Positions 1 to 64,000 of a stretch of 64,000 nt of DNA are shown here, piece after piece. This DNA is from Cohaesibacter marisflavi. Lineage in GTDB: Bacteria; Pseudomonadota; Alphaproteobacteria; Rhizobiales; Cohaesibacteraceae. Under the pieces are notes generated by a model. It saw only the letters and a program-made list of their open reading frames with translations, did no database searches and was not told where the DNA came from. The stretch spans positions 62,001 through 126,000 of the forward strand of contig NZ_FOVR01000001.1 of assembly GCF_900115225.1 (NCBI RefSeq), written 5' to 3'. The translations under genes and the position numbers were made by a program. Position 1 is the first letter of the stretch. Each line of letters begins with the position of its first letter.

Positions 1-144
1 GGTGCGCAGACCGGCTGCATTGTGACGCCATTCTCTCTCGAAACCGACAACGGCGCCCAGCAACAGGGCAATTGTCAAGCGGATTGCTATTACGTCCATG
101 CCCAGCCAACTCTCATTGGCCCAATATAAAATGTCGGTATTCAT
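1..144 (-). CDS. MgtC/SapB family membrane protein, N-terminal fragment
   Basis: This is an open reading frame of 48 codons that begins at an ATG (144-142) and runs off the left edge without a stop. The translated start contains a hydrophobic segment followed by LLLGAVVGFERE and then AAGLRT. This is the typical first helix and conserved loop of MgtC/SapB proteins (small integral membrane proteins linked to magnesium limitation and intracellular survival in some bacteria). Only the N-terminus is visible, so neither the length nor the usual C-terminal domain can be judged. It reads in the same direction as the CaCA exchanger, whose stop lies 118 bp upstream. Confidence 0.72.
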   Translation of the reverse strand, partial: MNTDILYWANESWLGMDVIAIRLTIALLLGAVVGFEREWRHNAAGLRT

Positions 145-262
145 TGTCTTGTTCCATTTGCTTTTTCTTGAGAAAAGAAACCGTATGCCGGTTACCGAAA
201 GATGATCGGGAGAAGGGGAGACCGTGCAGAAGTAAGGTAGGCATACAACCAGCCAGCGTCTG

Positions 263-1294
263 CTACCCCAAGATGGATTGCAATGCTACGGCTGCGCCAA
301 AAACCAGAAACAGCGCGACGCTTTCAAAACCGATTTTCGCCGTGCCTTCCTTCTGGCGCAACAAAAGGCCAAGCATGAGGATAGCCGTCATCACCAAAGC
401 CACAGCATTCCAGAACAAATCCGCATCACTTATGGCGTGATAGAGCGAGCCGTCACGATATCCGGCATCTGCGATGGTCAAGAACAGGGTGTCGAAGGTG
501 TTGCCTCCGATGATGCCTCCCACTGCGAGTTGGAGCGCGCCGCGTCGCACGGCGGCCAGCGTTGTAACCAGTTCGGGCAGTGATGTTATGACTGCGGTCA
601 TCAGAGCGCCAACGAGCGTTTCCGAAAGGCCGATCCTATCAGAGAGAACCGCGCCGGAGCGGGCAATGGCCCAGCCCGCAATGGAGAGAAGGATCGCCAT
701 CACGACGAATGCCAGAATGAGACGCGTTGCGCTTTTCGCCTCGGGGCCTTCGTCGTCGGGCTCGTCAAAGCGCGTCAGCTCCGTATGCACCGGCTCCCAC
801 ATGGGATTATCCTTCACCCAGCGCGTGGCCAGCAGCCCAAAACCATAAATAACGGGAATGGCGAGCGATAGCGGATGCATACCGATAAGAGTGAGTTCCG
901 GTGTGGTGGAAGCCAGAAAGGGAATGGCGAGCAGGAGCATCAACAGGCCGGCCTGAAACATGTTGGTTATTTCAGCGGAGGCATGCTCCAAATTGGCCTT
1001 GCGATAGATAAGATCCCCTACCGCCAGAAAGGCTGTCTGGGCTGCGATGCCGCCAATGCTGTTGGCAAAAGCCAAAGAGGCACGCCCATCCAGCGCCGAG
1101 GTGAGGGAAACGATTGTGCCCGAAAGAGACGTTGCCGCTCCGAGCAGAACACCGCCTATCAGGGCTTCGCCAAGGCCCGTCTTGTCTGCGATCTGGTCGG
1201 CAAGCGTCGTCATGCGTAGGCCGCAGAAAAGAATAATCACAGTCGCCGCCACCATAATGGCCAGAATGAAGGGAAAAGAGAGCTCTGCCATCAT
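263..1294 (-). CDS. Sodium/calcium exchanger (CaCA) family membrane protein
   Basis: The 343-residue protein has about ten hydrophobic segments in two halves, the layout of CaCA cation/Ca2+ antiporters of the inner membrane. The second alpha repeat (about residues 222-277) is well kept, with TSLPELVTTL and GGNTFDTLF. The first (about 52-95) reads GAATSLSGTIVSL, so the usual Pro-Glu of the ion-binding motif is replaced by Ser-Gly. A soluble loop near residues 165-190 rich in Asp/Glu separates the halves. The start is one of two adjacent ATGs. The ion transported cannot be read from the sequence, and the altered first repeat makes ordinary Na+/Ca2+ exchange less certain. The neighbouring MgtC-type gene hints at divalent-ion homeostasis. 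Confidence 0.8.
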   Translation of the reverse strand: MMAELSFPFILAIMVAATVIILFCGLRMTTLADQIADKTGLGEALIGGVLLGAATSLSGTIVSLTSALDGRASLAFANSIGGIAAQTAFLAVGDLIYRKANLEHASAEITNMFQAGLLMLLLAIPFLASTTPELTLIGMHPLSLAIPVIYGFGLLATRWVKDNPMWEPVHTELTRFDEPDDEGPEAKSATRLILAFVVMAILLSIAGWAIARSGAVLSDRIGLSETLVGALMTAVITSLPELVTTLAAVRRGALQLAVGGIIGGNTFDTLFLTIADAGYRDGSLYHAISDADLFWNAVALVMTAILMLGLLLRQKEGTAKIGFESVALFLVFGAAVALQSILG

Positions 1295-1401
1295 GCCGCA
1301 ACCGCCCGGCCAAACAGAGGCAAACGAAGCAACATGTTGATCGTACTGGCAGAGGTGTCGCTGTGCGAGATCACAAAGAGGGCTGACGGTTCAGAGGGCA
1401 T
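1291..1401 (-). CDS. Possible 36-codon upstream reading frame overlapping the CaCA start
   Basis: An ATG at 1401-1399 opens 36 codons whose TGA (1293-1291) overlaps the first ATG of the exchanger gene in an ATGA arrangement. That is the usual geometry for translational coupling. The ribosome-binding site is weak (GGACTT) and the peptide resembles nothing I recognise. It could be a chance open frame, so the evidence is position only. Confidence 0.2.
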   Translation of the reverse strand: MPSEPSALFVISHSDTSASTINMLLRLPLFGRAVAA

Positions 1402-1667
1402 TGCGGAAGTCCTTATTCTAGCTCTTTATTGTTAACTGTGCGGTCGCCTGATTGTTCCCCTTTATTAATCAGCTTTCAGCAAGTGGTATGAAATTGCCTG
1501 ATATAGGGCCAAACGCTTTCGATCTGTCTCAGCCATGGACGTGAGTTTTCCAAGCTTGGAGACAAATTTCAAACCGGTTGGCACAAATCGGTAAAAAGCT
1601 TTTGCCTTTGGGCCATAATCGGCGCAACTAGAGACGACAAAAAGAAAAGATCACCACGAGGTAAGAC
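1402..1667. other. Divergent intergenic region
   Basis: This stretch separates the leftward CaCA gene (and its possible upstream frame) from the rightward class I aminotransferase. It must carry promoters for both directions. I see no clear operator, hairpin or further gene. A good ribosome-binding site (GAGG) precedes the ATG at 1668. Confidence 0.4.
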
Positions 1668-2849
1668 ATGTTTGAAAAAATGCAGGAACAGCCACCTGTA
1701 AGCCTGTTGGGGCTGCTGATTGCCTATCAGGCAGATCCGCGCCCGCACAAGATTGACCTTGGCGTTGGCGTTTATCGTGATGCAACGGGGCACACGCCCG
1801 TCATGCGCGCTGTAAAGGCGGCCGAAAAGCGCCTTTGGGAAACGCAGGATAGCAAGCGCTATCTTGGTCGTGAAGGGGACATGGGGTTTGTTGAAGCACT
1901 CAAGCCGATCATTTTTGGTGCTGGCAGTGACCTGATTGACCAAACGGCAGGTTTGCAAACACCCGGTGGCTGTGGCGCCATCAGGCTGGCCGCTGATGTT
2001 ATCGCGACCGCCAGTCCTGATGTGCGGGTCTGGACGGGAACCCCGGGGTGGCCGAACCATAATCTGTTCTTCTCCCATTCCGGGCAAGAAGTGGTCGAAT
2101 ATCCCTTCTTTGATCTGGCAACCCAGACCATCCTGTTCGACAAGGTGCGCGAAGCGCTGACCTCTACCCGCGAAGGCGATGTCTTTCTGCTGCATGGGTG
2201 TTGTCACAATCCAACCGGCGCAAATTTCACCACTGAGCAGTGGCAGGAAATTGCTCAGCTTTTGGCTGAACGCAAGCTGGTGCCATTTCTTGACTTGGCC
2301 TATCAGGGCCTTGGAAGTGGTCTTGAAGAAGATGCCAAGGCCCTTCAGCTCGTGCTTTCAGCTGTAGATGAAGCCTTCATTTCCTATTCCTGTGACAAGA
2401 ATTTCGGTCTTTATCGTGATCGTGTCGGCGCGCTCTACATGATGAGCCGCAATCCCCGCGAACTGAAGATTGCTGCCAGCAACGCAAGTGCTTGCGCCGC
2501 TCCGGGCTGGGGGATGCCCCCAGATCATGGGGGGGCCGTGGTGCGCACCATTCTTGAGAGCAAAGAACTGACCGCCATCTGGCGTGCCGAACTCAAGGAA
2601 ATGGGTGAACGGGTGAATGGCAATCGAGCCGCTTTGGCCAACGCTCATCCGGACCTGGCCTTCATAAAAGAGCAGGGCGGTCTATTCTCCACTCTCAATA
2701 TGTCCGCCGAAACCGCAAAGAAGCTGCGCGAACACTACGCGATCTATTTTGCAGACTCTGGTCGCATGAATCTGGCGGGCATGCAGCCTGCGGACGTGAA
2801 GCCGATCATCGATGCGTTGGTTGCAGAAGGCGTGCTCAAGGCTTTGTAA
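1668..2849 (+). CDS. Aromatic/aspartate-type aminotransferase (class I, PLP-dependent)
   Basis: The 393-residue protein is full length for the aspartate/tyrosine aminotransferase (AspC/TyrB) group. It starts with KIDLGVGVYRD, the substrate-loop signature of that group. CHNPTG at about 179-184 and AYQG at about 211-214 are cofactor-contact motifs, and Lys244 in SCDKNFGLYRDR is the lysine that binds pyridoxal phosphate. The expected reaction is cytosolic transfer of an amino group between an aromatic or acidic amino acid and 2-oxoglutarate. GAGG nine bases upstream supports the ATG. It lies at the edge of a region rich in aminotransferases and faces the D-amino-acid-type aminotransferase tail to tail across a shared terminator. 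Exact substrate is unknown. Confidence 0.88.
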   Translation: MFEKMQEQPPVSLLGLLIAYQADPRPHKIDLGVGVYRDATGHTPVMRAVKAAEKRLWETQDSKRYLGREGDMGFVEALKPIIFGAGSDLIDQTAGLQTPGGCGAIRLAADVIATASPDVRVWTGTPGWPNHNLFFSHSGQEVVEYPFFDLATQTILFDKVREALTSTREGDVFLLHGCCHNPTGANFTTEQWQEIAQLLAERKLVPFLDLAYQGLGSGLEEDAKALQLVLSAVDEAFISYSCDKNFGLYRDRVGALYMMSRNPRELKIAASNASACAAPGWGMPPDHGGAVVRTILESKELTAIWRAELKEMGERVNGNRAALANAHPDLAFIKEQGGLFSTLNMSAETAKKLREHYAIYFADSGRMNLAGMQPADVKPIIDALVAEGVLKAL

Positions 2850-2870
2850 GCCCGAAGCGCGAAATGACAA

Positions 2871-2906
2871 AAAAGAGCAGGGTTTTGTGCAAAGCCCTGC
2901 TCTTTT
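2871..2906. terminator. Bidirectional intrinsic terminator between convergent genes
   Basis: Two perfect 12-bp arms (2871-2882 and 2895-2906) form a GC-cored stem flanked by A and T runs on the two sides. It can stop transcription of the aminotransferase on the plus strand and of the DAAT-type gene on the minus strand. Confidence 0.85.
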
Positions 2907-2925
2907 GTTTTCTGTGTCGCTGTCT

Positions 2926-3780
2926 TTAGATGGCTGTTGCCAGACGGCTTTCGACATAGATGTCGCGCAGTTTCTTGGTGATCGGGCCGGGCGTGCCGTC
3001 ACCGATTTTCTGGCCATCAATGCTGACCACAGGCAACACGAAATTCGTTGCCGAGGTGTTGAAGGCCTCTGCCGCTTCCTTGGCTTCTTCAAGGGTGAAG
3101 GGGCGTTCTTCAACCTTGATGCCAGCTTCCCGGGCGAGATCCAGCGTACTGGCGCGCGTAATGCCAGGTAGGATCACATGGGACAGGTCGCGGGTGACCA
3201 GCGTGCCATCCTTTTTGACGATGTGAGCGGTTGCCGAGCTGGCTTCGGTAACAAACCCGTCTTCCAGCAACCATGCATCATCGGCGCCCTGACGGGAGGC
3301 CTGCGTTTTCGCCATGGTCGGATAGAGCAGCTGTACGGTCTTGATGTCACGACGTTCCCAGCGCCAGTCTGGCAGGGAAATCACGGAAATACCGGACTTG
3401 ACGTATGGATTTTCCAGCACTTTCTTGGTCTGTGTGAACATGGAGAAGGTCGGCTTCATTTCTTTGGGATAAACGAAGTCCCGATCATCGACGCCACGGG
3501 AAATCTGCAGATAGATCATGCCTTCTTCGACATTGTTTCGCGCCACGATTTCGCGATGTACGGCGAGCAGTTCGTCTGCATCAAGCGGGCAAACCATGCC
3601 CAGCTCGCCAAGAGAGCGCTGCATGCGCGCCGAATGGCCAGGATAGTCGATGAGCTTACCGCCCACGATTGCGGTCACTTCATAAATGGCATCGGCAAAG
3701 GTGTAGCCACGATCAAAAATGGAAATTTTGGCATCGGCTTCATCAAGCCATTTGCCATTGAGATAAACAGTGCGAGACAC
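2926..3780 (-). CDS. D-amino-acid aminotransferase-like protein (class IV, PLP-dependent)
   Basis: I place the start at a GTG at 3780, preceded by GGAGAG. This gives 284 residues, the normal size of D-alanine aminotransferases; the longer frame adds an unlike tail. Class IV features are ISIFDRGYTFADAIYEV near the N-terminus, the lysine in DIKTVQLLYP and the cofactor-loop motif DGFVTEASSATAHIV. The family moves the amino group between D-amino acids and 2-oxo acids; branched-chain aminotransferases and aminodeoxychorismate lyases share the fold. It lies 28 bp downstream of the PxpA-like gene on the same strand and is probably co-transcribed with it. It may act on a D-amino acid released in the pathway, but that is inference. 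Confidence 0.82.
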   Translation of the reverse strand: MSRTVYLNGKWLDEADAKISIFDRGYTFADAIYEVTAIVGGKLIDYPGHSARMQRSLGELGMVCPLDADELLAVHREIVARNNVEEGMIYLQISRGVDDRDFVYPKEMKPTFSMFTQTKKVLENPYVKSGISVISLPDWRWERRDIKTVQLLYPTMAKTQASRQGADDAWLLEDGFVTEASSATAHIVKKDGTLVTRDLSHVILPGITRASTLDLAREAGIKVEERPFTLEEAKEAAEAFNTSATNFVLPVVSIDGQKIGDGTPGPITKKLRDIYVESRLATAI

Positions 3781-3808
3781 GGGTCTCTCCTTTGGATTGC
3801 TGGATTTA

Positions 3809-4582
3809 TTATACTTGCGGGGTTTTAAAGGGAGCGAAGGAAATGCCTTCTTGCGCCAGAGCATCACGCAAGGCGCGTGCGACGGCTACCGCTCCCGGGG
3901 TGTCGCCATGAATGCAGACCGTTGCCGCCTCCACAGGCAGCTTTTTGCCTCCAACTGTGGGGATGAAGCCCTCCTTGACCATGCTGAGAACCTGATCGGT
4001 GCTCTGTTTGAGGTCATGAATGACCGAGCCTTCCTTCTGGCGCGAGGTCAGCATGCCATTGTCATCATAGCTTCTGTCGGCAAACACTTCGCAGGCCACA
4101 TCAAGGCCCGCCGCTTCGGCGGCCTTCATGGTTTCCGAATAGGGCAGGGTGACAAAGGTGAGATGCGGGTCTACCGCCTTGATGGCAGAAGCGCAGATGG
4201 CGGCAAGTTCTGGGTCTTCAGCGGCGATGTTGCCCAGCGAGCCGTGGGTTTTGACATGGGTAATCGGCCAGCCCAGTGCTTCGGACATGCCCTTTACGGC
4301 GGCAATCTGATAGATCAGTTGCGCTTCCAGATCCTTGGGCTTTTCGCCATAGATCCGGCGGCGGCCAAAACCATACAGATCCATGAAGGAAGGATGGGCC
4401 CCGATGGCCACCCCCTTCGCCTTGGCAGCTAGAATGGTATCGCGAATGACAACCGGGTCGCCCGCATGAAATCCACATGCGATATTTGCGGTATTGATCA
4501 GCTCGAACATGGCTGCATCATCGCCTATGGTGTAGGCGCCGAAGCTTTCGCCCATGTCGCAATTGAGATCGATCGTTGTCAT
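3809..4582 (-). CDS. pxpA: LamB/YcsF family protein, 5-oxoprolinase subunit A-like
   Basis: At 257 residues this has the usual length of PxpA. It opens with IDLNCDMGESFGAY, followed by CGFHAGDP and GAHPSFMDLYGFGRR, all signatures of the family. PxpA works with PxpB and PxpC in ATP-dependent opening of 5-oxoproline to glutamate in the cytosol. The segment usually written VKPHGALYN is VKTHGSLGN here, which departs from the textbook enzyme and may signal another lactam or cyclic amide as substrate. The gene is split from pxpBC: it is transcribed leftward with the DAAT-type aminotransferase, while pxpB starts 215 bp away in the other direction. A conserved element at 4761-4791 lies between them. 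Confidence 0.85.
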   Translation of the reverse strand: MTTIDLNCDMGESFGAYTIGDDAAMFELINTANIACGFHAGDPVVIRDTILAAKAKGVAIGAHPSFMDLYGFGRRRIYGEKPKDLEAQLIYQIAAVKGMSEALGWPITHVKTHGSLGNIAAEDPELAAICASAIKAVDPHLTFVTLPYSETMKAAEAAGLDVACEVFADRSYDDNGMLTSRQKEGSVIHDLKQSTDQVLSMVKEGFIPTVGGKKLPVEAATVCIHGDTPGAVAVARALRDALAQEGISFAPFKTPQV

Positions 4583-4760
4583 GTCACTGTCCTTTCACCA
4601 ACTGGCACCATCTGGAAAATTCAGACTGTTGGGCGAAGGGCAAAGCGCATAAACTTCGATCCAAAGGGCAGCGAGTCCCCTCAGAAACCGCATGCTCGGG
4701 CGAGCATAATCAACACGCAGACACTTCATTCCCGGAGGTCTGTTTTTTATCATTTACTCC

Positions 4761-4791
4761 TGACATACAATTGGTATACTGAAATGGCAAG
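4761..4791 (+). promoter_or_regulatory. Candidate operator shared with the TRAP transporter control region
   Basis: This 31-bp stretch matches the minus strand of 14778-14808 at 26 positions. The common skeleton is TGACATACA, TGG, ATAC, GAAAT and GCAAG in the same order and spacing. It lies 7 bp before the pxpB ATG, in the divergent region between pxpA and pxpB. It contains a CATAC...GTATAC inverted pair, a form often bound by GntR/FCD repressors. Two such regulators are encoded nearby. Which one binds is unknown. Confidence 0.6.
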
Positions 4792-4797
4792 AACATA

Positions 4798-5589
4798 ATG
4801 ACACGGAAAATGAAATTGAAACTGTTTGATAAATTGCGCAAAGGCTCCGCTGCTTCGGGGCAGCGCGGGCAACTGACAGCGCGATTCCTTCCATGTGGTG
4901 ACAGCGCCATAGCCGTTGAACTCGCCAGCGAGATCGATGAAAAGGCCAATCAGCAGGTGATCGTTCTGGCCGAGGATCTTTCCAAACGCCCCATCGAGGG
5001 GATCGAGGAAGTGATTCCGACCTATCGTTCGCTGTTGGTCCTTTATGATCCGGCTGTCATTCGCGGTCAGAAACTGATTGAGGCTCTGCAAGGGCGGCTC
5101 GACAAGCTCGTCGTGTCCGATGCCCAGACGCGCCATTTTTCCATTCCCGTGCTCTATGGCCATGAGGCTGGGCTCGATCTGGAAGTCATGGCCGAGATGA
5201 AAGGGGTAACCCCTGAAGAGATCATCTCGCTGCATTCCTTAGCTGAATATCGCGTGTATATGATCGGCTTTGCTCCGGGCTTTGCCTATCTGGGCGGTTT
5301 GCCGGAAATCCTTCATACGCCGCGCCTTAAAGAGCCGCGCCAGCATATTCAGGCTGGCTCCATCGGCATCGGGGGCAAGCAGGGCAACATCAACTCTGTT
5401 GCCTGCCCGAGCGGCTGGCGCTTTCTGGGGCGCACGCCTCTCAAATTGTTTGACCCGACGCGCGAAGAGCCCTTCCTTCTTCAGGCTGGAGATACAGTGA
5501 CTTTCCGTCCCATCGAGCGCGAAGAGGCTCTGGAGCTGGACGCCGCCGTTGCGCGTGGTGAAACCGGAGTGGAGGCCAGCATCAAATGA
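4798..5589 (+). CDS. pxpB: 5-oxoprolinase subunit B-like protein (KipI family)
   Basis: The 263-residue protein carries the KipI/PxpB signatures GFAPGFAYLGGLPE (about residues 156-169) and, further on, GGKQGNINSVACPSGWRFLG followed by RTPLKLFD. A lysine-rich N-terminal extension of about 30 residues precedes the domain. In characterised systems PxpB and PxpC form a complex that phosphorylates the lactam for PxpA to open. The stop overlaps the pxpC start by 4 bp (ATGA), so the two are translationally coupled. The ribosome-binding site is weak. The 31-bp element shared with the TRAP promoter region lies immediately upstream. Confidence 0.86.
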   Translation: MTRKMKLKLFDKLRKGSAASGQRGQLTARFLPCGDSAIAVELASEIDEKANQQVIVLAEDLSKRPIEGIEEVIPTYRSLLVLYDPAVIRGQKLIEALQGRLDKLVVSDAQTRHFSIPVLYGHEAGLDLEVMAEMKGVTPEEIISLHSLAEYRVYMIGFAPGFAYLGGLPEILHTPRLKEPRQHIQAGSIGIGGKQGNINSVACPSGWRFLGRTPLKLFDPTREEPFLLQAGDTVTFRPIEREEALELDAAVARGETGVEASIK

Positions 5590-6536
5590 ATGTCATTCAG
5601 ATCAAAAATCCCGGCCCTATGATGACCGTGCAAGATCTTGGCCGTCCGGGCATGCTGCATGCCGGCGTCTCCCGCTGCGGCCCGATGGACACACCATCTT
5701 TCCGTCTGGCCAACGCGCTGGTGGGCAACGCAGAAGAGTGCAGCGCCATTGAATTTGCCATGTTCGGTGGCACCTTTGTGGCATCCAGTCCGGTGCGGAT
5801 TGCCGTGACCGGTGGCATGGTGGATGTGAAAATCGATGGCATGACGGTTTCCCCATGGGAAAGCCACTGGCTGCAGCCACAATCGCAGTTGACAATCGGC
5901 GCCATGAAGGGGGCTGTCTGGGGCTATCTCGCCATTTCCGGTGGATTGAATGTGCCTGAAACTCTCGGGTCGCGCTCCACTCACATTCGCACCGGCCTTG
6001 GCGGGCTGGATGGCCGCTGCCTGCAGAAAGACGACATCATCGAGCTTGGTGAAGCAATTGCGGCACCCTTGATGGTGCAAAGCCATCCACGCATTTTCAA
6101 TGGCGATGTCATTCGCGTCGTGCCCGGCCCGCAGGCCGACTATTTCGATGATGAAGCCTGGCAGATCTTTCTCGGCCAACCCTTCACAATCTCGGCCAAG
6201 CGTGACCGCATGGCGCAATCGCTCGAAGGGCCGCAACTGAAGGCCGCACGAGGCCATGACATCGTTTCCGATGGCACGGTCTTTGGCTCCATGCAGGTGC
6301 CCGGCTCGGGCCAGCCTCTGGTGCTGATGGCTGAGCGCCAGACGACAGGTGGCTATCCCAAAATCGCCACGGTCGCCACTGTTGATCTACCCAAATTTGC
6401 CCAGACGCCCACTGGTGCGTCTGTCCGTTTTGTTTCCATTTCAGCAGAAGAAGCCGAAGATCTGCTGATCGCCGATCGGCAAGCGATCAAGGCCAGTCTG
6501 GCCGCGCTTGCCAAAAAACCTGACCCCGCAGGATGA
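5586..6536 (+). CDS. pxpC: 5-oxoprolinase subunit C-like protein (KipA/biotin-dependent carboxyltransferase-like)
   Basis: The 316-residue protein begins with NPGPMMTVQDLGRPGMLHAG and then CGPMDTPSFRLANALVGN, the KipA/PxpC signature. GSRSTHIRTGLGGLDGR and MAERQTTGGYPKIATVAT further on are also family blocks. It is expected to pair with PxpB in the ATP-dependent step of cyclic amide hydrolysis. The start overlaps the pxpB stop by 4 bp. A GC-rich hairpin follows the stop. The name reflects family membership; 5-oxoproline itself has not been shown as the substrate. Confidence 0.86.
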   Translation: MNVIQIKNPGPMMTVQDLGRPGMLHAGVSRCGPMDTPSFRLANALVGNAEECSAIEFAMFGGTFVASSPVRIAVTGGMVDVKIDGMTVSPWESHWLQPQSQLTIGAMKGAVWGYLAISGGLNVPETLGSRSTHIRTGLGGLDGRCLQKDDIIELGEAIAAPLMVQSHPRIFNGDVIRVVPGPQADYFDDEAWQIFLGQPFTISAKRDRMAQSLEGPQLKAARGHDIVSDGTVFGSMQVPGSGQPLVLMAERQTTGGYPKIATVATVDLPKFAQTPTGASVRFVSISAEEAEDLLIADRQAIKASLAALAKKPDPAG

Positions 6537-6541
6537 AGTCA

Positions 6542-6584
6542 TCTCCGGCCTCTGCTGCTCGTGGGGAGCGGCAGGGGCCGGAGA
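6542..6584 (+). other. Stable hairpin between pxpC and the dehydrogenase gene
   Basis: TCTCCGGCC (6542-6550) pairs with GGCCGGAGA (6576-6584), and an inner stem (TGCTGCTC with GAGCGGCA) extends it. There is no clear T run after it. It may slow transcription or protect the upstream mRNA without ending transcription fully. Confidence 0.55.
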
Positions 6585-6662
6585 CTTCGTCCATTCCGTC
6601 ATCCGCATTTGAAGAAACCAGCAAACAAGATCAAATGCGCCTTATGGAAAGAAAATGAAGAA

Positions 6663-7601
6663 ATGAAGTGCCTGATCATTCAGCCGATCCATGAGATTGG
6701 CCATGCCATGCTGCGCGACGCCGGCATTGAACCCGTGATGTGCCCATCTCCAGATATGGAGACGGTGATCAAGATGATCCCCGGTTGTGATGCCGTGATC
6801 ACCCGCGATGCGGGCTTCTCCGCAGAAGCTGCGGTGGCCAGCGACAAGCTCAAGGTCATCATCGTTCACGGGGCCGGTCATGATGCGGTCAATAAGGAAG
6901 CCGCGAGCGAAAAGGGCATCCTTGTTTGCAATACACCGGGGCAGAATTCCCGCTCTGTTTCTGAACTGGCCGTTGGCCTGATCCTCTCATGCCTGCGCCA
7001 TATTCCTGAAGCCAACCGGGCTGAACGGGCCGGAGAAAAAGGCATTCGTGAACGTGAAACCTACACCGAACTGACGGGCAAGACGGCTCTGATCGTCGGG
7101 TGGGGCACCATCGGACGTGGTCTTGGCCATATGCTCAAGGCTGCCTTTGACATGACCATTCTGGTCTATTCTCCGCGCGCTCCACAAGTGGATGGCTTCG
7201 AGCGCGTCACCAGTTTGGAGGAAGGGCTGGCCAAAGCCGATGTCATCTCGCTGCATACGCCCATGCGGCCCGAGACTGCCAACATGATCTGCAAGGCCTC
7301 TCTGGCCAAAACCAAGCCCGGAGCTGTGCTGATCAACACCGCCCGCGCCGGACTGGTCAATGAATCCGATCTCGCCGAAGCGATCCTGTCCGGTCAGATT
7401 TCCGCTGCCGCGCTGGATGTCTATTCCCATGATGCGCCGACAGGGCCATTGGCTGAAACCGGTCACGTGATCTTCACTCCGCATTTGGGGGGAACAACCA
7501 CCGAAGCCATGAAGCGCATGGCCATTGGGTCGGTCGGTCATCTGCTCAAGGCTCTGTCAGGTGAACGCCCCGAAACGGCGGTGAACGAGCCCAAACTTTG
7601 A
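6663..7601 (+). CDS. D-2-hydroxyacid dehydrogenase (NAD-dependent)
   Basis: The start is the ATG at 6663 behind GGAAAG, giving 312 residues; an upstream in-frame extension lacks family similarity. The Rossmann motif is present as GWGTIGRGLG (about residue 144 on). The substrate domain has INTARAGLVNESDLAEAI and the catalytic His region TPHLGGTTTEAMKRM. The family reversibly converts 2-oxo acids to D-2-hydroxy acids in the cytosol; phosphoglycerate dehydrogenases are relatives. It sits between the lactamase-type genes and an amidohydrolase in one direction, so it may reduce the 2-oxo acid left after transamination. Substrate unknown. Confidence 0.84.
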   Translation: MKCLIIQPIHEIGHAMLRDAGIEPVMCPSPDMETVIKMIPGCDAVITRDAGFSAEAAVASDKLKVIIVHGAGHDAVNKEAASEKGILVCNTPGQNSRSVSELAVGLILSCLRHIPEANRAERAGEKGIRERETYTELTGKTALIVGWGTIGRGLGHMLKAAFDMTILVYSPRAPQVDGFERVTSLEEGLAKADVISLHTPMRPETANMICKASLAKTKPGAVLINTARAGLVNESDLAEAILSGQISAAALDVYSHDAPTGPLAETGHVIFTPHLGGTTTEAMKRMAIGSVGHLLKALSGERPETAVNEPKL

Positions 7602-7667
7602 AACTTCCAATCAAACAAGCCTTCCAGAAGAAAAGCCTCCCGTAAGAGAGGCCCAGAAGAGAACCCC

Positions 7668-8903
7668 ATGAACGACGTCATTCGAGAAACCGTGAACCGC
7701 TTGCTGGACAGGATCAACGCCCTTTCCGATCCCGGTCCGGGCTTTACGCGCCCTTCCTATAGTGAATTGGAAAGCAAGGCTCACGATATCGTGGCTGAAG
7801 AAGCCGAAGCTCTTGGAATGACGGTGACGCGCGATGCAGGGCTCAATATGTTCGCCCGGTTGCCGGGCATTGATCGCACGGCCACGCCGCTGCATATCGG
7901 CTCTCATCTGGATACTGTTCCCATGGGCGGCGCCTATGATGGACAGGCAGGCGTTGCCGGTGCCATGGCGCTGGTCGCCGCCTTTGTAAAGTCTGGCCAG
8001 AAGCCCAAGACCGACATTGTGGTGACTGTTACCCGCGCTGAGGAAAGCGTGTGGTTCCCGGTGTCCTTCATTGGCTCGCGTGGCCTTTTGGGGCGGCTTG
8101 ACCCCGAGGATCTAGAGGCCAAACGGGCCGACACCGGCAAAAGCCTTGCCGATCATATGCGAGAGCTTGGCGGTGATCCGGACAAGGTGCTCGACGGGGC
8201 GGGTCTTCAGCCAGCACGCTTTGTGGAATTTCATATCGAACAAGGCCCGGTTCTCGATGATGCAAAGGAACCTTTTGGCATTGTCTCTGCCATTCGCGGC
8301 GGTTTGCGCTATCGCAACGCCGTGATCAAGGGCACATGGGCCCATTCGGGCGGCGCTCCTCGCGAAACGCGTGCCGATGTGGTCTTTGCGCTGTCCGAAC
8401 TTGTTATGCGGCTCGACGTTTTGTGGGGCGAAATGCTGGACGAGGGCAAGGACATCGCGGTGACCGTTGGCCGGATTGATGCCGCAACACCGGAACATGC
8501 CTTTGCCAAAGTGCCCGGGCGTCTCGAATTCTGCATCGATCTGCGCAGTGTCGATGACGGTGCACTTGATCGCATGGATGCCTTGCTCAAGGAAGAAATT
8601 GCCAAGATCGAAGCCAAGCGCGGCGTAACCTTTAAGCTGGGCACACAGTCGCGCAGCACGCCGACCCCTTTGTCCACTCAGTTGGGCGATGAGGTGGAAG
8701 TGGCTGCCAAGGCGCTTGGCATTGCGCCGCGCCGTATGCTGTCCGGTGGTGGCCATGATGCCGCTGCCTTCGCACTGGCCGGTTGGGAATCGCTGATGGT
8801 GTTCATCCGCAACTGGAACGGCAGCCACAATCCAGACGAAGCCATGGACCCCGAAGATCTGATTACTGCGGTGAGCGTGCTCCATAAGGCATGGAGCGAG
8901 TGA
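7668..8903 (+). CDS. M20 family Zn-dependent amidohydrolase (N-carbamoyl-L-amino-acid hydrolase / allantoate amidohydrolase type)
   Basis: The 411-residue protein has the metal-binding blocks of the hydantoinase/carbamoylase branch of M20. These are HIGSHLDTVPMGGAYDG (about 84-100), the Glu pair in TRAEESVWFP, EFHIEQGPVLDDA (about 186-198) and the C-terminal SGGGHDAAAFA. A dimerisation domain lies between them. Relatives cleave N-carbamoyl amino acids, allantoate or ureidoglycine to the free amino acid. Its place after PxpBC-type genes fits a second hydrolysis step on an N-substituted amino acid, but the substrate cannot be read. AGAAGAG lies before the ATG. Confidence 0.86.
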   Translation: MNDVIRETVNRLLDRINALSDPGPGFTRPSYSELESKAHDIVAEEAEALGMTVTRDAGLNMFARLPGIDRTATPLHIGSHLDTVPMGGAYDGQAGVAGAMALVAAFVKSGQKPKTDIVVTVTRAEESVWFPVSFIGSRGLLGRLDPEDLEAKRADTGKSLADHMRELGGDPDKVLDGAGLQPARFVEFHIEQGPVLDDAKEPFGIVSAIRGGLRYRNAVIKGTWAHSGGAPRETRADVVFALSELVMRLDVLWGEMLDEGKDIAVTVGRIDAATPEHAFAKVPGRLEFCIDLRSVDDGALDRMDALLKEEIAKIEAKRGVTFKLGTQSRSTPTPLSTQLGDEVEVAAKALGIAPRRMLSGGGHDAAAFALAGWESLMVFIRNWNGSHNPDEAMDPEDLITAVSVLHKAWSE

Positions 8904-8907
8904 TGAA

Positions 8908-8939
8908 GATCGGGAGCTGACAGGCATCGGCTCCCGGTC
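8908..8939 (+). terminator. Terminator-like hairpin after the M20 gene
   Basis: A 10-bp stem (8908-8917 with 8930-8939, one G-T pair) of strong GC content lies 5 bp after the M20 stop. Only a short ATTT follows, so termination may be partial. Confidence 0.5.
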
Positions 8940-9057
8940 GATTTGGATCATTGCGGAACAGCAATCCTCGATGTGTCGAGGCCGATATAAGACTCCGTTA
9001 CGCCAGACGGGCGCTCATAAGAGACTAGAAAGCAAGATTTTGACAGACCAATTCAAA

Positions 9058-10209
9058 ATGGTGCGCGGACGTGAAGCCGCCTTTTCCGAAGCAGAATTTG
9101 CGCAAAGACAGGCGCGCGCGCAGGCGGCGGTTGAGGCCGCCGGTCATGACGTGCTTCTGGTCACCAGTCCTGAAAATATCTACTGGCTGACGGGACGCCA
9201 GACGGCAGGCTACTTTGCCTTTCAAACGCTACTCCTTCCAGCCACTGGTGCCCCCACGTTGCTGGTGCGCCAGTTGGAATTGAGTGGGTCCATTGCCAAT
9301 TGCTGGCTGGAAGACATCGTAGCCTATCAGGATGGCGAAGACCCGATTGCCTTGCTCGGAAGCATCCTTTCCAAACGGCACTTTGCAAAGGTGGCCATGG
9401 AGATGGATGGCTGGTTTGTCTCCCCCAAAATGGCAAGCCAGATCGAGGCTTCTTTGCCAACGGGGAAATTGTCCGACGGCTCCGGCCTTATTGCGCCTCT
9501 GCGCATGATCAAGTCACCTGCTGAATTGGACGCAATCCGTCATGCAGCACGATATGCAGAGGCGGGTCTTGCGGCCGGTATCGACGCATGCGCTGCGGGC
9601 GCGGACGAGAATGCTGTTGCTGCTGCCATGTTGGCCGAAGCTGTGCGGCAAGGCTCGGAGACTATGGCCATGGAGCCTTTGGTCTCCTCCGGCCCGCGCA
9701 GTGGTTTGCCCCATATGACATGGCGCAGACGGACTTTGGAAGCGGGCGACCCACTTTTCCTTGAGCTGGCGGCCAGCCATCTGCGCTATCATTCCGCGCT
9801 TATGCGCACGGTCTGGATCGGGCAGCCAAGCCAAGAAGGTCAGCGCATGATGGATTGCGCTCTTCTGGCGCTTGAGCGTGCTCTAGAGGCCATCAAACCC
9901 GGCGTGTCTTGCGCCGAACCGCATTTGGCCGCGCAAAAGGTCATTGATGATCATGGATACACGGCAGCCTTCCGCAAACGCATCGGCTATTCCATGGGCG
10001 TTGCCTTCGCACCGGACTGGGGCGAGGGGGGCATTTTGAGCCTCTTTACGGGCATCAAGCAGGAAATCCAGCCCGGCATGGTTTTCCATCTGCCTGCCAC
10101 CCTGCGCTCCTATGGCGAGTGGACAGTAGGGGCCTCTGAAACCGTGATTGTGACGCAAAGCGGCATCGATATCCTGTCGGACTTGCCGCGACAGATCTGC
10201 ATCAAGTGA
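9058..10209 (+). CDS. M24 family (creatinase/Xaa-Pro peptidase fold) hydrolase resembling ectoine hydrolase
   Basis: I use the ATG at 9058 (383 residues) because similarity begins at AAFSEAEFAQRQARAQAA; TTG 9040 and ATG 8971 are in-frame alternatives, and no site has a strong ribosome-binding sequence. The N-terminal creatinase-like domain contains LLVTSPENIYWLTG. The C-terminal pita-bread domain has GYSMGVAFAPDWGEGG and PGMVFHLPATLR. In metal-dependent members this domain carries Asp, Asp, His, Glu, Glu. Here the matching spots read LELAAS, HSALMRT, IGYSMG and HLPATL, so most ligands are lost. The GYS...PDWGE form is typical of DoeA/EutD ectoine hydrolases and relatives that open a cyclic amidine without a two-metal centre. 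It ends the rightward catabolic gene row. Confidence 0.78.
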   Translation: MVRGREAAFSEAEFAQRQARAQAAVEAAGHDVLLVTSPENIYWLTGRQTAGYFAFQTLLLPATGAPTLLVRQLELSGSIANCWLEDIVAYQDGEDPIALLGSILSKRHFAKVAMEMDGWFVSPKMASQIEASLPTGKLSDGSGLIAPLRMIKSPAELDAIRHAARYAEAGLAAGIDACAAGADENAVAAAMLAEAVRQGSETMAMEPLVSSGPRSGLPHMTWRRRTLEAGDPLFLELAASHLRYHSALMRTVWIGQPSQEGQRMMDCALLALERALEAIKPGVSCAEPHLAAQKVIDDHGYTAAFRKRIGYSMGVAFAPDWGEGGILSLFTGIKQEIQPGMVFHLPATLRSYGEWTVGASETVIVTQSGIDILSDLPRQICIK

Positions 10210-10239
10210 TAAAATGATGAAGTGACGAAAGTGAGGAAG

Positions 10240-10256
10240 CGCGGGCGTGACCCGCG
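10240..10256. terminator. Short GC hairpin between convergent genes
   Basis: CGCGGG (10240-10245) pairs with CCCGCG (10251-10256) between the M24 gene and the leftward GntR gene. There is no T run on either side, so its role as a terminator is only likely. Confidence 0.45.
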
Positions 10257-10283
10257 TGTCAGAGGCAATGGTGAGAGCGTGTC

Positions 10284-10925
10284 TCAGACCCGAGACAGCC
10301 AGTCCAGAAAACGAACGCGCACATTGTCGAAATGATGCTCCATGGCAGCCCGAGCCTCATCCGGAGCGCCCGCCTCGATGCCAGCAATGACAGCCAGATG
10401 ATCCTGCGCCTGCGCGGCAAACTGATCATGCACCCGCGTGATGGTGCAGCGCCGGGCCGTAACGCGTAGTTTCTGGATCATACCGCTGAGCATGGGCAGA
10501 TTTGCTGCATCAATGACCGCATTGTGGAAGTCATCATCCAGCTCCCAGAAGTCATCGAAAGCCATGTTGGTGTCAGGGTCAAGGCAATGCGCCATGACGT
10601 CACGAGACGCTTTGAGAGCACCGGTCATGCCGTTTTCAGCGGCACGGGCGGCGGCGGCTCCTTCCAGAATGCGGCGCACCTGTACGATCTCAAGCAACTG
10701 CTCCACCGAAACACGGCGCACAAGCAGGGCGCCATTGTCAAGCCTATAGACAACGCCTTCTTTCTCGATGCGGGAAATAGCCGAGCGGAGTGGCGTTCTG
10801 GAAATGCCAAGCTCTGCCGCGAGCCCGCGTTCGGTCAAGACCTCTTCGGGCTGATATTGCTGGGACAATATCTTCTGCTTGATCGCGTTATAGGCCTGTT
10901 GTGCCAGCGTTTCTTTTTCACTCAT
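10284..10925 (-). CDS. GntR family transcriptional regulator, FCD subfamily (first of two)
   Basis: The 213-residue protein has an N-terminal winged helix-turn-helix (about residues 8-70, with LTERGLAAELGISRTPLRSA). The C-terminal FCD helical domain contains DDDFHNAVIDAANLP and a closing HHFDNVRVRFLDWL, where metal-binding acidic and histidine residues usually lie. FCD regulators typically repress catabolic operons until a small carboxylic acid binds. It follows a second GntR gene on the same strand (63 bp gap), between the two halves of the catabolic region. It is a candidate reader of the 31-bp element at 4761 and 14778. Confidence 0.88.
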   Translation of the reverse strand: MSEKETLAQQAYNAIKQKILSQQYQPEEVLTERGLAAELGISRTPLRSAISRIEKEGVVYRLDNGALLVRRVSVEQLLEIVQVRRILEGAAAARAAENGMTGALKASRDVMAHCLDPDTNMAFDDFWELDDDFHNAVIDAANLPMLSGMIQKLRVTARRCTITRVHDQFAAQAQDHLAVIAGIEAGAPDEARAAMEHHFDNVRVRFLDWLSRV

Positions 10926-10988
10926 ACCCGTGTCCGATGGTTTTGATGTCCTCGCTTTGAGGTGATCCGACGTCGCTCCATGCTGTGT

Positions 10989-11636
10989 TCAGGCTTCCGG
11001 CGCGGCTGCGCTAAAGCCTGCCAGTCGTTCAAGAATAGCCTGTTTGGCATTGTCTATATGCTGTGCCATGCGCGCCTTGACCTGCTCCTCGTCGCCGTCT
11101 TCAAGCGCCTGCAGGATGGTCAGATGTTCCTGATTGCCTTTCAGAAACCGGCCCCGCACTCGCGTATGATCGAACATGCAGGTCCGCAGACGCAGGTCAT
11201 TCACCGTGCTGATCAGGGTCTGGTTGTGTGTGGCTCTGGTGAGCATGCCGTGGAAATCTTCATCCACCTGCCAATGCTCTTCGCCTTCGCCGGGCCCGGC
11301 CTGCAAAAGGGCCTCAATGCGTGATTGCATGTCTTCCAGCGTTGACTTGGGCAGATTGAGCGCCATGCGTGCGGAATAGACTTCCAGCTCGCCGCGCAGG
11401 AAAAAAATCTCTTCCACCTCGGCAGGCGAGAGCAGCCGCACGCGCAAAAAGCGACCGCTCTTTTTGGCCAGCCCTTCGGCTTGAATGCGGTTGATGGCTT
11501 CTCGCACGGGGGTGCGTGACATATCCAGCTGTTCACCCAGCTTGGCTTCCTGCAGTGCATCGCCGACCTCCAGCTCGCCTGAGAATATCATCTCGATAAT
11601 TTGCGTGTATGCACGCTTTGCCAGCGGTTCGGTCAT
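10989..11636 (-). CDS. GntR family transcriptional regulator, FCD subfamily (second of two)
   Basis: The 215-residue protein is built like its neighbour. The winged helix-turn-helix covers about residues 5-70 (AKLGEQLDMSRTPVREAINR) and the FCD domain contains DEDFHGMLTRATHNQ and the closing AQHIDNAKQAILERL. The two regulators are clearly diverged, so they probably sense different ligands or form separate branches of control. The gene lies downstream of the TRAP transporter genes on the same strand, separated from them by a terminator. No strong ribosome-binding site is seen before the ATG. Confidence 0.88.
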   Translation of the reverse strand: MTEPLAKRAYTQIIEMIFSGELEVGDALQEAKLGEQLDMSRTPVREAINRIQAEGLAKKSGRFLRVRLLSPAEVEEIFFLRGELEVYSARMALNLPKSTLEDMQSRIEALLQAGPGEGEEHWQVDEDFHGMLTRATHNQTLISTVNDLRLRTCMFDHTRVRGRFLKGNQEHLTILQALEDGDEEQVKARMAQHIDNAKQAILERLAGFSAAAPEA

Positions 11637-11713
11637 GGAGGTTTGACGGTGCCTTCTTTTGGTGGTTCAAGTCGATCCGATGACTTCCGAGGATGTCTCG
11701 AACGTGTGTTAAA

Positions 11714-11755
11714 CGAAAAACGGTTAGCGAAGAGAGACAGCTCCCACGCTAACCG
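11714..11755 (-). terminator. Intrinsic terminator of the TRAP operon
   Basis: CGGTTAGCG (11721-11729) pairs with CGCTAACCG (11747-11755). On the minus strand the stem is followed by TTTTTCGTTT. It lies 18 bp after the stop of the large permease gene. Confidence 0.85.
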
Positions 11756-11772
11756 CCATGAATTGCAGGGCC

Positions 11773-13077
11773 TTAGTTGCTGCCCGAAAGGCTGTTCGGC
11801 AACCAGGTTACGATTCCGGGGAATACAGCAATCGTGAGCACAAACGCTGCCATAATCAAGAAGAATGGCATCGCCGCGCGTGCGATGGTGCCGATCTTGT
11901 CGCCTGTCAGGCGTTGGATCACAATAAGATTGAAGCCAACCGGAGGTGTGATCTGAGCCATTTCCACAACTAAAACAAGGAACACCCCGTACCAGACCTT
12001 GTCATATCCCGCCGCCAGTACCAGCGGCAGGGTTATCGGCAAGGTCATCACGATCGCGGACATGCCTTCCATGATGCAGCCAAGAATCGCATAGAACAGC
12101 AGCAGCACCAAAATCAACACAAGCGGCGAGAGTTGCAGAGACTGGATGTAGCCTGCGATAAAGGACGGCAGCCCCAGATAGCCCAGCGATACCGATAGGA
12201 ACATCGCCCCGACAATGATAAAACCGATCATCGAGACGGTCTGTGCGGCATGATAGACGGCCTCAGCCAGATTCTTCGCGTTGATCGAGCGTTGGAAAAG
12301 GCCGATCAGAATGGAGCCAGCCACGCCGACGCCAGCAGCTTCGGTGGGGGACGCGATGCCGCCATACATGGAGCCGATGACGGAAAGGATGAGCAGCAAC
12401 ACGGGCCCAAGGCCGATCAGGGCTTCGAACTTTTCTTTCCAGCTCGTGGAAGGCGTAGCCTCACCAACCATCGAAGGGTTGAGCGTTGAGCGAATGGCCA
12501 GATAACCCATATAGGTTGCTGCGAGACAGCCGCCCGGAATGATGCCAGCCATGAACAGCTTGAGGATCGATTCCTCGGCTAACACGCCATAGATGATCAT
12601 GATCACCGATGGGGGAATGAGGAAGCCGAGCGTCCCGGCTCCGGCAAGGCTGCCGATTACCATTTGGCGATCATAGCCACGTCCGAGCAGCTCGGTTGCC
12701 GTGATGCGGCCTACCGTTGCGGTGGTCGCGGCAGAAGAGCCGGAAACGGCGGCAAACAGGGTGCAGGCCAGAACCGTGATATGGCTCATTCTGCCTGGCA
12801 GACGACGGGTCCATGGCGCAAGCCCGCTGAACAGGGATTCAGAAAGGCGGGTGCGGAACAGGATTTCAGCCATGAGAATGAACAGCGGCAGAGCCAGCAT
12901 TTCCATGCTGACGGCGGAGTTCCAGATCTGCTGGGCCAACAGTTTTGTAATTGGGAAGCTTGATTTGAAAATCGACATCGTCAGGATGCCCGTGCCGATT
13001 AGGCCGAGGCCAACCCAGACACCGGCGCCCAGAAGCAGGGCAAGCAGGCCGACAAGAGTGAGAGTTAGTTTACCCAT
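11773..13077 (-). CDS. dctM: TRAP transporter large permease (DctM type)
   Basis: The 434-residue protein is very hydrophobic, with about twelve membrane segments. It has the DctM signatures AAVSGSSAATTATVGRI (about residue 109 on), PPSVIMIIYG, ASPTEAAGVG and ITPPVGFNLIVI. It is the ion-driven translocation subunit of a tripartite periplasmic transporter in the inner membrane. Its ATG overlaps the stop of the small permease gene by one base. Substrate specificity is set by the binding protein, not by this subunit. It ends in front of a clear terminator. Confidence 0.93.
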   Translation of the reverse strand: MGKLTLTLVGLLALLLGAGVWVGLGLIGTGILTMSIFKSSFPITKLLAQQIWNSAVSMEMLALPLFILMAEILFRTRLSESLFSGLAPWTRRLPGRMSHITVLACTLFAAVSGSSAATTATVGRITATELLGRGYDRQMVIGSLAGAGTLGFLIPPSVIMIIYGVLAEESILKLFMAGIIPGGCLAATYMGYLAIRSTLNPSMVGEATPSTSWKEKFEALIGLGPVLLLILSVIGSMYGGIASPTEAAGVGVAGSILIGLFQRSINAKNLAEAVYHAAQTVSMIGFIIVGAMFLSVSLGYLGLPSFIAGYIQSLQLSPLVLILVLLLFYAILGCIMEGMSAIVMTLPITLPLVLAAGYDKVWYGVFLVLVVEMAQITPPVGFNLIVIQRLTGDKIGTIARAAMPFFLIMAAFVLTIAVFPGIVTWLPNSLSGSN

Positions 13078-13619
13078 TACAGCTGGTCCTCGATATCTGC
13101 ATCATTATGTAGGGTTTCGCCGCCCACTGTGCGGAGCACCTGCGCGAACATCTGAAGTGTGAAAACCAGGGCGCCAACAACCATGAAGCCTTGAGGAATC
13201 CACAAAGGAGTTCGAACGACAGAAGAGGAGGTCGAGCCTCTCTTGAGCGAGAGCATGGCCATATCGCTGACCGCATAGAGAATAACCAACGCGATGGCCA
13301 GCCCGATCAGGCAGGCAACGGCATCGAGAACTTGCTGGCCTTTGGGGGGAAGATAATCATGAAGGGCGGTAACGCGGACGTGGCCACCAGCTTTCAGGGT
13401 TGCGCCTGCTGAGAGAAAGATACAGGCCCCCATCATATAGGCCGCAAAATCCCAGCTAAAGGGGAGGCTGGTGCCAAGAAAGTTGCGAGCGGTGATTTCT
13501 GCGGCGATGAGTGCAAAAATGGCAACCAGACAAACGCCACCAATTATGCAGGAGTAACTGCTAATTTGATCGATCGGGTTTGTGATTGCCGAAAATTTCC
13601 GATCCTCGGACACTGGCAT
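13077..13619 (-). CDS. dctQ: TRAP transporter small permease (DctQ type)
   Basis: Starting at the ATG at 13619 gives 180 residues with four membrane segments, as usual for DctQ. Features are LIAAEITARNFLGTSLPFSW in the first half and FLSAGATLKAGGHVRVTAL, the common DctQ block. A TTG five codons earlier is an alternative start. It pairs with the large permease, whose gene overlaps it by one base, and follows the binding-protein gene after a hairpin at 13700-13728. Confidence 0.9.
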   Translation of the reverse strand: MPVSEDRKFSAITNPIDQISSYSCIIGGVCLVAIFALIAAEITARNFLGTSLPFSWDFAAYMMGACIFLSAGATLKAGGHVRVTALHDYLPPKGQQVLDAVACLIGLAIALVILYAVSDMAMLSLKRGSTSSSVVRTPLWIPQGFMVVGALVFTLQMFAQVLRTVGGETLHNDADIEDQL

Positions 13620-13683
13620 GGTATGTACCTGCAAACGGCGTTAGCCAGAATAGTCTGTAGTGTGAACACAGGTCTCGTGTCTG

Positions 13684-13728
13684 GCAAAAAAAGTGTAAAG
13701 GCCGCCCCGAACGAGGGAAGGGGCGGCC
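13684..13728 (-). terminator. Attenuator-like hairpin between dctP and dctQ
   Basis: GGCCGCCCC (13700-13708) pairs with GGGGCGGCC (13720-13728). On the minus strand the stem is followed by TTTACAC and a run of seven T (13690-13684). It starts 8 bp after the dctP stop. Such sites commonly let the binding protein be made in excess over the permeases. Confidence 0.85.
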
Positions 13729-13735
13729 CGTTTGA

Positions 13736-14716
13736 TCAGTTACGAACGGCCAGATAGGCGTCGATATAGTCAGCAGCTTCAGGAACACGTTCCTTGAACT
13801 CTTCCCACAGCGGCTGGGCGCGTTTGATCAGCTCGGCTTTTAGCTCGGCAGAAGGAGCGGTAACGGACATGCCGTTTTCTTCCAGAACAGCGATCTTCTT
13901 CTGATCTTCTGCACGGCTTGCTTTCCAGAAATCGCCTTCGAGCTTGATGGCAGCCTTTTCAATGGCTTCCTGATGCTCTTCGGAAAGATCGTTCCATGCA
14001 TCAAGGTTAACGGTGACCAGGTTGCTGGATGCCTGCCAGTTAAAGGTGCTCATGTTGCCCATGAATTCCCAGAAGGACCCGTCAACGCCTGAGGAGGAAG
14101 AGGTGGTCACACCTTCAATGGTGCCTGCTGCGAGGGAAGGAACCACTTCACCCCAAGGCATCTGAAGGGGAGCTGCGCCCAGTGCGGTAAAGAAGTTTTG
14201 GCCGTTTGCGTCAACAACGCGCAGTTTGACACCGTCCAGATCCTCGATCGTCTTGATCGGGTTCTTGGTGTAAACAGCCTGACCGGGCCATGGAACCATG
14301 TAGAGCAGCTTCTGGTTCATGGATTCGGCTACTTCTTCAATTTTCGGGCGGAAATATTTGTGCAGCAGCGCAAGGTCGGACATGGTCGGAGCGAGGTAAG
14401 GCAGACTTTCGATACCCAGAACCGGTGCTTCGCCAACCTGCTGGCTCATCAGGATGTCGGCGATCGGAACCAGACCATCACGAACAGCGGCCATGCCTTC
14501 TGGGCCCTTGATGCCAAGAGAACCGCCCGCATGCACGGTGATAACGACTTCACCGTCGGTCACTTCCTTGACCGTGTCTGCAAATGTGATGGCGTCCTGG
14601 GTATGGAAGTTGCCCTGCGGCCAGACCACAGACATATCCCAGTTGGTTTCTGCGTAAGCTTGAGCAGCAAATGCAATGGTGCCAGCTGCGAGAATTGCGC
14701 GGAATGCTGATTTCAT
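13736..14716 (-). CDS. dctP: TRAP transporter substrate-binding protein (DctP type)
   Basis: The start is the ATG at 14716 behind GAGGG, giving 326 residues. A signal peptide of about 21 residues ends at QAYA, so the mature protein is periplasmic. DctP-family blocks include GPEGMAAVRDGLVPIAD, GIESLPYL, LDGVKLRVVD and MPWGEVVPSLAAGTIEGV. The Arg in KLRVV normally binds the substrate carboxylate. The ligand is likely an organic acid or an N-substituted amino acid given the neighbours, but the sequence does not show which. The 31-bp element shared with pxpB lies 62 bp upstream of the start. Confidence 0.92.
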   Translation of the reverse strand: MKSAFRAILAAGTIAFAAQAYAETNWDMSVVWPQGNFHTQDAITFADTVKEVTDGEVVITVHAGGSLGIKGPEGMAAVRDGLVPIADILMSQQVGEAPVLGIESLPYLAPTMSDLALLHKYFRPKIEEVAESMNQKLLYMVPWPGQAVYTKNPIKTIEDLDGVKLRVVDANGQNFFTALGAAPLQMPWGEVVPSLAAGTIEGVTTSSSSGVDGSFWEFMGNMSTFNWQASSNLVTVNLDAWNDLSEEHQEAIEKAAIKLEGDFWKASRAEDQKKIAVLEENGMSVTAPSAELKAELIKRAQPLWEEFKERVPEAADYIDAYLAVRN

Positions 14717-15157
14717 CGGTATGTAACCCTCATCGTTCGGTGTAGCGATTGCGTTATTCTTATATGGCAGAAATCGACTTGCAATTTCGGTATGCCACCT
14801 GTATGTCAAAACAAGGACGACCATACGATGGAAAATTAGGCAGCGCAAGAGGGTGCACAATATTTGAGCTGATTTTTTGGGCCGACCGTGAAAAAAGGTC
14901 CATTAGTCTAAGAATGAAACCAGCATGTTTCTGCGCTTTTGGCGCTAAACTGAGGCGTTTGAATTTGCTCTGTATATTGCCTAGCAAGAAGAAGGCCATT
15001 TTGTGGGGTCAAACTAAAATGGCCTGCAGTTGGCTCTCTGGCTTCGTCCGGTCAGGCGCGCCGTGCATTCAAAGGGCCGCATGCTTGCGTGCAATGCACA
15101 GGAAGCCATTGAAACAAATTCCCTTTTGGGGAGAGGCAAAACAAAAGGAAGCTTTGC
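14717..15157. other. Divergent control region of the TRAP and aminotransferase operons
   Basis: The 441 bp between dctP and the rightward aminotransferase hold the 31-bp shared element (14778-14808). There is also an inverted pair GTGCATT (15063-15069) and AATGCAC (15093-15099) about 60 bp before the aminotransferase start. No further gene is supported. Promoters for both directions must lie here, but no single -35/-10 pair stands out. Confidence 0.45.
14778..14808 (-). promoter_or_regulatory. Candidate operator, second copy of the 31-bp element
   Basis: Read on the minus strand this copy differs from 4761-4791 at only five of 31 positions. It begins with TTGACA one base earlier, which could serve as a -35 box for dctP. 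Both copies sit between divergent transcription units of the same catabolic region, which makes chance similarity unlikely. Confidence 0.6.
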
Positions 15158-16375
15158 ATGTCGTTGGAAACAAAATTCAGGATGCTCGGCACAGACAATG
15201 CTCCGGGACAGGAAGTCCGGCAGGGGGTGGATGGTCTTGGAGACCTGATGCGGGGAGACGCACTGGAAGGGCGACCCGTCGATTTTTCTCACGGGGATGT
15301 GGATGCCCACGAGCCCACACCGGGCTCTTTTGAGCTGTTCGCAGAGGGATTTGGCAAGGGCGCGGCGCAGGCCTACACCGAATATCGCGGTGATATTGGT
15401 ATCCGAGAGCAGGTCGCGACCGATTTGGCTGCCTTCACCGGTGCGCCGGTTGATGCTGCTGACGGCCTTATCATTACGCCGGGCACGCAAGGAGCGCTGT
15501 TTCTGGCCATGGCTGCTACGGTTGGCCGCGGCGACAAGGTTGCCATCGTGCAGCCGGACTATTTTGCCAACCGCAAGCTGGTTCAGTTCTTCGATGGAGA
15601 AATGATGCCGGTGCAGCTGCATTATGCCAAGGCAGAAGAGGGCACTGCAGGGCTGGATCTCGGTGAACTGGAAGAGGCGTTCAAGGCAGGGGCCAAGCTG
15701 TTCCTCTTTTCTAACCCGAACAACCCGGCTGGTGTCGTCTATTCAAAGGAAGAGATTGCAAGCATTGCCGCATTGGCTGAGCGCTATGGTGCAACGGTGA
15801 TTGTCGACCAGCTCTATTCACGCTTGCGCTACAGCAATGTCGCCTACACCCATTTGCGCGCCGAGCCGATTGATCCGGAAAATGTCATCACCATCATGGG
15901 GCCATCCAAGACCGAATCCCTTTCCGGTTTCCGCCTTGGGGTTGCTTATGGCTCAAGCAAAATCATCACGCGTATGGAGAAGCTTCAGGCGATCGTCAGC
16001 CTGCGGGCTGCTGGCTACAGTCAGGCCATCTTGCGTGGCTGGTTCCATGAGCCCGCCGGCTGGATGGATGACCGTATCGCCCAGCATGAAGCTATCCGTG
16101 ACGATTTGCTCAAGCTTTTCCGCGCCATAGAAGGCGTTAGCGCCCGTACGCCACAGGCTGGCAGCTACCTGTTCCCTGCGTTGCCAGATCTGTCTGTCTC
16201 TCCTGCGGATTTCGTGAAAATCCTGCGGGTTCAGGCAGGCGTCGTCGTCACACCCGGCACCGAATTCAGCCCCCATACGGCCAACAGCATCCGCCTTAAC
16301 TTTTCTCAGGATCACGCTGCTTCAGTTGCCGCGGTTGAACGTCTGGCAACGCTCGTAGAAAGGTATCGCACATGA
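15158..16375 (+). CDS. Class I/II aminotransferase (PLP-dependent)
   Basis: The 405-residue protein has the fold-type I layout: YTEYRGDIGIREQVATDLA, FSNPNNPAGVVYS with the cofactor Asn, DQLYSRLRY and the PLP lysine Lys251 in GPSKTESLSGFRLG. The C-terminal SIRLNFSQ carries the arginine that binds the substrate carboxylate. AAGGA precedes the ATG. It overlaps the RidA gene by 4 bp. Transcribed away from the TRAP operon, it probably deaminates the imported amino compound or a breakdown product. Confidence 0.87.
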   Translation: MSLETKFRMLGTDNAPGQEVRQGVDGLGDLMRGDALEGRPVDFSHGDVDAHEPTPGSFELFAEGFGKGAAQAYTEYRGDIGIREQVATDLAAFTGAPVDAADGLIITPGTQGALFLAMAATVGRGDKVAIVQPDYFANRKLVQFFDGEMMPVQLHYAKAEEGTAGLDLGELEEAFKAGAKLFLFSNPNNPAGVVYSKEEIASIAALAERYGATVIVDQLYSRLRYSNVAYTHLRAEPIDPENVITIMGPSKTESLSGFRLGVAYGSSKIITRMEKLQAIVSLRAAGYSQAILRGWFHEPAGWMDDRIAQHEAIRDDLLKLFRAIEGVSARTPQAGSYLFPALPDLSVSPADFVKILRVQAGVVVTPGTEFSPHTANSIRLNFSQDHAASVAAVERLATLVERYRT

Positions 16376-16803
16376 CCCGTCCAACAACAGATGCGCCGAT
16401 CCCGCAGGGCAACTATCTCGCCGCCAAACGCCATGGAGATCTTGTCTTCACCTCAGGTATGACGCCGCGCAAGGCTGGCGTGCTGCAGCTTGAAGGGCCG
16501 GTCAAGGCGCAAGAGCCGATCGAGAGCTATAAGGATGCCGTGATTCTGGCGTGCTCCAACGCACTGGTCGCTGCCCGCAACCAGCTTGCTGGGGGCGAAG
16601 CGGTCGCCGCCATTCTGAGCATGACCGTGTTCATCGCCGCAGAGGAGGGCTTTGCCGCCCATTCCAAACTGGCCGATTTCGCGTCTGCCTATCTGGCCGA
16701 AACGCTCGGCCCTCAGGGAATCGGCAGCCGCGCAGCCGTAGGTGTCGCCACCTTGCCCGGCAATGCGCCGGTCGAGATCCAGCTGGTCGTTGCGATCGGT
16801 TGA
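16372..16803 (+). CDS. RidA/YjgF family protein (enamine/imine deaminase type)
   Basis: The 143-residue protein contains the family blocks GDLVFTSGMTPR, VAAILSMTVFIAAEEGF and GVATLPGNAPVEIQLV. RidA proteins hydrolyse reactive enamines and imines released by PLP enzymes. The 4-bp overlap with the upstream aminotransferase suggests it clears intermediates of that enzyme. The usual Arg in the C-terminal motif (often SRxAV) is present in IGSRAAVGVA. A terminator follows. Confidence 0.88.
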   Translation: MTRPTTDAPIPQGNYLAAKRHGDLVFTSGMTPRKAGVLQLEGPVKAQEPIESYKDAVILACSNALVAARNQLAGGEAVAAILSMTVFIAAEEGFAAHSKLADFASAYLAETLGPQGIGSRAAVGVATLPGNAPVEIQLVVAIG

Positions 16804-16860
16804 CTATCGACCATGAGCCTCCGCGTCGTTCATTTGCGATGCGGGCCAAGATCATATGAG

Positions 16861-16906
16861 CCCGCTGCCTTGGCATCCTTTGCCTGGGGCCGCGGGTTTT
16901 TATTTT
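16861..16906 (+). terminator. Intrinsic terminator after ridA-like gene
   Basis: CCCGCTGCC (16861-16869) pairs with GGCCGCGGG (16888-16896) with one mismatch, followed by TTTTTATTTT. It closes the aminotransferase-RidA unit. Confidence 0.85.
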
Positions 16907-17345
16907 GGGGGCTTCACTGCGTCAGGCTGAGTCTGAACAGGCTTGAATATACTATCCGGCTTTGATCAAAAATTAGCCATCGCTTCGACCGAATTTTATC
17001 ATGCGAAAGTCTATGGATCTTTCAATTTGTTTGTAAGCAATTGATAATGTTGAATTAATATTCATTTTTGCGTCCGGCGCGGAGCGCGAGAAAACCGATG
17101 GATATTTGATCTTGAAAAGACGAATGCATCAAATCATAGTCATGATGCATCATAATTCCAATTGAATATATCGCAGCAAAAAGACCATCGCCCCGACCAA
17201 ACCCTCCAGACACGTCCATTCGGGCATGCAATTAACGCATTCGCGGACATCCACATTGGATGATGTACCGAGCGGGATCTCCCCTCAGAAGCCTATCGGT
17301 CCCTTCGTACGATCAGTCGACTAAAGAATATCAGGAATCTGCATC
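16907..17345 (+). other. Long leader/control region before the class III aminotransferase
   Basis: About 440 bp, AT-rich in its first half, with no supported gene. Its main content is the promoter with twin ATGCAT palindromes at 17112-17155, described separately. That leaves roughly 190 bp of untranslated leader before the ATG at 17346. I see no known riboswitch in the leader. Confidence 0.5.
17112..17155 (+). promoter_or_regulatory. Promoter with two ATGCAT palindromes 21 bp apart (operon side)
   Basis: TTGAAA (17112-17117), a 17-bp spacer and CATAGT (17135-17140) form a plausible promoter. One palindrome, GAATGCATCA (17122-17131), lies in the spacer. A perfect one, ATGATGCATCAT (17142-17153), covers the expected start point. 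The centres (17126.5 and 17147.5) are 21 bp apart, two helical turns. The same arrangement recurs at 23231-23274, in front of a GntR regulator gene. Confidence 0.68.
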
Positions 17346-18695
17346 ATGAGCATTACGCCCAATTCAGTTGAAGCACGCGATATCGCCTACCACATGCACC
17401 CAGCCGTTAATTTGCGCAAGTTCGAAGAAAAGGGCGGCCTCGTCATTGAAAGCGGCGATGGCGTTTATGTCTACGACAACACCGGCAAACGCTATATCGA
17501 AGGGCTGGCCGGTCTTTGGTCTGTCGCTGTTGGCTTTGGTGAAAAGCGGCTGGTTGAAGCGGCCGCCGCTCAGCTGCAAAAGCTGCCTTACTATCACTCC
17601 TTCAACTACAAAACCAACGGTCCGTCGGTTGATCTGGCAGAGCTGCTCATCAGCATCGCGCCGGTTCCTATGTCCAAGGTGCATTTCACCTCGTCGGGGT
17701 CAGAGGCCAACGATCTCGTGGCCAAGATGGTCTGGTATCGCTCCAACGCATTGGGCAAGCCGGAGAAGAAAAAGATCATCGGACGCATCAAGGGCTATCA
17801 CGGCGTGACGATTGCTGCGGGCTCCATCACCGGCATTCCGGCAAACCACACAAGCTTCGACTTGCCGCTTGATCGCATGGTCCATACATCCTGCCCGTCC
17901 TTCCCCCATTTCGGTGAAGACGGCGAGAGCGAAGAGGCCTTCACCGCTCGCATGCTGAAGGATCTGGAAGACCTGATTGTCAAGGAAGGGCCGGAAACCA
18001 TCGCTGCCTTCTGGGGCGAGCCGGTCATGGGCGCAGGTGGCGTGCTCACACCGCCAAAGGGCTATTGGGAAGGCGTTCAGGTCATCCTGAAAAAATATGA
18101 TATTCTGCTGGTAGCCGACGAGGTGATCTGTGGCTTTGGCCGTACCGGCAAGATGTTCGCCTGCGAAACCTATGACATCAAACCCGATGTGCTGGTCATT
18201 TCCAAACAGCTGTCATCATCCTACATGCCTCTGTCGGCCATCATGATGAATGACAATTTCTACCAGCCGATTGCCGATGAATCCGACAAGATCGGTGTAT
18301 TCGCCCATGGTTTCACAGCCTCGGGGCATCCGGTGGCGACCGCCGTTGGCCTTGAGAATGTAAAAATCATCATCGAGCGCGATCTGGTTGGTAATGCGGC
18401 CCGCCTCGAAAAGACTTTCCTTGATGGCCTTGCAAAACTGGCCGAGCATCCGCTCGTGGATTCCTCTCGCGGCATCGGCCTCATCGGGGCACTTGAGCTG
18501 ACCCCTTGGGAGCAGGAAGGGGCCGGAGCGGCAGCACTGGCTGTGGCAGAAGCCATTCAGGAAGAAGGCTGCATCATCCGCAACATTGGCGAAGCCATCT
18601 GCTTCTGCCCACCACTGATCATCACCGCAGAGCAAATTGAAGAAATGTTCGCAATCGTCCTGCGTGCGCTGAACAAGGTTGCCGAGACGCGTTAA
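17346..18695 (+). CDS. Class III aminotransferase (omega-amino acid/polyamine:pyruvate type)
   Basis: The 449-residue protein is full length for class III PLP enzymes. It has GLAGLWSVAVGFG near residue 54, FTSSGSEANDLVAKMV, the cofactor-stacking ADEVICGFGRTG and the PLP lysine Lys287 in ISKQLSSSYMPLSA. Relatives pass the terminal amino group of putrescine, taurine, beta-alanine or GABA to pyruvate. It is the first gene of an operon continuing into a polyamine-type ABC transporter, so it probably acts on the imported amine. Downstream (25224) lies a second class III enzyme of a different branch, so the two are not duplicates. Confidence 0.88.
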   Translation: MSITPNSVEARDIAYHMHPAVNLRKFEEKGGLVIESGDGVYVYDNTGKRYIEGLAGLWSVAVGFGEKRLVEAAAAQLQKLPYYHSFNYKTNGPSVDLAELLISIAPVPMSKVHFTSSGSEANDLVAKMVWYRSNALGKPEKKKIIGRIKGYHGVTIAAGSITGIPANHTSFDLPLDRMVHTSCPSFPHFGEDGESEEAFTARMLKDLEDLIVKEGPETIAAFWGEPVMGAGGVLTPPKGYWEGVQVILKKYDILLVADEVICGFGRTGKMFACETYDIKPDVLVISKQLSSSYMPLSAIMMNDNFYQPIADESDKIGVFAHGFTASGHPVATAVGLENVKIIIERDLVGNAARLEKTFLDGLAKLAEHPLVDSSRGIGLIGALELTPWEQEGAGAAALAVAEAIQEEGCIIRNIGEAICFCPPLIITAEQIEEMFAIVLRALNKVAETR

Positions 18696-18789
18696 GCGCC
18701 TCTTCGGCAGCCCAGGATTTCACCCTTAAAGATAGATCGGGACAACCCGGCGTTTTTTAAAGCAATCAACCTACCGGAGAAACAAAATC

Positions 18790-19827
18790 ATGAAAAAATG
18801 GGCACTATTGGCGTCTGTTCTTGCTCTTGGCGCCATGTCAAGCGCGTCTCAGGCCCGCGACCTGACCATCACAAGCTGGGGCGGTAGCTACCAGACTGCG
18901 CAACAGGATATCTATTTCAAACCATTCTCTGAAAAGGTCGGCAAGCCGGTTCTGGATGAAAGCTGGGATGGTGGCTATGGCGTGCTTCAGGCCAAGGTAA
19001 AGGCCGGTGCTCCCAACTGGGATGCCGTGCAGGTAGAAGCCGAAGAGCTGGCCCTTGGCTGCGATGACGGTATCTTCGAAATGATCGACTGGGACAAGAT
19101 GGGGGGCGAAGATGCCTTCATGCCCGCCGCTGTCAGTGATTGCGGCGTGGGCACCATCGTCTGGTCTCTGGCTCTGGCATATGATGGCAGCAAGCTCAGT
19201 GATGGCCCCAAAAACTGGGCTGACTTCTGGGATGTGAAGAAATTCCCGGGCAAACGTGCTCTGCGCAAAGGCGCCAAATACACCCTCGAGTTTGCTCTCT
19301 TGGCAGATGGTGTTCCGGCTGATGAGCTCTATGATGTTCTCTCCACCCCGGAAGGCATCGACCGGGCCTTTGCCAAGCTGGATGAGTTGAAACCGGATCT
19401 GGTCTGGTGGGAATCCGGCGCTCAGCCATTGCAATTCCTCGCGTCTGGCGAAGTGGCCATGGCCGCGTCCTACAATGGCCGTATCACCAGCATCAACAAG
19501 ACCGAAGGCAAGAATTTCAAGATCGTATGGCCTGGCTCCATCTATGCTGTCGACAGCTGGGTGATCCTCAAGGATGCCGAAAACAAGGAGCTTGCTCAGG
19601 ATTTCATCGCCTTTGCCAGCCAGCCGGAAAACATGGCAAAACTGCCTGAATATATCGCCTACGGGCTGACCAACAAGGAAGCCTCCAGCATGGTGCCGGA
19701 TGAGTATAAGGCCGATGTGCCGACCACGCCGGAAAACCTGGAAGAGGCGCTCTCGCTGAATATCGATTTCTGGATCGATAATTCCGAAGCCCTGAACCAG
19801 CGCTTTAACGCCTGGCTCGCCCAGTAA
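18790..19827 (+). CDS. ABC transporter periplasmic binding protein (PotD/PotF-like)
   Basis: The 345-residue protein begins with a signal peptide ending at SQARD. It is followed by TITSWGGSYQTAQQDIYF, a start typical of spermidine/putrescine-type binding proteins. ALAYDG and WWESGAQPLQFLASGEVAMA are further family blocks. It should capture a cationic or amino compound in the periplasm and deliver it to the permeases encoded 3' of it. Acidic residues that would hold an amine cannot be assigned by eye. CGGAG precedes the ATG. A 178-bp gap without a clear terminator leads to the ATPase gene. Confidence 0.9.
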   Translation: MKKWALLASVLALGAMSSASQARDLTITSWGGSYQTAQQDIYFKPFSEKVGKPVLDESWDGGYGVLQAKVKAGAPNWDAVQVEAEELALGCDDGIFEMIDWDKMGGEDAFMPAAVSDCGVGTIVWSLALAYDGSKLSDGPKNWADFWDVKKFPGKRALRKGAKYTLEFALLADGVPADELYDVLSTPEGIDRAFAKLDELKPDLVWWESGAQPLQFLASGEVAMAASYNGRITSINKTEGKNFKIVWPGSIYAVDSWVILKDAENKELAQDFIAFASQPENMAKLPEYIAYGLTNKEASSMVPDEYKADVPTTPENLEEALSLNIDFWIDNSEALNQRFNAWLAQ

Positions 19828-20005
19828 GGCAAAAGGCAAGCGCATGGAGCACAGCCCCGCTTCATGCGCTTCCTCCACGCATTCTCATCCGTTTGTTCAC
19901 GAGAGGCGAGAGCTTTCCCGAACGGGTGCGTTTGCCTTGTGATCTCAGGCGTAGGATAGACCGGCTTGTCCCGAGACTGTCTTGTCATACGTTGCAGGAA
20001 GAAAA

Positions 20006-21079
20006 ATGACCGAGCAGCCATATATTGAATTCCGAAAAGTCAGCAAAGTCTTCGGGTCCCTGACCGTTGTTGACCATCTCGATCTGACCATCAACAAGGG
20101 CGAGTTTGTCTCGCTCCTTGGTCCATCCGGATCGGGCAAGACAACCTTGCTCATGATGCTGGCTGGCTTTGAAGATCCCACCGCAGGGGATATTCTGCTC
20201 GGAGGCTCCGTGTTGAACCGGACTCCGCCTTACAAGCGCAATATGGGGGTTGTGTTCCAGAATTACGCCCTGTTCCCCCATCTGTCTGTGGCTGAGAATA
20301 TTGCCTTTCCGCTCAAGAGGAGAGGCGTCGCCAAGGCCGAGATTGCAGAGCGGGTCAATCGCGTGCTGGAGATGGTGCAGTTGCCCGACCAATCCGAAAA
20401 ACTCCCCAGCCAGCTGTCCGGTGGTCAGCAGCAGCGTGTGGCGCTGGCCCGTACACTGGTCTTTGAGCCCAATGTGGTCTTGATGGATGAGCCCCTTGGC
20501 GCACTCGACAAAAATCTGCGCGAGCAAATGCAATATGACATTCGCCGTCTGCACCGGGATCTGGGCCTGACGATCGTCTTCGTCACCCACGATCAGTCCG
20601 AAGCCTTGACGATGAGCGACCGCATTGCTGTGTTCAACCATGGCAAAATCGAACAGATCGGTACGCCACAGGATATCTATGACCGACCAAACACGCATTT
20701 TGTCGCCGAGTTTATTGGCGAAACCAATCTTATTCCCGTCAAATATCGCGAGGGAGACCATTCCCGCTGTTCGGTGACCACTAAAACGGGCAAGGATCTG
20801 GAAGTGACCAGCCCTGTGACCCTGTTCCGCGGAACAGAAGTGTTGCTCTCCTTGCGGCCGGAACATATCGAGCTGGGCGATAGTGCCGAAGGGCTGGAGA
20901 ATGCCATGCCCGCGCGCATCAGCGATGTGGTCTATCAGGGGGATCACCTGCGAGCCGATATCGAGGTGGATGGCACAAAGCTGGTGGCACGCCTTGGCCG
21001 TCATTTGCCGCCGCATGATCCCGGCGATGAGGTCTTCATCGGCTTTCGGCCTCAGAATGCACGGGTGATCCTGCCATGA
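20006..21079 (+). CDS. ABC transporter ATP-binding protein (PotA-like)
   Basis: I start at the ATG at 20006 behind GCAGGAAG, giving 357 residues. The nucleotide-binding domain has Walker A GPSGSGKTTLL, Q-loop FQNYALFPHLSV, signature LSGGQQQRVALART, Walker B VLMDEPLGALD and the His switch FVTHDQSEA. A TOBE-type domain follows from about residue 240. It powers import through the two permeases encoded immediately downstream; its stop overlaps the first permease start by 4 bp. Confidence 0.93.
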   Translation: MTEQPYIEFRKVSKVFGSLTVVDHLDLTINKGEFVSLLGPSGSGKTTLLMMLAGFEDPTAGDILLGGSVLNRTPPYKRNMGVVFQNYALFPHLSVAENIAFPLKRRGVAKAEIAERVNRVLEMVQLPDQSEKLPSQLSGGQQQRVALARTLVFEPNVVLMDEPLGALDKNLREQMQYDIRRLHRDLGLTIVFVTHDQSEALTMSDRIAVFNHGKIEQIGTPQDIYDRPNTHFVAEFIGETNLIPVKYREGDHSRCSVTTKTGKDLEVTSPVTLFRGTEVLLSLRPEHIELGDSAEGLENAMPARISDVVYQGDHLRADIEVDGTKLVARLGRHLPPHDPGDEVFIGFRPQNARVILP

Positions 21080-22251
21080 CTGCAAGACTAGGCCCACATC
21101 TCAAAGCCTCGGCGCTTGTGCTTCCGCTGGTGCTGTTTCTGGCCCTGTTTTTTGTCTGGCCGATCATCGCCATGCTCAAACAGTCCGTATCAGACCCCGT
21201 CGTTCACAACACCCTGAGCCAGACTAGCGCCATCGCCGCCCAATGGAACGGCAAGGCACCGGTTCCTGCTGCCCTGCAGGACGCACTTGTCGCCGACATT
21301 CGTGCTACGACGGATCGGCAGGAAATGGGCGCGGTCGTGCGGCGTCTCAACAGCGCCAAATCCGGCTTCAGAACGCTCATGCGCAAGACGCGCCGCGCCA
21401 TTCGAAAAACCGATGGCCCGATCAATCTGGGCGAAGTCGACAAGCGCTGGAACGAGGTGGCATGGTGGCACACCATTGCTCAGGCATCTTCGCCCTATAC
21501 TGACCGTTATCTGCTTGCAGCGCTTGATTATGGCCGAGATAAACATAATCAGATTGTGGCTTTGCCCGAAGATGCCTCGGCCAACAGAACCATTCTGGCG
21601 CGGACATTCGTCATCAGCCTGTCGGTGATGCTGTCCTGTCTGGCAATTGGGTTGCCGTTCGCCATGGTCATCGCTTCCACCTCTGGCTGGTTGCGCAACG
21701 TGTTGCTGGCCGCAGTGTTGCTGCCGCTCTGGACTTCGCTTCTGGTACGCACCACGGCGTGGTTCATCATTTTGCAGAATAACGGCCTTATCAACTCAGC
21801 CCTTCAGGCTCTGGGGATTACCGATCAGCCCATCCCGCTAATTTTCGAACGCACAGGTGTCATCATCGCCATGACGCATGTATTGCTGCCCTTCATGGTG
21901 CTACCGATCTATAGCGTGCTTTTGTCCATGCCGGGTAATCTCATGCAGGCGGCGTCTTCGCTAGGAGCACACCCGATCGTTGCCTTCCTGAAAGTCATGT
22001 TGCCTCTCTCGGCAAGGGGCATTGCCTCTGGCTCGCTGTTGGTTTTCATGTCTTCGATTGGCTACTACATCACACCGGCTCTCATCGGCGGCCCGTCCGA
22101 CCAGATGATTTCCTCCGTGATTGCCTTCTATGCAACGGAATCGGCGAACTGGGGAATGGCTGGCGCGCTCGGTCTGGTTCTGCTCTCGATCACCTTGTTG
22201 CTCTATGTCGTCTATGGACGTCTTTCGGCTGAAAAGAAGGGAGTCGCGTAA
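21076..22251 (+). CDS. ABC transporter permease (PotB-like) with large periplasmic insert
   Basis: The 391-residue protein is longer than the usual 280-300 of PotB. After the first membrane segment (about residues 11-35) there is a charged region of some 140 residues (about 40-180), probably periplasmic. The standard permease domain follows, with the ATPase-coupling loop SSLGAHPIVAFLKVMLPLS at about 296-314. Inserts of this kind occur in some alphaproteobacterial polyamine-type permeases and may shape binding-protein docking, though this is inference. The start overlaps the ATPase gene by 4 bp and the stop overlaps the next permease by 1 bp. Confidence 0.9.
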   Translation: MTARLGPHLKASALVLPLVLFLALFFVWPIIAMLKQSVSDPVVHNTLSQTSAIAAQWNGKAPVPAALQDALVADIRATTDRQEMGAVVRRLNSAKSGFRTLMRKTRRAIRKTDGPINLGEVDKRWNEVAWWHTIAQASSPYTDRYLLAALDYGRDKHNQIVALPEDASANRTILARTFVISLSVMLSCLAIGLPFAMVIASTSGWLRNVLLAAVLLPLWTSLLVRTTAWFIILQNNGLINSALQALGITDQPIPLIFERTGVIIAMTHVLLPFMVLPIYSVLLSMPGNLMQAASSLGAHPIVAFLKVMLPLSARGIASGSLLVFMSSIGYYITPALIGGPSDQMISSVIAFYATESANWGMAGALGLVLLSITLLLYVVYGRLSAEKKGVA

Positions 22252-23057
22252 TGTTCCCAACAGTCAAAAAAGCCTTTGGCATTCTTGTGATGCTGTTTCT
22301 GATTGCGCCACTGGCAGCCATTCTGCCGCTGGCCTTCACCTCTAGTGCGCTGCTCACTTATCCGGTGCCGGAATGGTCCATGCGCTGGTTGACTGAGCTG
22401 GTGACCGAGCCGGTCTGGCGCCGCTCCATCGCCAACAGTCTGATCATCGGTGGCGGCACGACTGTGCTTGCAACCACCCTTGGCACGTTGGCTGCGCTAG
22501 GGCTGCGGCGTTATTCTTCGCTGTTTGCAGGAGTGCTCAAGACCTTCTTCCTGCTGCCAATGGTGGTACCCGCTGTGGTGCTTGGTGTGGGTATGCAGGT
22601 CTTCTTCGTCCATGTGGGCATCGCCAACTCCTATCTGGGTGTGATCGTGGCGCATACGGTGATCGCTATGCCGTTCGTGTATGTCAGCGTGTCAGGCTCA
22701 TTGGCGGGTATCGACCCTCGCGTCGAGTTGGCCGCCGCCAGCCTTGGGGCGTCGCCCTCCACGGTTTTGCGCACGACGACCCTGCCGCTCAGCCTGTCCG
22801 GCATTCTGTCTGGGGCTGTGATGGCCTTTGCGACATCGCTTGATGAGGTGATCCTGACGCTCTTCATTGCAGGGCCTCACCAGCGCACGCTGGCCAGACA
22901 GATGTTCTCCACCATTCGCGAGAATGTGTCTCCGGCCATTGCAGCCGCGGCCTTTGTCTTCATTGTTGGCACCATTCTTGTTGCCTGTCTGATCATGCTG
23001 GTGCGTATGCGCACCGGTGGCGCGATGCAGAAGAGCGTCGGGCCTGGCATTTCATAA
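22251..23057 (+). CDS. ABC transporter permease (PotC-like)
   Basis: The 268-residue protein has six hydrophobic segments and the coupling motif ELAAASLGASPSTVLRTTTLPLS at about 163-185, as in PotC permeases. It completes a four-part importer with the binding protein, ATPase and first permease. The ATG overlaps the preceding TAA by one base (TAATG). A GC-rich stretch follows the stop before the promoter at 23231. Confidence 0.92.
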   Translation: MFPTVKKAFGILVMLFLIAPLAAILPLAFTSSALLTYPVPEWSMRWLTELVTEPVWRRSIANSLIIGGGTTVLATTLGTLAALGLRRYSSLFAGVLKTFFLLPMVVPAVVLGVGMQVFFVHVGIANSYLGVIVAHTVIAMPFVYVSVSGSLAGIDPRVELAAASLGASPSTVLRTTTLPLSLSGILSGAVMAFATSLDEVILTLFIAGPHQRTLARQMFSTIRENVSPAIAAAAFVFIVGTILVACLIMLVRMRTGGAMQKSVGPGIS

Positions 23058-23230
23058 GGGCTGTGGCGCCTCGGGGGGGCATGCCTCCGGCGCGCCACGC
23101 CCATTCTTTTTCGTGTTGAAAATCAACAAGGGCAGGGGCCCAACTGGTGCGTATGAAGCATCCGGTTCTTGCCTGAGAAAAGGGCGCCTTGGCGAGTCGC
23201 AGATCGGCGAGGGCGAGGAGACAATTTTGT

Positions 23231-23274
23231 TTGATTAAGATGATGCATCAAGATATGATTTCGATGCATCATAA
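23231..23274 (+). promoter_or_regulatory. Promoter with two ATGCAT palindromes 21 bp apart (regulator side)
   Basis: TTGATT (23231-23236), a 17-bp spacer and TATGAT (23254-23259) form a good promoter. TGATGCATCA (23241-23250) is a perfect palindrome inside the spacer and CGATGCATCAT (23262-23272) lies just after the -10. Centres are 21 bp apart. When aligned to 17112-17155, -35, -10 and both palindromes coincide at one constant offset. The site is 88 bp upstream of the GntR ATG, so autoregulation is likely. Confidence 0.72.
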
Positions 23275-23361
23275 ATGGAGCTCGCCATAGTTCGCGACGC
23301 AGATCGCCAAAAGTGCGGCCTCCATACTACGTGAAACACTGTAACTGGATTGAGTTTGTAT

Positions 23362-24024
23362 ATGCAATCGCAACAAGAAGGCAAAAAGCTCTCTGATATG
23401 GTCTATGACAGGCTGTGCGAGGCTCTGCTCAAAGGGCACTATCTTCCGGGCAAGCGCTTGAAAATCCGGGAGCTGGCTGAAGAGATGCAGACCAGCGTCA
23501 CGCCAGTGCGTGATGCCATTTTGCGTTTGCACTATGACGAGGCCGTTATCTACAGCTCGCCGCGCTCTATCCATGTCACGACTCTCAGCCGCGCGCGCTA
23601 TGAGGAAATCCGCAAAATTCGTTTGCCACTGGAAGTCATGAGCGCCAAGGCCGCCGCGCAATATGCCACCCTGTCCGATGTCACCGCGCTTGAAAGCCTG
23701 ATCGCCGAGAATGAAGAAGCCATGGCCGAAGGCGATGGCGTTCGCGGCGCGGCTCTCAATCAGCAATTCCATTTCAAGCTGGTCGAAATGTCAGCCATGC
23801 CGGTGCTTTATGGAGTGCTGCGCCGCCTTTGGCTGCAAACCAGTCCTCTGATTGCTCATGGCTATCTCGAAGCCGGACGGGCAATGATCGATCACCATTA
23901 CGAGGTTCTCGAAGCGGTGCGCAACAAGGATGTCGAGGCCGTCGCCATTGCTGTTGAGCGCGACCTGACTCTGGGAGGCGCTCCGCTGGTACGTATGCTC
24001 GACAAGGTGTCGGATGGCACATGA
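23362..24024 (+). CDS. GntR family transcriptional regulator, FCD subfamily
   Basis: The ATG at 23362 gives 220 residues; an in-frame TTG at 23350 adds four. The winged helix-turn-helix occupies about residues 8-70 (LAEEMQTSVTPVRDAILRL). The FCD domain has NQQFHFKLVEMSAM and DHHYEVLEAV, where metal and ligand residues usually lie. It stands between the ABC transporter operon and the kinase/lyase pair and follows a twin-palindrome promoter that also precedes the transporter operon. It is therefore the likely repressor of both. The inducer is unknown, perhaps the imported compound or a metabolite of it. Confidence 0.88.
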   Translation: MQSQQEGKKLSDMVYDRLCEALLKGHYLPGKRLKIRELAEEMQTSVTPVRDAILRLHYDEAVIYSSPRSIHVTTLSRARYEEIRKIRLPLEVMSAKAAAQYATLSDVTALESLIAENEEAMAEGDGVRGAALNQQFHFKLVEMSAMPVLYGVLRRLWLQTSPLIAHGYLEAGRAMIDHHYEVLEAVRNKDVEAVAIAVERDLTLGGAPLVRMLDKVSDGT

Positions 24025-24168
24025 TCAAGAGGCGCGTATCGGGGGTGAAATTTCTGCCACTCGAACCCGTTTCTATCCAAACAACTTACCCTTACTGGCA
24101 ATCCAACACCTGATGGCCATCATCACAGCGCTCTTTATAAAGACACAATAATTGGAGAAGACCGGCCA

Positions 24169-25224
24169 ATGACCACTGTAGACCCAGATATCGGATCGCT
24201 TCTGACGACGCCTCCACCCGCGATTTCACAGCAGGAGGCTTGCGCGATTGCCAAAACGACCTTCGGTCTCACCGGTAGCCTCAAGCAGTTGACCTCTGAG
24301 CGCGATGTCAATTTCCTGCTCCGCGCGGATGACGGCAAAGGTTATGTGCTCAAATTCACCAATGAGATGGAACCGGAAGAGCAAACCGATTTCCAGACCA
24401 AGGCTCTGCTGCATCTGGAAAAAACGGCGCCATCCCTGCGCGTGCCACGGGCCGTGCCGACGCTTTCGGGAGAGCTGTGGCAGGAGCTGGAAAACGGCTC
24501 CCGTGCGCGGCTTCTAAGCTATGTTGAAGGAAGCCTCAGCTCAACGCTTCCCAAATCGCCCAATCTGGCAATTGCGGTTGCCACTGCGGGTGCGAAACTG
24601 GTCAATGCCCTTAAAGAGTTCGCGCATCCCGGAGCTGATCACTATCTGATCTGGGACATCAAGAATGCCGGAACCCTGCGCTCCATGTTGCCCCTTATCG
24701 AAGAGGCAGAACAGCGGGGACTGGTCGAAACGGTGATTGATGCATTTGATGAAAGAATAGCGCCACGTCTTGATAACTTGCCATGGCAGGTCATTCACGG
24801 AGATCTCAATCCGCAAAATCTGGTGGCCGAAGATGAGACTGATCTGGAAATCGGCGTGCTGGATTTTGGCGACATGGTGCGTTCGCCCCGCATTTGCGAA
24901 CTGGCGATCGCTGCGGGCTATCAGCTCGACTTTTCCGATGTCGGAGCATCCCTCATACGGTTCCTTGCCCGCTGGCACAGCATTTGTCCTCTGACCCCTG
25001 CCGAGGTTGAGTTGTCTGCTGATTTTGTCGCAGCCCGCTTTGCCACTATCATCACGGTCGCCAATTGGCGTGCCCAACGTTATCCGGAAAACAGGGCCTA
25101 TATCACGCGCAATCTGGCGTTGGCTTCCAATGGGATCAGGCATCTGACCAATCTGGATACAAATGGGCTCTATGAGGCTCTGGCTGATAGAGCCGAGGCC
25201 AAACCACACAAGGAGATGTCCTGA
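24169..25224 (+). CDS. Phosphotransferase resembling hydroxylysine kinase (APH fold)
   Basis: The 351-residue protein belongs to the aminoglycoside phosphotransferase/choline kinase fold. The catalytic loop VIHGDLNPQNLV begins near residue 208 and the metal-binding LDFGDMVRSPRICELAI near 230. Beyond the shared fold, several blocks resemble human hydroxylysine kinase from memory: SERDVNFLL, YLIWDIKNA, SICPLTPAEVE and RYPENRAYI. It should phosphorylate a hydroxyl group on a small amino compound using ATP or GTP. GGAG precedes the ATG. The stop overlaps the start of a phospho-lyase-type class III enzyme by one base, so kinase and lyase are coupled. A homoserine-kinase-like role is a less likely alternative. 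Confidence 0.8.
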   Translation: MTTVDPDIGSLLTTPPPAISQQEACAIAKTTFGLTGSLKQLTSERDVNFLLRADDGKGYVLKFTNEMEPEEQTDFQTKALLHLEKTAPSLRVPRAVPTLSGELWQELENGSRARLLSYVEGSLSSTLPKSPNLAIAVATAGAKLVNALKEFAHPGADHYLIWDIKNAGTLRSMLPLIEEAEQRGLVETVIDAFDERIAPRLDNLPWQVIHGDLNPQNLVAEDETDLEIGVLDFGDMVRSPRICELAIAAGYQLDFSDVGASLIRFLARWHSICPLTPAEVELSADFVAARFATIITVANWRAQRYPENRAYITRNLALASNGIRHLTNLDTNGLYEALADRAEAKPHKEMS

Positions 25225-26528
25225 TGCCGCAAGACCAGTCCATGGCGAATGCCTTCGTGCCGGGGCAGGCAATCCTGTCTGCGGGCGATGAAGCTCTTTT
25301 GCAACGCCGCACCGACACGCTTGGGCCAGCCTATCGCCTGTTTTATGAAGAGCCCTTCCATCCGGTGCGTGGGGAAGGGGTGTGGCTCTATGATGAAGAG
25401 GGCACAGCCTATCTTGACGCCTACAACAATGTTGCCTGTGTGGGCCATTGCCATCCGCGCGTGGTGGAAGCCATGGCCAGGCAGGCCTCTATGCTAACCA
25501 CCCACACACGTTATTTGCAGAATAACATTGTCGATTTTGCAGAAGATTTTCTGGCGAGTTTTCCCGATCCCCTGTCTCACATCATGTTCACTTGCACAGG
25601 CTCGGAAGCCAACGACCTGGCACTGCGCATTGCCCGGGTAAAAACCGGCGGTACCGGCGTCATCGTGACGGAGAATGCCTACCACGGCGTCACCATCGCA
25701 TTGGCAGCCATGTCTCCTTCTCTGGGCGCAGGCGCCCCCAAAGATGAAAATGTCTTCACCATTCCCGCCCCGACCGGTCAGCATGGCGAGCAGGAAGGCG
25801 AAATCATGCGTGCCAACGTGGAAAAGGCGCTTGCCACCATGGCAGAACGAGGCATCAAACCCGCAGCTCTCTATGTCGACACCATCTTTTCTTCCGACGG
25901 CATTTTCAGCCACCCCAAGGGTTTCCTCAAACCCGCGGTTGACGCCTTTCGGGCAGCCGGTGGGCTGTTTGTGGCCGACGAGGTGCAGCCCGGTTTTGCC
26001 CGCACGGGCGAGGAAATGTGGGGCTTCATTCGGCATGGTGTAGTGCCGGATATGGTCTCCATGGGCAAGCCAATGGGCAATGGCTATCCTGTTGCAGCAT
26101 TGGTCGTGCGGCCTGATGTCGTGGCCGAGTTTGGTGAACGCACCCGCTATTTCAACACGTTCGGCGGCAACACCACGGCCATTGCCACGGCGCAGGCCGT
26201 TTGGGATATCATTCGTGATGAAGGTCTGCTGAATAAGACGCTAGAAACCGGTAGCGCCTTCCGTGCCGATCTGGAAAGTCTTGCCAGAGAAGGGGATGTC
26301 ATTTGCGATATCCGCGGCAGTGGCTTGTTTATCGGTGTGCAGATTGCCGGAGATGATCCAAGGGGGCGGACTGCCCGCCTCGTCAATGCGCTGAAGAAAA
26401 AGCGCATTCTCATCAGTGCGTCCGGCCCGGGCGGTGATGTGCTCAAAATCCGCCCGCCGCTGGCATTTGGTGCCGATGCGCTTGACTTCTTCATGAGCGG
26501 ATTGCGAGAGGCCATCAAGGATATCTAG
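25224..26528 (+). CDS. Class III PLP enzyme of the phospho-lyase type (AGXT2L1/AGXT2L2-like)
   Basis: The 434-residue protein resembles the branch that includes human ethanolamine-phosphate and phosphohydroxylysine phospho-lyases more than ordinary transaminases. Diagnostic-looking blocks are LDAYNNVACVGHCHPRVVE, TRYLQNNIVDFAE and FTCTGSEANDLALRIAR. The cofactor site shows ADEVQPGFARTG and Lys282 in SMGKPMGNGYPVAAL. Such enzymes remove phosphate and ammonia from a phosphorylated amino alcohol, leaving an aldehyde or semialdehyde. Its start overlaps the kinase stop (TGATG), so kinase product likely feeds straight into it. In some bacteria the two are fused. Transaminase activity cannot be excluded from sequence alone. 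Confidence 0.82.
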   Translation: MPQDQSMANAFVPGQAILSAGDEALLQRRTDTLGPAYRLFYEEPFHPVRGEGVWLYDEEGTAYLDAYNNVACVGHCHPRVVEAMARQASMLTTHTRYLQNNIVDFAEDFLASFPDPLSHIMFTCTGSEANDLALRIARVKTGGTGVIVTENAYHGVTIALAAMSPSLGAGAPKDENVFTIPAPTGQHGEQEGEIMRANVEKALATMAERGIKPAALYVDTIFSSDGIFSHPKGFLKPAVDAFRAAGGLFVADEVQPGFARTGEEMWGFIRHGVVPDMVSMGKPMGNGYPVAALVVRPDVVAEFGERTRYFNTFGGNTTAIATAQAVWDIIRDEGLLNKTLETGSAFRADLESLAREGDVICDIRGSGLFIGVQIAGDDPRGRTARLVNALKKKRILISASGPGGDVLKIRPPLAFGADALDFFMSGLREAIKDI

Positions 26529-26609
26529 CCTGAGGGGCGGTTTGCCCGTTCCCATTTCAATAAAAACGATAGTGCACAAGTACGCAGCTTCCATTGGAAA
26601 GAACCAGAT

Positions 26610-27356
26610 ATGAGTTCGAACGAGAGAAAAACCCTTTTGATTACCGGCGCCAGCCGTGGCATCGGTCACGCCACTGTAAAGCGCTTCTCTGATGCAGGGT
26701 GGCGGGTGCTCAGTTGTTCCCGACAGCCCTTTGATGAAAAATGCCCCTGGCCGATGGGCAAGGAGAACCACATTCAGGTGGACCTCAGTGACCTGGCAAG
26801 CATCGGCAGGGCAATCGGCGTCGTCAAGGAACGCCTGGAATCGGAAGGCGGTAGGCTGCATGCGCTGATCAACAATGCGGCCATCAGCCCTAAGGACGAA
26901 AATGGCCAGCGGCTCGATAGTCTCCGGACTCCGCCGCACTTGTGGCACACCGTTTTCACGGTCAATTTTGTTGCGCCCATCATGCTCGCAAACGGCTTGA
27001 TCGAAGAGCTGCGTGCCGCGAAGGGCTCCATCGTCAATGTTACGTCCATTGCGGGCATGCGCGTGCATCCCTTTGCTGGCACGGCCTACGCAACGTCAAA
27101 GGCGGCGCTGTCTACATTGACCCGCGAAATGGCCGCCGATTTTGGTCCGCACGGTATTCGGGTGAACGCCATCGCACCGGGAGAAATCGACACCTCGATC
27201 CTGTCACCGGGCACCGAGAAGATGGTCGAGACCATTCCGCTGCGGCGTCTGGGCGAGCCTTCCGAGGTGGCTGAAACCGTCTTCTATCTGTGCTCGGATG
27301 CCAGCTCCTATGTTTCCGGCACCGAAATTCACGTCAATGGCGGCCAGCATGTCTGA
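26610..27356 (+). CDS. Short-chain dehydrogenase/reductase
   Basis: The 248-residue protein is a classical SDR: cofactor motif TGASRGIGHA near residue 11, NNAAI near 88, then a Ser-Tyr-Lys set in VTSIAGM and AYATSKAAL. The closing SSYVSGTEIHVNGGQHV is typical. It probably oxidises or reduces a hydroxyl or carbonyl group of a pathway intermediate with NAD(P). It lies 81 bp after the phospho-lyase-type gene in the same direction, behind GGAAAG, and may belong to the same transcript. Substrate unknown. Confidence 0.86.
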   Translation: MSSNERKTLLITGASRGIGHATVKRFSDAGWRVLSCSRQPFDEKCPWPMGKENHIQVDLSDLASIGRAIGVVKERLESEGGRLHALINNAAISPKDENGQRLDSLRTPPHLWHTVFTVNFVAPIMLANGLIEELRAAKGSIVNVTSIAGMRVHPFAGTAYATSKAALSTLTREMAADFGPHGIRVNAIAPGEIDTSILSPGTEKMVETIPLRRLGEPSEVAETVFYLCSDASSYVSGTEIHVNGGQHV

Positions 27357-27753
27357 ATGAGCCATCCCTAATGTGCAGATTGTGTGCCCCGGCTTTCGCT
27401 ACATGTTGCGAGGGTGGGGCACAGCTCCTTTCGGGCTGTTAATCAGGGGAAGGAACCGGGCCATGGCTGGAGAAGCACGGTCTTTTCGGTTATCGTTGGA
27501 CAGATCCTCCCGGATTCAGTCTTATCTTCCTGATCGGAGTGTTCTCCTGCCTCATCGGGGCGAGCCCTGAGACCATGTGTCTTGAGCCCAGTCAGGTTGG
27601 CCTGCGCAAAGGCAAACCGCACACTTTTCGCCATGACGAACAAAGCTTCGCCGCGATGCCCGAAGGAGGCAGGACAGCACTCTGCTTGGAAGATAAAAAG
27701 CAAGGGACGTGGCGGCCTCGCCGCTCAATATGTGCCCAAAAGAGAGTACTGTG
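27357..27753 (+). other. Intergenic region with a long-armed hairpin
   Basis: TGTGCCCC (27383-27390) pairs with GGGGCACA (27416-27423). Inner bases (TTTCGC with GCGAGG) extend the stem. No T run follows, so it may be an RNA structure rather than a strong terminator. The other 330 bp before the dehydrogenase start hold short open frames without recognisable similarity. I see no gene and no known riboswitch. Confidence 0.45.
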
Positions 27754-28743
27754 ATGAACAAGAATAAACTGGTTGTTGTCGGCGTAGGCCATGTTGGCTC
27801 TTACGTGCTGGCAGACGCCATGAAGACAGGCCTGTTCGCCGAAATCGGCGTGATCGACATTCTGGAAAATGTTGCCTATGGCGAAGCGCTGGATCAGGCA
27901 CAGGCAACGGCCCTGACCTATATGAACAATGTGGATGTCAAGGCTGGCGGCTATGAACAATGCGCTGATGCTGACGTGATTGTTGTGGCTGCTGGTCCGA
28001 GCGTTATTCCAGATCCGGATAACCCCAAGGCCGAACCTGATCGCACGCTTCTGACCAAGACCAACTGCGAGGTCATTCGCGAGGTGATGACGGGCATCAC
28101 CAAATATACCAAGGACGCCATCGTCATCCTGATCACCAATCCGCTCGACACCATGGTGTATATTGCGGAAAACGAATTCGGATATCCCAAGGGCCGCGTT
28201 TTCGGAACCGGCACAATGCTGGATTCAGCCCGCTTGCGGAAGCTGATCGCCGACACCTATCAGGTCGATCCCAAGTCGATTTCCGGCTACATGATGGGTG
28301 AACATGGCAGCACTGCTTTTCCGGTGCTGAGCCATGTGACTGTGGGCGGCATTCCGTTTGATGCCATTGATGACTATCTGGCGCCCTCCAGCAATATTCA
28401 AGATCCGGATGTCGTGAAGACAAGCATTGTCTCAGCCGCCTATGAAGTGCTCAACGGCAAGGGCTGGACCAATGCTGGAGTTGCCCAATCTGCCATCACT
28501 ATGGCAAAGGCTGTTTTGCTGGATGAGCGCAGCATCTATCCCGCATCAACCACGTTGCGCGGCCAATATGGTCATGATGGCGACGTGGCCCTCAGCATGC
28601 CGTGTGTCATCGGTCGGGAAGGGATCATCAAGCAATTGCCTGTTGATCTGAATGAATGGGAAAAGCAAAAGCTGCAGGAAACAATCGCTTTCATTCAGGC
28701 CACAATGGTGGATGCCAAAACGGGGCCGGACAAAGCGAAATAA
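27754..28743 (+). CDS. L-lactate/L-2-hydroxyacid dehydrogenase family protein
   Basis: Starting at the ATG at 27754 behind AGAGAG gives 329 residues. The NAD-binding motif is GVGHVGSYV, followed by ITNPLDTMVYI and the catalytic histidine in MGEHGST. Typical LDHs have a TSR or QRP-type substrate loop; the loop here around DPDNPKAEPDRTLLTKT is longer. It resembles L-2-hydroxyisocaproate dehydrogenases, so the substrate may be a larger 2-oxo acid rather than pyruvate. It follows the second catabolic region and might handle the 2-oxo acid left after deamination; this link is inference. Confidence 0.83.
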   Translation: MNKNKLVVVGVGHVGSYVLADAMKTGLFAEIGVIDILENVAYGEALDQAQATALTYMNNVDVKAGGYEQCADADVIVVAAGPSVIPDPDNPKAEPDRTLLTKTNCEVIREVMTGITKYTKDAIVILITNPLDTMVYIAENEFGYPKGRVFGTGTMLDSARLRKLIADTYQVDPKSISGYMMGEHGSTAFPVLSHVTVGGIPFDAIDDYLAPSSNIQDPDVVKTSIVSAAYEVLNGKGWTNAGVAQSAITMAKAVLLDERSIYPASTTLRGQYGHDGDVALSMPCVIGREGIIKQLPVDLNEWEKQKLQETIAFIQATMVDAKTGPDKAK

Positions 28744-28761
28744 TCCGACCGATTTTTTAAT

Positions 28762-28793
28762 AGAAAAAAGCATTGCGGACGGCGCGCCGTCCG
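28762..28793 (-). terminator. Terminator with 18-bp perfect palindrome
   Basis: Positions 28776-28793 form a fully palindromic GC-rich stem (CGGACGGCG and its complement). On the minus strand a run of six T follows shortly after. It lies beyond the stop of the leftward DUF2062 gene and may also stop the rightward dehydrogenase transcript. Confidence 0.7.
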
Positions 28794-28881
28794 TGATCGC
28801 CTGCGGGCAGCTGCTGGCTGAGCCCTTCAGTCGGCTGAACGCAGACGCAAATTGCCTGATTAGCGGCAGCAATGATCTGAT

Positions 28882-29493
28882 TTAGCTGCTTGTGGCCTTG
28901 GAGGTGATATCCGTTGTATGCTCGGCCAGTTCCTTGCGCCAACGTCCAGCCTCAAAGGCTTTGCGCGCCAGATGCGCCTTGCGGCGATGCTGATAGGACC
29001 GGGCGGCGTGTCTGGTCAGATAATAAAAGATCAGCGCCACCGCGATGCCAACTGGCAAGGCACCCACGGCCATGATCTTTATTGTTGGCAGAATAGCCGA
29101 GAGCGACTGCGACAAGAGCCCATGCTGCAGTGCATGAATCTTGTGATGCATGATCGGCTGTCCCAGTATCATACAACCCGTGGAATAGGTCGCGCTCCAG
29201 ATGAACGGAAATGTCAGCGGGTTGCCGACCGCAGTGCCAACTGCAGCAGCGAGCAGGTTTCCGCCGATCAAGAAGGCGATGGCCCACGCGATGAGAAAAT
29301 GAAATCCCAGAAAAGGTGTGAAAGAGGTGAAGACACCAGCCGCAACCCCGGCCGCGATGGCATAGGGAGACCCTGTCAAGCGCAAGACCCGCTTGATATA
29401 ATAGACGCCAGACCGTTTCCAGCTACGACGCGGCCACAGCAATACGCGCATGCGCTCGGCAAACTTGGGCTTGTTCTTTCGACCAAAAATCAC
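28882..29493 (-). CDS. DUF2062 domain membrane protein
   Basis: The 203-residue protein starts at a GTG (29493). A basic N-terminal region is followed by SPYAIAAGVAAGVFTSFTPF, then AVGTAVGNPLTFPFIW, the two blocks that define DUF2062. There are about three to four membrane segments, and a basic, Arg/Lys-rich C-terminal tail probably in the cytosol. The function of the family is not established; members often sit near envelope or glycosyltransferase genes. It is convergent with the dehydrogenase gene. Confidence 0.84.
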   Translation of the reverse strand: MIFGRKNKPKFAERMRVLLWPRRSWKRSGVYYIKRVLRLTGSPYAIAAGVAAGVFTSFTPFLGFHFLIAWAIAFLIGGNLLAAAVGTAVGNPLTFPFIWSATYSTGCMILGQPIMHHKIHALQHGLLSQSLSAILPTIKIMAVGALPVGIAVALIFYYLTRHAARSYQHRRKAHLARKAFEAGRWRKELAEHTTDITSKATSS

Positions 29494-29921
29494 GGTTTCC
29501 AGTCTCTTTCTTCTTTTTGTAAGACCGATGTGCCATCGAGCACCTTGCGCTGGTCCACCTTAAGCCAGCTCGCCCGCAACATAGCACATAAAGTCACTAT
29601 TTTCTTTTAAAGACAAACACTAATTTCCAAGTGTTTCTCACCTCAAAGAAGGGGCATCCTTTATCCGAAGATATAAGATGTCTTATCGCGCCTGAAAAGG
29701 GCCATTTCGTGGCCGGTTTCCAGTGATTTTTCCAGTTAAGGGTTTAGGCCTCTCTTGGAATTGTTGCAATCCATTTTAAATAGGAGAAAGGCAAATGGTG
29801 AATAAATTTGTATCACTGAGATTATTTCTAGCCTAAAGGGCAGCTTAGCGGATAATCAGAGTGGATCTTTTCGGCATTTGCTATAAAGAACACGAGAAAG
29901 ATCAAAACCGGGTGTAAGATT
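29494..29921. other. Intergenic region, nothing recognised
   Basis: These 428 bp separate the leftward DUF2062 gene from the rightward phosphatidyltransferase gene and so contain promoters for both. I find no open frame with family similarity, no clear inverted repeat and no riboswitch. Confidence 0.4.
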
Positions 29922-30515
29922 TTGGACTATTTCAACAAGGGGGAAGCGGAAAAACAGGCCGCTTTTGCCGCCAAAAGGGATCTGATATTCCGCCCGCTCG
30001 TTCGATTTCTGGCGCGCAAGGGAGTGACGCCCACTGCAATCAGCTTGGTTGGCGTCTTGTTCGCGTCCTTTGCTGTGGCTATGCCTGCTGCGCTTTGGGA
30101 GGTGGCTGCTGGTGGATTTCTGCTCTATGTCCTGATGGATGCGGTGGACGGACCATTGGCGCGGCAGACCCGAGCTGACAGTCATGGTGGCTCACTGGTT
30201 GATATCTTTGCAGATCAGTTTGGTGTGGTTCTGGTGGCGTTGGGCGCCATATGGTGGCTGGATGCCAGCATACTGGCCAACGTCATGTTTGCCTTCTTCT
30301 ATAGCCACACAATCTATCTGATGGTGATCTGCAATTTGCTCTTAGTGCCCATGCCCTATGTGCTGAGGGTGAAATATCTCTATTTCATCGTCTATATCTG
30401 CTCGCTTTATGCCCAGAGCAATTTGCCAATCAACATATTTGCCATCATTTTTCTGGCCTACTATCTGGTCTATTTCGTCATTCTTTTCAGACAGGTGCTC
30501 AAGCGCAAGCCCTGA
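29922..30515 (+). CDS. CDP-alcohol phosphatidyltransferase family protein
   Basis: The 197-residue protein begins at a TTG (29922). It carries the complete family signature D-x2-D-G-x2-A-R-x8-G-x3-D-x3-D at about residues 72-97, starting with DAVDGPLAR. Five or six hydrophobic segments follow the pattern of inner-membrane phospholipid synthases. The enzyme should transfer a phosphatidyl-type group from a CDP-linked lipid to an alcohol, or act on a CDP-linked headgroup. The acceptor cannot be told. A PHP-domain gene follows 157 bp later on the same strand. Confidence 0.85.
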   Translation: MDYFNKGEAEKQAAFAAKRDLIFRPLVRFLARKGVTPTAISLVGVLFASFAVAMPAALWEVAAGGFLLYVLMDAVDGPLARQTRADSHGGSLVDIFADQFGVVLVALGAIWWLDASILANVMFAFFYSHTIYLMVICNLLLVPMPYVLRVKYLYFIVYICSLYAQSNLPINIFAIIFLAYYLVYFVILFRQVLKRKP

Positions 30516-30607
30516 ACAACACGGCCCGTGCTCAGGTGGCCCCTTGATAAAAACCCTGCCGATTAACGCTAATGTGTTAGTCAAAAGGCTGGCTTGTAAG
30601 CTTGCCT

Positions 30608-30625
30608 CTTGATACACTTATCAAG
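30608..30625 (+). repeat. Small inverted repeat before the PHP gene
   Basis: CTTGATA (30608-30614) and TATCAAG (30619-30625) form a 7-bp stem whose right arm runs into AAGGAGG. It could mask that Shine-Dalgarno-like sequence, but the PHP start codon lies 43 bp further, so a link to translation is doubtful. Confidence 0.35.
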
Positions 30626-30672
30626 GAGGTCGGCCAGCATTTGGCCTGCGCGGAGAGGAGAGGCACTCCCAT

Positions 30673-31548
30673 ATGGGGTTGTATGAGCCAGACAAGAGCT
30701 TTGCGATTGATACGCATTTTCATGCGAACGTATTTCGGCGTCCTCATGCGAAGCGTCGCCGCATTGCCACTCAGCTTTCTCGCTATGCCGCGCATCTGGA
30801 TGGGCTATGCTCGACCGAGCATGCCTATAAGCAGCCGCTGGAAGCCTATGACTTTCTGTGCGAGATGGTTGGGCATTACGAGCTTGACTTGACCACTGTG
30901 CCGGGCGTTGAGAATATCTCGCGCGAAGGGGTCGAGGTCATTCAGCTGTTTGAAAGCCGCGCCGCTCTGGTGAGTGCTCTCAAGGCGTTCCCGGCCTTCT
31001 CATGGTCCATTCATGATGCCGTAAGCCTGCAATCTCCTGACTGCGTGACCATTCTACCGCATCCGTTCTCGCCGAGCGGCACTGGTATCGTGAGCGGTAT
31101 CGGGTTTGACAGGGCCTGCCAGTTGCTTTCGCATTTTGACTATATTGAAATATCCAATGGATCGTTTCTGGAAGTGCCGCTGGACGCGTTGCCGCGCACC
31201 AAATTCAAGGATCAGGTGGAAAAGACCACGCAATTCCCTGAGGAACTCATGCCGCTTGGCGTGGGGCGCAGTTATGGCTCTGATGCGCATCGTCCTCGGG
31301 ACATCAATCTTTTCAGCTCTCTTGTCAAAGGGTATGACGAGAGTGTCTTTCAGGCTCTAACCATGCGGCAGGATCTCAAGCCGATCTTGCGGACGATTGC
31401 CGAATTCCGCGCCGTGGGCAAGATTTCGCGCAGCCTGTTGACTTCCAGCATCGAATATATGCAAAAGCAGGATTACAAGCTCACCAACAATGGCGACGGT
31501 ACGCGTTCATCGCTTGCCAAGCGGGCTCGCAGCCGCATTCTTGGCTAA
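30673..31548 (+). CDS. PHP-domain-like metal-dependent hydrolase
   Basis: The 291-residue protein shows the ordered metal-ligand motifs of PHP phosphoesterases. These are DTHFHA (13-18), CSTEHA (46-51), PGVE (77-80), LPHPF (129-132 on) and YGSDAHRP (201-208). Two or three metal ions are expected at this site. The family includes histidinol phosphatase, polymerase-associated domains and nucleotide phosphodiesterases. A serine- and arginine-rich C-terminus (about 255-291) is unlike the core. The neighbour is a CDP-alcohol phosphatidyltransferase, so a lipid-headgroup or glycerophosphoryl substrate is possible. That is only a context guess. Confidence 0.78.
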   Translation: MGLYEPDKSFAIDTHFHANVFRRPHAKRRRIATQLSRYAAHLDGLCSTEHAYKQPLEAYDFLCEMVGHYELDLTTVPGVENISREGVEVIQLFESRAALVSALKAFPAFSWSIHDAVSLQSPDCVTILPHPFSPSGTGIVSGIGFDRACQLLSHFDYIEISNGSFLEVPLDALPRTKFKDQVEKTTQFPEELMPLGVGRSYGSDAHRPRDINLFSSLVKGYDESVFQALTMRQDLKPILRTIAEFRAVGKISRSLLTSSIEYMQKQDYKLTNNGDGTRSSLAKRARSRILG

Positions 31549-31690
31549 GCCACCGGCTGGGCCAGAGCGATCATGCCGGCCTGCTGCTTCCCACAAAAGA
31601 AAAGACCCGATGCCGAAACACCGAGCCTCTCCCCTCTGCTATCAGGCAGGCGGGGCGCTCTTAAGCGCCCCCACGAACTTCTGACCGTGC

Positions 31691-32974
31691 TTATTTTCTC
31701 TCTTTTTCAAGAGCTTCATTTATGCCCATGACGATCTCGTCAGCGGCTTCCTCGGCCGTCAGCTCGCCATAGGCGAACATTTCGATGGCGTCGCCAAAGG
31801 CTTCTTCCACTTTCGGATGGTCAAAATAGGCGGAAATGGCCGGACCCGACGCGTCCAGAACCAGATTGTGGGCCTTCAGAAGGATCGGCTCGATTGCGCC
31901 TTTGTCCATCAGATGCTTGAAGGCTACCTTGGAAGCAGGGATACCACGAGTGGTGCCCAGTATGTCAGTTGCACCCGTATCTGTCAGCAGGCAGTTGACG
32001 ACTTCAGCTGCAGCTTTCGGGTTTTCCGAGTTTTTGGAAATTGAGAACAGCATGGAAGGTTTGCGGAAGACACCGTCGTTGGTGGCATCTGCATTCTTGA
32101 GAATCGGGGCTGGCACCAGCTCCTGACCTTCCTTCATCGGGTCTGCGATCTTGTGATAGGTGGTGTCCCACTGATAGGTCCCGGCAATGCGGCCGTCGGC
32201 CCATTTCGGATCTTCGTGCAGAGGCACGTTGGCACCGGCCGCTGCCACGGTTTTCCAAGGCACGATGACTTTTTCATCGGAGAATGTCTTGTACAAATTC
32301 AGGCCATCGACGAAATCTTCTTTGGTGAAGTTCAACGCCAGAGTGTCAGGGTCAATCATGGTGACACCCTTCTTCTGAACGATATAGGCGCGGATCAGGC
32401 CACGGGCGTCAAGACCATGGGACGTGAGGCCGGTCGCTTCATAAGGATAGTAGCCATCGCCCAGCTTTTCCTGGAAGACCTTGGCAGCAGCAAGCAGGTC
32501 ATCCCAGCTTTTCGGTAGAGGCAGGCCAGCCTTGTCAAAGGTGGTTTTGTTGAACCAGGGTACACGACCGGTAATGGACAGCGGCAGGCCCTGCAAGTGT
32601 CCCTTTACGGAGGTGGCAGCGAGTTCGCTCTCGGACCACTGGGAAAGATCGATGATGTCTTTATAATCATTCAGATCAGCAAAGCCGGTGCCATCTTTGG
32701 TGAACAGGGGCAGCCAAGGCCAGTTGATCTGCATGATGTCGGCTTCGGTGCCACCGGCAAGCTGTACGGTGACTTTGGCCAGATGGCCATTCCAGCTGGT
32801 GAATTCCGGAGCAATGGTATGACCCAGCTTCTCGCCGCAATATTTCAGCGCTTCTTGCGTGGCTTCGTGGCGGCTGTTGCCTCCCCACCATGACATGCGC
32901 AAATCGGCAGCATTGGCAACGGAAAGACTGGTAGCGGCCATGAGTGTGGCCAAAATCGTCATCTTCAATTTCAC
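31691..32974 (-). CDS. ABC transporter sugar-type solute-binding protein (orphan)
   Basis: I start at the GTG at 32974 with GGGAGG five bases before it, giving 427 residues; the longer frame adds 24 residues without signal-peptide character. A signal peptide ends at VANAAD, followed by LRMSWWGGNSRHEATQEAL, a start common in oligosaccharide-binding proteins such as those for oligogalacturonides. LAGGTEADIMQINWPWLP is a second family block. No permease or ATPase gene is next to it, so its membrane partners must be elsewhere. An inverted pair ATACA/TGTAT at 32992-33008 overlaps the upstream region and may be an operator. Confidence 0.85.
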   Translation of the reverse strand: MKLKMTILATLMAATSLSVANAADLRMSWWGGNSRHEATQEALKYCGEKLGHTIAPEFTSWNGHLAKVTVQLAGGTEADIMQINWPWLPLFTKDGTGFADLNDYKDIIDLSQWSESELAATSVKGHLQGLPLSITGRVPWFNKTTFDKAGLPLPKSWDDLLAAAKVFQEKLGDGYYPYEATGLTSHGLDARGLIRAYIVQKKGVTMIDPDTLALNFTKEDFVDGLNLYKTFSDEKVIVPWKTVAAAGANVPLHEDPKWADGRIAGTYQWDTTYHKIADPMKEGQELVPAPILKNADATNDGVFRKPSMLFSISKNSENPKAAAEVVNCLLTDTGATDILGTTRGIPASKVAFKHLMDKGAIEPILLKAHNLVLDASGPAISAYFDHPKVEEAFGDAIEMFAYGELTAEEAADEIVMGINEALEKERK

Positions 32975-33520
32975 AGGAACCTCCCTAAGATATACAAGTA
33001 AGATGTATTTCCAAAAGCCGGCTGACCCGAACTGGGGTCCTCGCAACCGGCATTGTCGTAACGCGAATGAACTGTCCTTGATGGCGCGACATATCCGGTT
33101 GATCCTCGTTTCACCCGTCGGATGATCTCAACCGTCCTCTCCTTGATACCCTGCCTGTTTCATGATCTGAATTCGATCAACAGGAGTGGTGTGCCTTGCC
33201 ATATGCTTCCTCGGACAGGGCTGTGAGACGGGCTCCAACCCTTATTCAAATTCTTGATAAAATTATACAAAAGATCGGGGGCATTAACATGGACGAACCG
33301 GTAATTTCATGGGCCTGAAAATCTACGATTCTCTCCATGCGAGTTGGTCCGGAAGAGACCTGCCAGCGCGAATGCGTTCTCTATGAGGGAAGGGAGGTGC
33401 GTTTACTCTGACAGACTGGCCGTCATCTACTCTATGCGAATGTCCTCGGATGGAGGGGATCCAGTGGGACTGATCGCCACAGTCCGTACTTTTCGCAAGT
33501 GAAGGTCTTGTCAGATCTTA
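32975..33520. other. Intergenic region upstream of the orphan binding protein
   Basis: The region contains ATACA (32992-32996) and TGTAT (33004-33008), an inverted pair with a 7-bp spacer 18-34 bp before the GTG start. The rest has no supported gene. The promoter of the binding protein must lie here. Up to the terminator at 33521 nothing else stands out. Confidence 0.4.
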
Positions 33521-33551
33521 GAAAAAAAGCGCCACTTGGGAAAAGTGGCGC
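33521..33551 (-). terminator. Intrinsic terminator of the luxI operon
   Basis: GCGCCACTT (33529-33537) pairs perfectly with AAGTGGCGC (33543-33551). On the minus strand the stem is followed by seven T. It lies about 115 bp beyond the stop of the small gene downstream of luxI. Confidence 0.85.
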
Positions 33552-33665
33552 CTCAAGTTGTCAGTAGCACCGAGCTACATGAAACAAGTGAATACCTGGG
33601 GACATTGGTATCCAAATGTGTTTATTCATTGGGGTTATTGTTTGCTGCTTATCTGAATTCTGAAC

Positions 33666-33854
33666 TTATGCTGTCTTCTGCTCCATGTTGTTGACAAAAC
33701 CATTGTCGCTTTTAAGTAATTCATCAATTGCCATCCTTAAAAAATAGGACAACATGGGATTACCTATCGCATTTGAACCAAGCATGGCTCGTCTCAGATC
33801 GGTTTCAATCTCATTCTTGATTTGAGCCGATGAGTAGTGAAATTGCCCATCCAT
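33666..33854 (-). CDS. Small 62-residue protein of unknown function, downstream of luxI
   Basis: I do not recognise this protein. GGAG lies upstream of the ATG at ribosome-binding distance, and the luxI stop is only 34 bp away, so it is very likely co-transcribed with luxI. The protein is mixed in composition with a probable amphipathic helix in the middle (about residues 13-24) and another near 38-49. It has no cysteine, signal peptide or membrane segment. A terminator follows at 33521-33551. Possible roles are tuning of the signal synthase or a partner for LuxR, but no residue shows this. Confidence 0.65.
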   Translation of the reverse strand: MDGQFHYSSAQIKNEIETDLRRAMLGSNAIGNPMLSYFLRMAIDELLKSDNGFVNNMEQKTA

Positions 33855-33888
33855 GCTAAAATCTCCTTTTTAGCCAAGCTCTTCAGCT

Positions 33889-34542
33889 CTAAGCCGCAAC
33901 TTCAAGAGGGTCGTTATGAACCCCGTTTTTGTGGTAAAGCGTAGATGAGACCGCCAATTTTGTCCGCATAGCAGCAAGAACCGGCTCAGAAACTTCAAAC
34001 ACACCACAGCAAACAGGGCGTTTGCCATATCCGTCTGCGCGTCCCAACTCCTGAACCTTAACGCCAGCGCGGCGATAGACCAGCTTCATCTGGGGTTCGT
34101 AGTTGGACACCATGGTGTGAATGCCATGATCAAGTGCACATTCGCAAAGCGCAAGGAACAGCAGGCTGAATGCACGGCTGGCTTCCATCGAGGGATAGAC
34201 CGCGTTGATGGCTTCCTGGTCGATACACATACGGGTGCCTTCCCAAATGCCCGGGGCAGAAAGGGAGACCTGATTGGGGAATGTTCTTCTGAAAACATCA
34301 TAAAGAAGAGTAGGGCCAGTCGTCGGCATCAAACGCATAGAGCCATATAGCTCTGTGCGGTCATCGTTGCACCAAACCAGATATGCTGGCATTTTCTCAT
34401 CATAAATATCGCGCTCATAGTCACCATCGACTGAAACATCCCAGTCGAGCTGGTCAGAGAAAACCTCTTTGCGCAGCTTGAACATACGGTCCATTAAAAT
34501 CGGATATTTATGATATTCATGCGCTTCAATTGTCACAAACAT
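33889..34542 (-). CDS. luxI: Acyl-homoserine-lactone synthase (LuxI family)
   Basis: The 217-residue protein has the invariant residues of the family: Arg24, Phe28 and Trp34 in RKEVFSDQLDWDV, Asp45 and Asp48 in RDIYDEK, Arg70 in GSMRLMP, and Glu101 and Arg104 in WEGTRMCI. It should make an N-acyl-homoserine lactone from S-adenosylmethionine and an acyl donor in the cytosol. The acyl chain cannot be predicted. A C-terminal extension of about 20 residues follows the core. It lies downstream of luxR on the same strand, with a lux-box-like palindrome in the 141-bp gap, and is followed by a small gene. Confidence 0.94.
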   Translation of the reverse strand: MFVTIEAHEYHKYPILMDRMFKLRKEVFSDQLDWDVSVDGDYERDIYDEKMPAYLVWCNDDRTELYGSMRLMPTTGPTLLYDVFRRTFPNQVSLSAPGIWEGTRMCIDQEAINAVYPSMEASRAFSLLFLALCECALDHGIHTMVSNYEPQMKLVYRRAGVKVQELGRADGYGKRPVCCGVFEVSEPVLAAMRTKLAVSSTLYHKNGVHNDPLEVAA

Positions 34543-34630
34543 CTATTAGCTCCATCGGCAAAACTGATGGCTCTACAATGTTTCAAAACCAATGAAGATG
34601 GAATTCGCATAAATGGATGAACACATATAG

Positions 34631-34650
34631 CTTCGCACATATGTGTTGAT
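34631..34650 (-). promoter_or_regulatory. Lux-box-like palindrome upstream of luxI
   Basis: CACATATGTG (34636-34645) is a perfect 10-bp palindrome about 95 bp before the luxI start. On the minus strand it reads CACATATGTGCGAAG, nearly the same as the site before luxR. A related half sequence, ACACATAT, lies at 34621-34628. LuxR is the expected binder. Confidence 0.62.
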
Positions 34651-34683
34651 TTCATGCCTGGTGGCCCGTCGTGTGCGAGGGGG

Positions 34684-35421
34684 CTAGGCGCCGATCAAAT
34701 GTAAGGTGATGGCCTTGGCAACGGCCTGAGACATGTTGGAACAATTGAGCTTGTAGCGGGCTGAACGCATATAGGTGCGTACGGTATGTTCAGAAATGCC
34801 CACAATGAGAGCTATCTCCTTGTAATCCTTGCCCTTTGCTGACCAATGCAGGATTTCCAGCTCCCGAGGACTCAGGACCGGCACAGGATCTTCATCGCCA
34901 AACAACTCGATGATGGCCTTTTTGTGCAGAACATGGGCAAGCTCCATCCAGTCCTGTCGGAATGATTTGACGAAGCCGGACCAGTTGGTCTCTCCCGCTC
35001 TGGAGTTCACCGACAACAAAGCCCGCCGTCCCACCTTATCGGTGATCGGGATAGAATAACCGTACTCTCCCATGCCGTGGACCTGAAATTCGGTCATCAT
35101 TTCCATGGCTTCTTCAGTCGGTTCAATCTCTGACCAGTCGAACGGCAAGCTGCGTCTGAGGCCTTCTTTGACCACAGGGTCTATGGTGACATAGCTTCTG
35201 GTCAGGTAGATAGCGATCCAGTCCGGTGGGTAGGTCGTGCGTACAAAGGGCGCGTCGATCTGCATGTCCGCAGTCACGGTTTGTGCCATATGGTAGGTCA
35301 CATGACCAAGGCGATAGCCGTCACGCAGTTCGAAAACTGCCTTCTCGACATTCTCGGCCTCTTTGATTTCTCTGAAGATGGTTTCGCGCAGCAGAAGAAA
35401 TCTGTCGGAAGTTTCGCTCAT
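34684..35421 (-). CDS. luxR: LuxR family autoinducer-binding transcriptional regulator
   Basis: The 245-residue protein has an autoinducer-binding domain with Trp68, Tyr72, Asp81-Pro82 and Trp96 (WIAIYLTRSYVTIDP, FDWS), matching the ligand contacts of LuxR/TraR. The C-terminal helix-turn-helix runs from about 180 to 240 (LSPRELEILHWSAKGKDYKE, GISEHTVRTYM). It should bind the signal made by the LuxI encoded next to it and control promoters with lux boxes. An 18-bp box-like palindrome lies 60-77 bp before its own start, suggesting autoregulation. Confidence 0.93.
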   Translation of the reverse strand: MSETSDRFLLLRETIFREIKEAENVEKAVFELRDGYRLGHVTYHMAQTVTADMQIDAPFVRTTYPPDWIAIYLTRSYVTIDPVVKEGLRRSLPFDWSEIEPTEEAMEMMTEFQVHGMGEYGYSIPITDKVGRRALLSVNSRAGETNWSGFVKSFRQDWMELAHVLHKKAIIELFGDEDPVPVLSPRELEILHWSAKGKDYKEIALIVGISEHTVRTYMRSARYKLNCSNMSQAVAKAITLHLIGA

Positions 35422-35480
35422 GGTCCGCTCTCAATTGCTTTCCTAAGTAATCGCAAAATCGATTTATCCGCGCAAGTCCT
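35422..35480. other. luxR leader and core promoter region
   Basis: This short stretch lies between the lux-box-like site and the luxR ATG. It has no clear hairpin and is expected to contain the luxR transcription start. Confidence 0.35.
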
Positions 35481-35498
35481 CTCGTACATATGTGCGAG
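35481..35498 (-). promoter_or_regulatory. Lux-box-like palindrome upstream of luxR
   Basis: CTCGTACATATGTGCGAG is an 18-bp inverted repeat with 8 of 9 arm positions paired. Its core ACATATGTG and the flanking CGA are shared with the site upstream of luxI. The position, about 60 bp before the luxR ATG, fits an activator or repressor site. Confidence 0.65.
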
Positions 35499-35918
35499 GT
35501 AACTATACAAATAGCAATCATTGAGAGTAAATTATTTTTAATGCACGATATACTTTAGCTATTCTCTGTATTTTTTGAATGCATCTATAGGTAGCATTGG
35601 AATTTGTGTGAAATTTTTGAGTTAATGCTCTCTTAACTGATAGAAAACAGCCTACAATGCGCTGAAATTAGCCATTATTTCATTCAAATGAGGCCATTCA
35701 GACCGTTAATGGGAAGGAAAGTGCTTGAGCGTAGTGAAAGCTTAAGAGACTGCTGCGCCAGGAATGTTCCTATGCCCCGATGTGCAAAAGGCCCCAGAGG
35801 TTGAAATCTGAAGCCTTTTGCAAGCGCATTACCGCTGAAAGGTAGAGTTGATCGCTTGATCGATGGCGCGTTTTACCTGTGAACAAACTCAAGAGAAGAG
35901 CATGGGCCGCAGAAAAAC
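35499..35918. other. Intergenic region with a 10-bp-arm inverted repeat
   Basis: TGCAAAAGGC (35783-35792) pairs perfectly with GCCTTTTGCA (35813-35822) around a 20-nt loop that itself contains CAGA and TCTG. It could be the end of a small RNA or a terminator without a strong T run. The AT-rich part (35500-35700) contains no supported gene. Confidence 0.45.
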
Positions 35919-37985
35919 TCAGGCCCAGATGACTTCTGCATCCAGAGTTTCCGGCAAACGGGACCTCATCTTGCGCTGATGGCGCGATGTCAATAGCTCG
36001 ATAAGCGATTCCAGAGGAACGGGTCGCGAATAGAGAAAGCCCTGATACTGATCGCAGTGGTTCATGCGCAACCAGGCCAATTGATCGATCGTTTCCACGC
36101 CTTCCGCAACGGCGGAAATACCGATCAGACGGCAGAGCGAGAGGATCAGATTGATCACCGAGCTCTGATCTTCGATCATATTGACGAAGGAGCGATCCAC
36201 CTTCAGGCTGGAGATGGGATAGTCCTGAATATAGGCGAGGTTGGAATAGCCGGTACCGAAATCATCAACCGCGATGGAGAAACCTGCGCGGCACAGATCC
36301 ATCAGAATGGCCTTGGCGTCAAACCCGACACCCATGAGCATGCTTTCGGTGATTTCGATTTCCAGTCTGTCATTCGGACAGCCTGTCTTGGCCAATCCTG
36401 CGGTTAGCCGATTGACAAAATCTGGCCGTTCAAACTGTTTTGGCGAAATGTTGATGGATATGGGAATGTCATAACCCATGTCCGCAAGCTTTCTCTGGTC
36501 CCGTCCGGCGCGATCGGCAATCCAGTCGCCAGCCCGATGGATCAGGCCTGTATCTTCCAGCGCTCCGATAAATTCTCCGGGAAATACCAGCCCCTTCTCT
36601 GGATGTTGCCAGCGCATGAGGGCCTCTGCACTGACAACCTTCTGAGTCTGGCAATCGACCCGAGGCTGATAGTAAAGGCAAAATTCCTTGTTCTCCACGG
36701 CGCGCGCAAGATCCTTCTCAAGCGCACGCTTGGCAAGGGCTGCGTGCTGCAGCGCTGGGCGGTAGAAACGGTAGGTGTTGCGGCCACTATCCTTGGCTTC
36801 ATGCAAGGCAAGATCACAATGACGCAAAAGTGTCGGCAGATCCTTGCCATGTTCGGGGAACAGGGCGAGGCCGATACTGGCATTGGCGCTCAGAATATGA
36901 TCACCCACGCGGCACTCAGCATTGATGGAGGCCAGAATCATCTGACAGCGGTTATCAAGGTCTGATGTCGACGCGTAGGGTTTGACGATGACAAACTCGT
37001 CGCCGCCAAGGCGAGCGATCTGTTCGGTTTCGCTCAGAGAAAGTTGCAGCAGGGAAGAAACATGCTTCAGCAGAGCATCCCCGGACGGGTGCCCCAGCGT
37101 TTCATTGATCGACTTGAAATGATCAAGGCCGATAACCATGAAGACAAGCCGTTCATTGTCGCGAAATGCGCCTTCGATCATATCCGGATAGTGGGAGTTG
37201 ACATAGTTGCGGTTATGTAATCCGGTCAACATGTCATAATGGGCAAGATAGCGAACGCGGCTTTCCTTTTCCTTGAGTTCCGTCACGTCGGATTCGGTGA
37301 GAATGAAAGCAGGCTGTCCGGTCGGGCCATCAAAACAGGTCATGCCCGTGATTTCGTGCCAGCGTTTGCCGTCCTTTGTCTTGACTTCGCATATCTTGGA
37401 GATCGACCGACCCTTTTTGATATTGCGGATAAAACGATCATAATCGGACTTTTTGACAAAGCGCCCGCGCAAATTCAGCGACGCGTCGCCATAGGTTTCA
37501 AGCGCTGCCGGATTCTTGTAAAGAGACTGACCGCCCATATTGAAAAGCGAGATGCAAACCGGAATATGATTGAGCGCTTCTGCACTTCTAATCTGTTCTG
37601 GCACGCGATTGACGTCAGCTGTGGCCTCGAACCTCAGGCCAAACCGGCCGTCCGGCAGTTCATGGGCGCAAATGTGAATGTGGTACGGGCAGGGCTTGCC
37701 TTCCGGATAGAGCGTCCAAAGTTCGCGAAAGGACTGGCCGGACTTGCGGGATGCTTCCAGATATTGCTGCAAACGTTCGACAACGGTCGCGCTGATATCC
37801 GGGCTTAGGTCGCGGTTCATAAGCTCTTGGGTGCTCTCGGCCTGCCAAAGTTTGCAAGCAGAGTCATTTGCCCAAAGAAGACGCAAGGTTTCAATATCAA
37901 GAACCCACAAAGGGATAGACAGTTGCATTGCATCTGACGCACTGAATACTGCTTTCTCGGTAAATTTCTGGGGGACTCGAGTCAT
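35919..37985 (-). CDS. PAS-PAS-GGDEF-EAL cyclic-di-GMP signalling protein
   Basis: The 688-residue protein has two N-terminal PAS-like regions (about 15-125 and 135-245) and no membrane segment. A GGDEF domain follows with intact RLGGDEFVIV near residue 325, then an EAL domain starting at AEALMRW near 451. Catalytic EAL-domain blocks EITES, DDFGTGYS and AEGVET are all present. No RxxD inhibitory site precedes GGDEF. It may both make and break cyclic-di-GMP, with balance set by the PAS sensors. The net activity is unknown. Two copies of ATCAAATTGAT lie upstream. Confidence 0.92.
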   Translation of the reverse strand: MTRVPQKFTEKAVFSASDAMQLSIPLWVLDIETLRLLWANDSACKLWQAESTQELMNRDLSPDISATVVERLQQYLEASRKSGQSFRELWTLYPEGKPCPYHIHICAHELPDGRFGLRFEATADVNRVPEQIRSAEALNHIPVCISLFNMGGQSLYKNPAALETYGDASLNLRGRFVKKSDYDRFIRNIKKGRSISKICEVKTKDGKRWHEITGMTCFDGPTGQPAFILTESDVTELKEKESRVRYLAHYDMLTGLHNRNYVNSHYPDMIEGAFRDNERLVFMVIGLDHFKSINETLGHPSGDALLKHVSSLLQLSLSETEQIARLGGDEFVIVKPYASTSDLDNRCQMILASINAECRVGDHILSANASIGLALFPEHGKDLPTLLRHCDLALHEAKDSGRNTYRFYRPALQHAALAKRALEKDLARAVENKEFCLYYQPRVDCQTQKVVSAEALMRWQHPEKGLVFPGEFIGALEDTGLIHRAGDWIADRAGRDQRKLADMGYDIPISINISPKQFERPDFVNRLTAGLAKTGCPNDRLEIEITESMLMGVGFDAKAILMDLCRAGFSIAVDDFGTGYSNLAYIQDYPISSLKVDRSFVNMIEDQSSVINLILSLCRLIGISAVAEGVETIDQLAWLRMNHCDQYQGFLYSRPVPLESLIELLTSRHQRKMRSRLPETLDAEVIWA

Positions 37986-38369
37986 GAGTATTTTCCAACG
38001 GTTCTTTATTGTCTGCCTGCATCACCGTGTTTCAGTGATTGCGTTTTTATCTGCGCCCTATATTTGAAATCGAAGAGATCAAACACAGCATAGTTTGGGC
38101 GCGCCTCTACCCTCTATTGGTTGATGCAATTAAACGATATCATCAGTAAATAATAATTTAAGTTGCAATTGACAAATAACATATATCGAAAAACGAGAGG
38201 CTTTCTCTGCTTTTCCTCTTGGCTCAACCTGTAAAAACTATCAATAAATCAAATTGATCGCTTCTATGGTCATGGTTATCAAATTGATTATTTTATGCAG
38301 GCTTGCTTGAAAGGCCGCCTGATCCCTCTTTTCTTAAGAGAGCAGAAACTATAAATGGGAAATACACAT
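37986..38369. other. AT-rich control region of the GGDEF-EAL gene
   Basis: This 384-bp region lies between the leftward GNAT stop and the GGDEF-EAL start. It contains the twin ATCAAATTGAT sites (38248-38258 and 38278-38288). I see no gene and no strong hairpin. Confidence 0.45.
38248..38288. repeat. Two identical palindromes ATCAAATTGAT 30 bp apart
   Basis: The 11-bp palindrome (arms ATCAA and TTGAT) occurs at 38248-38258 and 38278-38288. The 30-bp period is about three helical turns, so two bound dimers would sit on the same face of the DNA. They lie about 260-300 bp before the GGDEF-EAL start. The protein that would bind is unknown. In AT-rich DNA some chance similarity is possible. Confidence 0.45.
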
Positions 38370-38891
38370 TCAAAATGCCAGTTTAATCGTTTGAAGCCCG
38401 TCCCACGCCAAATATTCCACATTTACGGGATATCCAAACAGGGTCTCCCGCTTTCTGGCGCCAGGCAGGGCGCCATGGCGCAGATAAAAGCGACGCGCAC
38501 CGTCATTGCCAATCAGGACGGAGAGACTGGCAGTCTGCTCGCCTCGCCCGGCCAACTGCGTCAATGCGGCCTCCAAAAGCTGCGAGCCGATGCCAAGGCC
38601 GGTGCATGATGGGCGACAATGAAGGTGATCAATAAAGGGGGAGGGGCGGCACCATACGGAAATGAAGCCGACAAGCGCCGCAGTTTCGGTGTTGATCGCC
38701 AACAGCACAAGATCCCGGGCGCTGGGTCTGCATTTCTTCCAACTGTCGGAGATATCTGCCGTCAGACGGTCGCGTATATAATGTGGAGGCAGAAAAGACC
38801 GATAGGCCACCGCCCAGCTCTCCGCCTGCAGCGCGGCGATGGCTGGAAAGTCTGAACGGACTGCTGGGCGAAGCGATATTTGTGGCTGCAT
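38370..38891 (-). CDS. GNAT family N-acetyltransferase
   Basis: The 173-residue protein shows the GNAT fold: SLRPAVRSDFPAIAALQAES at the start and the acetyl-CoA loop CTGLGIGSQLLEAALTQL near residue 95. The closing part is GNDGARRFYLRHGALP, then EYLAWDGL. It transfers an acyl group from acyl-CoA to an amine of unknown identity in the cytosol. The LysR-type gene lies 41 bp away upstream on the same strand, so the two may be co-transcribed. Confidence 0.84.
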   Translation of the reverse strand: MQPQISLRPAVRSDFPAIAALQAESWAVAYRSFLPPHYIRDRLTADISDSWKKCRPSARDLVLLAINTETAALVGFISVWCRPSPFIDHLHCRPSCTGLGIGSQLLEAALTQLAGRGEQTASLSVLIGNDGARRFYLRHGALPGARKRETLFGYPVNVEYLAWDGLQTIKLAF

Positions 38892-38932
38892 TGAACGGGC
38901 CGTATCAAACTGGCAAACAGCAAAGCTTGCCT

Positions 38933-39958
38933 TTATGCCAACGCGTCGGATGATGCGCGGGGCGATTGGGCTTTCGCTTTTGTATCCGCTACCAATCTGG
39001 CTTCATTCTCTAGCTTGATACGCTGGAGTGCTTTTTGGCAGGCTTCGCTCGTTTGAGGCAGGTCGCGAGCAACTGTCTTGATCAACTCGCGGAACCACTT
39101 GTGTCGTGGAGAATGGCGATTGCGAATGTGCCAGACCATGAAAAACTCGCTCGGCGCCAGCTCAAGGGGAGGGTCAACCCATGCGAGGCCACGGAAGATC
39201 GAGTCTGCGAGGCGCGAAGGCGCTGTGGCCAGCATGTTGGTTCCGCGCACAACCATGGCGGCGGAAGAAAAGTTCGGTCCCAGATAGGATACGTTGCGAG
39301 AGCGCCCAACTTCGGCAAGGGCCTTGTCGACGGACGTGCTTTCGTTGCTATCCCATGAGAGGATCGCATGGTCGGCGCTGCAAAAATCATCCAACCCCTG
39401 TGGTGCTTCCCGCACGGTGGGGTCGTAATAGGTCAGCATGCGGTCTCCGCACAACTTGCTGACAACCAGATCAGTCGAGTCCTCCGGCGCATAGGGGCAG
39501 AGCTCCAGATCGGTGAAGCCCGTTTCGAGCGGATTCCGGATGGCCATGTTCAGTTGATAAGTCTTGAGCGAACAATGGGGGGCTTCCTGCTTGAGCCGTT
39601 CGAAAATTGCCGGCACCAGCAAGTCATGCTCATAGTCATTACAGACAATGGAAAAGCGGTCGCTGGAGTTCTGGGGGTCGAAAACGGCCTGACTATAAAG
39701 AGACTCGATGCCCTTAAGAACGGAATCGATATCGCCCATCATCGTCTCGACCCGCTCCGTTGGCACCATGGCGCGCCCTACCTTCAGAAACAGCGGGTCA
39801 CCCAGCATGCTGCGCAGCCGGTCAAGAGAGTGGCTCACCGAAGACTGGGTCACCCCCAGAAGTCTGGCCGCCTCGGTTACGGAGCGGTGCTCATGGATCA
39901 GTTTGATCATGTAGAGCGAGCGTCCGTCGAGCGATAAGTAATCGATATTCTTCATCAT
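38933..39958 (-). CDS. LysR family transcriptional regulator
   Basis: The 341-residue protein has the N-terminal helix-turn-helix SVTEAARLLGVTQSSVSHSL (about 26-45) and a long effector-binding domain. It is about 40 residues longer than typical because of a charged C-terminal tail (from about 305). Two adjacent ATGs are possible starts. It is divergent from the flavodoxin-like gene across 136 bp, the usual arrangement for a LysR regulator and its target. The effector is unknown. Confidence 0.9.
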   Translation of the reverse strand: MMKNIDYLSLDGRSLYMIKLIHEHRSVTEAARLLGVTQSSVSHSLDRLRSMLGDPLFLKVGRAMVPTERVETMMGDIDSVLKGIESLYSQAVFDPQNSSDRFSIVCNDYEHDLLVPAIFERLKQEAPHCSLKTYQLNMAIRNPLETGFTDLELCPYAPEDSTDLVVSKLCGDRMLTYYDPTVREAPQGLDDFCSADHAILSWDSNESTSVDKALAEVGRSRNVSYLGPNFSSAAMVVRGTNMLATAPSRLADSIFRGLAWVDPPLELAPSEFFMVWHIRNRHSPRHKWFRELIKTVARDLPQTSEACQKALQRIKLENEARLVADTKAKAQSPRASSDALA

Positions 39959-40094
39959 AGCTATTAATATAATGCATTTGAAAACATTTTAACAATTCTT
40001 ATTTTCGGCGAGATCAAACTAATCGTCTGTTTTTTTGACGTGGTGAGCCAATTTCAAGATTCCCATGATAATGGGCAAGAAAAAAAGGAAAATT

Positions 40095-40691
40095 ATGAAA
40101 ATGACCGATGTCCGCGAAGCGTCCGTCGTCGTCTTGTATCACAGCGGATACGGACATACTGAAGCTGTAGCCAAATCTGTTGCCAAAGGTGCCGAGGCCG
40201 TTGACGGCGTGTCGGTTCAGCAGATCAAGGCCGATGATGAAAACCTGAATTGGGAAGCACTGGCAGATGCGGACGCCATCATTTTCGGTAGCCCGACCTA
40301 CATGGGTTCTGTTTCCGCACAATTCAAAACCTTCATGGATGCAAGCTCGAAAGTCTGGGCTTCCATGGGCTGGAAGGATAAACTGGCCGGTGGCTTTACC
40401 TGTTCTGCGTCGCAGTCTGGCGACAAGCTGAACACGCTGATCCAGCTTGCTGTGTTTTCCGCCCAGCATGGCATGCAGTGGATTTCTACCGGCACCCTGC
40501 CTGGCAATAATAGCTCTCAGGGATCCGTTGAAGATGTGAACCGTCTTGGCTCCACTCTGGGACTGATGGCGCAGGCCAATGCAGACCAGGGAGCTGATGT
40601 TGCGCCTCCGGCAGCAGACCATCGCACCGCCGAGCTTTATGGTGCTCGCATTGCAGAGGCTGCAAAGCGCTGGAATGGCCTTGCTGGCTAA
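40095..40691 (+). CDS. Flavodoxin-like NAD(P)H:quinone oxidoreductase/FMN reductase family protein
   Basis: Starting at the ATG at 40095 behind AAGGAA gives 198 residues. The FMN-phosphate loop appears as VLYHSGYGHTEAVAKSVAKG and the isoalloxazine loop as FGSPTYMGSVSAQFKTFMD, as in WrbA-type proteins. It probably performs two-electron reduction of quinones or free flavin to limit oxidative stress. The divergent LysR gene is the likely regulator. A clear terminator follows. Confidence 0.86.
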   Translation: MKMTDVREASVVVLYHSGYGHTEAVAKSVAKGAEAVDGVSVQQIKADDENLNWEALADADAIIFGSPTYMGSVSAQFKTFMDASSKVWASMGWKDKLAGGFTCSASQSGDKLNTLIQLAVFSAQHGMQWISTGTLPGNNSSQGSVEDVNRLGSTLGLMAQANADQGADVAPPAADHRTAELYGARIAEAAKRWNGLAG

Positions 40692-40734
40692 GACGAAGCT
40701 TGACCAGCCAAAAGGCGAAAAATGAAAAGCAATC

Positions 40735-40766
40735 AAGCAGGGACGCCTCTGGCTCCCTGCTTTTTT
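40735..40766 (+). terminator. Intrinsic terminator after the flavodoxin-like gene
   Basis: AAGCAGGGA (40735-40743) pairs with TCCCTGCTT (40754-40762) and TTTT follows the stem. Confidence 0.9.
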
Positions 40767-40872
40767 CTTGTGATTGACGATTGGGGCAATTGAGATTGCC
40801 TCAAATCGGTTCTAAGCTGCGGCAGATTGGTGTGGCTTGGCACAATTACGAATAGGGCTGAAGCGGTAAGCT

Positions 40873-41754
40873 ATGGCAGGAATTTATAAATTCAAAACCT
40901 CCCGGCTTGCTCATCGGGCGCTCTGGTTTGCCAGACTCTCCATTCCCGTGGCCATTCTGTCCTTTCTGCTCATGCGGTTTGGCGGTTTGCATCCTTCGAT
41001 CGCTCTTTATTGTTTTGCAGCGTCGGTCTGTCTGGCGCTGTTGTCCATTCTGACAAGCTGGGTTGCTTTCCACGCCATCTGGTTTGATGGTCAAAAGGGA
41101 GGCCGGGCACTGTGGGGGGCATTTTTGCGCAGTCTGGTGGTGCTTTTGCCCTCGCTGGTTTTTGGCTATTTCTATTTCACGCTGCCGCCTTTTTCCGATC
41201 TTTCCACCAATCCACTCGATCCACCCGAATTTGTTGCTGCCTGGCAAATGCGGGGCGATTCCGACAATGCCTTGTCCGTGGCTTCGCTGGATATGCGAGA
41301 GCGGCAGGCGCTGGCTTATCCTGCTCTTAAAAGCCAAAGCTACGCACAGTCAGTCGCACTCATGCAATTGGCGGTAGCTGATGAATTGGCAAAGAATGAA
41401 TGGCAGATATTGCGTGCGGAAGAACAGAAGGAAGAAGACGGTAGCGCATATTACGAAGCCTACACACGGTCCGTCTTTACCGGATTGCGCTATGTGGTGA
41501 GCATCCGCCTCAGTCCCGCCGGAGAAGATGAAACCAGACTTGATATGCGTTCCGCCTCACTGTGGGGCCCTCGCGACTTTGGCATGAATGCACGCAGAAT
41601 TCTGGGCTTCATCGCAGGCATTGAAAGCCGCTTGGACACCAATGCGCAGCGCTATGAACTCAAGTTGGAAGAAATTGAACGATTGCGTCGCCTGCAAAGG
41701 GGGCCCATTCCTCGCCCCAAACCGGAGAATTTGGGTCAGAGCGCCACGGGCTAG
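40873..41754 (+). CDS. DUF1499 domain membrane protein
   Basis: The 293-residue protein has three hydrophobic segments in its first 110 residues and a soluble part after them. The soluble part shows DUF1499 blocks: LPPFSDLSTNPLDPPEF (about 115-131), then SVFTGLRYVVSIRLSP and RLDMRSASLWGPRDFGMNARR. The closing region is charged and proline-rich. The family has no established function; it is common in alphaproteobacteria and plastids. It converges with the MBL-fold gene, with only 30 bp between the stops. Confidence 0.83.
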   Translation: MAGIYKFKTSRLAHRALWFARLSIPVAILSFLLMRFGGLHPSIALYCFAASVCLALLSILTSWVAFHAIWFDGQKGGRALWGAFLRSLVVLLPSLVFGYFYFTLPPFSDLSTNPLDPPEFVAAWQMRGDSDNALSVASLDMRERQALAYPALKSQSYAQSVALMQLAVADELAKNEWQILRAEEQKEEDGSAYYEAYTRSVFTGLRYVVSIRLSPAGEDETRLDMRSASLWGPRDFGMNARRILGFIAGIESRLDTNAQRYELKLEEIERLRRLQRGPIPRPKPENLGQSATG

Positions 41755-41784
41755 TGGGCCCAAATCTCAAGACCTCTGACAGGA

Positions 41785-42696
41785 TTACACCAACTGATAG
41801 CGGGCTGAAAGGGTCGCTTCTGCATCCATACACCGCACGATTCCCCGCGCTACGAGATATTCCATTTGTGCAAACATGGAGAGCGCTGCGGCCCCATGCA
41901 ATGACGGATCAACATCTTTGTAAACTGTGGTGACCATGTCCGGGATGGTGTTCTCGCCGGCTTGAAGGCGTGCAATAAGGGCTTGCTCGCGCTTTTCCCG
42001 GTGAGATTTGAGACCGGCAAGGAAGGCATGCGGGTTGGTAATAACGCCACCATGTCCAGGCCAGTAGTGCCGATCCTGTCGCAGCATCAGCTTGCTGATG
42101 CTATGCATGTAAGACGCCATGGAGCCATCTGGCGGCGCGACGATTGAAGTCGACCAAGCCATGGCATGGTCGCCGCAAAATAAGCCGCTGTCATCCGTAA
42201 AGCCAAAGGCGAGATGATTGACCGTGTGCCCTGGTGTGTGCACCACTTCCAGCGCCCAGTCATCGCCCTGCACAAGATCTCCATCGCCCAAAAACCGATC
42301 GATGTCCAGATTGGCATCGCCTTCCGCATCGAGCGGATTGGCTTCATCCCTGTGAAGAGGGCGTGTGGGGCGATGGATACCTTCCGCATAGACAGGGGCA
42401 CCACACCGTTCCTTGAGAAGACGGGCTCCGGGTGAATGGTCCGCATGGCTATGCGTAATGAGAATATGTGTGATCGTTTCTCCGGCTGTGGCTTGCATCA
42501 GGGCATCGATATGCTGCCGATCGGCCGGGCCTGGGTCGATGATCGCAACCTTTCCATGTCCAACAATATAGCTGTTGGTGCCCATGAAGGTGAAAGGGCC
42601 AGGGTTGTTGCAGGTCACACGCCTGACATCGGGGGCAAGCGTTACGGCTGTACCGTAAGCAGGAGAGAAATCCCTGTCGAATTTAAGGTCTGCCAT
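41785..42696 (-). CDS. MBL-fold metallo-hydrolase (LACTB2/glyoxalase II-like)
   Basis: The 303-residue protein has the metal-binding HSHADHSPGA motif near residue 82, with the second-site histidine in VHTPGHTVNHLAFG and the Asp in FCGDHAM. The N-terminal block NPGPFTFMGTNSYIVG and the C-terminal winged-helix part (GAAALSMFAQMEYLVARGI) match the beta-lactamase-like 2 (LACTB2) group. It hydrolyses an ester, thioester or phosphodiester; the substrate cannot be assigned. Given the LuxI/LuxR locus 7 kb away, a lactonase role is conceivable but there is no direct sign of it. Confidence 0.85.
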   Translation of the reverse strand: MADLKFDRDFSPAYGTAVTLAPDVRRVTCNNPGPFTFMGTNSYIVGHGKVAIIDPGPADRQHIDALMQATAGETITHILITHSHADHSPGARLLKERCGAPVYAEGIHRPTRPLHRDEANPLDAEGDANLDIDRFLGDGDLVQGDDWALEVVHTPGHTVNHLAFGFTDDSGLFCGDHAMAWSTSIVAPPDGSMASYMHSISKLMLRQDRHYWPGHGGVITNPHAFLAGLKSHREKREQALIARLQAGENTIPDMVTTVYKDVDPSLHGAAALSMFAQMEYLVARGIVRCMDAEATLSARYQLV

Positions 42697-43192
42697 TTAT
42701 GAGATCCTGCTGGATGTGCTGCAAGCGGCTTGGCTGGTATGAGCCTACTTCGGCGCAAAGACAAAATATCAAGAATACCAAAGGTTTTCGGCCATCCCGA
42801 CGTGTTTTAACACTTATATGACAGCCAGAGGATCGCATGCAAGAATAGGAAAAAAGAATAGTATAGAAGAAATGTTTTTGAGCAAATATGATTATTATGA
42901 AGTGTAAATGGATTCTTATACTCTAATCCTGTGGAAATTAGGGAATTGTGAAGTAACTTTCGTTGCAAGAAAGGCTTGCGTAACCCTTTGTTTGCTACGT
43001 TGAATTACATAGTTTTCCACGCATTAATGTCGAGAAATGGCTAAAAATATAGGTAAATCAATTAATTTCTACCGTTTAGTCAATATTAACCGGCTTTAAG
43101 TGAAACTAACCATGCTAATATTGCCTATTGAATAAATTGGGCAATATTGTCGGATTTGTACAGTATTACTATAGTAAAAAGGCTTCTGACCC
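42697..43192. other. AT-rich divergent region with an inverted repeat
   Basis: The 496 bp lie between the leftward MBL gene and the rightward PAS gene. AATATTGCC (43117-43125) and GGCAATATT (43140-43148) form 9-bp arms 44 bp before the PAS ATG. No gene is supported. The low GC content is marked compared with the coding regions around it. Confidence 0.45.
43117..43148 (+). promoter_or_regulatory. Inverted repeat upstream of the PAS/MCP pair
   Basis: Perfect 9-bp arms with a 14-bp loop sit 44-76 bp before the PAS start. It may be an operator or a 5' mRNA hairpin. The lack of T run argues against a terminator. Confidence 0.4.
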
Positions 43193-43744
43193 ATGTCTGT
43201 TGAGCAGTCAGTAACTGGTGTAGAAAGATTCTTTGGTGATGACGACATCATCGTCAGCAAGACCGATTTATCGGGGCGCCTGACTTATGCAAACAAGATA
43301 TTCCTCGATATTTCCGGATACAAAGAAAAAGAAGTCCTGGGCAAACCGCATAATCTGATCCGCCATCCCTATATGCCAAGGACCATCTTCAAACTTCTCT
43401 GGGATTCCATCGAGAGCGGCCACGAGATCTTTGCATATGTCAATAATCGCTGTAAAAACGGCGATCACTACTGGGTTTATGCACATGTGACCCCCAGTTG
43501 GAACAATGAGGGCAAGGTCAGCGGGTTCCATTCCAATCGGCGAGTGCCAGATCAGGAAATACTTCAGAATCATGTGATCCCGCTCTATGAGAAGATACGC
43601 ACCGCTGAGAAATCGGTTACCAACCGAAAGGATGGACTGAAAGCCGGCATGCAGGTCATCGATTCGCTTTTGGCTGAAAAGGGCCTTCAGTATGATGAGT
43701 TTATCGCAACTTTGGGGCAGAAAAAGAGGCGGGGCTACCGCTGA
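43193..43744 (+). CDS. PAS-domain sensory protein (Aer-type PAS)
   Basis: The 183-residue protein has one PAS domain at about residues 20-125, with TDLSGRLTYANKIFLDISGY, LIRHPYMPRTIFKLLW and WVYAHVTPSWN. This is the version found in Aer-type energy-taxis receptors, which can bind FAD or a haem. The tail (about 126-183) is charged and helical. It lacks its own output domain. The soluble chemotaxis receptor gene starts 51 bp later in the same reading frame, so the two may work as a split receptor. Confidence 0.85.
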   Translation: MSVEQSVTGVERFFGDDDIIVSKTDLSGRLTYANKIFLDISGYKEKEVLGKPHNLIRHPYMPRTIFKLLWDSIESGHEIFAYVNNRCKNGDHYWVYAHVTPSWNNEGKVSGFHSNRRVPDQEILQNHVIPLYEKIRTAEKSVTNRKDGLKAGMQVIDSLLAEKGLQYDEFIATLGQKKRRGYR

Positions 43745-43795
43745 TAGGTGAGAATATCATTATCAAGCGGTTTAATGTTCCGGAGGAGAAACCAG

Positions 43796-44956
43796 ATGGT
43801 TTTTGTTAAGAAGTCCGCTTCCATCAGAAAGGCGATGGAGGTTTGTAAGGCGGTCGCAGATGGCGATTTTTCCGTGCGCATCACGAATATCGATGACAAG
43901 GGAGAAATGGGCCAGTTGATGCATGCGATCAATCAGATGATCGATCGCTCCGACGCTTACATCCGGGAATCAAAAGCCTGTTTGGACTATGTGTCGCGCA
44001 ACCAGCATTTTCGCCTGATCGCTGAAAAAGGCATGGTGGGTGATTTTAAGCGTGCGGCTGAAAGTATCAACCGTGCAACATGGAAGATCAAGCAACGCCA
44101 CGACCAGTTTGATGAAATGGGTACCAGATTCGAACATGAGCTGGACCACATCGTCGAAAGCATGACCGGCATGATTTCCAATCTGCAGGGGGCATCAAAG
44201 AAAGTGTCTACCGCCTCTCATGGCGCACAGGAACAATCTCTGATCGTGGCGTCCGGGGCCGAGCAGGCCTCAGCCAACATGCAGTCTGTTTCAGAAGCTG
44301 TCGAGCAGCTCACCGATGCCATCGCGGAAATCAACTCGCAGGTGGTCAATAGCAGTAGCATCGCACGTCAGTCTGTTGAGAAATCGCATGATATGAGTGG
44401 CGAGATCTCCAGTCTGGCAACAGCTTCCCAGCAGATCAGCGAAGTCGTCTCCCTTATTTCCGATATCGCCGCGCAAACCAACCTGCTGGCTCTGAACGCC
44501 ACCATTGAGGCTGCGCGTGCCGGAGAAGCTGGCAAGGGCTTTGCCATTGTGGCGCAGGAAGTCAAGAATTTGTCAGCCCAGACCGCCGAGGCAACGGAGC
44601 AGATTTCGGGCCAGATCAGCGGGCTGCAACAGGCGACAGAACGCGCGGTGCGTGCGAATGATGATATCTCCAAGACGATTGAACGGGTGAGCGAAATTTC
44701 CACCGCCATTGCGGCCGCCGTCGAGCAGCAAAGTGCATCAACACGGGAAATTTCATCAAACATCGAAGAAGCCGCGGTCGGCACGCAGGATGTCAGCCGT
44801 GGTGTTTCCGAAGTCAAGGAAGCAACGACGATTACGGAAGAAACCGCCAAGGAAGTGCTGGCAGTTTCCGAAAATCTGGTTCAACAGGAAGGCAGTCTGG
44901 CCAACTTACGCGAAGAACTGGTTCGCTTCATGGGGGAAGTGCGCAAGGTGGGGTGA
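43796..44956 (+). CDS. Soluble methyl-accepting chemotaxis protein
   Basis: Starting at the ATG at 43796 behind GGAGGAGA gives 386 residues. No membrane segment or periplasmic domain is seen. A HAMP-like region (about 10-110) leads into the MA domain. The highly conserved hairpin tip appears as [20 protein letters not shown], then [20 protein letters not shown]. It should bind CheA/CheW in the cytosol. Signal input probably comes from the PAS protein encoded just upstream. No CheB/CheR-tethering pentapeptide is seen at the C-terminus. A terminator follows. Confidence 0.9.
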
Positions 44957-44988
44957 ACCACCCTGTGACAATCTGCATGGATAGAAAG

Positions 44989-45022
44989 AAGGCGGCCCCA
45001 TATCGGGAGCCGCCTTTATATT
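44989..45022 (+). terminator. Intrinsic terminator after the chemotaxis receptor gene
   Basis: AAGGCGGC (44989-44996) pairs with GCCGCCTT (45009-45016), followed by TATATTTT. Confidence 0.8.
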
Positions 45023-45076
45023 TTGAATCTTGTTCGTCTTGAGCACCAAAAGGGCTGCTCGCCGTTTCTCTTGAGA

Positions 45077-47227
<2,151 letters not shown>

Positions 47228-48121
47228 TCACACACGCGCGCGTCGACTGTTCAGCACAATGCCAATAGCAATAAAGGCAATGCCCACCAGATGATATTCC
47301 TGCAGGCGCTCGCCCAGCAGGAAGAAGGCGAGAATCGCCACCCAGACCGGCATCAGGTGAATGAATACACCCGCCTTTGAAGGGCCGATGAGGCCAACGC
47401 CCTTGTTCCAGCTGAAATAGGCCAGAAGCGAGGCAATGAATGTCACATAGACGATAGCGGCCAAATTCGTTGGCGTGATCGTAACTGGCTGATAGGTGAG
47501 GGTTTCCCAGATATAGAGCGGAAAGAGGATCGCCGCGCCGAGACCGGTAATCACCATCAGCATGACCAGCGGATCCAGCGTTACCGGGCGTAACTTGACC
47601 GTGATCGAATAAAGCGCCCAGACAATAGCTGCCCCGACCATCCAGATGTCGCCGACAGTGAATGTGAGATGGAACAGGGTTGTCAGCTCACCGGAGGTGA
47701 TGACGAAGATGACTCCGAAAAAGGAGATCAGAATTCCGGCAATTTGCGCAAAGCCGAGTTTGTCCTTGAGGATGAATACCGAGAGTAATGCCATGATGGC
47801 AGGGCAGGTGGCCAGAATCAGCGTCGAGTTGATGGCCGTGGTGCTGTGCAGGGCCTGATATTGCAGCGGGTTGAAAGCGGCAATGCCCGTGGCGGACATG
47901 GCAAGTAACAGCTTCCAGTGTTTGCGTATGACCGGCCAGTTGGCGGGTAACTTGCGAGCGGTGAAAAACAAAAGAATGAGGCAGCAGAAGAACCAGCGCC
48001 AGAAGGACAAGCCAAGCGGAGGCAAATCGCCCCGAACGGCGCGCCCAATCACAACATTCCCACCCCAGCACAGGGTTGCAAGGGCCAAGGGAGCATAGGC
48101 GGCAATATTACTGTTTTTCAT
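47228..48121 (-). CDS. DMT superfamily (EamA) transporter
   Basis: The 297-residue protein has ten hydrophobic segments in two EamA repeats, the first starting YAPLALATLCWGGNVVIGRA and the second near residue 150. The family exports or imports metabolites and amino acids across the inner membrane; substrate cannot be predicted. It is divergent from the DJ-1/PfpI gene across 135 bp. Confidence 0.87.
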   Translation of the reverse strand: MKNSNIAAYAPLALATLCWGGNVVIGRAVRGDLPPLGLSFWRWFFCCLILLFFTARKLPANWPVIRKHWKLLLAMSATGIAAFNPLQYQALHSTTAINSTLILATCPAIMALLSVFILKDKLGFAQIAGILISFFGVIFVITSGELTTLFHLTFTVGDIWMVGAAIVWALYSITVKLRPVTLDPLVMLMVITGLGAAILFPLYIWETLTYQPVTITPTNLAAIVYVTFIASLLAYFSWNKGVGLIGPSKAGVFIHLMPVWVAILAFFLLGERLQEYHLVGIAFIAIGIVLNSRRARV

Positions 48122-48256
48122 GAATTGTGCTTTTTATAAAAAAGGAAGACTGCAAGGAAGGATTTCTCCTTCGCATATTTTGATCTTGCGTGGAAGGAAA
48201 AAGACGCTCCATAGTGGGCCTGTTTTTCTCGTGATGGAAGTGACAAGGCGGCGCTT

Positions 48257-48871
48257 ATGGGTATGAAAATCGGGATATTGATATTCGAGGATGTTGAAGA
48301 GCTCGATTTTGTCGGGCCGTGGGAGGTGTTCACCATGGCCAACGCCGTTCGCGTTGCTAGAGGTGAAGAGGCTCTCTTCGAAATGGCGCTCATCGCGCCA
48401 GATGCCGAGCCAGTCACTTGCGCCAAAGGCATGCGAGTGCTGCCGGACAAGACAATGGCCGAGACGGATGGGCTCGATGTGATTCTTGTGCCCGGCGGGC
48501 AGGGGACTCGACGCGAGGTGAATAATCCGGCCATTATCAACTGGATTGCAGAAATCGGTGAAGAGGCACAATGGGTAACCAGCGTATGCACCGGATCACT
48601 GCTGCTCACCGCCGCCGGTCTGACCAAGGGTAAGAAAATCACAACCCATCACGGCGCTTTAGATCTGGTCAAGGCGCGACCTGAGAAGCCTGATGTGCGT
48701 GGGGAATATCGCTATATCCGTGATGGCAATTTGGTGACCAGTGCTGGTGTGTCTGCCGGTATCGATATGAGCCTCTGGCTCGTGGGCTTGTGGTATGGCC
48801 CCGACTTTGCGCGCGCCGTGCAAAAGGCCATGCAATATGATCCGGTTCCGCCTTATTCGGCTCTGACCTGA
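48257..48871 (+). CDS. DJ-1/PfpI family protein (isonitrile hydratase-like)
   Basis: The 204-residue protein contains the nucleophile-elbow Cys in WVTSVCTGSLLLTAAGL near residue 115, and the opening KIGILIFEDVEELDFVGPWE. DJ-1/PfpI members of this type include cyclohexyl-isocyanide hydratase and ThiJ-like enzymes. LVTSAGVSAGIDMSLWLV near the end is a family block. A hydratase or deglycase role cannot be told apart here. Its 3' end overlaps the convergent MATE gene by 19 bp. Confidence 0.84.
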   Translation: MGMKIGILIFEDVEELDFVGPWEVFTMANAVRVARGEEALFEMALIAPDAEPVTCAKGMRVLPDKTMAETDGLDVILVPGGQGTRREVNNPAIINWIAEIGEEAQWVTSVCTGSLLLTAAGLTKGKKITTHHGALDLVKARPEKPDVRGEYRYIRDGNLVTSAGVSAGIDMSLWLVGLWYGPDFARAVQKAMQYDPVPPYSALT

Positions 48872-50256
48872 GGGCTGTCGCTTTTGGGGCTGTGGTCCTC
48901 GGTAAAGGCACGCCTTTTGAGCCTTAGCGCCATAATGCCGAGCCGCATCGCCTCTTCCAGAATGAGAATGCCGTAGACGATATAGAGCGACAGCTCAAAG
49001 ACATGGGTGCAGATGAGCAAGAGCGGCACTCCGAAGCCCCATTGCAGCCCGACCTGTACCCAGAACACCCATTTGGGCCGGTCTGTCGCACGCAATATGG
49101 CGCCGATGGTAACTGATGCCGTGCGCACCAGAACCAGCAAGCCTCCATAAGGGATCAGCAACAGGAAATTGATTCGAACCCAATCGGAGATATGCCAGGA
49201 GAGAGCGTCTGCGAGCAGCGTGACGCCAACAAACAACAGCGCAAGGCGTGGTGCCAGCAAGCGCAGGGCTGTCAGAATCGAACGGATCGCCTTGCGCAAT
49301 TCCGGACTGCCTGGCTCCAGATCCGCGCAGGTAAGGGTGGCCGACATGGCAACCGCACGCCCGAGCACATTGGCAACGGATAACCACGGTGTCATCAGTG
49401 CCAGAGCCGCAAAGGTTAGATAGGGCTGTTGGGCAAATAGCAACTGATAGGCTTGGGCCCCCACAATGAGCGCGGCCACATTCAGCATGACCGGTATCAA
49501 AACCGAACGCGGCAGCAGTGCTTCACGGTCATAGTCTGTGCTCCCTGACGTTTCTGCTGGGCCCTTGTCCCGCAGTGCCACGCGCATGTCGCGTACTGTC
49601 AGCACTATCAGATAGATGAGACGCGCGCTTTGACTGACAAGGGTGGCGATGGCCGCTCCCTTGATTCCCAACTCAGGAGCACCGAACCAGCCGTAGATCA
49701 GAAGTGCATTGAGAATGACATTGAGCGGCAACTCGATGGCAAAGCCACGCAATTCGCGCGGTGCCTGTCGCCGTACATCGAAACTGATGGTCAAGAGATA
49801 GGCCGCAAAGCTGAGGGGAAGGGCATAAACCATGAGCGCAAGATAGCGCTTGGCGGCAAAGCCGATGCCGGACGTCGTTGCCAGCCAGTCAACAAGAAAA
49901 TTGATGTTGAAGCGAAAGAGCAGAACCAGAATGATGCTGTGGCCAAGCCCCAGCGCCATCATGCGCAGGAGCCTCTTGTAATAGAGGTGCATATCCCCCG
50001 CACCAAAAGCGCGTGTCAGCAGAATCTGCGCGCCCGACCCCAGTCCGAACAAAAGCGCCATGAAGACGCCATACAGGCCCGCACACAGGCCAAGGCCTGC
50101 CAGCGTTTCATCGCCAATCGGCCCCACCATGTTGGCGTCAATCAGAATTGCCGAGGTGGAAAACAGCCCGGACAGAGACAGAAAACCCGCCAACTTGAGA
50201 ATGGACGGCGTTTCGCGATCGAGCAAGGCAGACTTGGGCGAAGGGGTAGCTGACAC
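48853..50256 (-). CDS. MATE family efflux transporter
   Basis: The 467-residue protein has about twelve membrane segments. Family features include LFSTSAILIDANMVGPIGDE at the start and GLGSGAQILLTRAFGAGD near residue 73. MATE transporters expel cationic drugs or metabolites in exchange for Na+ or H+. Either ion is possible; the Na+-NQR encoded downstream shows that the organism runs a sodium gradient. Start codon choice is not firm. The C-terminal 19 bp overlap the DJ-1 gene. Confidence 0.87.
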   Translation of the reverse strand: MSATPSPKSALLDRETPSILKLAGFLSLSGLFSTSAILIDANMVGPIGDETLAGLGLCAGLYGVFMALLFGLGSGAQILLTRAFGAGDMHLYYKRLLRMMALGLGHSIILVLLFRFNINFLVDWLATTSGIGFAAKRYLALMVYALPLSFAAYLLTISFDVRRQAPRELRGFAIELPLNVILNALLIYGWFGAPELGIKGAAIATLVSQSARLIYLIVLTVRDMRVALRDKGPAETSGSTDYDREALLPRSVLIPVMLNVAALIVGAQAYQLLFAQQPYLTFAALALMTPWLSVANVLGRAVAMSATLTCADLEPGSPELRKAIRSILTALRLLAPRLALLFVGVTLLADALSWHISDWVRINFLLLIPYGGLLVLVRTASVTIGAILRATDRPKWVFWVQVGLQWGFGVPLLLICTHVFELSLYIVYGILILEEAMRLGIMALRLKRRAFTEDHSPKSDSPQVRAE

Positions 50257-50364
50257 GGGGATAATAAAATCTTCTATTTGCGAATGGTTGGCGTTGCGCG
50301 GACATTAGGCTAAATTGCCCGCAATGCCAATGAAGAAGACCCCAAATCCTGAAAGCGATTGCTC

Positions 50365-50556
50365 GTGTCCAATCTTGTAATTTCCAGCCCCTATCTGGGG
50401 ATCGCCGTTCTTGTCATTTTCGTTCTGTCAGGCAAAGTTTTTCGCGATAACTGGAAAGCAGCCGGGCCACATTGGAAGCGCAACTGCTGGCTCTCGGGAA
50501 TCGTGGCGACTTTCTGCTTTCTGGCACTGGCCTTCATTCCCTTTGTGCCTCACTGA
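50365..50556 (+). CDS. Small two-helix membrane protein, unknown
   Basis: A GTG at 50365 opens 63 codons; an in-frame TTG at 50359 is the alternative. The protein has two hydrophobic segments (about residues 8-24 and 44-60) joined by a basic hinge with KVFRDNWKAAGPHWKRN. I do not recognise a family. No strong ribosome-binding site is seen. Codon use looks like its neighbours, so I judge it more likely real than not. Confidence 0.5.
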   Translation: MSNLVISSPYLGIAVLVIFVLSGKVFRDNWKAAGPHWKRNCWLSGIVATFCFLALAFIPFVPH

Positions 50557-50785
50557 AGGCCGGTTTCCTGCTATTTTATCTCTCGGTGGCCTGTCGTCTC
50601 GCATTGCATTAAAAGGCGCCACTCTGAGCATGTCATCCAGAATATACCTGCCCTCATTATGGTGCTGGTTTATGGCCCCAATTCATGAGTGGTAGGACTG
50701 CAGGCAGGATTGTATCCATTCTCGCGGGGATTAGGTTTGCGGCATAAACATGGATAAAAATCCAGCAAACCAGAAGAGACCTATC

Positions 50786-51022
50786 ATGCCTCATATGACA
50801 CTTAAAATCGCACAGACCTGTTCTGATGAGAAAAAGAAAGCATTTGTTGATCAGATGACCCGTACCATGAAAGAGCTTTTCGATGTTCCCGAAGAGCAGC
50901 TTTCTATCGACTTCCTTGAATTCACGCCATCAGACTGGGTCGATCGGGTCTATTATTATGACGTACAGCCCCGCGCCGGGGCTTTGCTCAAGGAACCGGG
51001 TTATGAAATTGTCTCTGCCTGA
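50786..51022 (+). CDS. 4-oxalocrotonate tautomerase family protein
   Basis: Starting at the ATG at 50786 gives 78 residues with proline right after the initiator methionine, the catalytic base of this superfamily. The opening reads MPHMTLKIAQTCSDEKKKAF. The upstream in-frame ATG (50750) would bury that proline, so it is unlikely. The family interconverts enol and keto forms of small acids. The size suits a homo-oligomer. Substrate unknown. A near-perfect palindromic terminator lies 39 bp beyond the stop. Confidence 0.8.
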   Translation: MPHMTLKIAQTCSDEKKKAFVDQMTRTMKELFDVPEEQLSIDFLEFTPSDWVDRVYYYDVQPRAGALLKEPGYEIVSA

Positions 51023-51060
51023 GTACAGGCGGACATCGTATAGGTCTGCCGGAGGGCAGA

Positions 51061-51097
51061 TGTGAAAAAGGCACGCAAATTGCGTGCCTTTTTCACA
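51061..51097. terminator. Bidirectional terminator with 18-bp perfect arms
   Basis: Positions 51061-51078 and 51080-51097 are exact inverted copies around a single A. The stem contains AAAAAGG and CCTTTTT near its base. It serves both the tautomerase gene and the leftward nqrM gene. Confidence 0.92.
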
Positions 51098-51121
51098 TAA
51101 TGCTTGAAGTGCGGAGCTGAT

Positions 51122-51382
51122 TTATTCCGCAGCGCTCATGGCCGCTTCGCGTTCGGCTTTTTCGCGGGCCGCTTTCTTGCGAGGGCATTCCCCATGCAGG
51201 CGCTCCTTGAGCGGGCTGTCCTTATCAACGGCGGAGCCACAGATCAGGCAATGATCCGCATCGGAAATTGCGTTGAGGCCGCCACAGGAGCCGGCAATCG
51301 GTTTGCGCTTGAACATGACGCCAATGGACATGCCAACAACAATTACCAAAAAGGCTCCAAATACGATAAGATAGGTTGCCAT
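51122..51382 (-). CDS. nqrM: Na+-NQR maturation protein NqrM (DUF539)
   Basis: The 86-residue protein has one membrane segment (about 3-24), then GSCGGL (32-37), Cys45 and Cys48 (CLIC) and Cys66, followed by a charged tail rich in Ala, Glu and Lys. The cysteine set is the hallmark of NqrM, which is needed to insert iron into the NqrD/NqrE centre. It lies 52 bp downstream of apbE on the same strand. Together they supply both special maturation factors for the nqr operon that is read in the other direction. Confidence 0.9.
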   Translation of the reverse strand: MATYLIVFGAFLVIVVGMSIGVMFKRKPIAGSCGGLNAISDADHCLICGSAVDKDSPLKERLHGECPRKKAAREKAEREAAMSAAE

Positions 51383-51434
51383 CTAAATACCCTCCGTGCC
51401 ACCCGGCTCACCTGAGCACGGGGCAGGTTGTTGA

Positions 51435-52472
51435 TCATTTTTTCGCCGCCATCAGAGCATCAAAGGCCTTGCTGCTCGATGTCACAAATCCGCTTTCTTC
51501 GCGGCGAATGAAATAGGCCGGAATGTCCAACTTGTCAGCCAGAGCGCGACCGTCCTTCTCGCCTAGCACCAAAAGCGCCGTTGCCATTCCGTCGGCGCGC
51601 ATGCCATCTGGAGCCAGCACAGTGACCGAAGCGAGATTGTGCGTAACCGGTCTCCCGGTTAGCGGGTCGATGATGTGAGACATGCGCTGCCCCTCATCAT
51701 TGAAGTAGAAATTGCGATAGTCCCCCGACGTTGCGATACCCATATCGCTAACGGGAAGAACAAGTTGCACGGACCGTCCGGCTTCGTCAGGCTTTTCAAT
51801 GCCGATCTGCCAAGGCTCGCCCATGCTGTTAAGGCCATGAACCATAAGGTCACCGCCTATCTCTACGAGATAATTCTTAATGCCATGCTTCGCAAGAGTG
51901 CGCCCGATCAAATCTGCGCTATATCCCTTGGCAATTGCGCCCAGCGTGATGGTTACACCCGGTTTGTTCTTGCGCACCATCGGCGGATCGGATTTGACAT
52001 CCAGAAGGGTGCTCTGGCCGACGTCAGCCATGGCAGCTCTGATTTGTGCATCCGTTGGCGGGTTGTCATTATCCTCCGGACCGAAGCCCCAAAGATCGAC
52101 AAGTGGCGAAACCGTAATATCGAATCGCCCCCCACTCAATTCGTGAATGGTCTGAGCTTCCTGCAAAACTTCATGAAAACTGTCAGAAGTACTTAGCCAG
52201 TCAGTCGAAGAACTGATGTTAAAGATGGAGATTTCCGACTCGTCTTTCCAGTTCGACATTGCCTCGTTGGCGGCGTCCAGTGTTGCCTTTATGTCATAAT
52301 AAAGGGCCTCTTCGTCCACTTTTCCGCGCGCATGCAGAGCCTTGATGGTGTAACTGGTGCCCATCGTGTTGCCACGAAGCAGATATTCGTCAGTTTGTTC
52401 GGAAAAAAGATCACATCCGGCAAGAGCGAATAGACCAATAACAACGGGGATGAGACGGAAAAACAAGCGCAA
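51435..52472 (-). CDS. apbE: FAD:protein FMN transferase (ApbE), lipoprotein
   Basis: The 345-residue protein starts with a lipoprotein signal ending LFALAGC, so the mature form is anchored to the membrane at the periplasmic side. ApbE blocks are GNTMGTSYTIKA, TLGAIAKGYSADLIGRTL, EIGGDLMVHG and HIIDPLTGRPV, with the metal-binding Asp and Thr in DGMATALLVLG. It attaches FMN from FAD to a threonine in NqrB and NqrC. Divergent transcription from nqrA across 333 bp is unusual; it is more often at the 3' end of the operon. Confidence 0.93.
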   Translation of the reverse strand: MRLFFRLIPVVIGLFALAGCDLFSEQTDEYLLRGNTMGTSYTIKALHARGKVDEEALYYDIKATLDAANEAMSNWKDESEISIFNISSSTDWLSTSDSFHEVLQEAQTIHELSGGRFDITVSPLVDLWGFGPEDNDNPPTDAQIRAAMADVGQSTLLDVKSDPPMVRKNKPGVTITLGAIAKGYSADLIGRTLAKHGIKNYLVEIGGDLMVHGLNSMGEPWQIGIEKPDEAGRSVQLVLPVSDMGIATSGDYRNFYFNDEGQRMSHIIDPLTGRPVTHNLASVTVLAPDGMRADGMATALLVLGEKDGRALADKLDIPAYFIRREESGFVTSSSKAFDALMAAKK

Positions 52473-52805
52473 TGGAGGGCCTCAATGCAGGTAAAACGTG
52501 CTGCAGACGCTGGGACTGAACTTCTGGTTCCGCCTAAATAAGCGGCATGTGGCGTTAGTTGGGCTCTTCTTTGACTGAAGTCAAGGTCTTTTTAATCACT
52601 TTGCAGGATTAGAATGGTGACGATCGGGGGAAATTTATTTCATTTTATCCATTCAAATTGCTACCAATGGCAAAAGCCAACCATCTGGGCGCAAATTAAC
52701 TTGAATTGTTTGATTTCCCTCGTTAGCAAAGGGGTGGTGTTGTTAGGACAACACCGTATGTTGGCGCGAGGGGCGCCGGAAAAACTCATTCAGTCAAGGT
52801 ATGCT
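52473..52805. other. Divergent control region of apbE-nqrM and nqrABCDEF
   Basis: The region holds a palindrome TTGACTGAAGTCAA (52571-52584) and a hairpin GGTGTTGT (52736-52743) with ACAACACC (52748-52755) in the nqrA leader, 50 bp before the ATG. There is an open frame from 52614 in phase with nqrA, but its translation is unlike any NqrA N-terminus, so I treat it as leader. Confidence 0.5.
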
Positions 52806-54155
52806 ATGAAGCTAAAAAAAGGATTGGATCTGCCGATAACAGGCGCTCCTGTCCAGACCATTCATGAGGGGCCAAAGATAACGAAGGTGGCTGTGAATGG
52901 TCGGGACTTCATCGGCCTGAAGCCCAAGATGCTGGTCGCGGAAGGAGACAAGGTCAAGAAGGGGCAACCGCTCTTCTTGCACAAAGCTTCCGAAGACGTG
53001 GTCTATGTGGCTCCAGGAGGCGGAACCGTTACGGCAATCAATCGTGGTGCACGGCGAGTGCTTGAGACCATTGTGATTGCACTGGATGAGGTGGAAGAAG
53101 AGATCACCTTCGAGTCGACTCCTGCAGAACAGTTGAGCGCCCTCCCGCGCGAAAATGTCCAGAAGCGTCTCTATGAAAGTGGGCAGTGGACCTATCTCAA
53201 GACAAGGCCATTCTCCTATGTGCCTGAACAAGGGACAGTCCCGCATTCCATCTTTGTCACAGCAATGGACACCAACCCGCTTGCTGCCGATCCTGCCGTA
53301 ATCATCGGCGAGAATGCAGCAGCCTTCAGCGCTGGTGTCGATGTTCTGTCCAATCTGACAGACGGTCACGTTTATGTTTGCCATGCTCCGGACGATAAAA
53401 TGCCCGGCGTAACCTCTGAGAAGGTCGTCTTCGAATCCTTCGCAGGTCCGCATCCGGCCGGTCTGGCTGGTACGCACATTCACTTTCTCGATCCCGTGAA
53501 TGCTGAAAAGACCGTGTGGTCTATCGGTTACGCAGATGTGATCGCCATCGGCAATCTTTTCACGACAGGTAAGATCGACACCGACCGTACCATCGCGCTT
53601 TGTGGTCCTCTGGCCAGCAACCCGCGGCTGGTCAAGACACGAGTCGGTGCTTCCACTGACGAACTGACGGCTGGCGAAATCGAAATCGGCATCAATTGCC
53701 GCGTCGTTTCCGGTTCCATTCTTTCGGGGACGAACGCTGAAGACCAGTTCGCCTTCCTCTCCCGCTCGGCAACCCAGCTGACATTGATGGAAGAAGACAC
53801 CAAACAGCGCATTCTGGGGTGGGGCTATCCTTCCAACAACTATTGGTCCTTCACCAACGTTCACCTTTCCTCGCTGCTTGGCGCGGGCAAGAAATTTGCC
53901 TTCGGAACCAACCAGCGCGGTGGACGGCGTGCCATGGTGCCATTCGGCAGCTATGAGCAGGTTGTACCTCTGGACATTCTGCCAACCCAGTTGCTCAAGG
54001 CGCTGCTGACGCTGGATACCGATCTCGCCCAGAATTTGGGGGCTTTGGAGCTGGAGGAAGAAGATCTGGCCCTTTGCACCTTCATCTGTCACTCGAAATA
54101 TGAGTATGGCGAAGCTCTGCGAGCCAATCTCTTCAAAATCGAAAAAGAGGGCTAA
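52806..54155 (+). CDS. nqrA: Na+-translocating NADH:quinone reductase subunit A
   Basis: Starting at ATG 52806 gives 449 residues, the normal NqrA length, with the family opening MKLKKGLDLPITGAP. Later blocks are AGGGTV-type PGGGTVTAINRGARRVLETI and FVTAMDTNPLAADP. NqrA is the peripheral cytosolic subunit that interacts with the ubiquinone site of the complex. It is first of six contiguous genes. AAGG lies before the start and a leader hairpin precedes that. Confidence 0.95.
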   Translation: MKLKKGLDLPITGAPVQTIHEGPKITKVAVNGRDFIGLKPKMLVAEGDKVKKGQPLFLHKASEDVVYVAPGGGTVTAINRGARRVLETIVIALDEVEEEITFESTPAEQLSALPRENVQKRLYESGQWTYLKTRPFSYVPEQGTVPHSIFVTAMDTNPLAADPAVIIGENAAAFSAGVDVLSNLTDGHVYVCHAPDDKMPGVTSEKVVFESFAGPHPAGLAGTHIHFLDPVNAEKTVWSIGYADVIAIGNLFTTGKIDTDRTIALCGPLASNPRLVKTRVGASTDELTAGEIEIGINCRVVSGSILSGTNAEDQFAFLSRSATQLTLMEEDTKQRILGWGYPSNNYWSFTNVHLSSLLGAGKKFAFGTNQRGGRRAMVPFGSYEQVVPLDILPTQLLKALLTLDTDLAQNLGALELEEEDLALCTFICHSKYEYGEALRANLFKIEKEG

Positions 54156-54158
54156 GCC

Positions 54159-55367
54159 TTGGGTCTGCGCAATTTCTTCGACAGCATCGAGCCGCATTTC
54201 CATAAAGGCGGCAAGCTGGAACGGTATTTCGCCCTTTACGAAATGGTGGAATCCTTCATCTACACGCCAAAGATGGTCACACGCGCCGCGCCACATGCGC
54301 GCGACGATATCGACCTGAAGCGTGTTATGTCTTATGTGGTTATCGCCACATTCCCCTGTGTTCTGATGGCTCTTTATAATACAGGCTATCAAACCAACTC
54401 AGCCATCGCCAGCATGGGGCTGACCGAGGTCGCCGGCTGGCGCGCCTGGATCATCAACCTTCTGGGCATTGGCTTCGATCCGAACAGCATCTTAGCCAAC
54501 CTGGTGCATGGGCTGCTCTACTTCCTGCCGATCTATATTTTCACGCTTGCCGCAGGTGGCATAGTGGAAGTGATCTTCGCCATCGTGCGTGGTCATGAGA
54601 TCAACGAAGGCTTCTTCGTGACCTCCATGCTCTACGCTCTGATCGTTCCTGCCTCTACCCCACTCTGGATGGTCTCTCTGGGTATCATCTTCGGTGTGTT
54701 GATGGGTAAGGAAGTGTTCGGCGGCACCGGCAAGAACTTCCTCAACCCGGCTCTGGTCGGTCGTGCCTTCCTCTATTTCGCCTATCCGGCAGCAATGTCC
54801 GGTGATGCGATCTGGACCCCGGTCGACGGCTTCACCGGCGCTACTGCTCTGGGTGCAACTGCACTGCACGGAACTCAGGCGCTGGCCGATATGGGCCTAT
54901 CCTGGTGGGATGCCTTCTTCGGCATCATGCAGGGTTCTATGGGTGAAACCTCCGCTCTGGCCTGCCTGATCGGCGGCATTGTGTTGGTCTACACCCGCAT
55001 CGCAAACTGGCGTCTGATCGCTGGCTGTGTTGCCGGTACCGTCGGCTTCTCGCTGGTGCTCAATCTGATTGGTTCTGACACCAACCCGATGTTCGGTATG
55101 CCATTCTGGTGGCACATGGTTCTTGGCGGTTGGGCATTCGGTCTGGTCTTCATGGTCACCGAGCCCGTGTCTGCTGCTCAAACCAATGCCGGTCGCTTCT
55201 GGTACGGTGTTTTGATCGGCTTCATGGTCATCATGATCCGCGTCGTCAATCCGGCTTTCCCGGAAGGAATGATGCTCGCGATCCTGTTCGGCAATATCTT
55301 TGCGCCGCTCATCGACTATTTCGTTGTGCGCGCCAACATCAAGCGGAGGGCTGCTCGCAATGCCTGA
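54159..55367 (+). CDS. nqrB: Na+-NQR subunit B (FMN- and riboflavin-binding membrane subunit)
   Basis: The 402-residue protein begins at a TTG three bases after the nqrA stop, behind AGAGGG. It has about ten membrane segments. The FMN-attachment motif is FTGATAL with Thr229 as the expected target of ApbE; the first residue of the usual Ser-Gly-Ala-Thr is Thr here. FKGGK-like opening and YTPKMVTRAAPHARDDIDLK are family features. It forms the main sodium pathway with NqrD/E. It overlaps nqrC by 8 bp. Confidence 0.95.
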   Translation: MGLRNFFDSIEPHFHKGGKLERYFALYEMVESFIYTPKMVTRAAPHARDDIDLKRVMSYVVIATFPCVLMALYNTGYQTNSAIASMGLTEVAGWRAWIINLLGIGFDPNSILANLVHGLLYFLPIYIFTLAAGGIVEVIFAIVRGHEINEGFFVTSMLYALIVPASTPLWMVSLGIIFGVLMGKEVFGGTGKNFLNPALVGRAFLYFAYPAAMSGDAIWTPVDGFTGATALGATALHGTQALADMGLSWWDAFFGIMQGSMGETSALACLIGGIVLVYTRIANWRLIAGCVAGTVGFSLVLNLIGSDTNPMFGMPFWWHMVLGGWAFGLVFMVTEPVSAAQTNAGRFWYGVLIGFMVIMIRVVNPAFPEGMMLAILFGNIFAPLIDYFVVRANIKRRAARNA

Positions 55368-56175
55368 GGCAACGGATAAGAAACTTGGTCCTTGGGGACG
55401 TTTTCTGGCGATGCCAGCGGACAATCCCGTCAAGACGGTTATCGTGGCCGTCGCCCTGTGTCTGTTCTGTTCCATGATCGTGTCAGCTGCAGCCGTGGCT
55501 CTCAGACCGGTACAGGAGCAGAACAAGGTTCTGGACAAACGCCGCAATATTTTGCAGGTGGCTGGCCTGTTTGAACCTGGTGTCAACGTCAATGAGGTTT
55601 TCAACGAAAAAGTTGAACCGCGTCTCGTTGATATCGAAACCGGCACCTTCTCTGATGCCGCTGATCCAACCACTTACGATCAGCGTGAAGCAGCCAACGA
55701 TCCTGCTCGGTCAATTGATCTACAGAATGACCCTGCCGGCATCGGTCGTCAGGCCAAACTGGCGTCTGTCTACCTGATCCGCAACGATGCTGGTGACATC
55801 GACAAGATCATCCTTCCGGTCCATGGCTATGGCCTGTGGTCCACGATGTTTGGTTTTGTTGCTCTGAAAGCTGATGGCAATGAAGTTGCTGGCTTCCAGT
55901 TCTACGAACAGGGTGAAACTCCAGGCCTTGGTGCCGAGGTCGACAACCCACGCTGGCGTGCCCAGTGGCCGGGTAAGAAGATCTATGGTGAAGATGGCAA
56001 TGTTGAAATTGCTGTCACCAAGACCCCTGCGACCCCTGCGACGCAGGATTACCATATCGACAGTCTGGCCGGTGCTACGCTGACCAGCCGAGGCGTTGAC
56101 AACCTCATCCATTTCTGGATGGGCGAACAAGGCTTCAAGCGCTTCCTTGATAATCTCAAAGAAGGGACGGTCTAA
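55360..56175 (+). CDS. nqrC: Na+-NQR subunit C (covalent FMN)
   Basis: The ATG at 55360 gives 271 residues and overlaps the nqrB 3' end by 8 bp. One N-terminal membrane helix (about 25-47) anchors a periplasmic domain. The FMN-attachment motif is SLAGATLTS with Thr240. [20 protein letters not shown] and HGETPGLG-type [12 protein letters not shown] are family signatures. It relays electrons to NqrB. Its stop overlaps the nqrD start by one base. Confidence 0.95.
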
Positions 56176-56831
56176 TGTCTGTGCACAAAAATAGCATGTT
56201 GGTCGACCCGTTGGTCGATAACAACCCGATCACTTTGCAGGTTCTGGGCATCTGTTCAGCTCTTGCTGTGACCTCATCCCTCAAAGTGGCGTTCGTGATG
56301 GCCATTTCGGTGACGCTGGTGACGGCGTTCTCCAACCTGTTCATCTCGCTCATCCGCAACCATATTCCAAACAACATCCGTATCATCGCGCAGATGGTGA
56401 TCATTGCTTCCCTCGTGATCCTCGTGGATCAGGTGCTCAAGGCCTATGCCTTCGAGATCTCCAAGACCCTCTCGGTCTTCGTTGGTCTGATCATTACCAA
56501 CTGCATCGTGATGGGCCGCGCTGAAGCCTACGCCATGAAGAATCCGCCGCTAGCAAGCTTGCTCGACGGTATCGGCAACGGTCTTGGCTACTCGCTCATT
56601 CTGATGCTGGTCGGCGTTGTGCGTGAGTTGTTCGGCTCAGGCTCCCTGTTCGGTATTACCATCCTCAAAACCGTGAACAACGGTGGCTGGTATGTGCCAA
56701 ACGGTATGCTGCTTCTGCCGCCAAGTGCCTTTTTCATTATCGGTCTGATCATCTGGGCATTCCGTACCTGGAAACCGGATCAGGTTGAGGCGCGTGACTT
56801 CTCAATCATCGAACAAGAGGGAGGCCACTAA
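56175..56831 (+). CDS. nqrD: Na+-NQR subunit D
   Basis: The 218-residue integral membrane protein has six hydrophobic segments. The cysteines that hold the shared iron centre appear in [11 protein letters not shown] and [13 protein letters not shown]. It pairs with NqrE as an inverted-topology homologue and helps gate sodium. It overlaps nqrC by one base and is followed after 2 bp by nqrE. Confidence 0.95.
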
Positions 56832-56833
56832 TT

Positions 56834-57442
56834 ATGGAAGGTCTAATTTCTCTTGCGGTAAAGGCGATCTTTATTGAGAACCTTGCGCTTTCCTTCTTTC
56901 TTGGCATGTGTACATTCCTTGCCGTGTCCAAGAAGGTTGAAACCGCAATCGGTCTCGGGATCTCCGTGACGGTTGTTCAGGCCATTACCGTGCCTGCCAA
57001 CAACCTGATCCTGCATTTCTTCCTGGCAGACGGCGCCCTTTCCTGGCTCGGCCTTGGCGATGTGGATCTGACCTTCATCGGTCTGATCTCCTACATCGGC
57101 GTGATTGCCGCCATGGTGCAGATTCTGGAAATGATCCTCGATCGCTTCTTCCCCGCTCTTTACAACGCACTGGGTATCTTCCTGCCGCTCATCACTGTGA
57201 ACTGCGCCATCCTTGGTGGTTCTTTGTTCATGGTGGAACGCGACTATACCTTCGTGGAAAGCTCCGTTTACGGTGTTTCCTCCGGCCTTGGCTGGGCGTT
57301 GGCCATCACTGCGATGGCTGGTGTACGCGAGAAGCTCAAATATTCCGATGTGCCTGCCGGTTTGCAGGGCCTCGGTGTCACATTCATCACCGCAGGTTTG
57401 ATGGCCATGGGCTTCATGGCTTTCTCCGGCGTGAAGCTGTAA
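56834..57442 (+). CDS. nqrE: Na+-NQR subunit E
   Basis: The 202-residue membrane protein is homologous to NqrD. Cysteines occur in [14 protein letters not shown] and [15 protein letters not shown], matching the iron-binding pair. Six hydrophobic segments are seen. GGGAGG-type GGGAGGCC precedes the start. NqrM encoded on the other strand is thought to help build the iron centre formed with NqrD. Confidence 0.95.
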
Positions 57443-57455
57443 GGGAGGCTATAAG

Positions 57456-58676
57456 ATGGAAGAGTTTGCCCTTGGCATCACGTTCTTTGTTCTCATCGTT
57501 CTGGCGTTGGTGGCCCTCATTCTGTTTGCGCGGAGCCGACTGGTTTCCTCAGGCAATGTGAACATCACCATCAATGGTGAAAGAACCATTTCTGTTCCCG
57601 CTGGCGGCAAGTTGCTTGGCGCTCTGGCTGGCGAAAAGATCTTTGTTGCATCCGCCTGTGGTGGCGGTGGTACCTGTGCGCAGTGTCGCTGTAAGGTCTT
57701 CGAAGGCGGCGGGTCCATCCTGGCAACCGAAGAAGCCCACATCACCAAGCGTGAGGCAAAGGAAGGCGATCGCCTTTCCTGCCAAGTCGCTGTGAAGCAG
57801 GACATGAAAATTCAGGTGCCTGAAGAAGTCTTCGGTGTGAAGAAATGGGAATGCACGGTTAAATCAAACGACAACGTGGCCACGTTCATTAAGGAACTTG
57901 TCCTGCAGTTGCCCGCTGATGAGCATGTGAATTTCCGCGCTGGTGGCTATATTCAGATTGAAGCGCCGGCTCATGAGGTCGCTTACAAGGACTTCGTCGT
58001 TGCAGAGGAATATCGCGAAGATTGGGACAAATTCAATCTCTGGCAATATGTCTCCAAGGTTGAAGAGCCGATCGAGCGCGCCTATTCCATGGCCAACTAT
58101 CCTGAAGAAAAAGGCATCATCATGCTCAACGTGCGTGTCGCCAGTCCCCCTCCGGGCCAGCCGAACGTACCTCCGGGCCAGATGTCATCCTTCATCTTCA
58201 ACCTCCAGCCAGGTGACAAGGTCAATATTTCCGGTCCGTTTGGTGAGTTCTTCGCTCGCGATACGGAAAAAGAAATGGTCTTCATTGGTGGTGGTGCCGG
58301 TATGGCTCCGATGCGCTCGCACATCTTCGATCAGCTCAAGCGCCTCGATACCAAACGGAAGATTACCTTCTGGTATGGTGCTCGCTCCAAGCGCGAAATG
58401 TTCTATGTAGAAGATTTCGACAAGCTGGCCGAAGAACATCCGAACTTCACTTGGCATGTTGCCTTGTCTGATGCCTTGCCCGAGGATGATTGGGACGGTT
58501 ACACCGGCTTCATTCATAATGTGCTGTATGAACAGTATCTGCGTGACCATGAAGCTCCGGAAGACTGCGAATATTACATGTGCGGTCCTCCTATCATGAA
58601 CCAGTCCGTGATCAACATGCTGCTTGATCTGGGCGTTGATCGCGAAGACATCATGCTCGATGACTTTGGTGGTTAA
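57456..58676 (+). CDS. nqrF: Na+-NQR subunit F (NADH dehydrogenase, 2Fe-2S and FAD)
   Basis: The 406-residue protein has an N-terminal membrane helix (about 5-25). A ferredoxin-like domain follows with Cys68, Cys74, Cys77 and Cys109. The FAD motif is [11 protein letters not shown], the NADH motif is [14 protein letters not shown], and the C-terminal block reads [10 protein letters not shown]. It accepts electrons from NADH at the cytosolic side and starts the chain. It is the last gene of the operon and is followed by a strong terminator. Confidence 0.96.
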
Positions 58677-58704
58677 ACCTGAGTGACCAGAAGCAAGAAT
58701 AATG

Positions 58705-58738
58705 AAAAGGCCGGAGCAACCTCGCTCCGGCCTTTTTG
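58705..58738 (+). terminator. Intrinsic terminator of the nqr operon
   Basis: A 13-bp perfect stem (58705-58717 with 58724-58736) with a 6-nt loop ends in TTTTT. It lies 28 bp after nqrF. Confidence 0.93.
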
Positions 58739-58797
58739 TTGTTCGCTATGTTTGCCGAGAAATCAGGCGAGCGGGAAGGATGAAGGCGGAAGCCAAT

Positions 58798-59220
58798 CTA
58801 GTCCTGGGTGAAGCGCAGATAGCCGGCAATATGTGATGCACCGTCATTGTCCTTGGGGTGATTGACCCCGTCAAAAACGACGATTTCTTCAAAATCAAAC
58901 GGGCTGACGCCTTCAATGCAAGCGACATTGATGCCATATTCATTCGGGCTAGAGCGGCGCTTGTGATGGGTATAGATACCGCATTTGGAGCAGAAATAAT
59001 GCTCGGCGGTCATCGTGCCGAATTGATACTTGGTCAGCATCTCCTCGCCTTTGAGAAACTCGATACCATCCAATGGTGTTGAAACTGCCGCGGCGCCCCT
59101 CATCCGGCAGATGGAACATGTGCAGCGTCTCGGCGGCTTGTCATTTTCCGATATCGTGACACGAAATTGTACGGAACCGCAATGACAGGCGGCATTATAG
59201 CTGTGCCCTGGCTTTATCAA
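58798..59220 (-). CDS. GFA family zinc protein (CENP-V/formaldehyde-activating fold)
   Basis: I choose the TTG at 59220, seven bases after GGAG, giving 140 residues, the usual GFA size. The longer frame adds residues unlike the family. The zinc-binding cysteines occur in CHCGSVQFRV, RRCTCSICRMRG and YFCSKCGIYTHH. The family name comes from glutathione-dependent formaldehyde-activating enzyme, but most members have unknown activity. It is divergent from the GntR/UTRA gene. Confidence 0.82.
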   Translation of the reverse strand: MIKPGHSYNAACHCGSVQFRVTISENDKPPRRCTCSICRMRGAAAVSTPLDGIEFLKGEEMLTKYQFGTMTAEHYFCSKCGIYTHHKRRSSPNEYGINVACIEGVSPFDFEEIVVFDGVNHPKDNDGASHIAGYLRFTQD

Positions 59221-59587
59221 GTCAAGTCTCCTTATGCATGGCGTGAGGACGCAAGTGTGCCGCCAATCACAGCCCTTGGCAAGAAGCGCATCCATAGGGC
59301 GCGGTTGATCAGACTATGGTAGGCGCCAACAGAGTGCCTTCCAAGGCTCGGACAGCGCCCGTGTAAGGGGATCAAAGTCTTGCAGTTACGTCTCTTTTGG
59401 AGAAAGTCCGAATACAAAATGCAACTATAAATATAGTCTTGATTGATTATGCAAGAATTAATATATTTTTTGGACTAAAATATTTTATGCGTGGCTCATA
59501 TGGGCGCAGAGGGTGGTCAAGACAACGCACATGCGCGTTGAGAGCGCCAGGGTTGCGATTGTTTCAGGCGGAGGATGTGTAGGGAGC
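59221..59587. other. Divergent region between GFA and GntR/UTRA genes
   Basis: ACTATA (59424-59429) and TATAGT (59432-59437) form a 6-bp-arm palindrome with a 2-bp spacer in AT-rich DNA, 150 bp before the regulator start. It is a candidate operator for the UTRA-type regulator. No further gene is supported. Confidence 0.45.
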
Positions 59588-60286
59588 GTGCCAAAAAGTG
59601 GATACCTTGCGATCAAGGGTTATATTTCGACTATGATCCGCAGTAAAGAATGGCCCCCGGGCCATTTGCTGCCAACAGAAACAGAGCTGGCTGCGCAATT
59701 CGATTGCGCCAGAGCAACCGTCAACCGCGCATTGGGGGAATTGGCCGAAGAACAGATTATTGACCGAAGGCGCAAGGCGGGCAGCCGCGTGCGCGATGGT
59801 CGCGAACGGATGGCCAATCTGAAAATCCAGTTTCCGTGTCGCGAAATCGAGGCGATGGGAAAGGATCATCGCTATGTTTCCCTTAAGAGGGAAATGTGTG
59901 CACTCCCAATGCTCCTGCAAAATATTGGAGAGACAAGGCTGGAAGATCAGTGCTTGCGGACAGAGGGGGTTCACTATGCCAGTGAGACCCCTTTTCAATT
60001 TGAGCGAAGCTGGTTCCGCAGAAATGCCTTTCCCGAACTGTTCCAAGAAGGAGGCAAGGTCAAAGCTCCCTGCATCACGTTACTGGAAAAGAATCCTTTT
60101 TATCACGGCAGTTTGTGTGTTTCCGCATCGAAAGCCAATCACATAGAAGCGCGCCATCTGGGGATCAAGGTAGGGGAGCCTCTGATCAATAAAGAATATA
60201 TTCTGACAGATGGGCTGGAAGGAACGCCCGTTGCTGTCATGCAAATCAGATACAAGCCTGACTATAGCATTTCATGCATATTCTAG
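59588..60286 (+). CDS. GntR family regulator, HutC/UTRA subfamily
   Basis: I place the start at GTG 59588, with GGGAG close before it, giving 232 residues; an in-frame GTG at 59513 would add 25 residues that do not look like the family. The winged helix-turn-helix covers about 5-70 (PTETELAAQFDCARATVNRA). The UTRA ligand domain follows (about 95-232) with FERSWFRRNAFPELF and a closing MQIRYKPDYSISCIF. It resembles histidine-utilisation repressors (HutC), but no hut genes are in the window. An operator-like palindrome lies upstream. Confidence 0.82.
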   Translation: MPKSGYLAIKGYISTMIRSKEWPPGHLLPTETELAAQFDCARATVNRALGELAEEQIIDRRRKAGSRVRDGRERMANLKIQFPCREIEAMGKDHRYVSLKREMCALPMLLQNIGETRLEDQCLRTEGVHYASETPFQFERSWFRRNAFPELFQEGGKVKAPCITLLEKNPFYHGSLCVSASKANHIEARHLGIKVGEPLINKEYILTDGLEGTPVAVMQIRYKPDYSISCIF

Positions 60287-60307
60287 TGCGCTGCAACATG
60301 CTTAGGA

Positions 60308-60559
60308 TTAGAGACTAGCCGACTTTTCGCGCGCAATCACATGTTCAATGGCTTGCATCAGGATTGGAAAATCATAAGAAACAGCACCTGTACGGACCCT
60401 GTCGCGGCCGATGCTATAGGCGAGAAGCTGCGTGTCCAATGCCGCAAAAGCTGGTTCTTCGTCCATTGTGCATGGGCTTGGTGAGATTGCTTCAGCATCC
60501 AGCGCTATGGCACGCGCCACTTCAATAAGCTCAGGGTCTTGATCTACGCCAACCATCAT
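60308..60559 (-). CDS. Small 83-residue acidic protein, unknown
   Basis: AGGAGAAT immediately before the ATG supports a real gene. The protein is acidic in its first half and mixed later; it has no membrane segment, signal peptide or cysteine pair (one Cys only). I do not recognise a family. Its stop lies 22 bp from the convergent GntR stop. Confidence 0.6.
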   Translation of the reverse strand: MMVGVDQDPELIEVARAIALDAEAISPSPCTMDEEPAFAALDTQLLAYSIGRDRVRTGAVSYDFPILMQAIEHVIAREKSASL

Positions 60560-60690
60560 ATTCTCCTACTTTTGTAGAAGATACTTACTGATTTTTACGG
60601 AGGTGGGCATCCGTAAATTATCGTATTTCCTAATTTTTGCACTGCAAAATAGCCATGTGTGAATGAATTGGAATTGCCTGTTCCCTGATT

Positions 60691-60737
60691 GGCGCACCAT
60701 GTCTCTGCATTCGGGAAGGTTGACGGCGAGCCCGCCA
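60691..60737 (-). pseudogene. Decayed copy of the sdaA 3' end
   Basis: These 47 bp match 60800-60846, the 3' end of sdaA plus a few bases past its stop, at 42 positions and at an offset of 109 bp. On the minus strand the copy still encodes [10 protein letters not shown] but continues past the place of the stop codon. It looks like the relic of a local duplication or unequal exchange. Confidence 0.65.
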
Positions 60738-60812
60738 CAAGATAGGCCCATGATCCATGCGGCTCAGGATGAGCCTATCGCCAGAAAAGAAGCGAGGCGG
60801 GCGCACCATGCC

Positions 60813-62228
60813 TCAGCATTCGGGAAGATTGACGGCAAGCCCGCCGAGCGACGTTTCCTTGTATTTCTCATCCATGTCGCGACCGGTTTCCCTCAGAGTG
60901 CGGATGCAATTGTCGAGCGGCATGAAGTGGGAACCATCACCATATAGAGCGAGGGAAGCCGCTGACACGGCCTTGATGGCGCCAAGGCCATTACGCTCGA
61001 TACAGGGCACTTGAACCAGTCCTTTGACCGGATCACATGTCATGCCCAAATGATGCTCCAGAGCGATTTCTGCTGCATTCTCAATCTGCTCATTGCTGCC
61101 GCCTAGAGCTGCGCATAGTCCGCCGGCCGCCATGGCCGCTGCGGAACCGACTTCGGCCTGACAGCCCGCCTCAGCTCCCGATATGGACGCATTATGCTTG
61201 ATGAGGCCACCAATCGCCGCGGCAGTCAAAAGGAAGGTTGTGATGCCCGCATCATTGGAGCCGGGGCAGTGGTCGCGATAGTAACGTAAAACGGAAGGCA
61301 CCACGCCCGCTGCGCCGTTGGTCGGGGCCGTGACCACACGCCCGCCTGCTGCATTCTCCTCGTTAACTGCCATCGCGTAGCAACTCAGCCAGTCATTCAC
61401 CTGATGCGGCATCGGCATATTGTCGCCATGGGCGCCGGTGAGCTGCTGATGGATGTGCTTGGCGCGCCGCTTGACCTTGAGGCCACCGGGCAGAATGCCA
61501 TCTTTGGCCAGTCCTCTATCGATGGAAGAGAGCATCGCCTGCCAAATGCCGGTAATGCCTGCGTCAAGCTCCTGCCGCGACAGGCTGATTTCCTCATTGG
61601 CGCGCTTCATGGCGGCAATGGAAAGGCCGGAGCGCTGCCCCATGGCCAGCATCTCAGCAGCCGAGCCGAAGGGGTAGGGGAACCCTGCTGCTTCCTGTGC
61701 CTGATGAAGCGCGTCGGGCTTGTGGCTGATTTTCTCTTCCATTTCGCTGGCTGTCACGATGAAACCACCGCCGATGGAATAATAGGTGACGCTGGCCAGC
61801 TGTCGATTGCCTTCGCCATAGGCGAACAGCTTCATGCCATTGGCGTGACCGGGAAGCGATGGGCCATAATCGAAGATGAGGTCTTCATCCGGATTGAAGC
61901 GCAGCCGCGGGAACCCTTCTGGTTCGATGAATTTCTCCTCGCGTACCCGTTCTTCCTGAGCTTCGGCTTTGTCCGGATCAAGCCGGTCTGGCGCAAAGCC
62001 CAGAAGCCCGAGGATAATCGCGCGGTCTGTCGCATGGCCCTTGCCGGTAAAGGCCAGCGAGCCATGCAGCGAACAGCTTATGCGACGGACGTCTCCAGCA
62101 TCGACACCCATGAAGCGTCCCGCTCGCAAATCATCCATGAACCGCAAGGCCGCATTCATCGGCCCCATGGTGTGGGACGATGAAGGACCAATGCCGATCT
62201 TGAAGATGTCGAAGATGGAGAGGAACAT
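60813..62228 (-). CDS. sdaA: L-serine ammonia-lyase (L-serine dehydratase), single-chain type
   Basis: The 471-residue protein joins the beta domain (about 1-155, opening with [20 protein letters not shown]) and the iron-sulfur alpha domain. Cysteines for the 4Fe-4S cluster are in [20 protein letters not shown] and [21 protein letters not shown]. It converts L-serine to pyruvate and ammonia in the cytosol. It lies 30 bp downstream of gcvP on the same strand, so the two probably share a transcript, linking glycine cleavage and serine breakdown. A truncated copy of its end lies downstream. Confidence 0.95.
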
Positions 62229-62258
62229 GGGCGCTCACTCAATGAGAGGTGCTGCGGA

Positions 62259-64000
62259 TCACTCCGCAGCTTCGTCTTCCTCATAGGCATCCACCGGTGG
62301 GCAGGTGCAGATGAGGTGGCGGTCACCATAAACATTGTCGACGCGGTTAACCGGCGGCCAGTATTTATCCACTTCGAAGGCCCCCGCCGGGAAGCATCCC
62401 TGTTTGCGAGAGTAGGGGCGGTCCCACTCGCCGACAAGATCGCGCACGGTATGTGGGGCATTTTTCAGCGGATTATTCTCCGCGTCGATTTTCCCGTCTT
62501 CAATATCCTGTGCTTCGCGGCGAATGTCGAGCATGGCATTGATGAAGCGATCAAGCTCGGCCTTGGGCTCGGATTCCGTTGGCTCGACCATCAGCGTGCC
62601 CGGAACCGGGAAGCTCATGGTGGGGGCATGGAAGCCATTGTCCATCAGGCGCTTGGCGATGTCATCCACGGTTACGCCGCAGCTATCCTTGAGCGGGCGG
62701 GTTTCCAGAATACATTCGTGGGCCACAAGGCCGGCCTTGGAAGCATAAAGGGTATCATAGGCGCCCTTGAGGCTGGCCGCGATATAGTTGGCGTTGAGGA
62801 TAGCCACCTTGGTGGATTGGGTTAGGCCAGCTCCGCCCATCAACAGGCAATAGGCCCAGCTGACTGGCAGAATGGAAGGCGAGCCGAATGGCGCCGCAGA
62901 CACCGGTCCGATGGCTGCATCGCGCTCAGGGTGACCCGGCAAGTAAGGGGCAAGATGCGCCTTGACGCCAATCGGTCCCATGCCCGGACCACCACCGCCA
63001 TGGGGAATGCAGAAGGTCTTGTGCAGATTGAGATGGCTGACGTCGCCGCCAATGTCGCCCGGGCGGGAAAGACCCACCATGGCGTTCATGTTCGCCCCGT
63101 CAATATAAACCTGTCCTCCATGCTCGTGGGTGATGTCGCAGACATCCTGCACTGTTTCCTCGAAAACACCGTGGGTGGACGGATAGGTGATCATGCAAGC
63201 GGCCAGATTGGCGCTGTGCTTTTCGGCCTTGGCGCGGAAATCTTCCACGTCAATATCGCCATTCTCGGCTGATTTGACGACCACCACCTTGAAACCGGCC
63301 ATATGGGCCGAGGCAGGGTTGGTGCCATGGGCCGAGGTCGGGATGAGGCAGACATCGCGATGGCCTTCGCCGCGCGCCATGTGATAGTTGCGAATGGTGA
63401 TGAGACCGGCATATTCGCCCTGTGCACCCGAGTTCGGCTGCTGGGAAATGGCGTCATAACCGGTCACAAGGCAGAGCTTCTCGTTGAGATCGTCGATCAT
63501 CTCCTTGTAGCCCAGCGCCTGATCATCGGGCACAAACGGATGCAGGTTGGCAAATTCGGGCCATGTGATCGGGATCATCTCGATGGTGGCGTTGAGCTTC
63601 ATGGTGCAGGAGCCAAGCGGAATCATGGCCCGGTCGAGTGCCAGATCGCGGTCGGCGAGGCGACGCATATAGCGGGTGATCTCGGCTTCGGCACGGTTGA
63701 GATGGAAGATCGGGTGCGTGAGATACTCGGTCGTGCGCAGATTGTTGGTTGGCAGACGGTAGGGGATATCCTGCTCGCGCTCATGCTCGAAGGCACCATA
63801 GGTCAGCTCGCCACCAAAGCTCTTCCAGACCGCTTCCACGGTTTCTGGCCGGGTCTGCTCATCAAGGCTGATGCCGATCTTGGTGTTGCCCACCTTGCGC
63901 AGGTTGATGCCATTGGCGACAGCTGCGTTGAGGATCACGCCTTGCAGCGCGCCCACTTCCACCGTGATAGTATCGAAGAACACATCCGGCTCCGGCTTGA
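62259..64000 (-). CDS. gcvP: Glycine dehydrogenase (decarboxylating), P-protein, C-terminal part
   Basis: The reading frame runs leftward and continues beyond the right edge; the GTG at 63983 is internal, since KPEPDVFFD reads on in frame. About 580 residues of the C-terminal half are visible. Motifs are [45 protein letters not shown] and the PLP-lysine block [18 protein letters not shown]. It decarboxylates glycine and loads the aminomethyl group on GcvH. Its stop is 30 bp before the sdaA start. Confidence 0.96.

What the first reader, a model, noticed from the sequence alone, without database searches (positions are those of the whole stretch)
17346..28743. Candidate import-phosphorylate-eliminate pathway for a hydroxylated amino compound
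A PotABCD-type importer and a class III aminotransferase are followed by a GntR regulator, a hydroxylysine-kinase-like enzyme and, overlapping it by one base, a class III enzyme of the ethanolamine-phosphate/phosphohydroxylysine phospho-lyase type. An SDR and an LDH-like enzyme follow. The kinase plus lyase pair matches the animal hydroxylysine breakdown route (known for AGPHD1 and AGXT2L2), here joined to a dedicated transporter and regulator. A bacterial operon for hydroxylysine or a similar amino alcohol would be new to me.
Basis: partly seen in the sequence, partly recalled or inferred. Interest (0 to 1): 0.78.

Follow-up and report, generated by a model that had tools for sequence, protein, structure and literature searches.

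The report
Operon degrading a hydroxylated amino acid
A bacterial gene set that appears to import a hydroxylated amino compound, add phosphate to it and then strip off phosphate and ammonia; the relatives suggest the compound resembles hydroxylated GABA more than hydroxylysine.

Summary
Kinase and class III enzyme form a real, widespread pair: 77 of 80 loci found through the lyase carry the kinase. The class III enzyme falls in the phospho-lyase clade, apart from the genome's other class III enzymes. The complete set recurs in Agrobacterium larrymoorei, and importer, GntR, SDR, kinase and lyase recur with shuffled order in other proteobacteria. A palindrome, TGATGCATCA, lies before AT-I and before GntR and recurs in matching gaps elsewhere, so this looks like one regulon. 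The LDH is not part of it.

The substrate is inferred. The binding protein resembles GABA-binding proteins and keeps their key Arg and Asp. In two relatives a succinate-semialdehyde-dehydrogenase-type gene follows the lyase directly; GABA transaminase lies near others. I favour 4-amino-3-hydroxybutyrate (GABOB) or a close C4 relative such as 2-hydroxyputrescine, giving succinate semialdehyde. Hydroxylysine fits better at Klebsiella and Mesorhizobium loci with lysine-type importers, whose lyases lie in another subclade. The chemistry is known; I did not find this regulon and substrate described in the (capped) searches made.

The parts
17143..17152 (.). palindrome TGATGCATCA, candidate GntR operator before AT-I
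   Evidence: exact in the 4 genus members with the block
17346..18695 (+). AT-I: class III aminotransferase (PRK06105 subfamily, 731 bits, cut-off 517)
   Evidence: next to the module in A. larrymoorei (79%), and near kinase and lyase in Thioclava, Neorhizobium and others
18790..19827 (+). SBP resembling GABA-binding proteins; W30, R231, D255, Y291 match the GABA site of Pf622
19982..21079 (+). ABC ATPase (potA subfamily)
21076..22251 (+). ABC permease 1
22251..23057 (+). ABC permease 2
23241..23250 (.). palindrome TGATGCATCA before GntR
23262..23271 (.). second copy with one mismatch (CGATGCATCA); exact in two of the four genus members
23350..24024 (+). GntR/FCD regulator
   Evidence: 26 of 80 lyase loci carry a relative, including all 12 with the exact palindrome
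24169..25224 (+). APH-fold kinase; HGDLNPQN at residue 210, DFGD at 232
25224..26528 (+). class III PLP phospho-lyase-like enzyme; GKPMGNG at residue 281
26610..27356 (+). SDR; recurs in the module elsewhere, role unknown

Best explanation
A GntR-controlled catabolic regulon for a beta-hydroxylated omega-amino compound of the C4/GABA family, most likely 4-amino-3-hydroxybutyrate (GABOB). The ABC importer brings the zwitterion in; the APH-type kinase phosphorylates the hydroxyl next to the aminomethyl carbon; the PLP enzyme removes phosphate and ammonia, which from phospho-GABOB would give succinate semialdehyde, to be oxidised to succinate by a succinate-semialdehyde dehydrogenase; this genome has two over the family cut-off, both outside the window. 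AT-I may transaminate GABA or another omega-amine entering by the same importer; the SDR may interconvert hydroxyl and keto (or the two stereo-) forms before phosphorylation. Shown: genes, conserved co-location, shared palindrome, family membership by sequence. Inferred: every reaction, the regulator-operator link and the substrate. The general scheme (import, phosphorylate, eliminate) I hold at about 0.85; the C4 identity at about 0.5.
For: 77 of 80 lyase loci have the kinase, 74 of these 77 directly before it on the same strand; all 44 loci put into one search have both. Lyase in the clade of 5g4i and 6tor, 100/100. Importer with GntR, SDR, kinase and lyase in S. meliloti pSymA, Shinella, A. 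larrymoorei, Rahnella, Rouxiella; parts of it in P. shirazica, Microvirga, Labrys. Palindrome: 17 exact copies in 12 of 80 loci, none inside a gene hit by a probe, all 12 with the GntR that 26 of 80 have (Fisher p 1.6e-7, kinship not corrected); the 29 other palindromes from the same half-site letters reach at most 4. SBP: Arg and Asp of the GABA site kept in 14 of 17 SBP rows at kinase-lyase loci. SSADH-type gene overlapping the lyase by 4 bases in Bradyrhizobium iriomotense L211 (TIGR01780 715, cut-off 646), and 17 bases after it in R. leguminosarum L195, which has the same importer (SBP 73%) and the palindrome. GABA transaminase and SSADH over cut-off in Rahnella sikkimica, GABA transaminase in Microvirga L012; aminobutyraldehyde dehydrogenase over cut-off before the pair in Pseudomonas L228.
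Against: No activity was measured. SSADH genes of at least 45% identity lie near the lyase in only 5 of 80 loci, two on the other strand, three just under the family cut-off and one (L228) further under; their density (5 in 0.86 Mb) is not clearly above that further out (1 in 0.51 Mb). The L195 gene is under its family cut-off, and four other aldehyde dehydrogenases near lyases (L191, L193, L224, L255) fit no family over cut-off. No SSADH lies in the window unit. The nine importer-only stretches fetched keep the same Arg and Asp, so the SBP type is not tied to this pathway; four pocket positions differ from Pf622; one solved SBP named spermidine/putrescine-binding (8jv1, 178 bits) is as near as the GABA binders. 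Lyases next to GABA-like importers are not one clade. AT-I (84%) occurs in three genus members without kinase or this SBP. Other loci pair the enzymes with peptide-type importers or histone-deacetylase-family (acetylpolyamine-amidohydrolase-like) genes (16 of 80), so the substrate varies across the family.
Confidence: 0.5

Rival explanations
1. 2-Hydroxyputrescine or a conjugate of it is the substrate: phosphorylated and eliminated to 4-aminobutanal, or first converted by AT-I towards the C4 amino acid.
For: Aminobutyraldehyde dehydrogenase (PRK13473, 750 bits, cut-off 615) directly before the pair in L228; histone-deacetylase-family (acetylpolyamine-amidohydrolase-like) genes in 16 of 80 loci; putrescine and polyamine transaminases among the solved relatives of AT-I; ATPase over the potA cut-off; 8jv1, named spermidine/putrescine-binding, among the nearest solved SBPs.
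Against: The window SBP keeps the Arg and Asp of GABA binders and is far below the PotD/PotF cut-offs; SBPs predicted as polyamine binders can be GABA-specific, as PA0222 (passages of PMC6829864); no amidohydrolase in the window unit.
Confidence: 0.17
2. 5-Hydroxylysine pathway as in animals: 5-phosphohydroxylysine to 2-aminoadipate semialdehyde.
For: Same chemistry and enzyme kinds as the animal route (recalled; Veiga-da-Cunha 2012 seen only as a citation); one plasmid record annotates the pair as hydroxylysine kinase and ethanolamine-phosphate phospho-lyase.
Against: Importer is not of the lysine type; the three lyases beside lysine/arginine/ornithine-type importers (two Klebsiella, one Mesorhizobium) lie in another subclade of 9 rows, 99/97; dehydrogenases directly after the lyase in relatives are SSADH-type; in P. 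fluorescens 5-hydroxylysine is reported to go by lysine routes (passage in PMC12930750 citing Friede and Henderson 1976).
Confidence: 0.13
3. Amino alcohol pathway (ethanolamine, 1-amino-2-propanol, aminoacetone), as proposed for the Rhodococcus/Mycobacterium microcompartment: a dehydrogenase makes the amino alcohol, kinase and phospho-lyase give an aldehyde (the phospho-lyase reading of that cluster is recalled; PMC6620236 itself proposes a transaminase route).
Against: GABA-like SBP with its Arg; no aldehyde dehydrogenase in the unit; the dehydrogenases directly after the lyase in relatives are SSADH-type.
Confidence: 0.12
4. Another beta-hydroxy amino acid such as isoserine, or a plant- or opine-type conjugate.
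For: SBP relatives include mannopine and agropine binders.
Against: No neighbour specific to malonate semialdehyde or opine chemistry was recognised among the genes examined.
Confidence: 0.08

Closest known systems
Ethanolamine-phosphate / 5-phosphohydroxylysine phospho-lyases (ETNPPL 6tor, Arthrobacter A1RDF1 5g4i)
   Same: Sequence clade and class III PLP scaffold.
   Different: P0008 lies in the free-standing bacterial branch; human ETNPPL groups with the fused bacterial forms. Substrate inferred to carry a carboxylate.
Microcompartment aminopropanol cluster (Aut/RMM; kinase 6ef6)
   Same: GntR, dehydrogenase, APH kinase and class-III-type enzyme in one cluster; kinase fold.
   Different: ABC importer with a GABA-like SBP; no microcompartment gene seen among the ORFs scanned; different dehydrogenase after the lyase in relatives.
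Animal hydroxylysine route (HYKK plus PHYKPL)
   Same: Order of chemistry (recalled).
   Different: Importer and neighbours point to a C4 compound; no HYKK sequence was compared here.
GABA importers with Atu4243 / Pf622 / PA0222-type SBPs
   Same: SBP family and the residues for amine and carboxylate.
   Different: Four pocket positions differ; linked to a kinase and lyase.

Membership tests
Phospho-lyase subfamily of class III PLP enzymes | Sequence nearer to solved phospho-lyases than to transaminases | tested here: met
   320 and 283 bits to 5g4i and 6tor, next 152; clade 100/100 apart from 8 rows, 7 distinct proteins, of other class III enzymes of the genome
Phospho-lyase subfamily of class III PLP enzymes | Catalytic lysine motif present | tested here: met
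   K282 invariant in 20 of 20 aligned lyases; that it is the PLP lysine is by family knowledge
Phospho-lyase subfamily of class III PLP enzymes | Releases phosphate and ammonia | not testable with these tools
   needs an assay
Hydroxylysine kinase (HYKK) | Phosphorylates 5-hydroxylysine | not testable with these tools
   needs an assay; no HYKK sequence was compared
Homoserine kinase (ThrB2) | Score over curated cut-off | tested here: not met
APH/choline-kinase-like kinases | APH domain and intact catalytic loop | tested here: met
   PF01636 87.6 bits, cut-off 23.2; D212, N217, D232 invariant in 41 of 41; model pLDDT 93
PotABCD polyamine importer | SBP over PotD/PotF cut-off | tested here: not met
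   48 and 40 bits against 582 and 636
PotABCD polyamine importer | ATPase over potA cut-off | tested here: met
   387 bits against 356
GABA-type SBP | Arg and Asp contacts of the GABA site | tested here: met
   R231 and D255
GABA-type SBP | Whole GABA pocket conserved | tested here: not met
   T13 to Y34, F100 to I123, F102 to W125, W202 to Y228
Aut/RMM microcompartment cluster | Shell protein genes | tested here: inconclusive
   none among the ORFs scanned, but ORFs under 150 aa were not listed

The most novel reading that the evidence does not exclude
A bacterial degradation route for beta-hydroxy-GABA (GABOB): import, 3-O-phosphorylation and PLP-dependent removal of phosphate and ammonia to succinate semialdehyde, run by a GntR regulon with operator TGATGCATCA spread over alpha-, beta- and gammaproteobacteria, and one of several substrate versions of a modular kinase plus phospho-lyase cassette whose importer tells the substrate.
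Probability: 0.4. Interest if true: 0.7.

Novelty: new variant of a known kind. Interest (0 to 1): 0.55.

Why it matters
The kinase plus phospho-lyase pair is common in proteobacteria (77 of 80 lyase loci; kinase matches in 313 plasmid records, and in 36 of 150 related genomes) under names such as phosphotransferase and aminotransferase. Tying it to importers and to one conserved operator turns a vague pair into testable substrate predictions, including a GABA-related nutrient route in plant-associated bacteria and a probable hydroxylysine version in others.

Tried and rejected
LDH as a pathway member: rejected. Gap of 352 bases, no palindrome in it, no LDH relative near any of the 80 lyase loci, and LDH present at 88-92% in four genus members (G001, G004, G007, G011) without a kinase match at E 1e-20. 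SDR paralogue neighbourhoods (aroC, fabI, dnaJ, pdxH) gave no substrate hint. Ten ORFs around four importer-only loci gave no informative neighbour. Kinase tree: the outgroup row OUT_L107 was picked wrongly (the longest ORF of that locus, not its kinase), so no rooting or outgroup statement is taken from it; its bootstrap had not settled and 12 of 43 inner branches are starred. SSADH density near versus far from the lyase is not a clear enrichment. The first genome-contig scan, with the kinase alone, found no relative. The AtGABA-T paper (PMC13224807, passages) was looked at and not used. Papers: no paper of the library holds both hydroxyputrescine and phospho-lyase. The other listings (capped at 7 of 7, 20 of 4,406, 15 of 19,731, 10 of 12, 12 of 15 and 10 of 35 papers) showed no title or abstract start describing this bacterial route; most were seen only as listings, and the library lacks most subscription journals. 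Veiga-da-Cunha 2012, Planamente 2012 and Mallette and Kimber 2018 are recalled or seen only as citations. The only solved relative of the SDR listed (E 1e-38) is 4x54, without a stated function.
Full report
Observation. ATPase and first permease overlap by 4 bases, the permeases by 1, kinase and lyase by 1; the gaps before GntR (292), before the kinase (144) and before LDH (352) may separate transcription units. Of 17 other genomes of the genus searched for the kinase at E 1e-20, 4 have it at 70-93% and the whole block with it, 7 have only distant matches in open frames of 1023-1098 residues, and 6 have none.

The class III enzyme. The best solved relatives are 5g4i (phospholyase, 320 bits) and 6tor (human ethanolamine-phosphate phospho-lyase, 283 bits); the next is at 152 bits. 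In a 55-row tree it groups with both and with the other pair members, 100/100, apart from 8 rows of other class III enzymes of the genome (P0001 and 7 loci, of which L007 is P0001 itself, so 7 distinct proteins, assumed transaminases). Fused bacterial forms group with the human enzyme (99/91); the free-standing enzymes, with 5g4i, form the other side. So by sequence it is not a plain transaminase; no activity was measured.

The pair. All 44 loci put into one search have kinase and lyase beside each other or fused; most were fetched by a kinase match, some by SBP or AT-I; L059, whose contig ends inside the lyase, and the duplicates L078 and L099 were left out. Of these 80, 77 have the kinase, 74 of the 77 directly before the lyase on the same strand; of the three without (L213, L226, L260) two are on contigs under 6 kb.

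The module. Importer (SBP 45-76% identical), GntR, SDR, kinase and lyase lie together, in changed order, in S. meliloti pSymA, Shinella and A. larrymoorei, and in Rahnella and Rouxiella with the ATPase a little apart; A. larrymoorei also has AT-I (79%) and so the complete set. P. shirazica and the Pseudomonas loci L248 and L261 have SBP, SDR, GntR, kinase and lyase; Microvirga L012, L212 and L216, Labrys L217 and L225, and G137 have importer, kinase and lyase. AT-I also adjoins in Neorhizobium L244 (79%, with SDR), Thioclava (71%), Microvirga L212 and L216 and Aureimonas L227 (55-56%). In the 80 loci: SBP of at least 45% in 16, AT-I of at least 45% in 11 (4 with such an SBP), SDR of at least 50% in 10 (7 with such an SBP), LDH in 0. 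AT-I also exists at 84% in three genus members (G001, G004, G007) with neither kinase nor this SBP at the limits used, so it is not tied to this pathway alone.

The operator. Comparing the gaps of the window showed one exact shared palindrome, TGATGCATCA, before AT-I and before GntR. The same word stands in the matching gaps of the four genus members, A. larrymoorei, two Rahnella, P. shirazica, two Azospirillum and the unnamed G102, and with one mismatch in S. meliloti, Shinella and Microvirga. It was not found exactly at many other kinase-lyase loci (for example G137, B. multivorans, Chelatococcus, Klebsiella, Mesorhizobium). In the 80 loci, fetched afterwards, it occurs 17 times in 12 loci, never inside a gene hit by a probe; all 12 have the GntR, which 26 of 80 have (Fisher p 1.6e-7, not corrected for kinship; L194 is the same species as a locus already seen); the 29 other palindromes made from the same half-site letters reach at most 4. 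In the own genome there are 17 exact copies; of the 15 elsewhere, 14 lie inside a longest open frame (two at its very edge, in L157 and L161) and one between convergent frames. On the two Azospirillum plasmids and those of A. larrymoorei and P. shirazica all exact copies are those of this locus (2, 2, 2 and 1), on the two Rahnella plasmids 3 of 5 and 3 of 4; S. meliloti pSymA has one exact copy, not at this locus. On the window sequence alone, 2 matches to a 12-base word with one mismatch are not rare (6 of 100 shuffles), so the case rests on conservation. That GntR binds it is inferred.

The substrate. The nearest solved SBPs are 4i1d (184 bits), GABA-binding 4eq7/4euo and 9d57/6dgv (179, 176 and 172 bits) and 8jv1, named spermidine/putrescine-binding (178 bits); PotD and PotF entries are at 34-61 bits. 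PMC12999171 (passages) lists the GABA site of Pf622 as W9, T13, F100, Y102 (F in the parent), W202, R205, D228, Y264, with D228 bonding the amine. By the alignment these are W30, Y34, I123, W125, Y228, R231, D255, Y291 here. Of 17 SBP rows at kinase-lyase loci, 14 keep the Arg and the Asp; the other three, less similar (30-36%: two of Bosea and a second one of P. shirazica), have Gly, Gly and Asn for the Asp. The nine importer-only stretches keep both too, so this speaks for the kind of ligand, probably a zwitterion like GABA in a changed pocket, and not for the pathway. Neighbours in relatives: in B. iriomotense L211 an SSADH over cut-off (715, 646) starts 4 bases inside the lyase end; in R. 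leguminosarum L195, with the same importer and the palindrome, an SSADH-type gene (PRK09406 532 bits, cut-off 730) starts 17 bases after the lyase; Rahnella sikkimica has GABA transaminase and SSADH over cut-off, Microvirga L012 a GABA transaminase over cut-off; L228 has an aminobutyraldehyde dehydrogenase over cut-off before the kinase and an SSADH-like gene under cut-off further on. Against this: the density of SSADH genes near the lyase is 5 in 0.86 Mb against 1 in 0.51 Mb further out, two of the five are on the other strand, four of the five are under cut-off, and four further aldehyde dehydrogenases near lyases fit no family over cut-off. The window's genome has two SSADH genes over cut-off, elsewhere. 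Phospho-GABOB would give succinate semialdehyde by the known chemistry of these enzymes; this step is inference. The lyases next to GABA-like importers are not one clade in the tree (30% of bootstrap trees make them so), so the importer type has moved between lyase lineages.

Other versions. Klebsiella plasmids and a Mesorhizobium plasmid carry the pair with importers annotated lysine/arginine/ornithine; their lyases lie, with six loci of other or unknown importers (Thioclava with its AT-I among them), in another subclade (99/97): hydroxylysine is more likely there. None of the 80 loci showed such an importer. Histone-deacetylase-family (acetylpolyamine-amidohydrolase-like) genes accompany 16 of 80 loci, which suggests hydroxylated polyamines. 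PMC6620236 (passages) describes a microcompartment cluster with GntR, aminopropanol dehydrogenase, aminotransferase and APH phosphotransferase. The cassette thus seems to be a general way to break down a beta-hydroxy amine.

Known facts on S. meliloti. PMC12542648 (passages) names SMa1755 an SBP, with a motif at pSymA 999179-999159, and SMa1761 an aminotransferase; the position fits the locus found here; that SMa1761 is the lyase is my inference.

Verdict. New variant of a known kind.

Noticed in passing
L085 and L106 (Klebsiella pneumoniae plasmids), L103 (Mesorhizobium plasmid): Kinase plus lyase with a GntR and an importer annotated lysine/arginine/ornithine: a better candidate for a bacterial hydroxylysine operon than the window.
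   Followed up: partly
L110-L117 and other loci with open frames of about 1000 residues: Fused kinase and lyase proteins (PRK06148-like); in the eight examined the lyase part groups with human ETNPPL and not with the free-standing bacterial enzymes.
   Followed up: partly
L191, L197, L199, L204-L206, L210, L215, L224, L231, L235, L240, L243, L247, L262, L265: Histone-deacetylase-family (acetylpolyamine-amidohydrolase-like) genes beside the pair, in nine of them with a peptide-type SBP: perhaps a route for acylated hydroxy-polyamines.
   Followed up: partly
L252 (Caballeronia pedi): Two kinase plus lyase pairs on opposite strands within about 11 kb, with an SSADH-like gene between them.
   Followed up: no
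window 11773-14860, minus strand, and 15158-16375, plus strand: A TRAP importer (DctM, DctQ, DctP) next to a class I/II aminotransferase just before the unit.
   Followed up: no
window 28882-29610: A minus-strand DUF2062 gene overlaps a plus-strand ORF without any Pfam match; the plus-strand ORF is probably not a gene.
   Followed up: partly
L084 (Pseudomonas shirazica plasmid): The locus, with palindrome, lies a few kb from a class 1 integron with annotated resistance genes.
   Followed up: no
own genome contig C19:465846-466586: A 78% paralogue of the SDR; SDRs of 76-79% occur in nine genus members without a closer one, so the window SDR looks like a recruited duplicate.
   Followed up: partly
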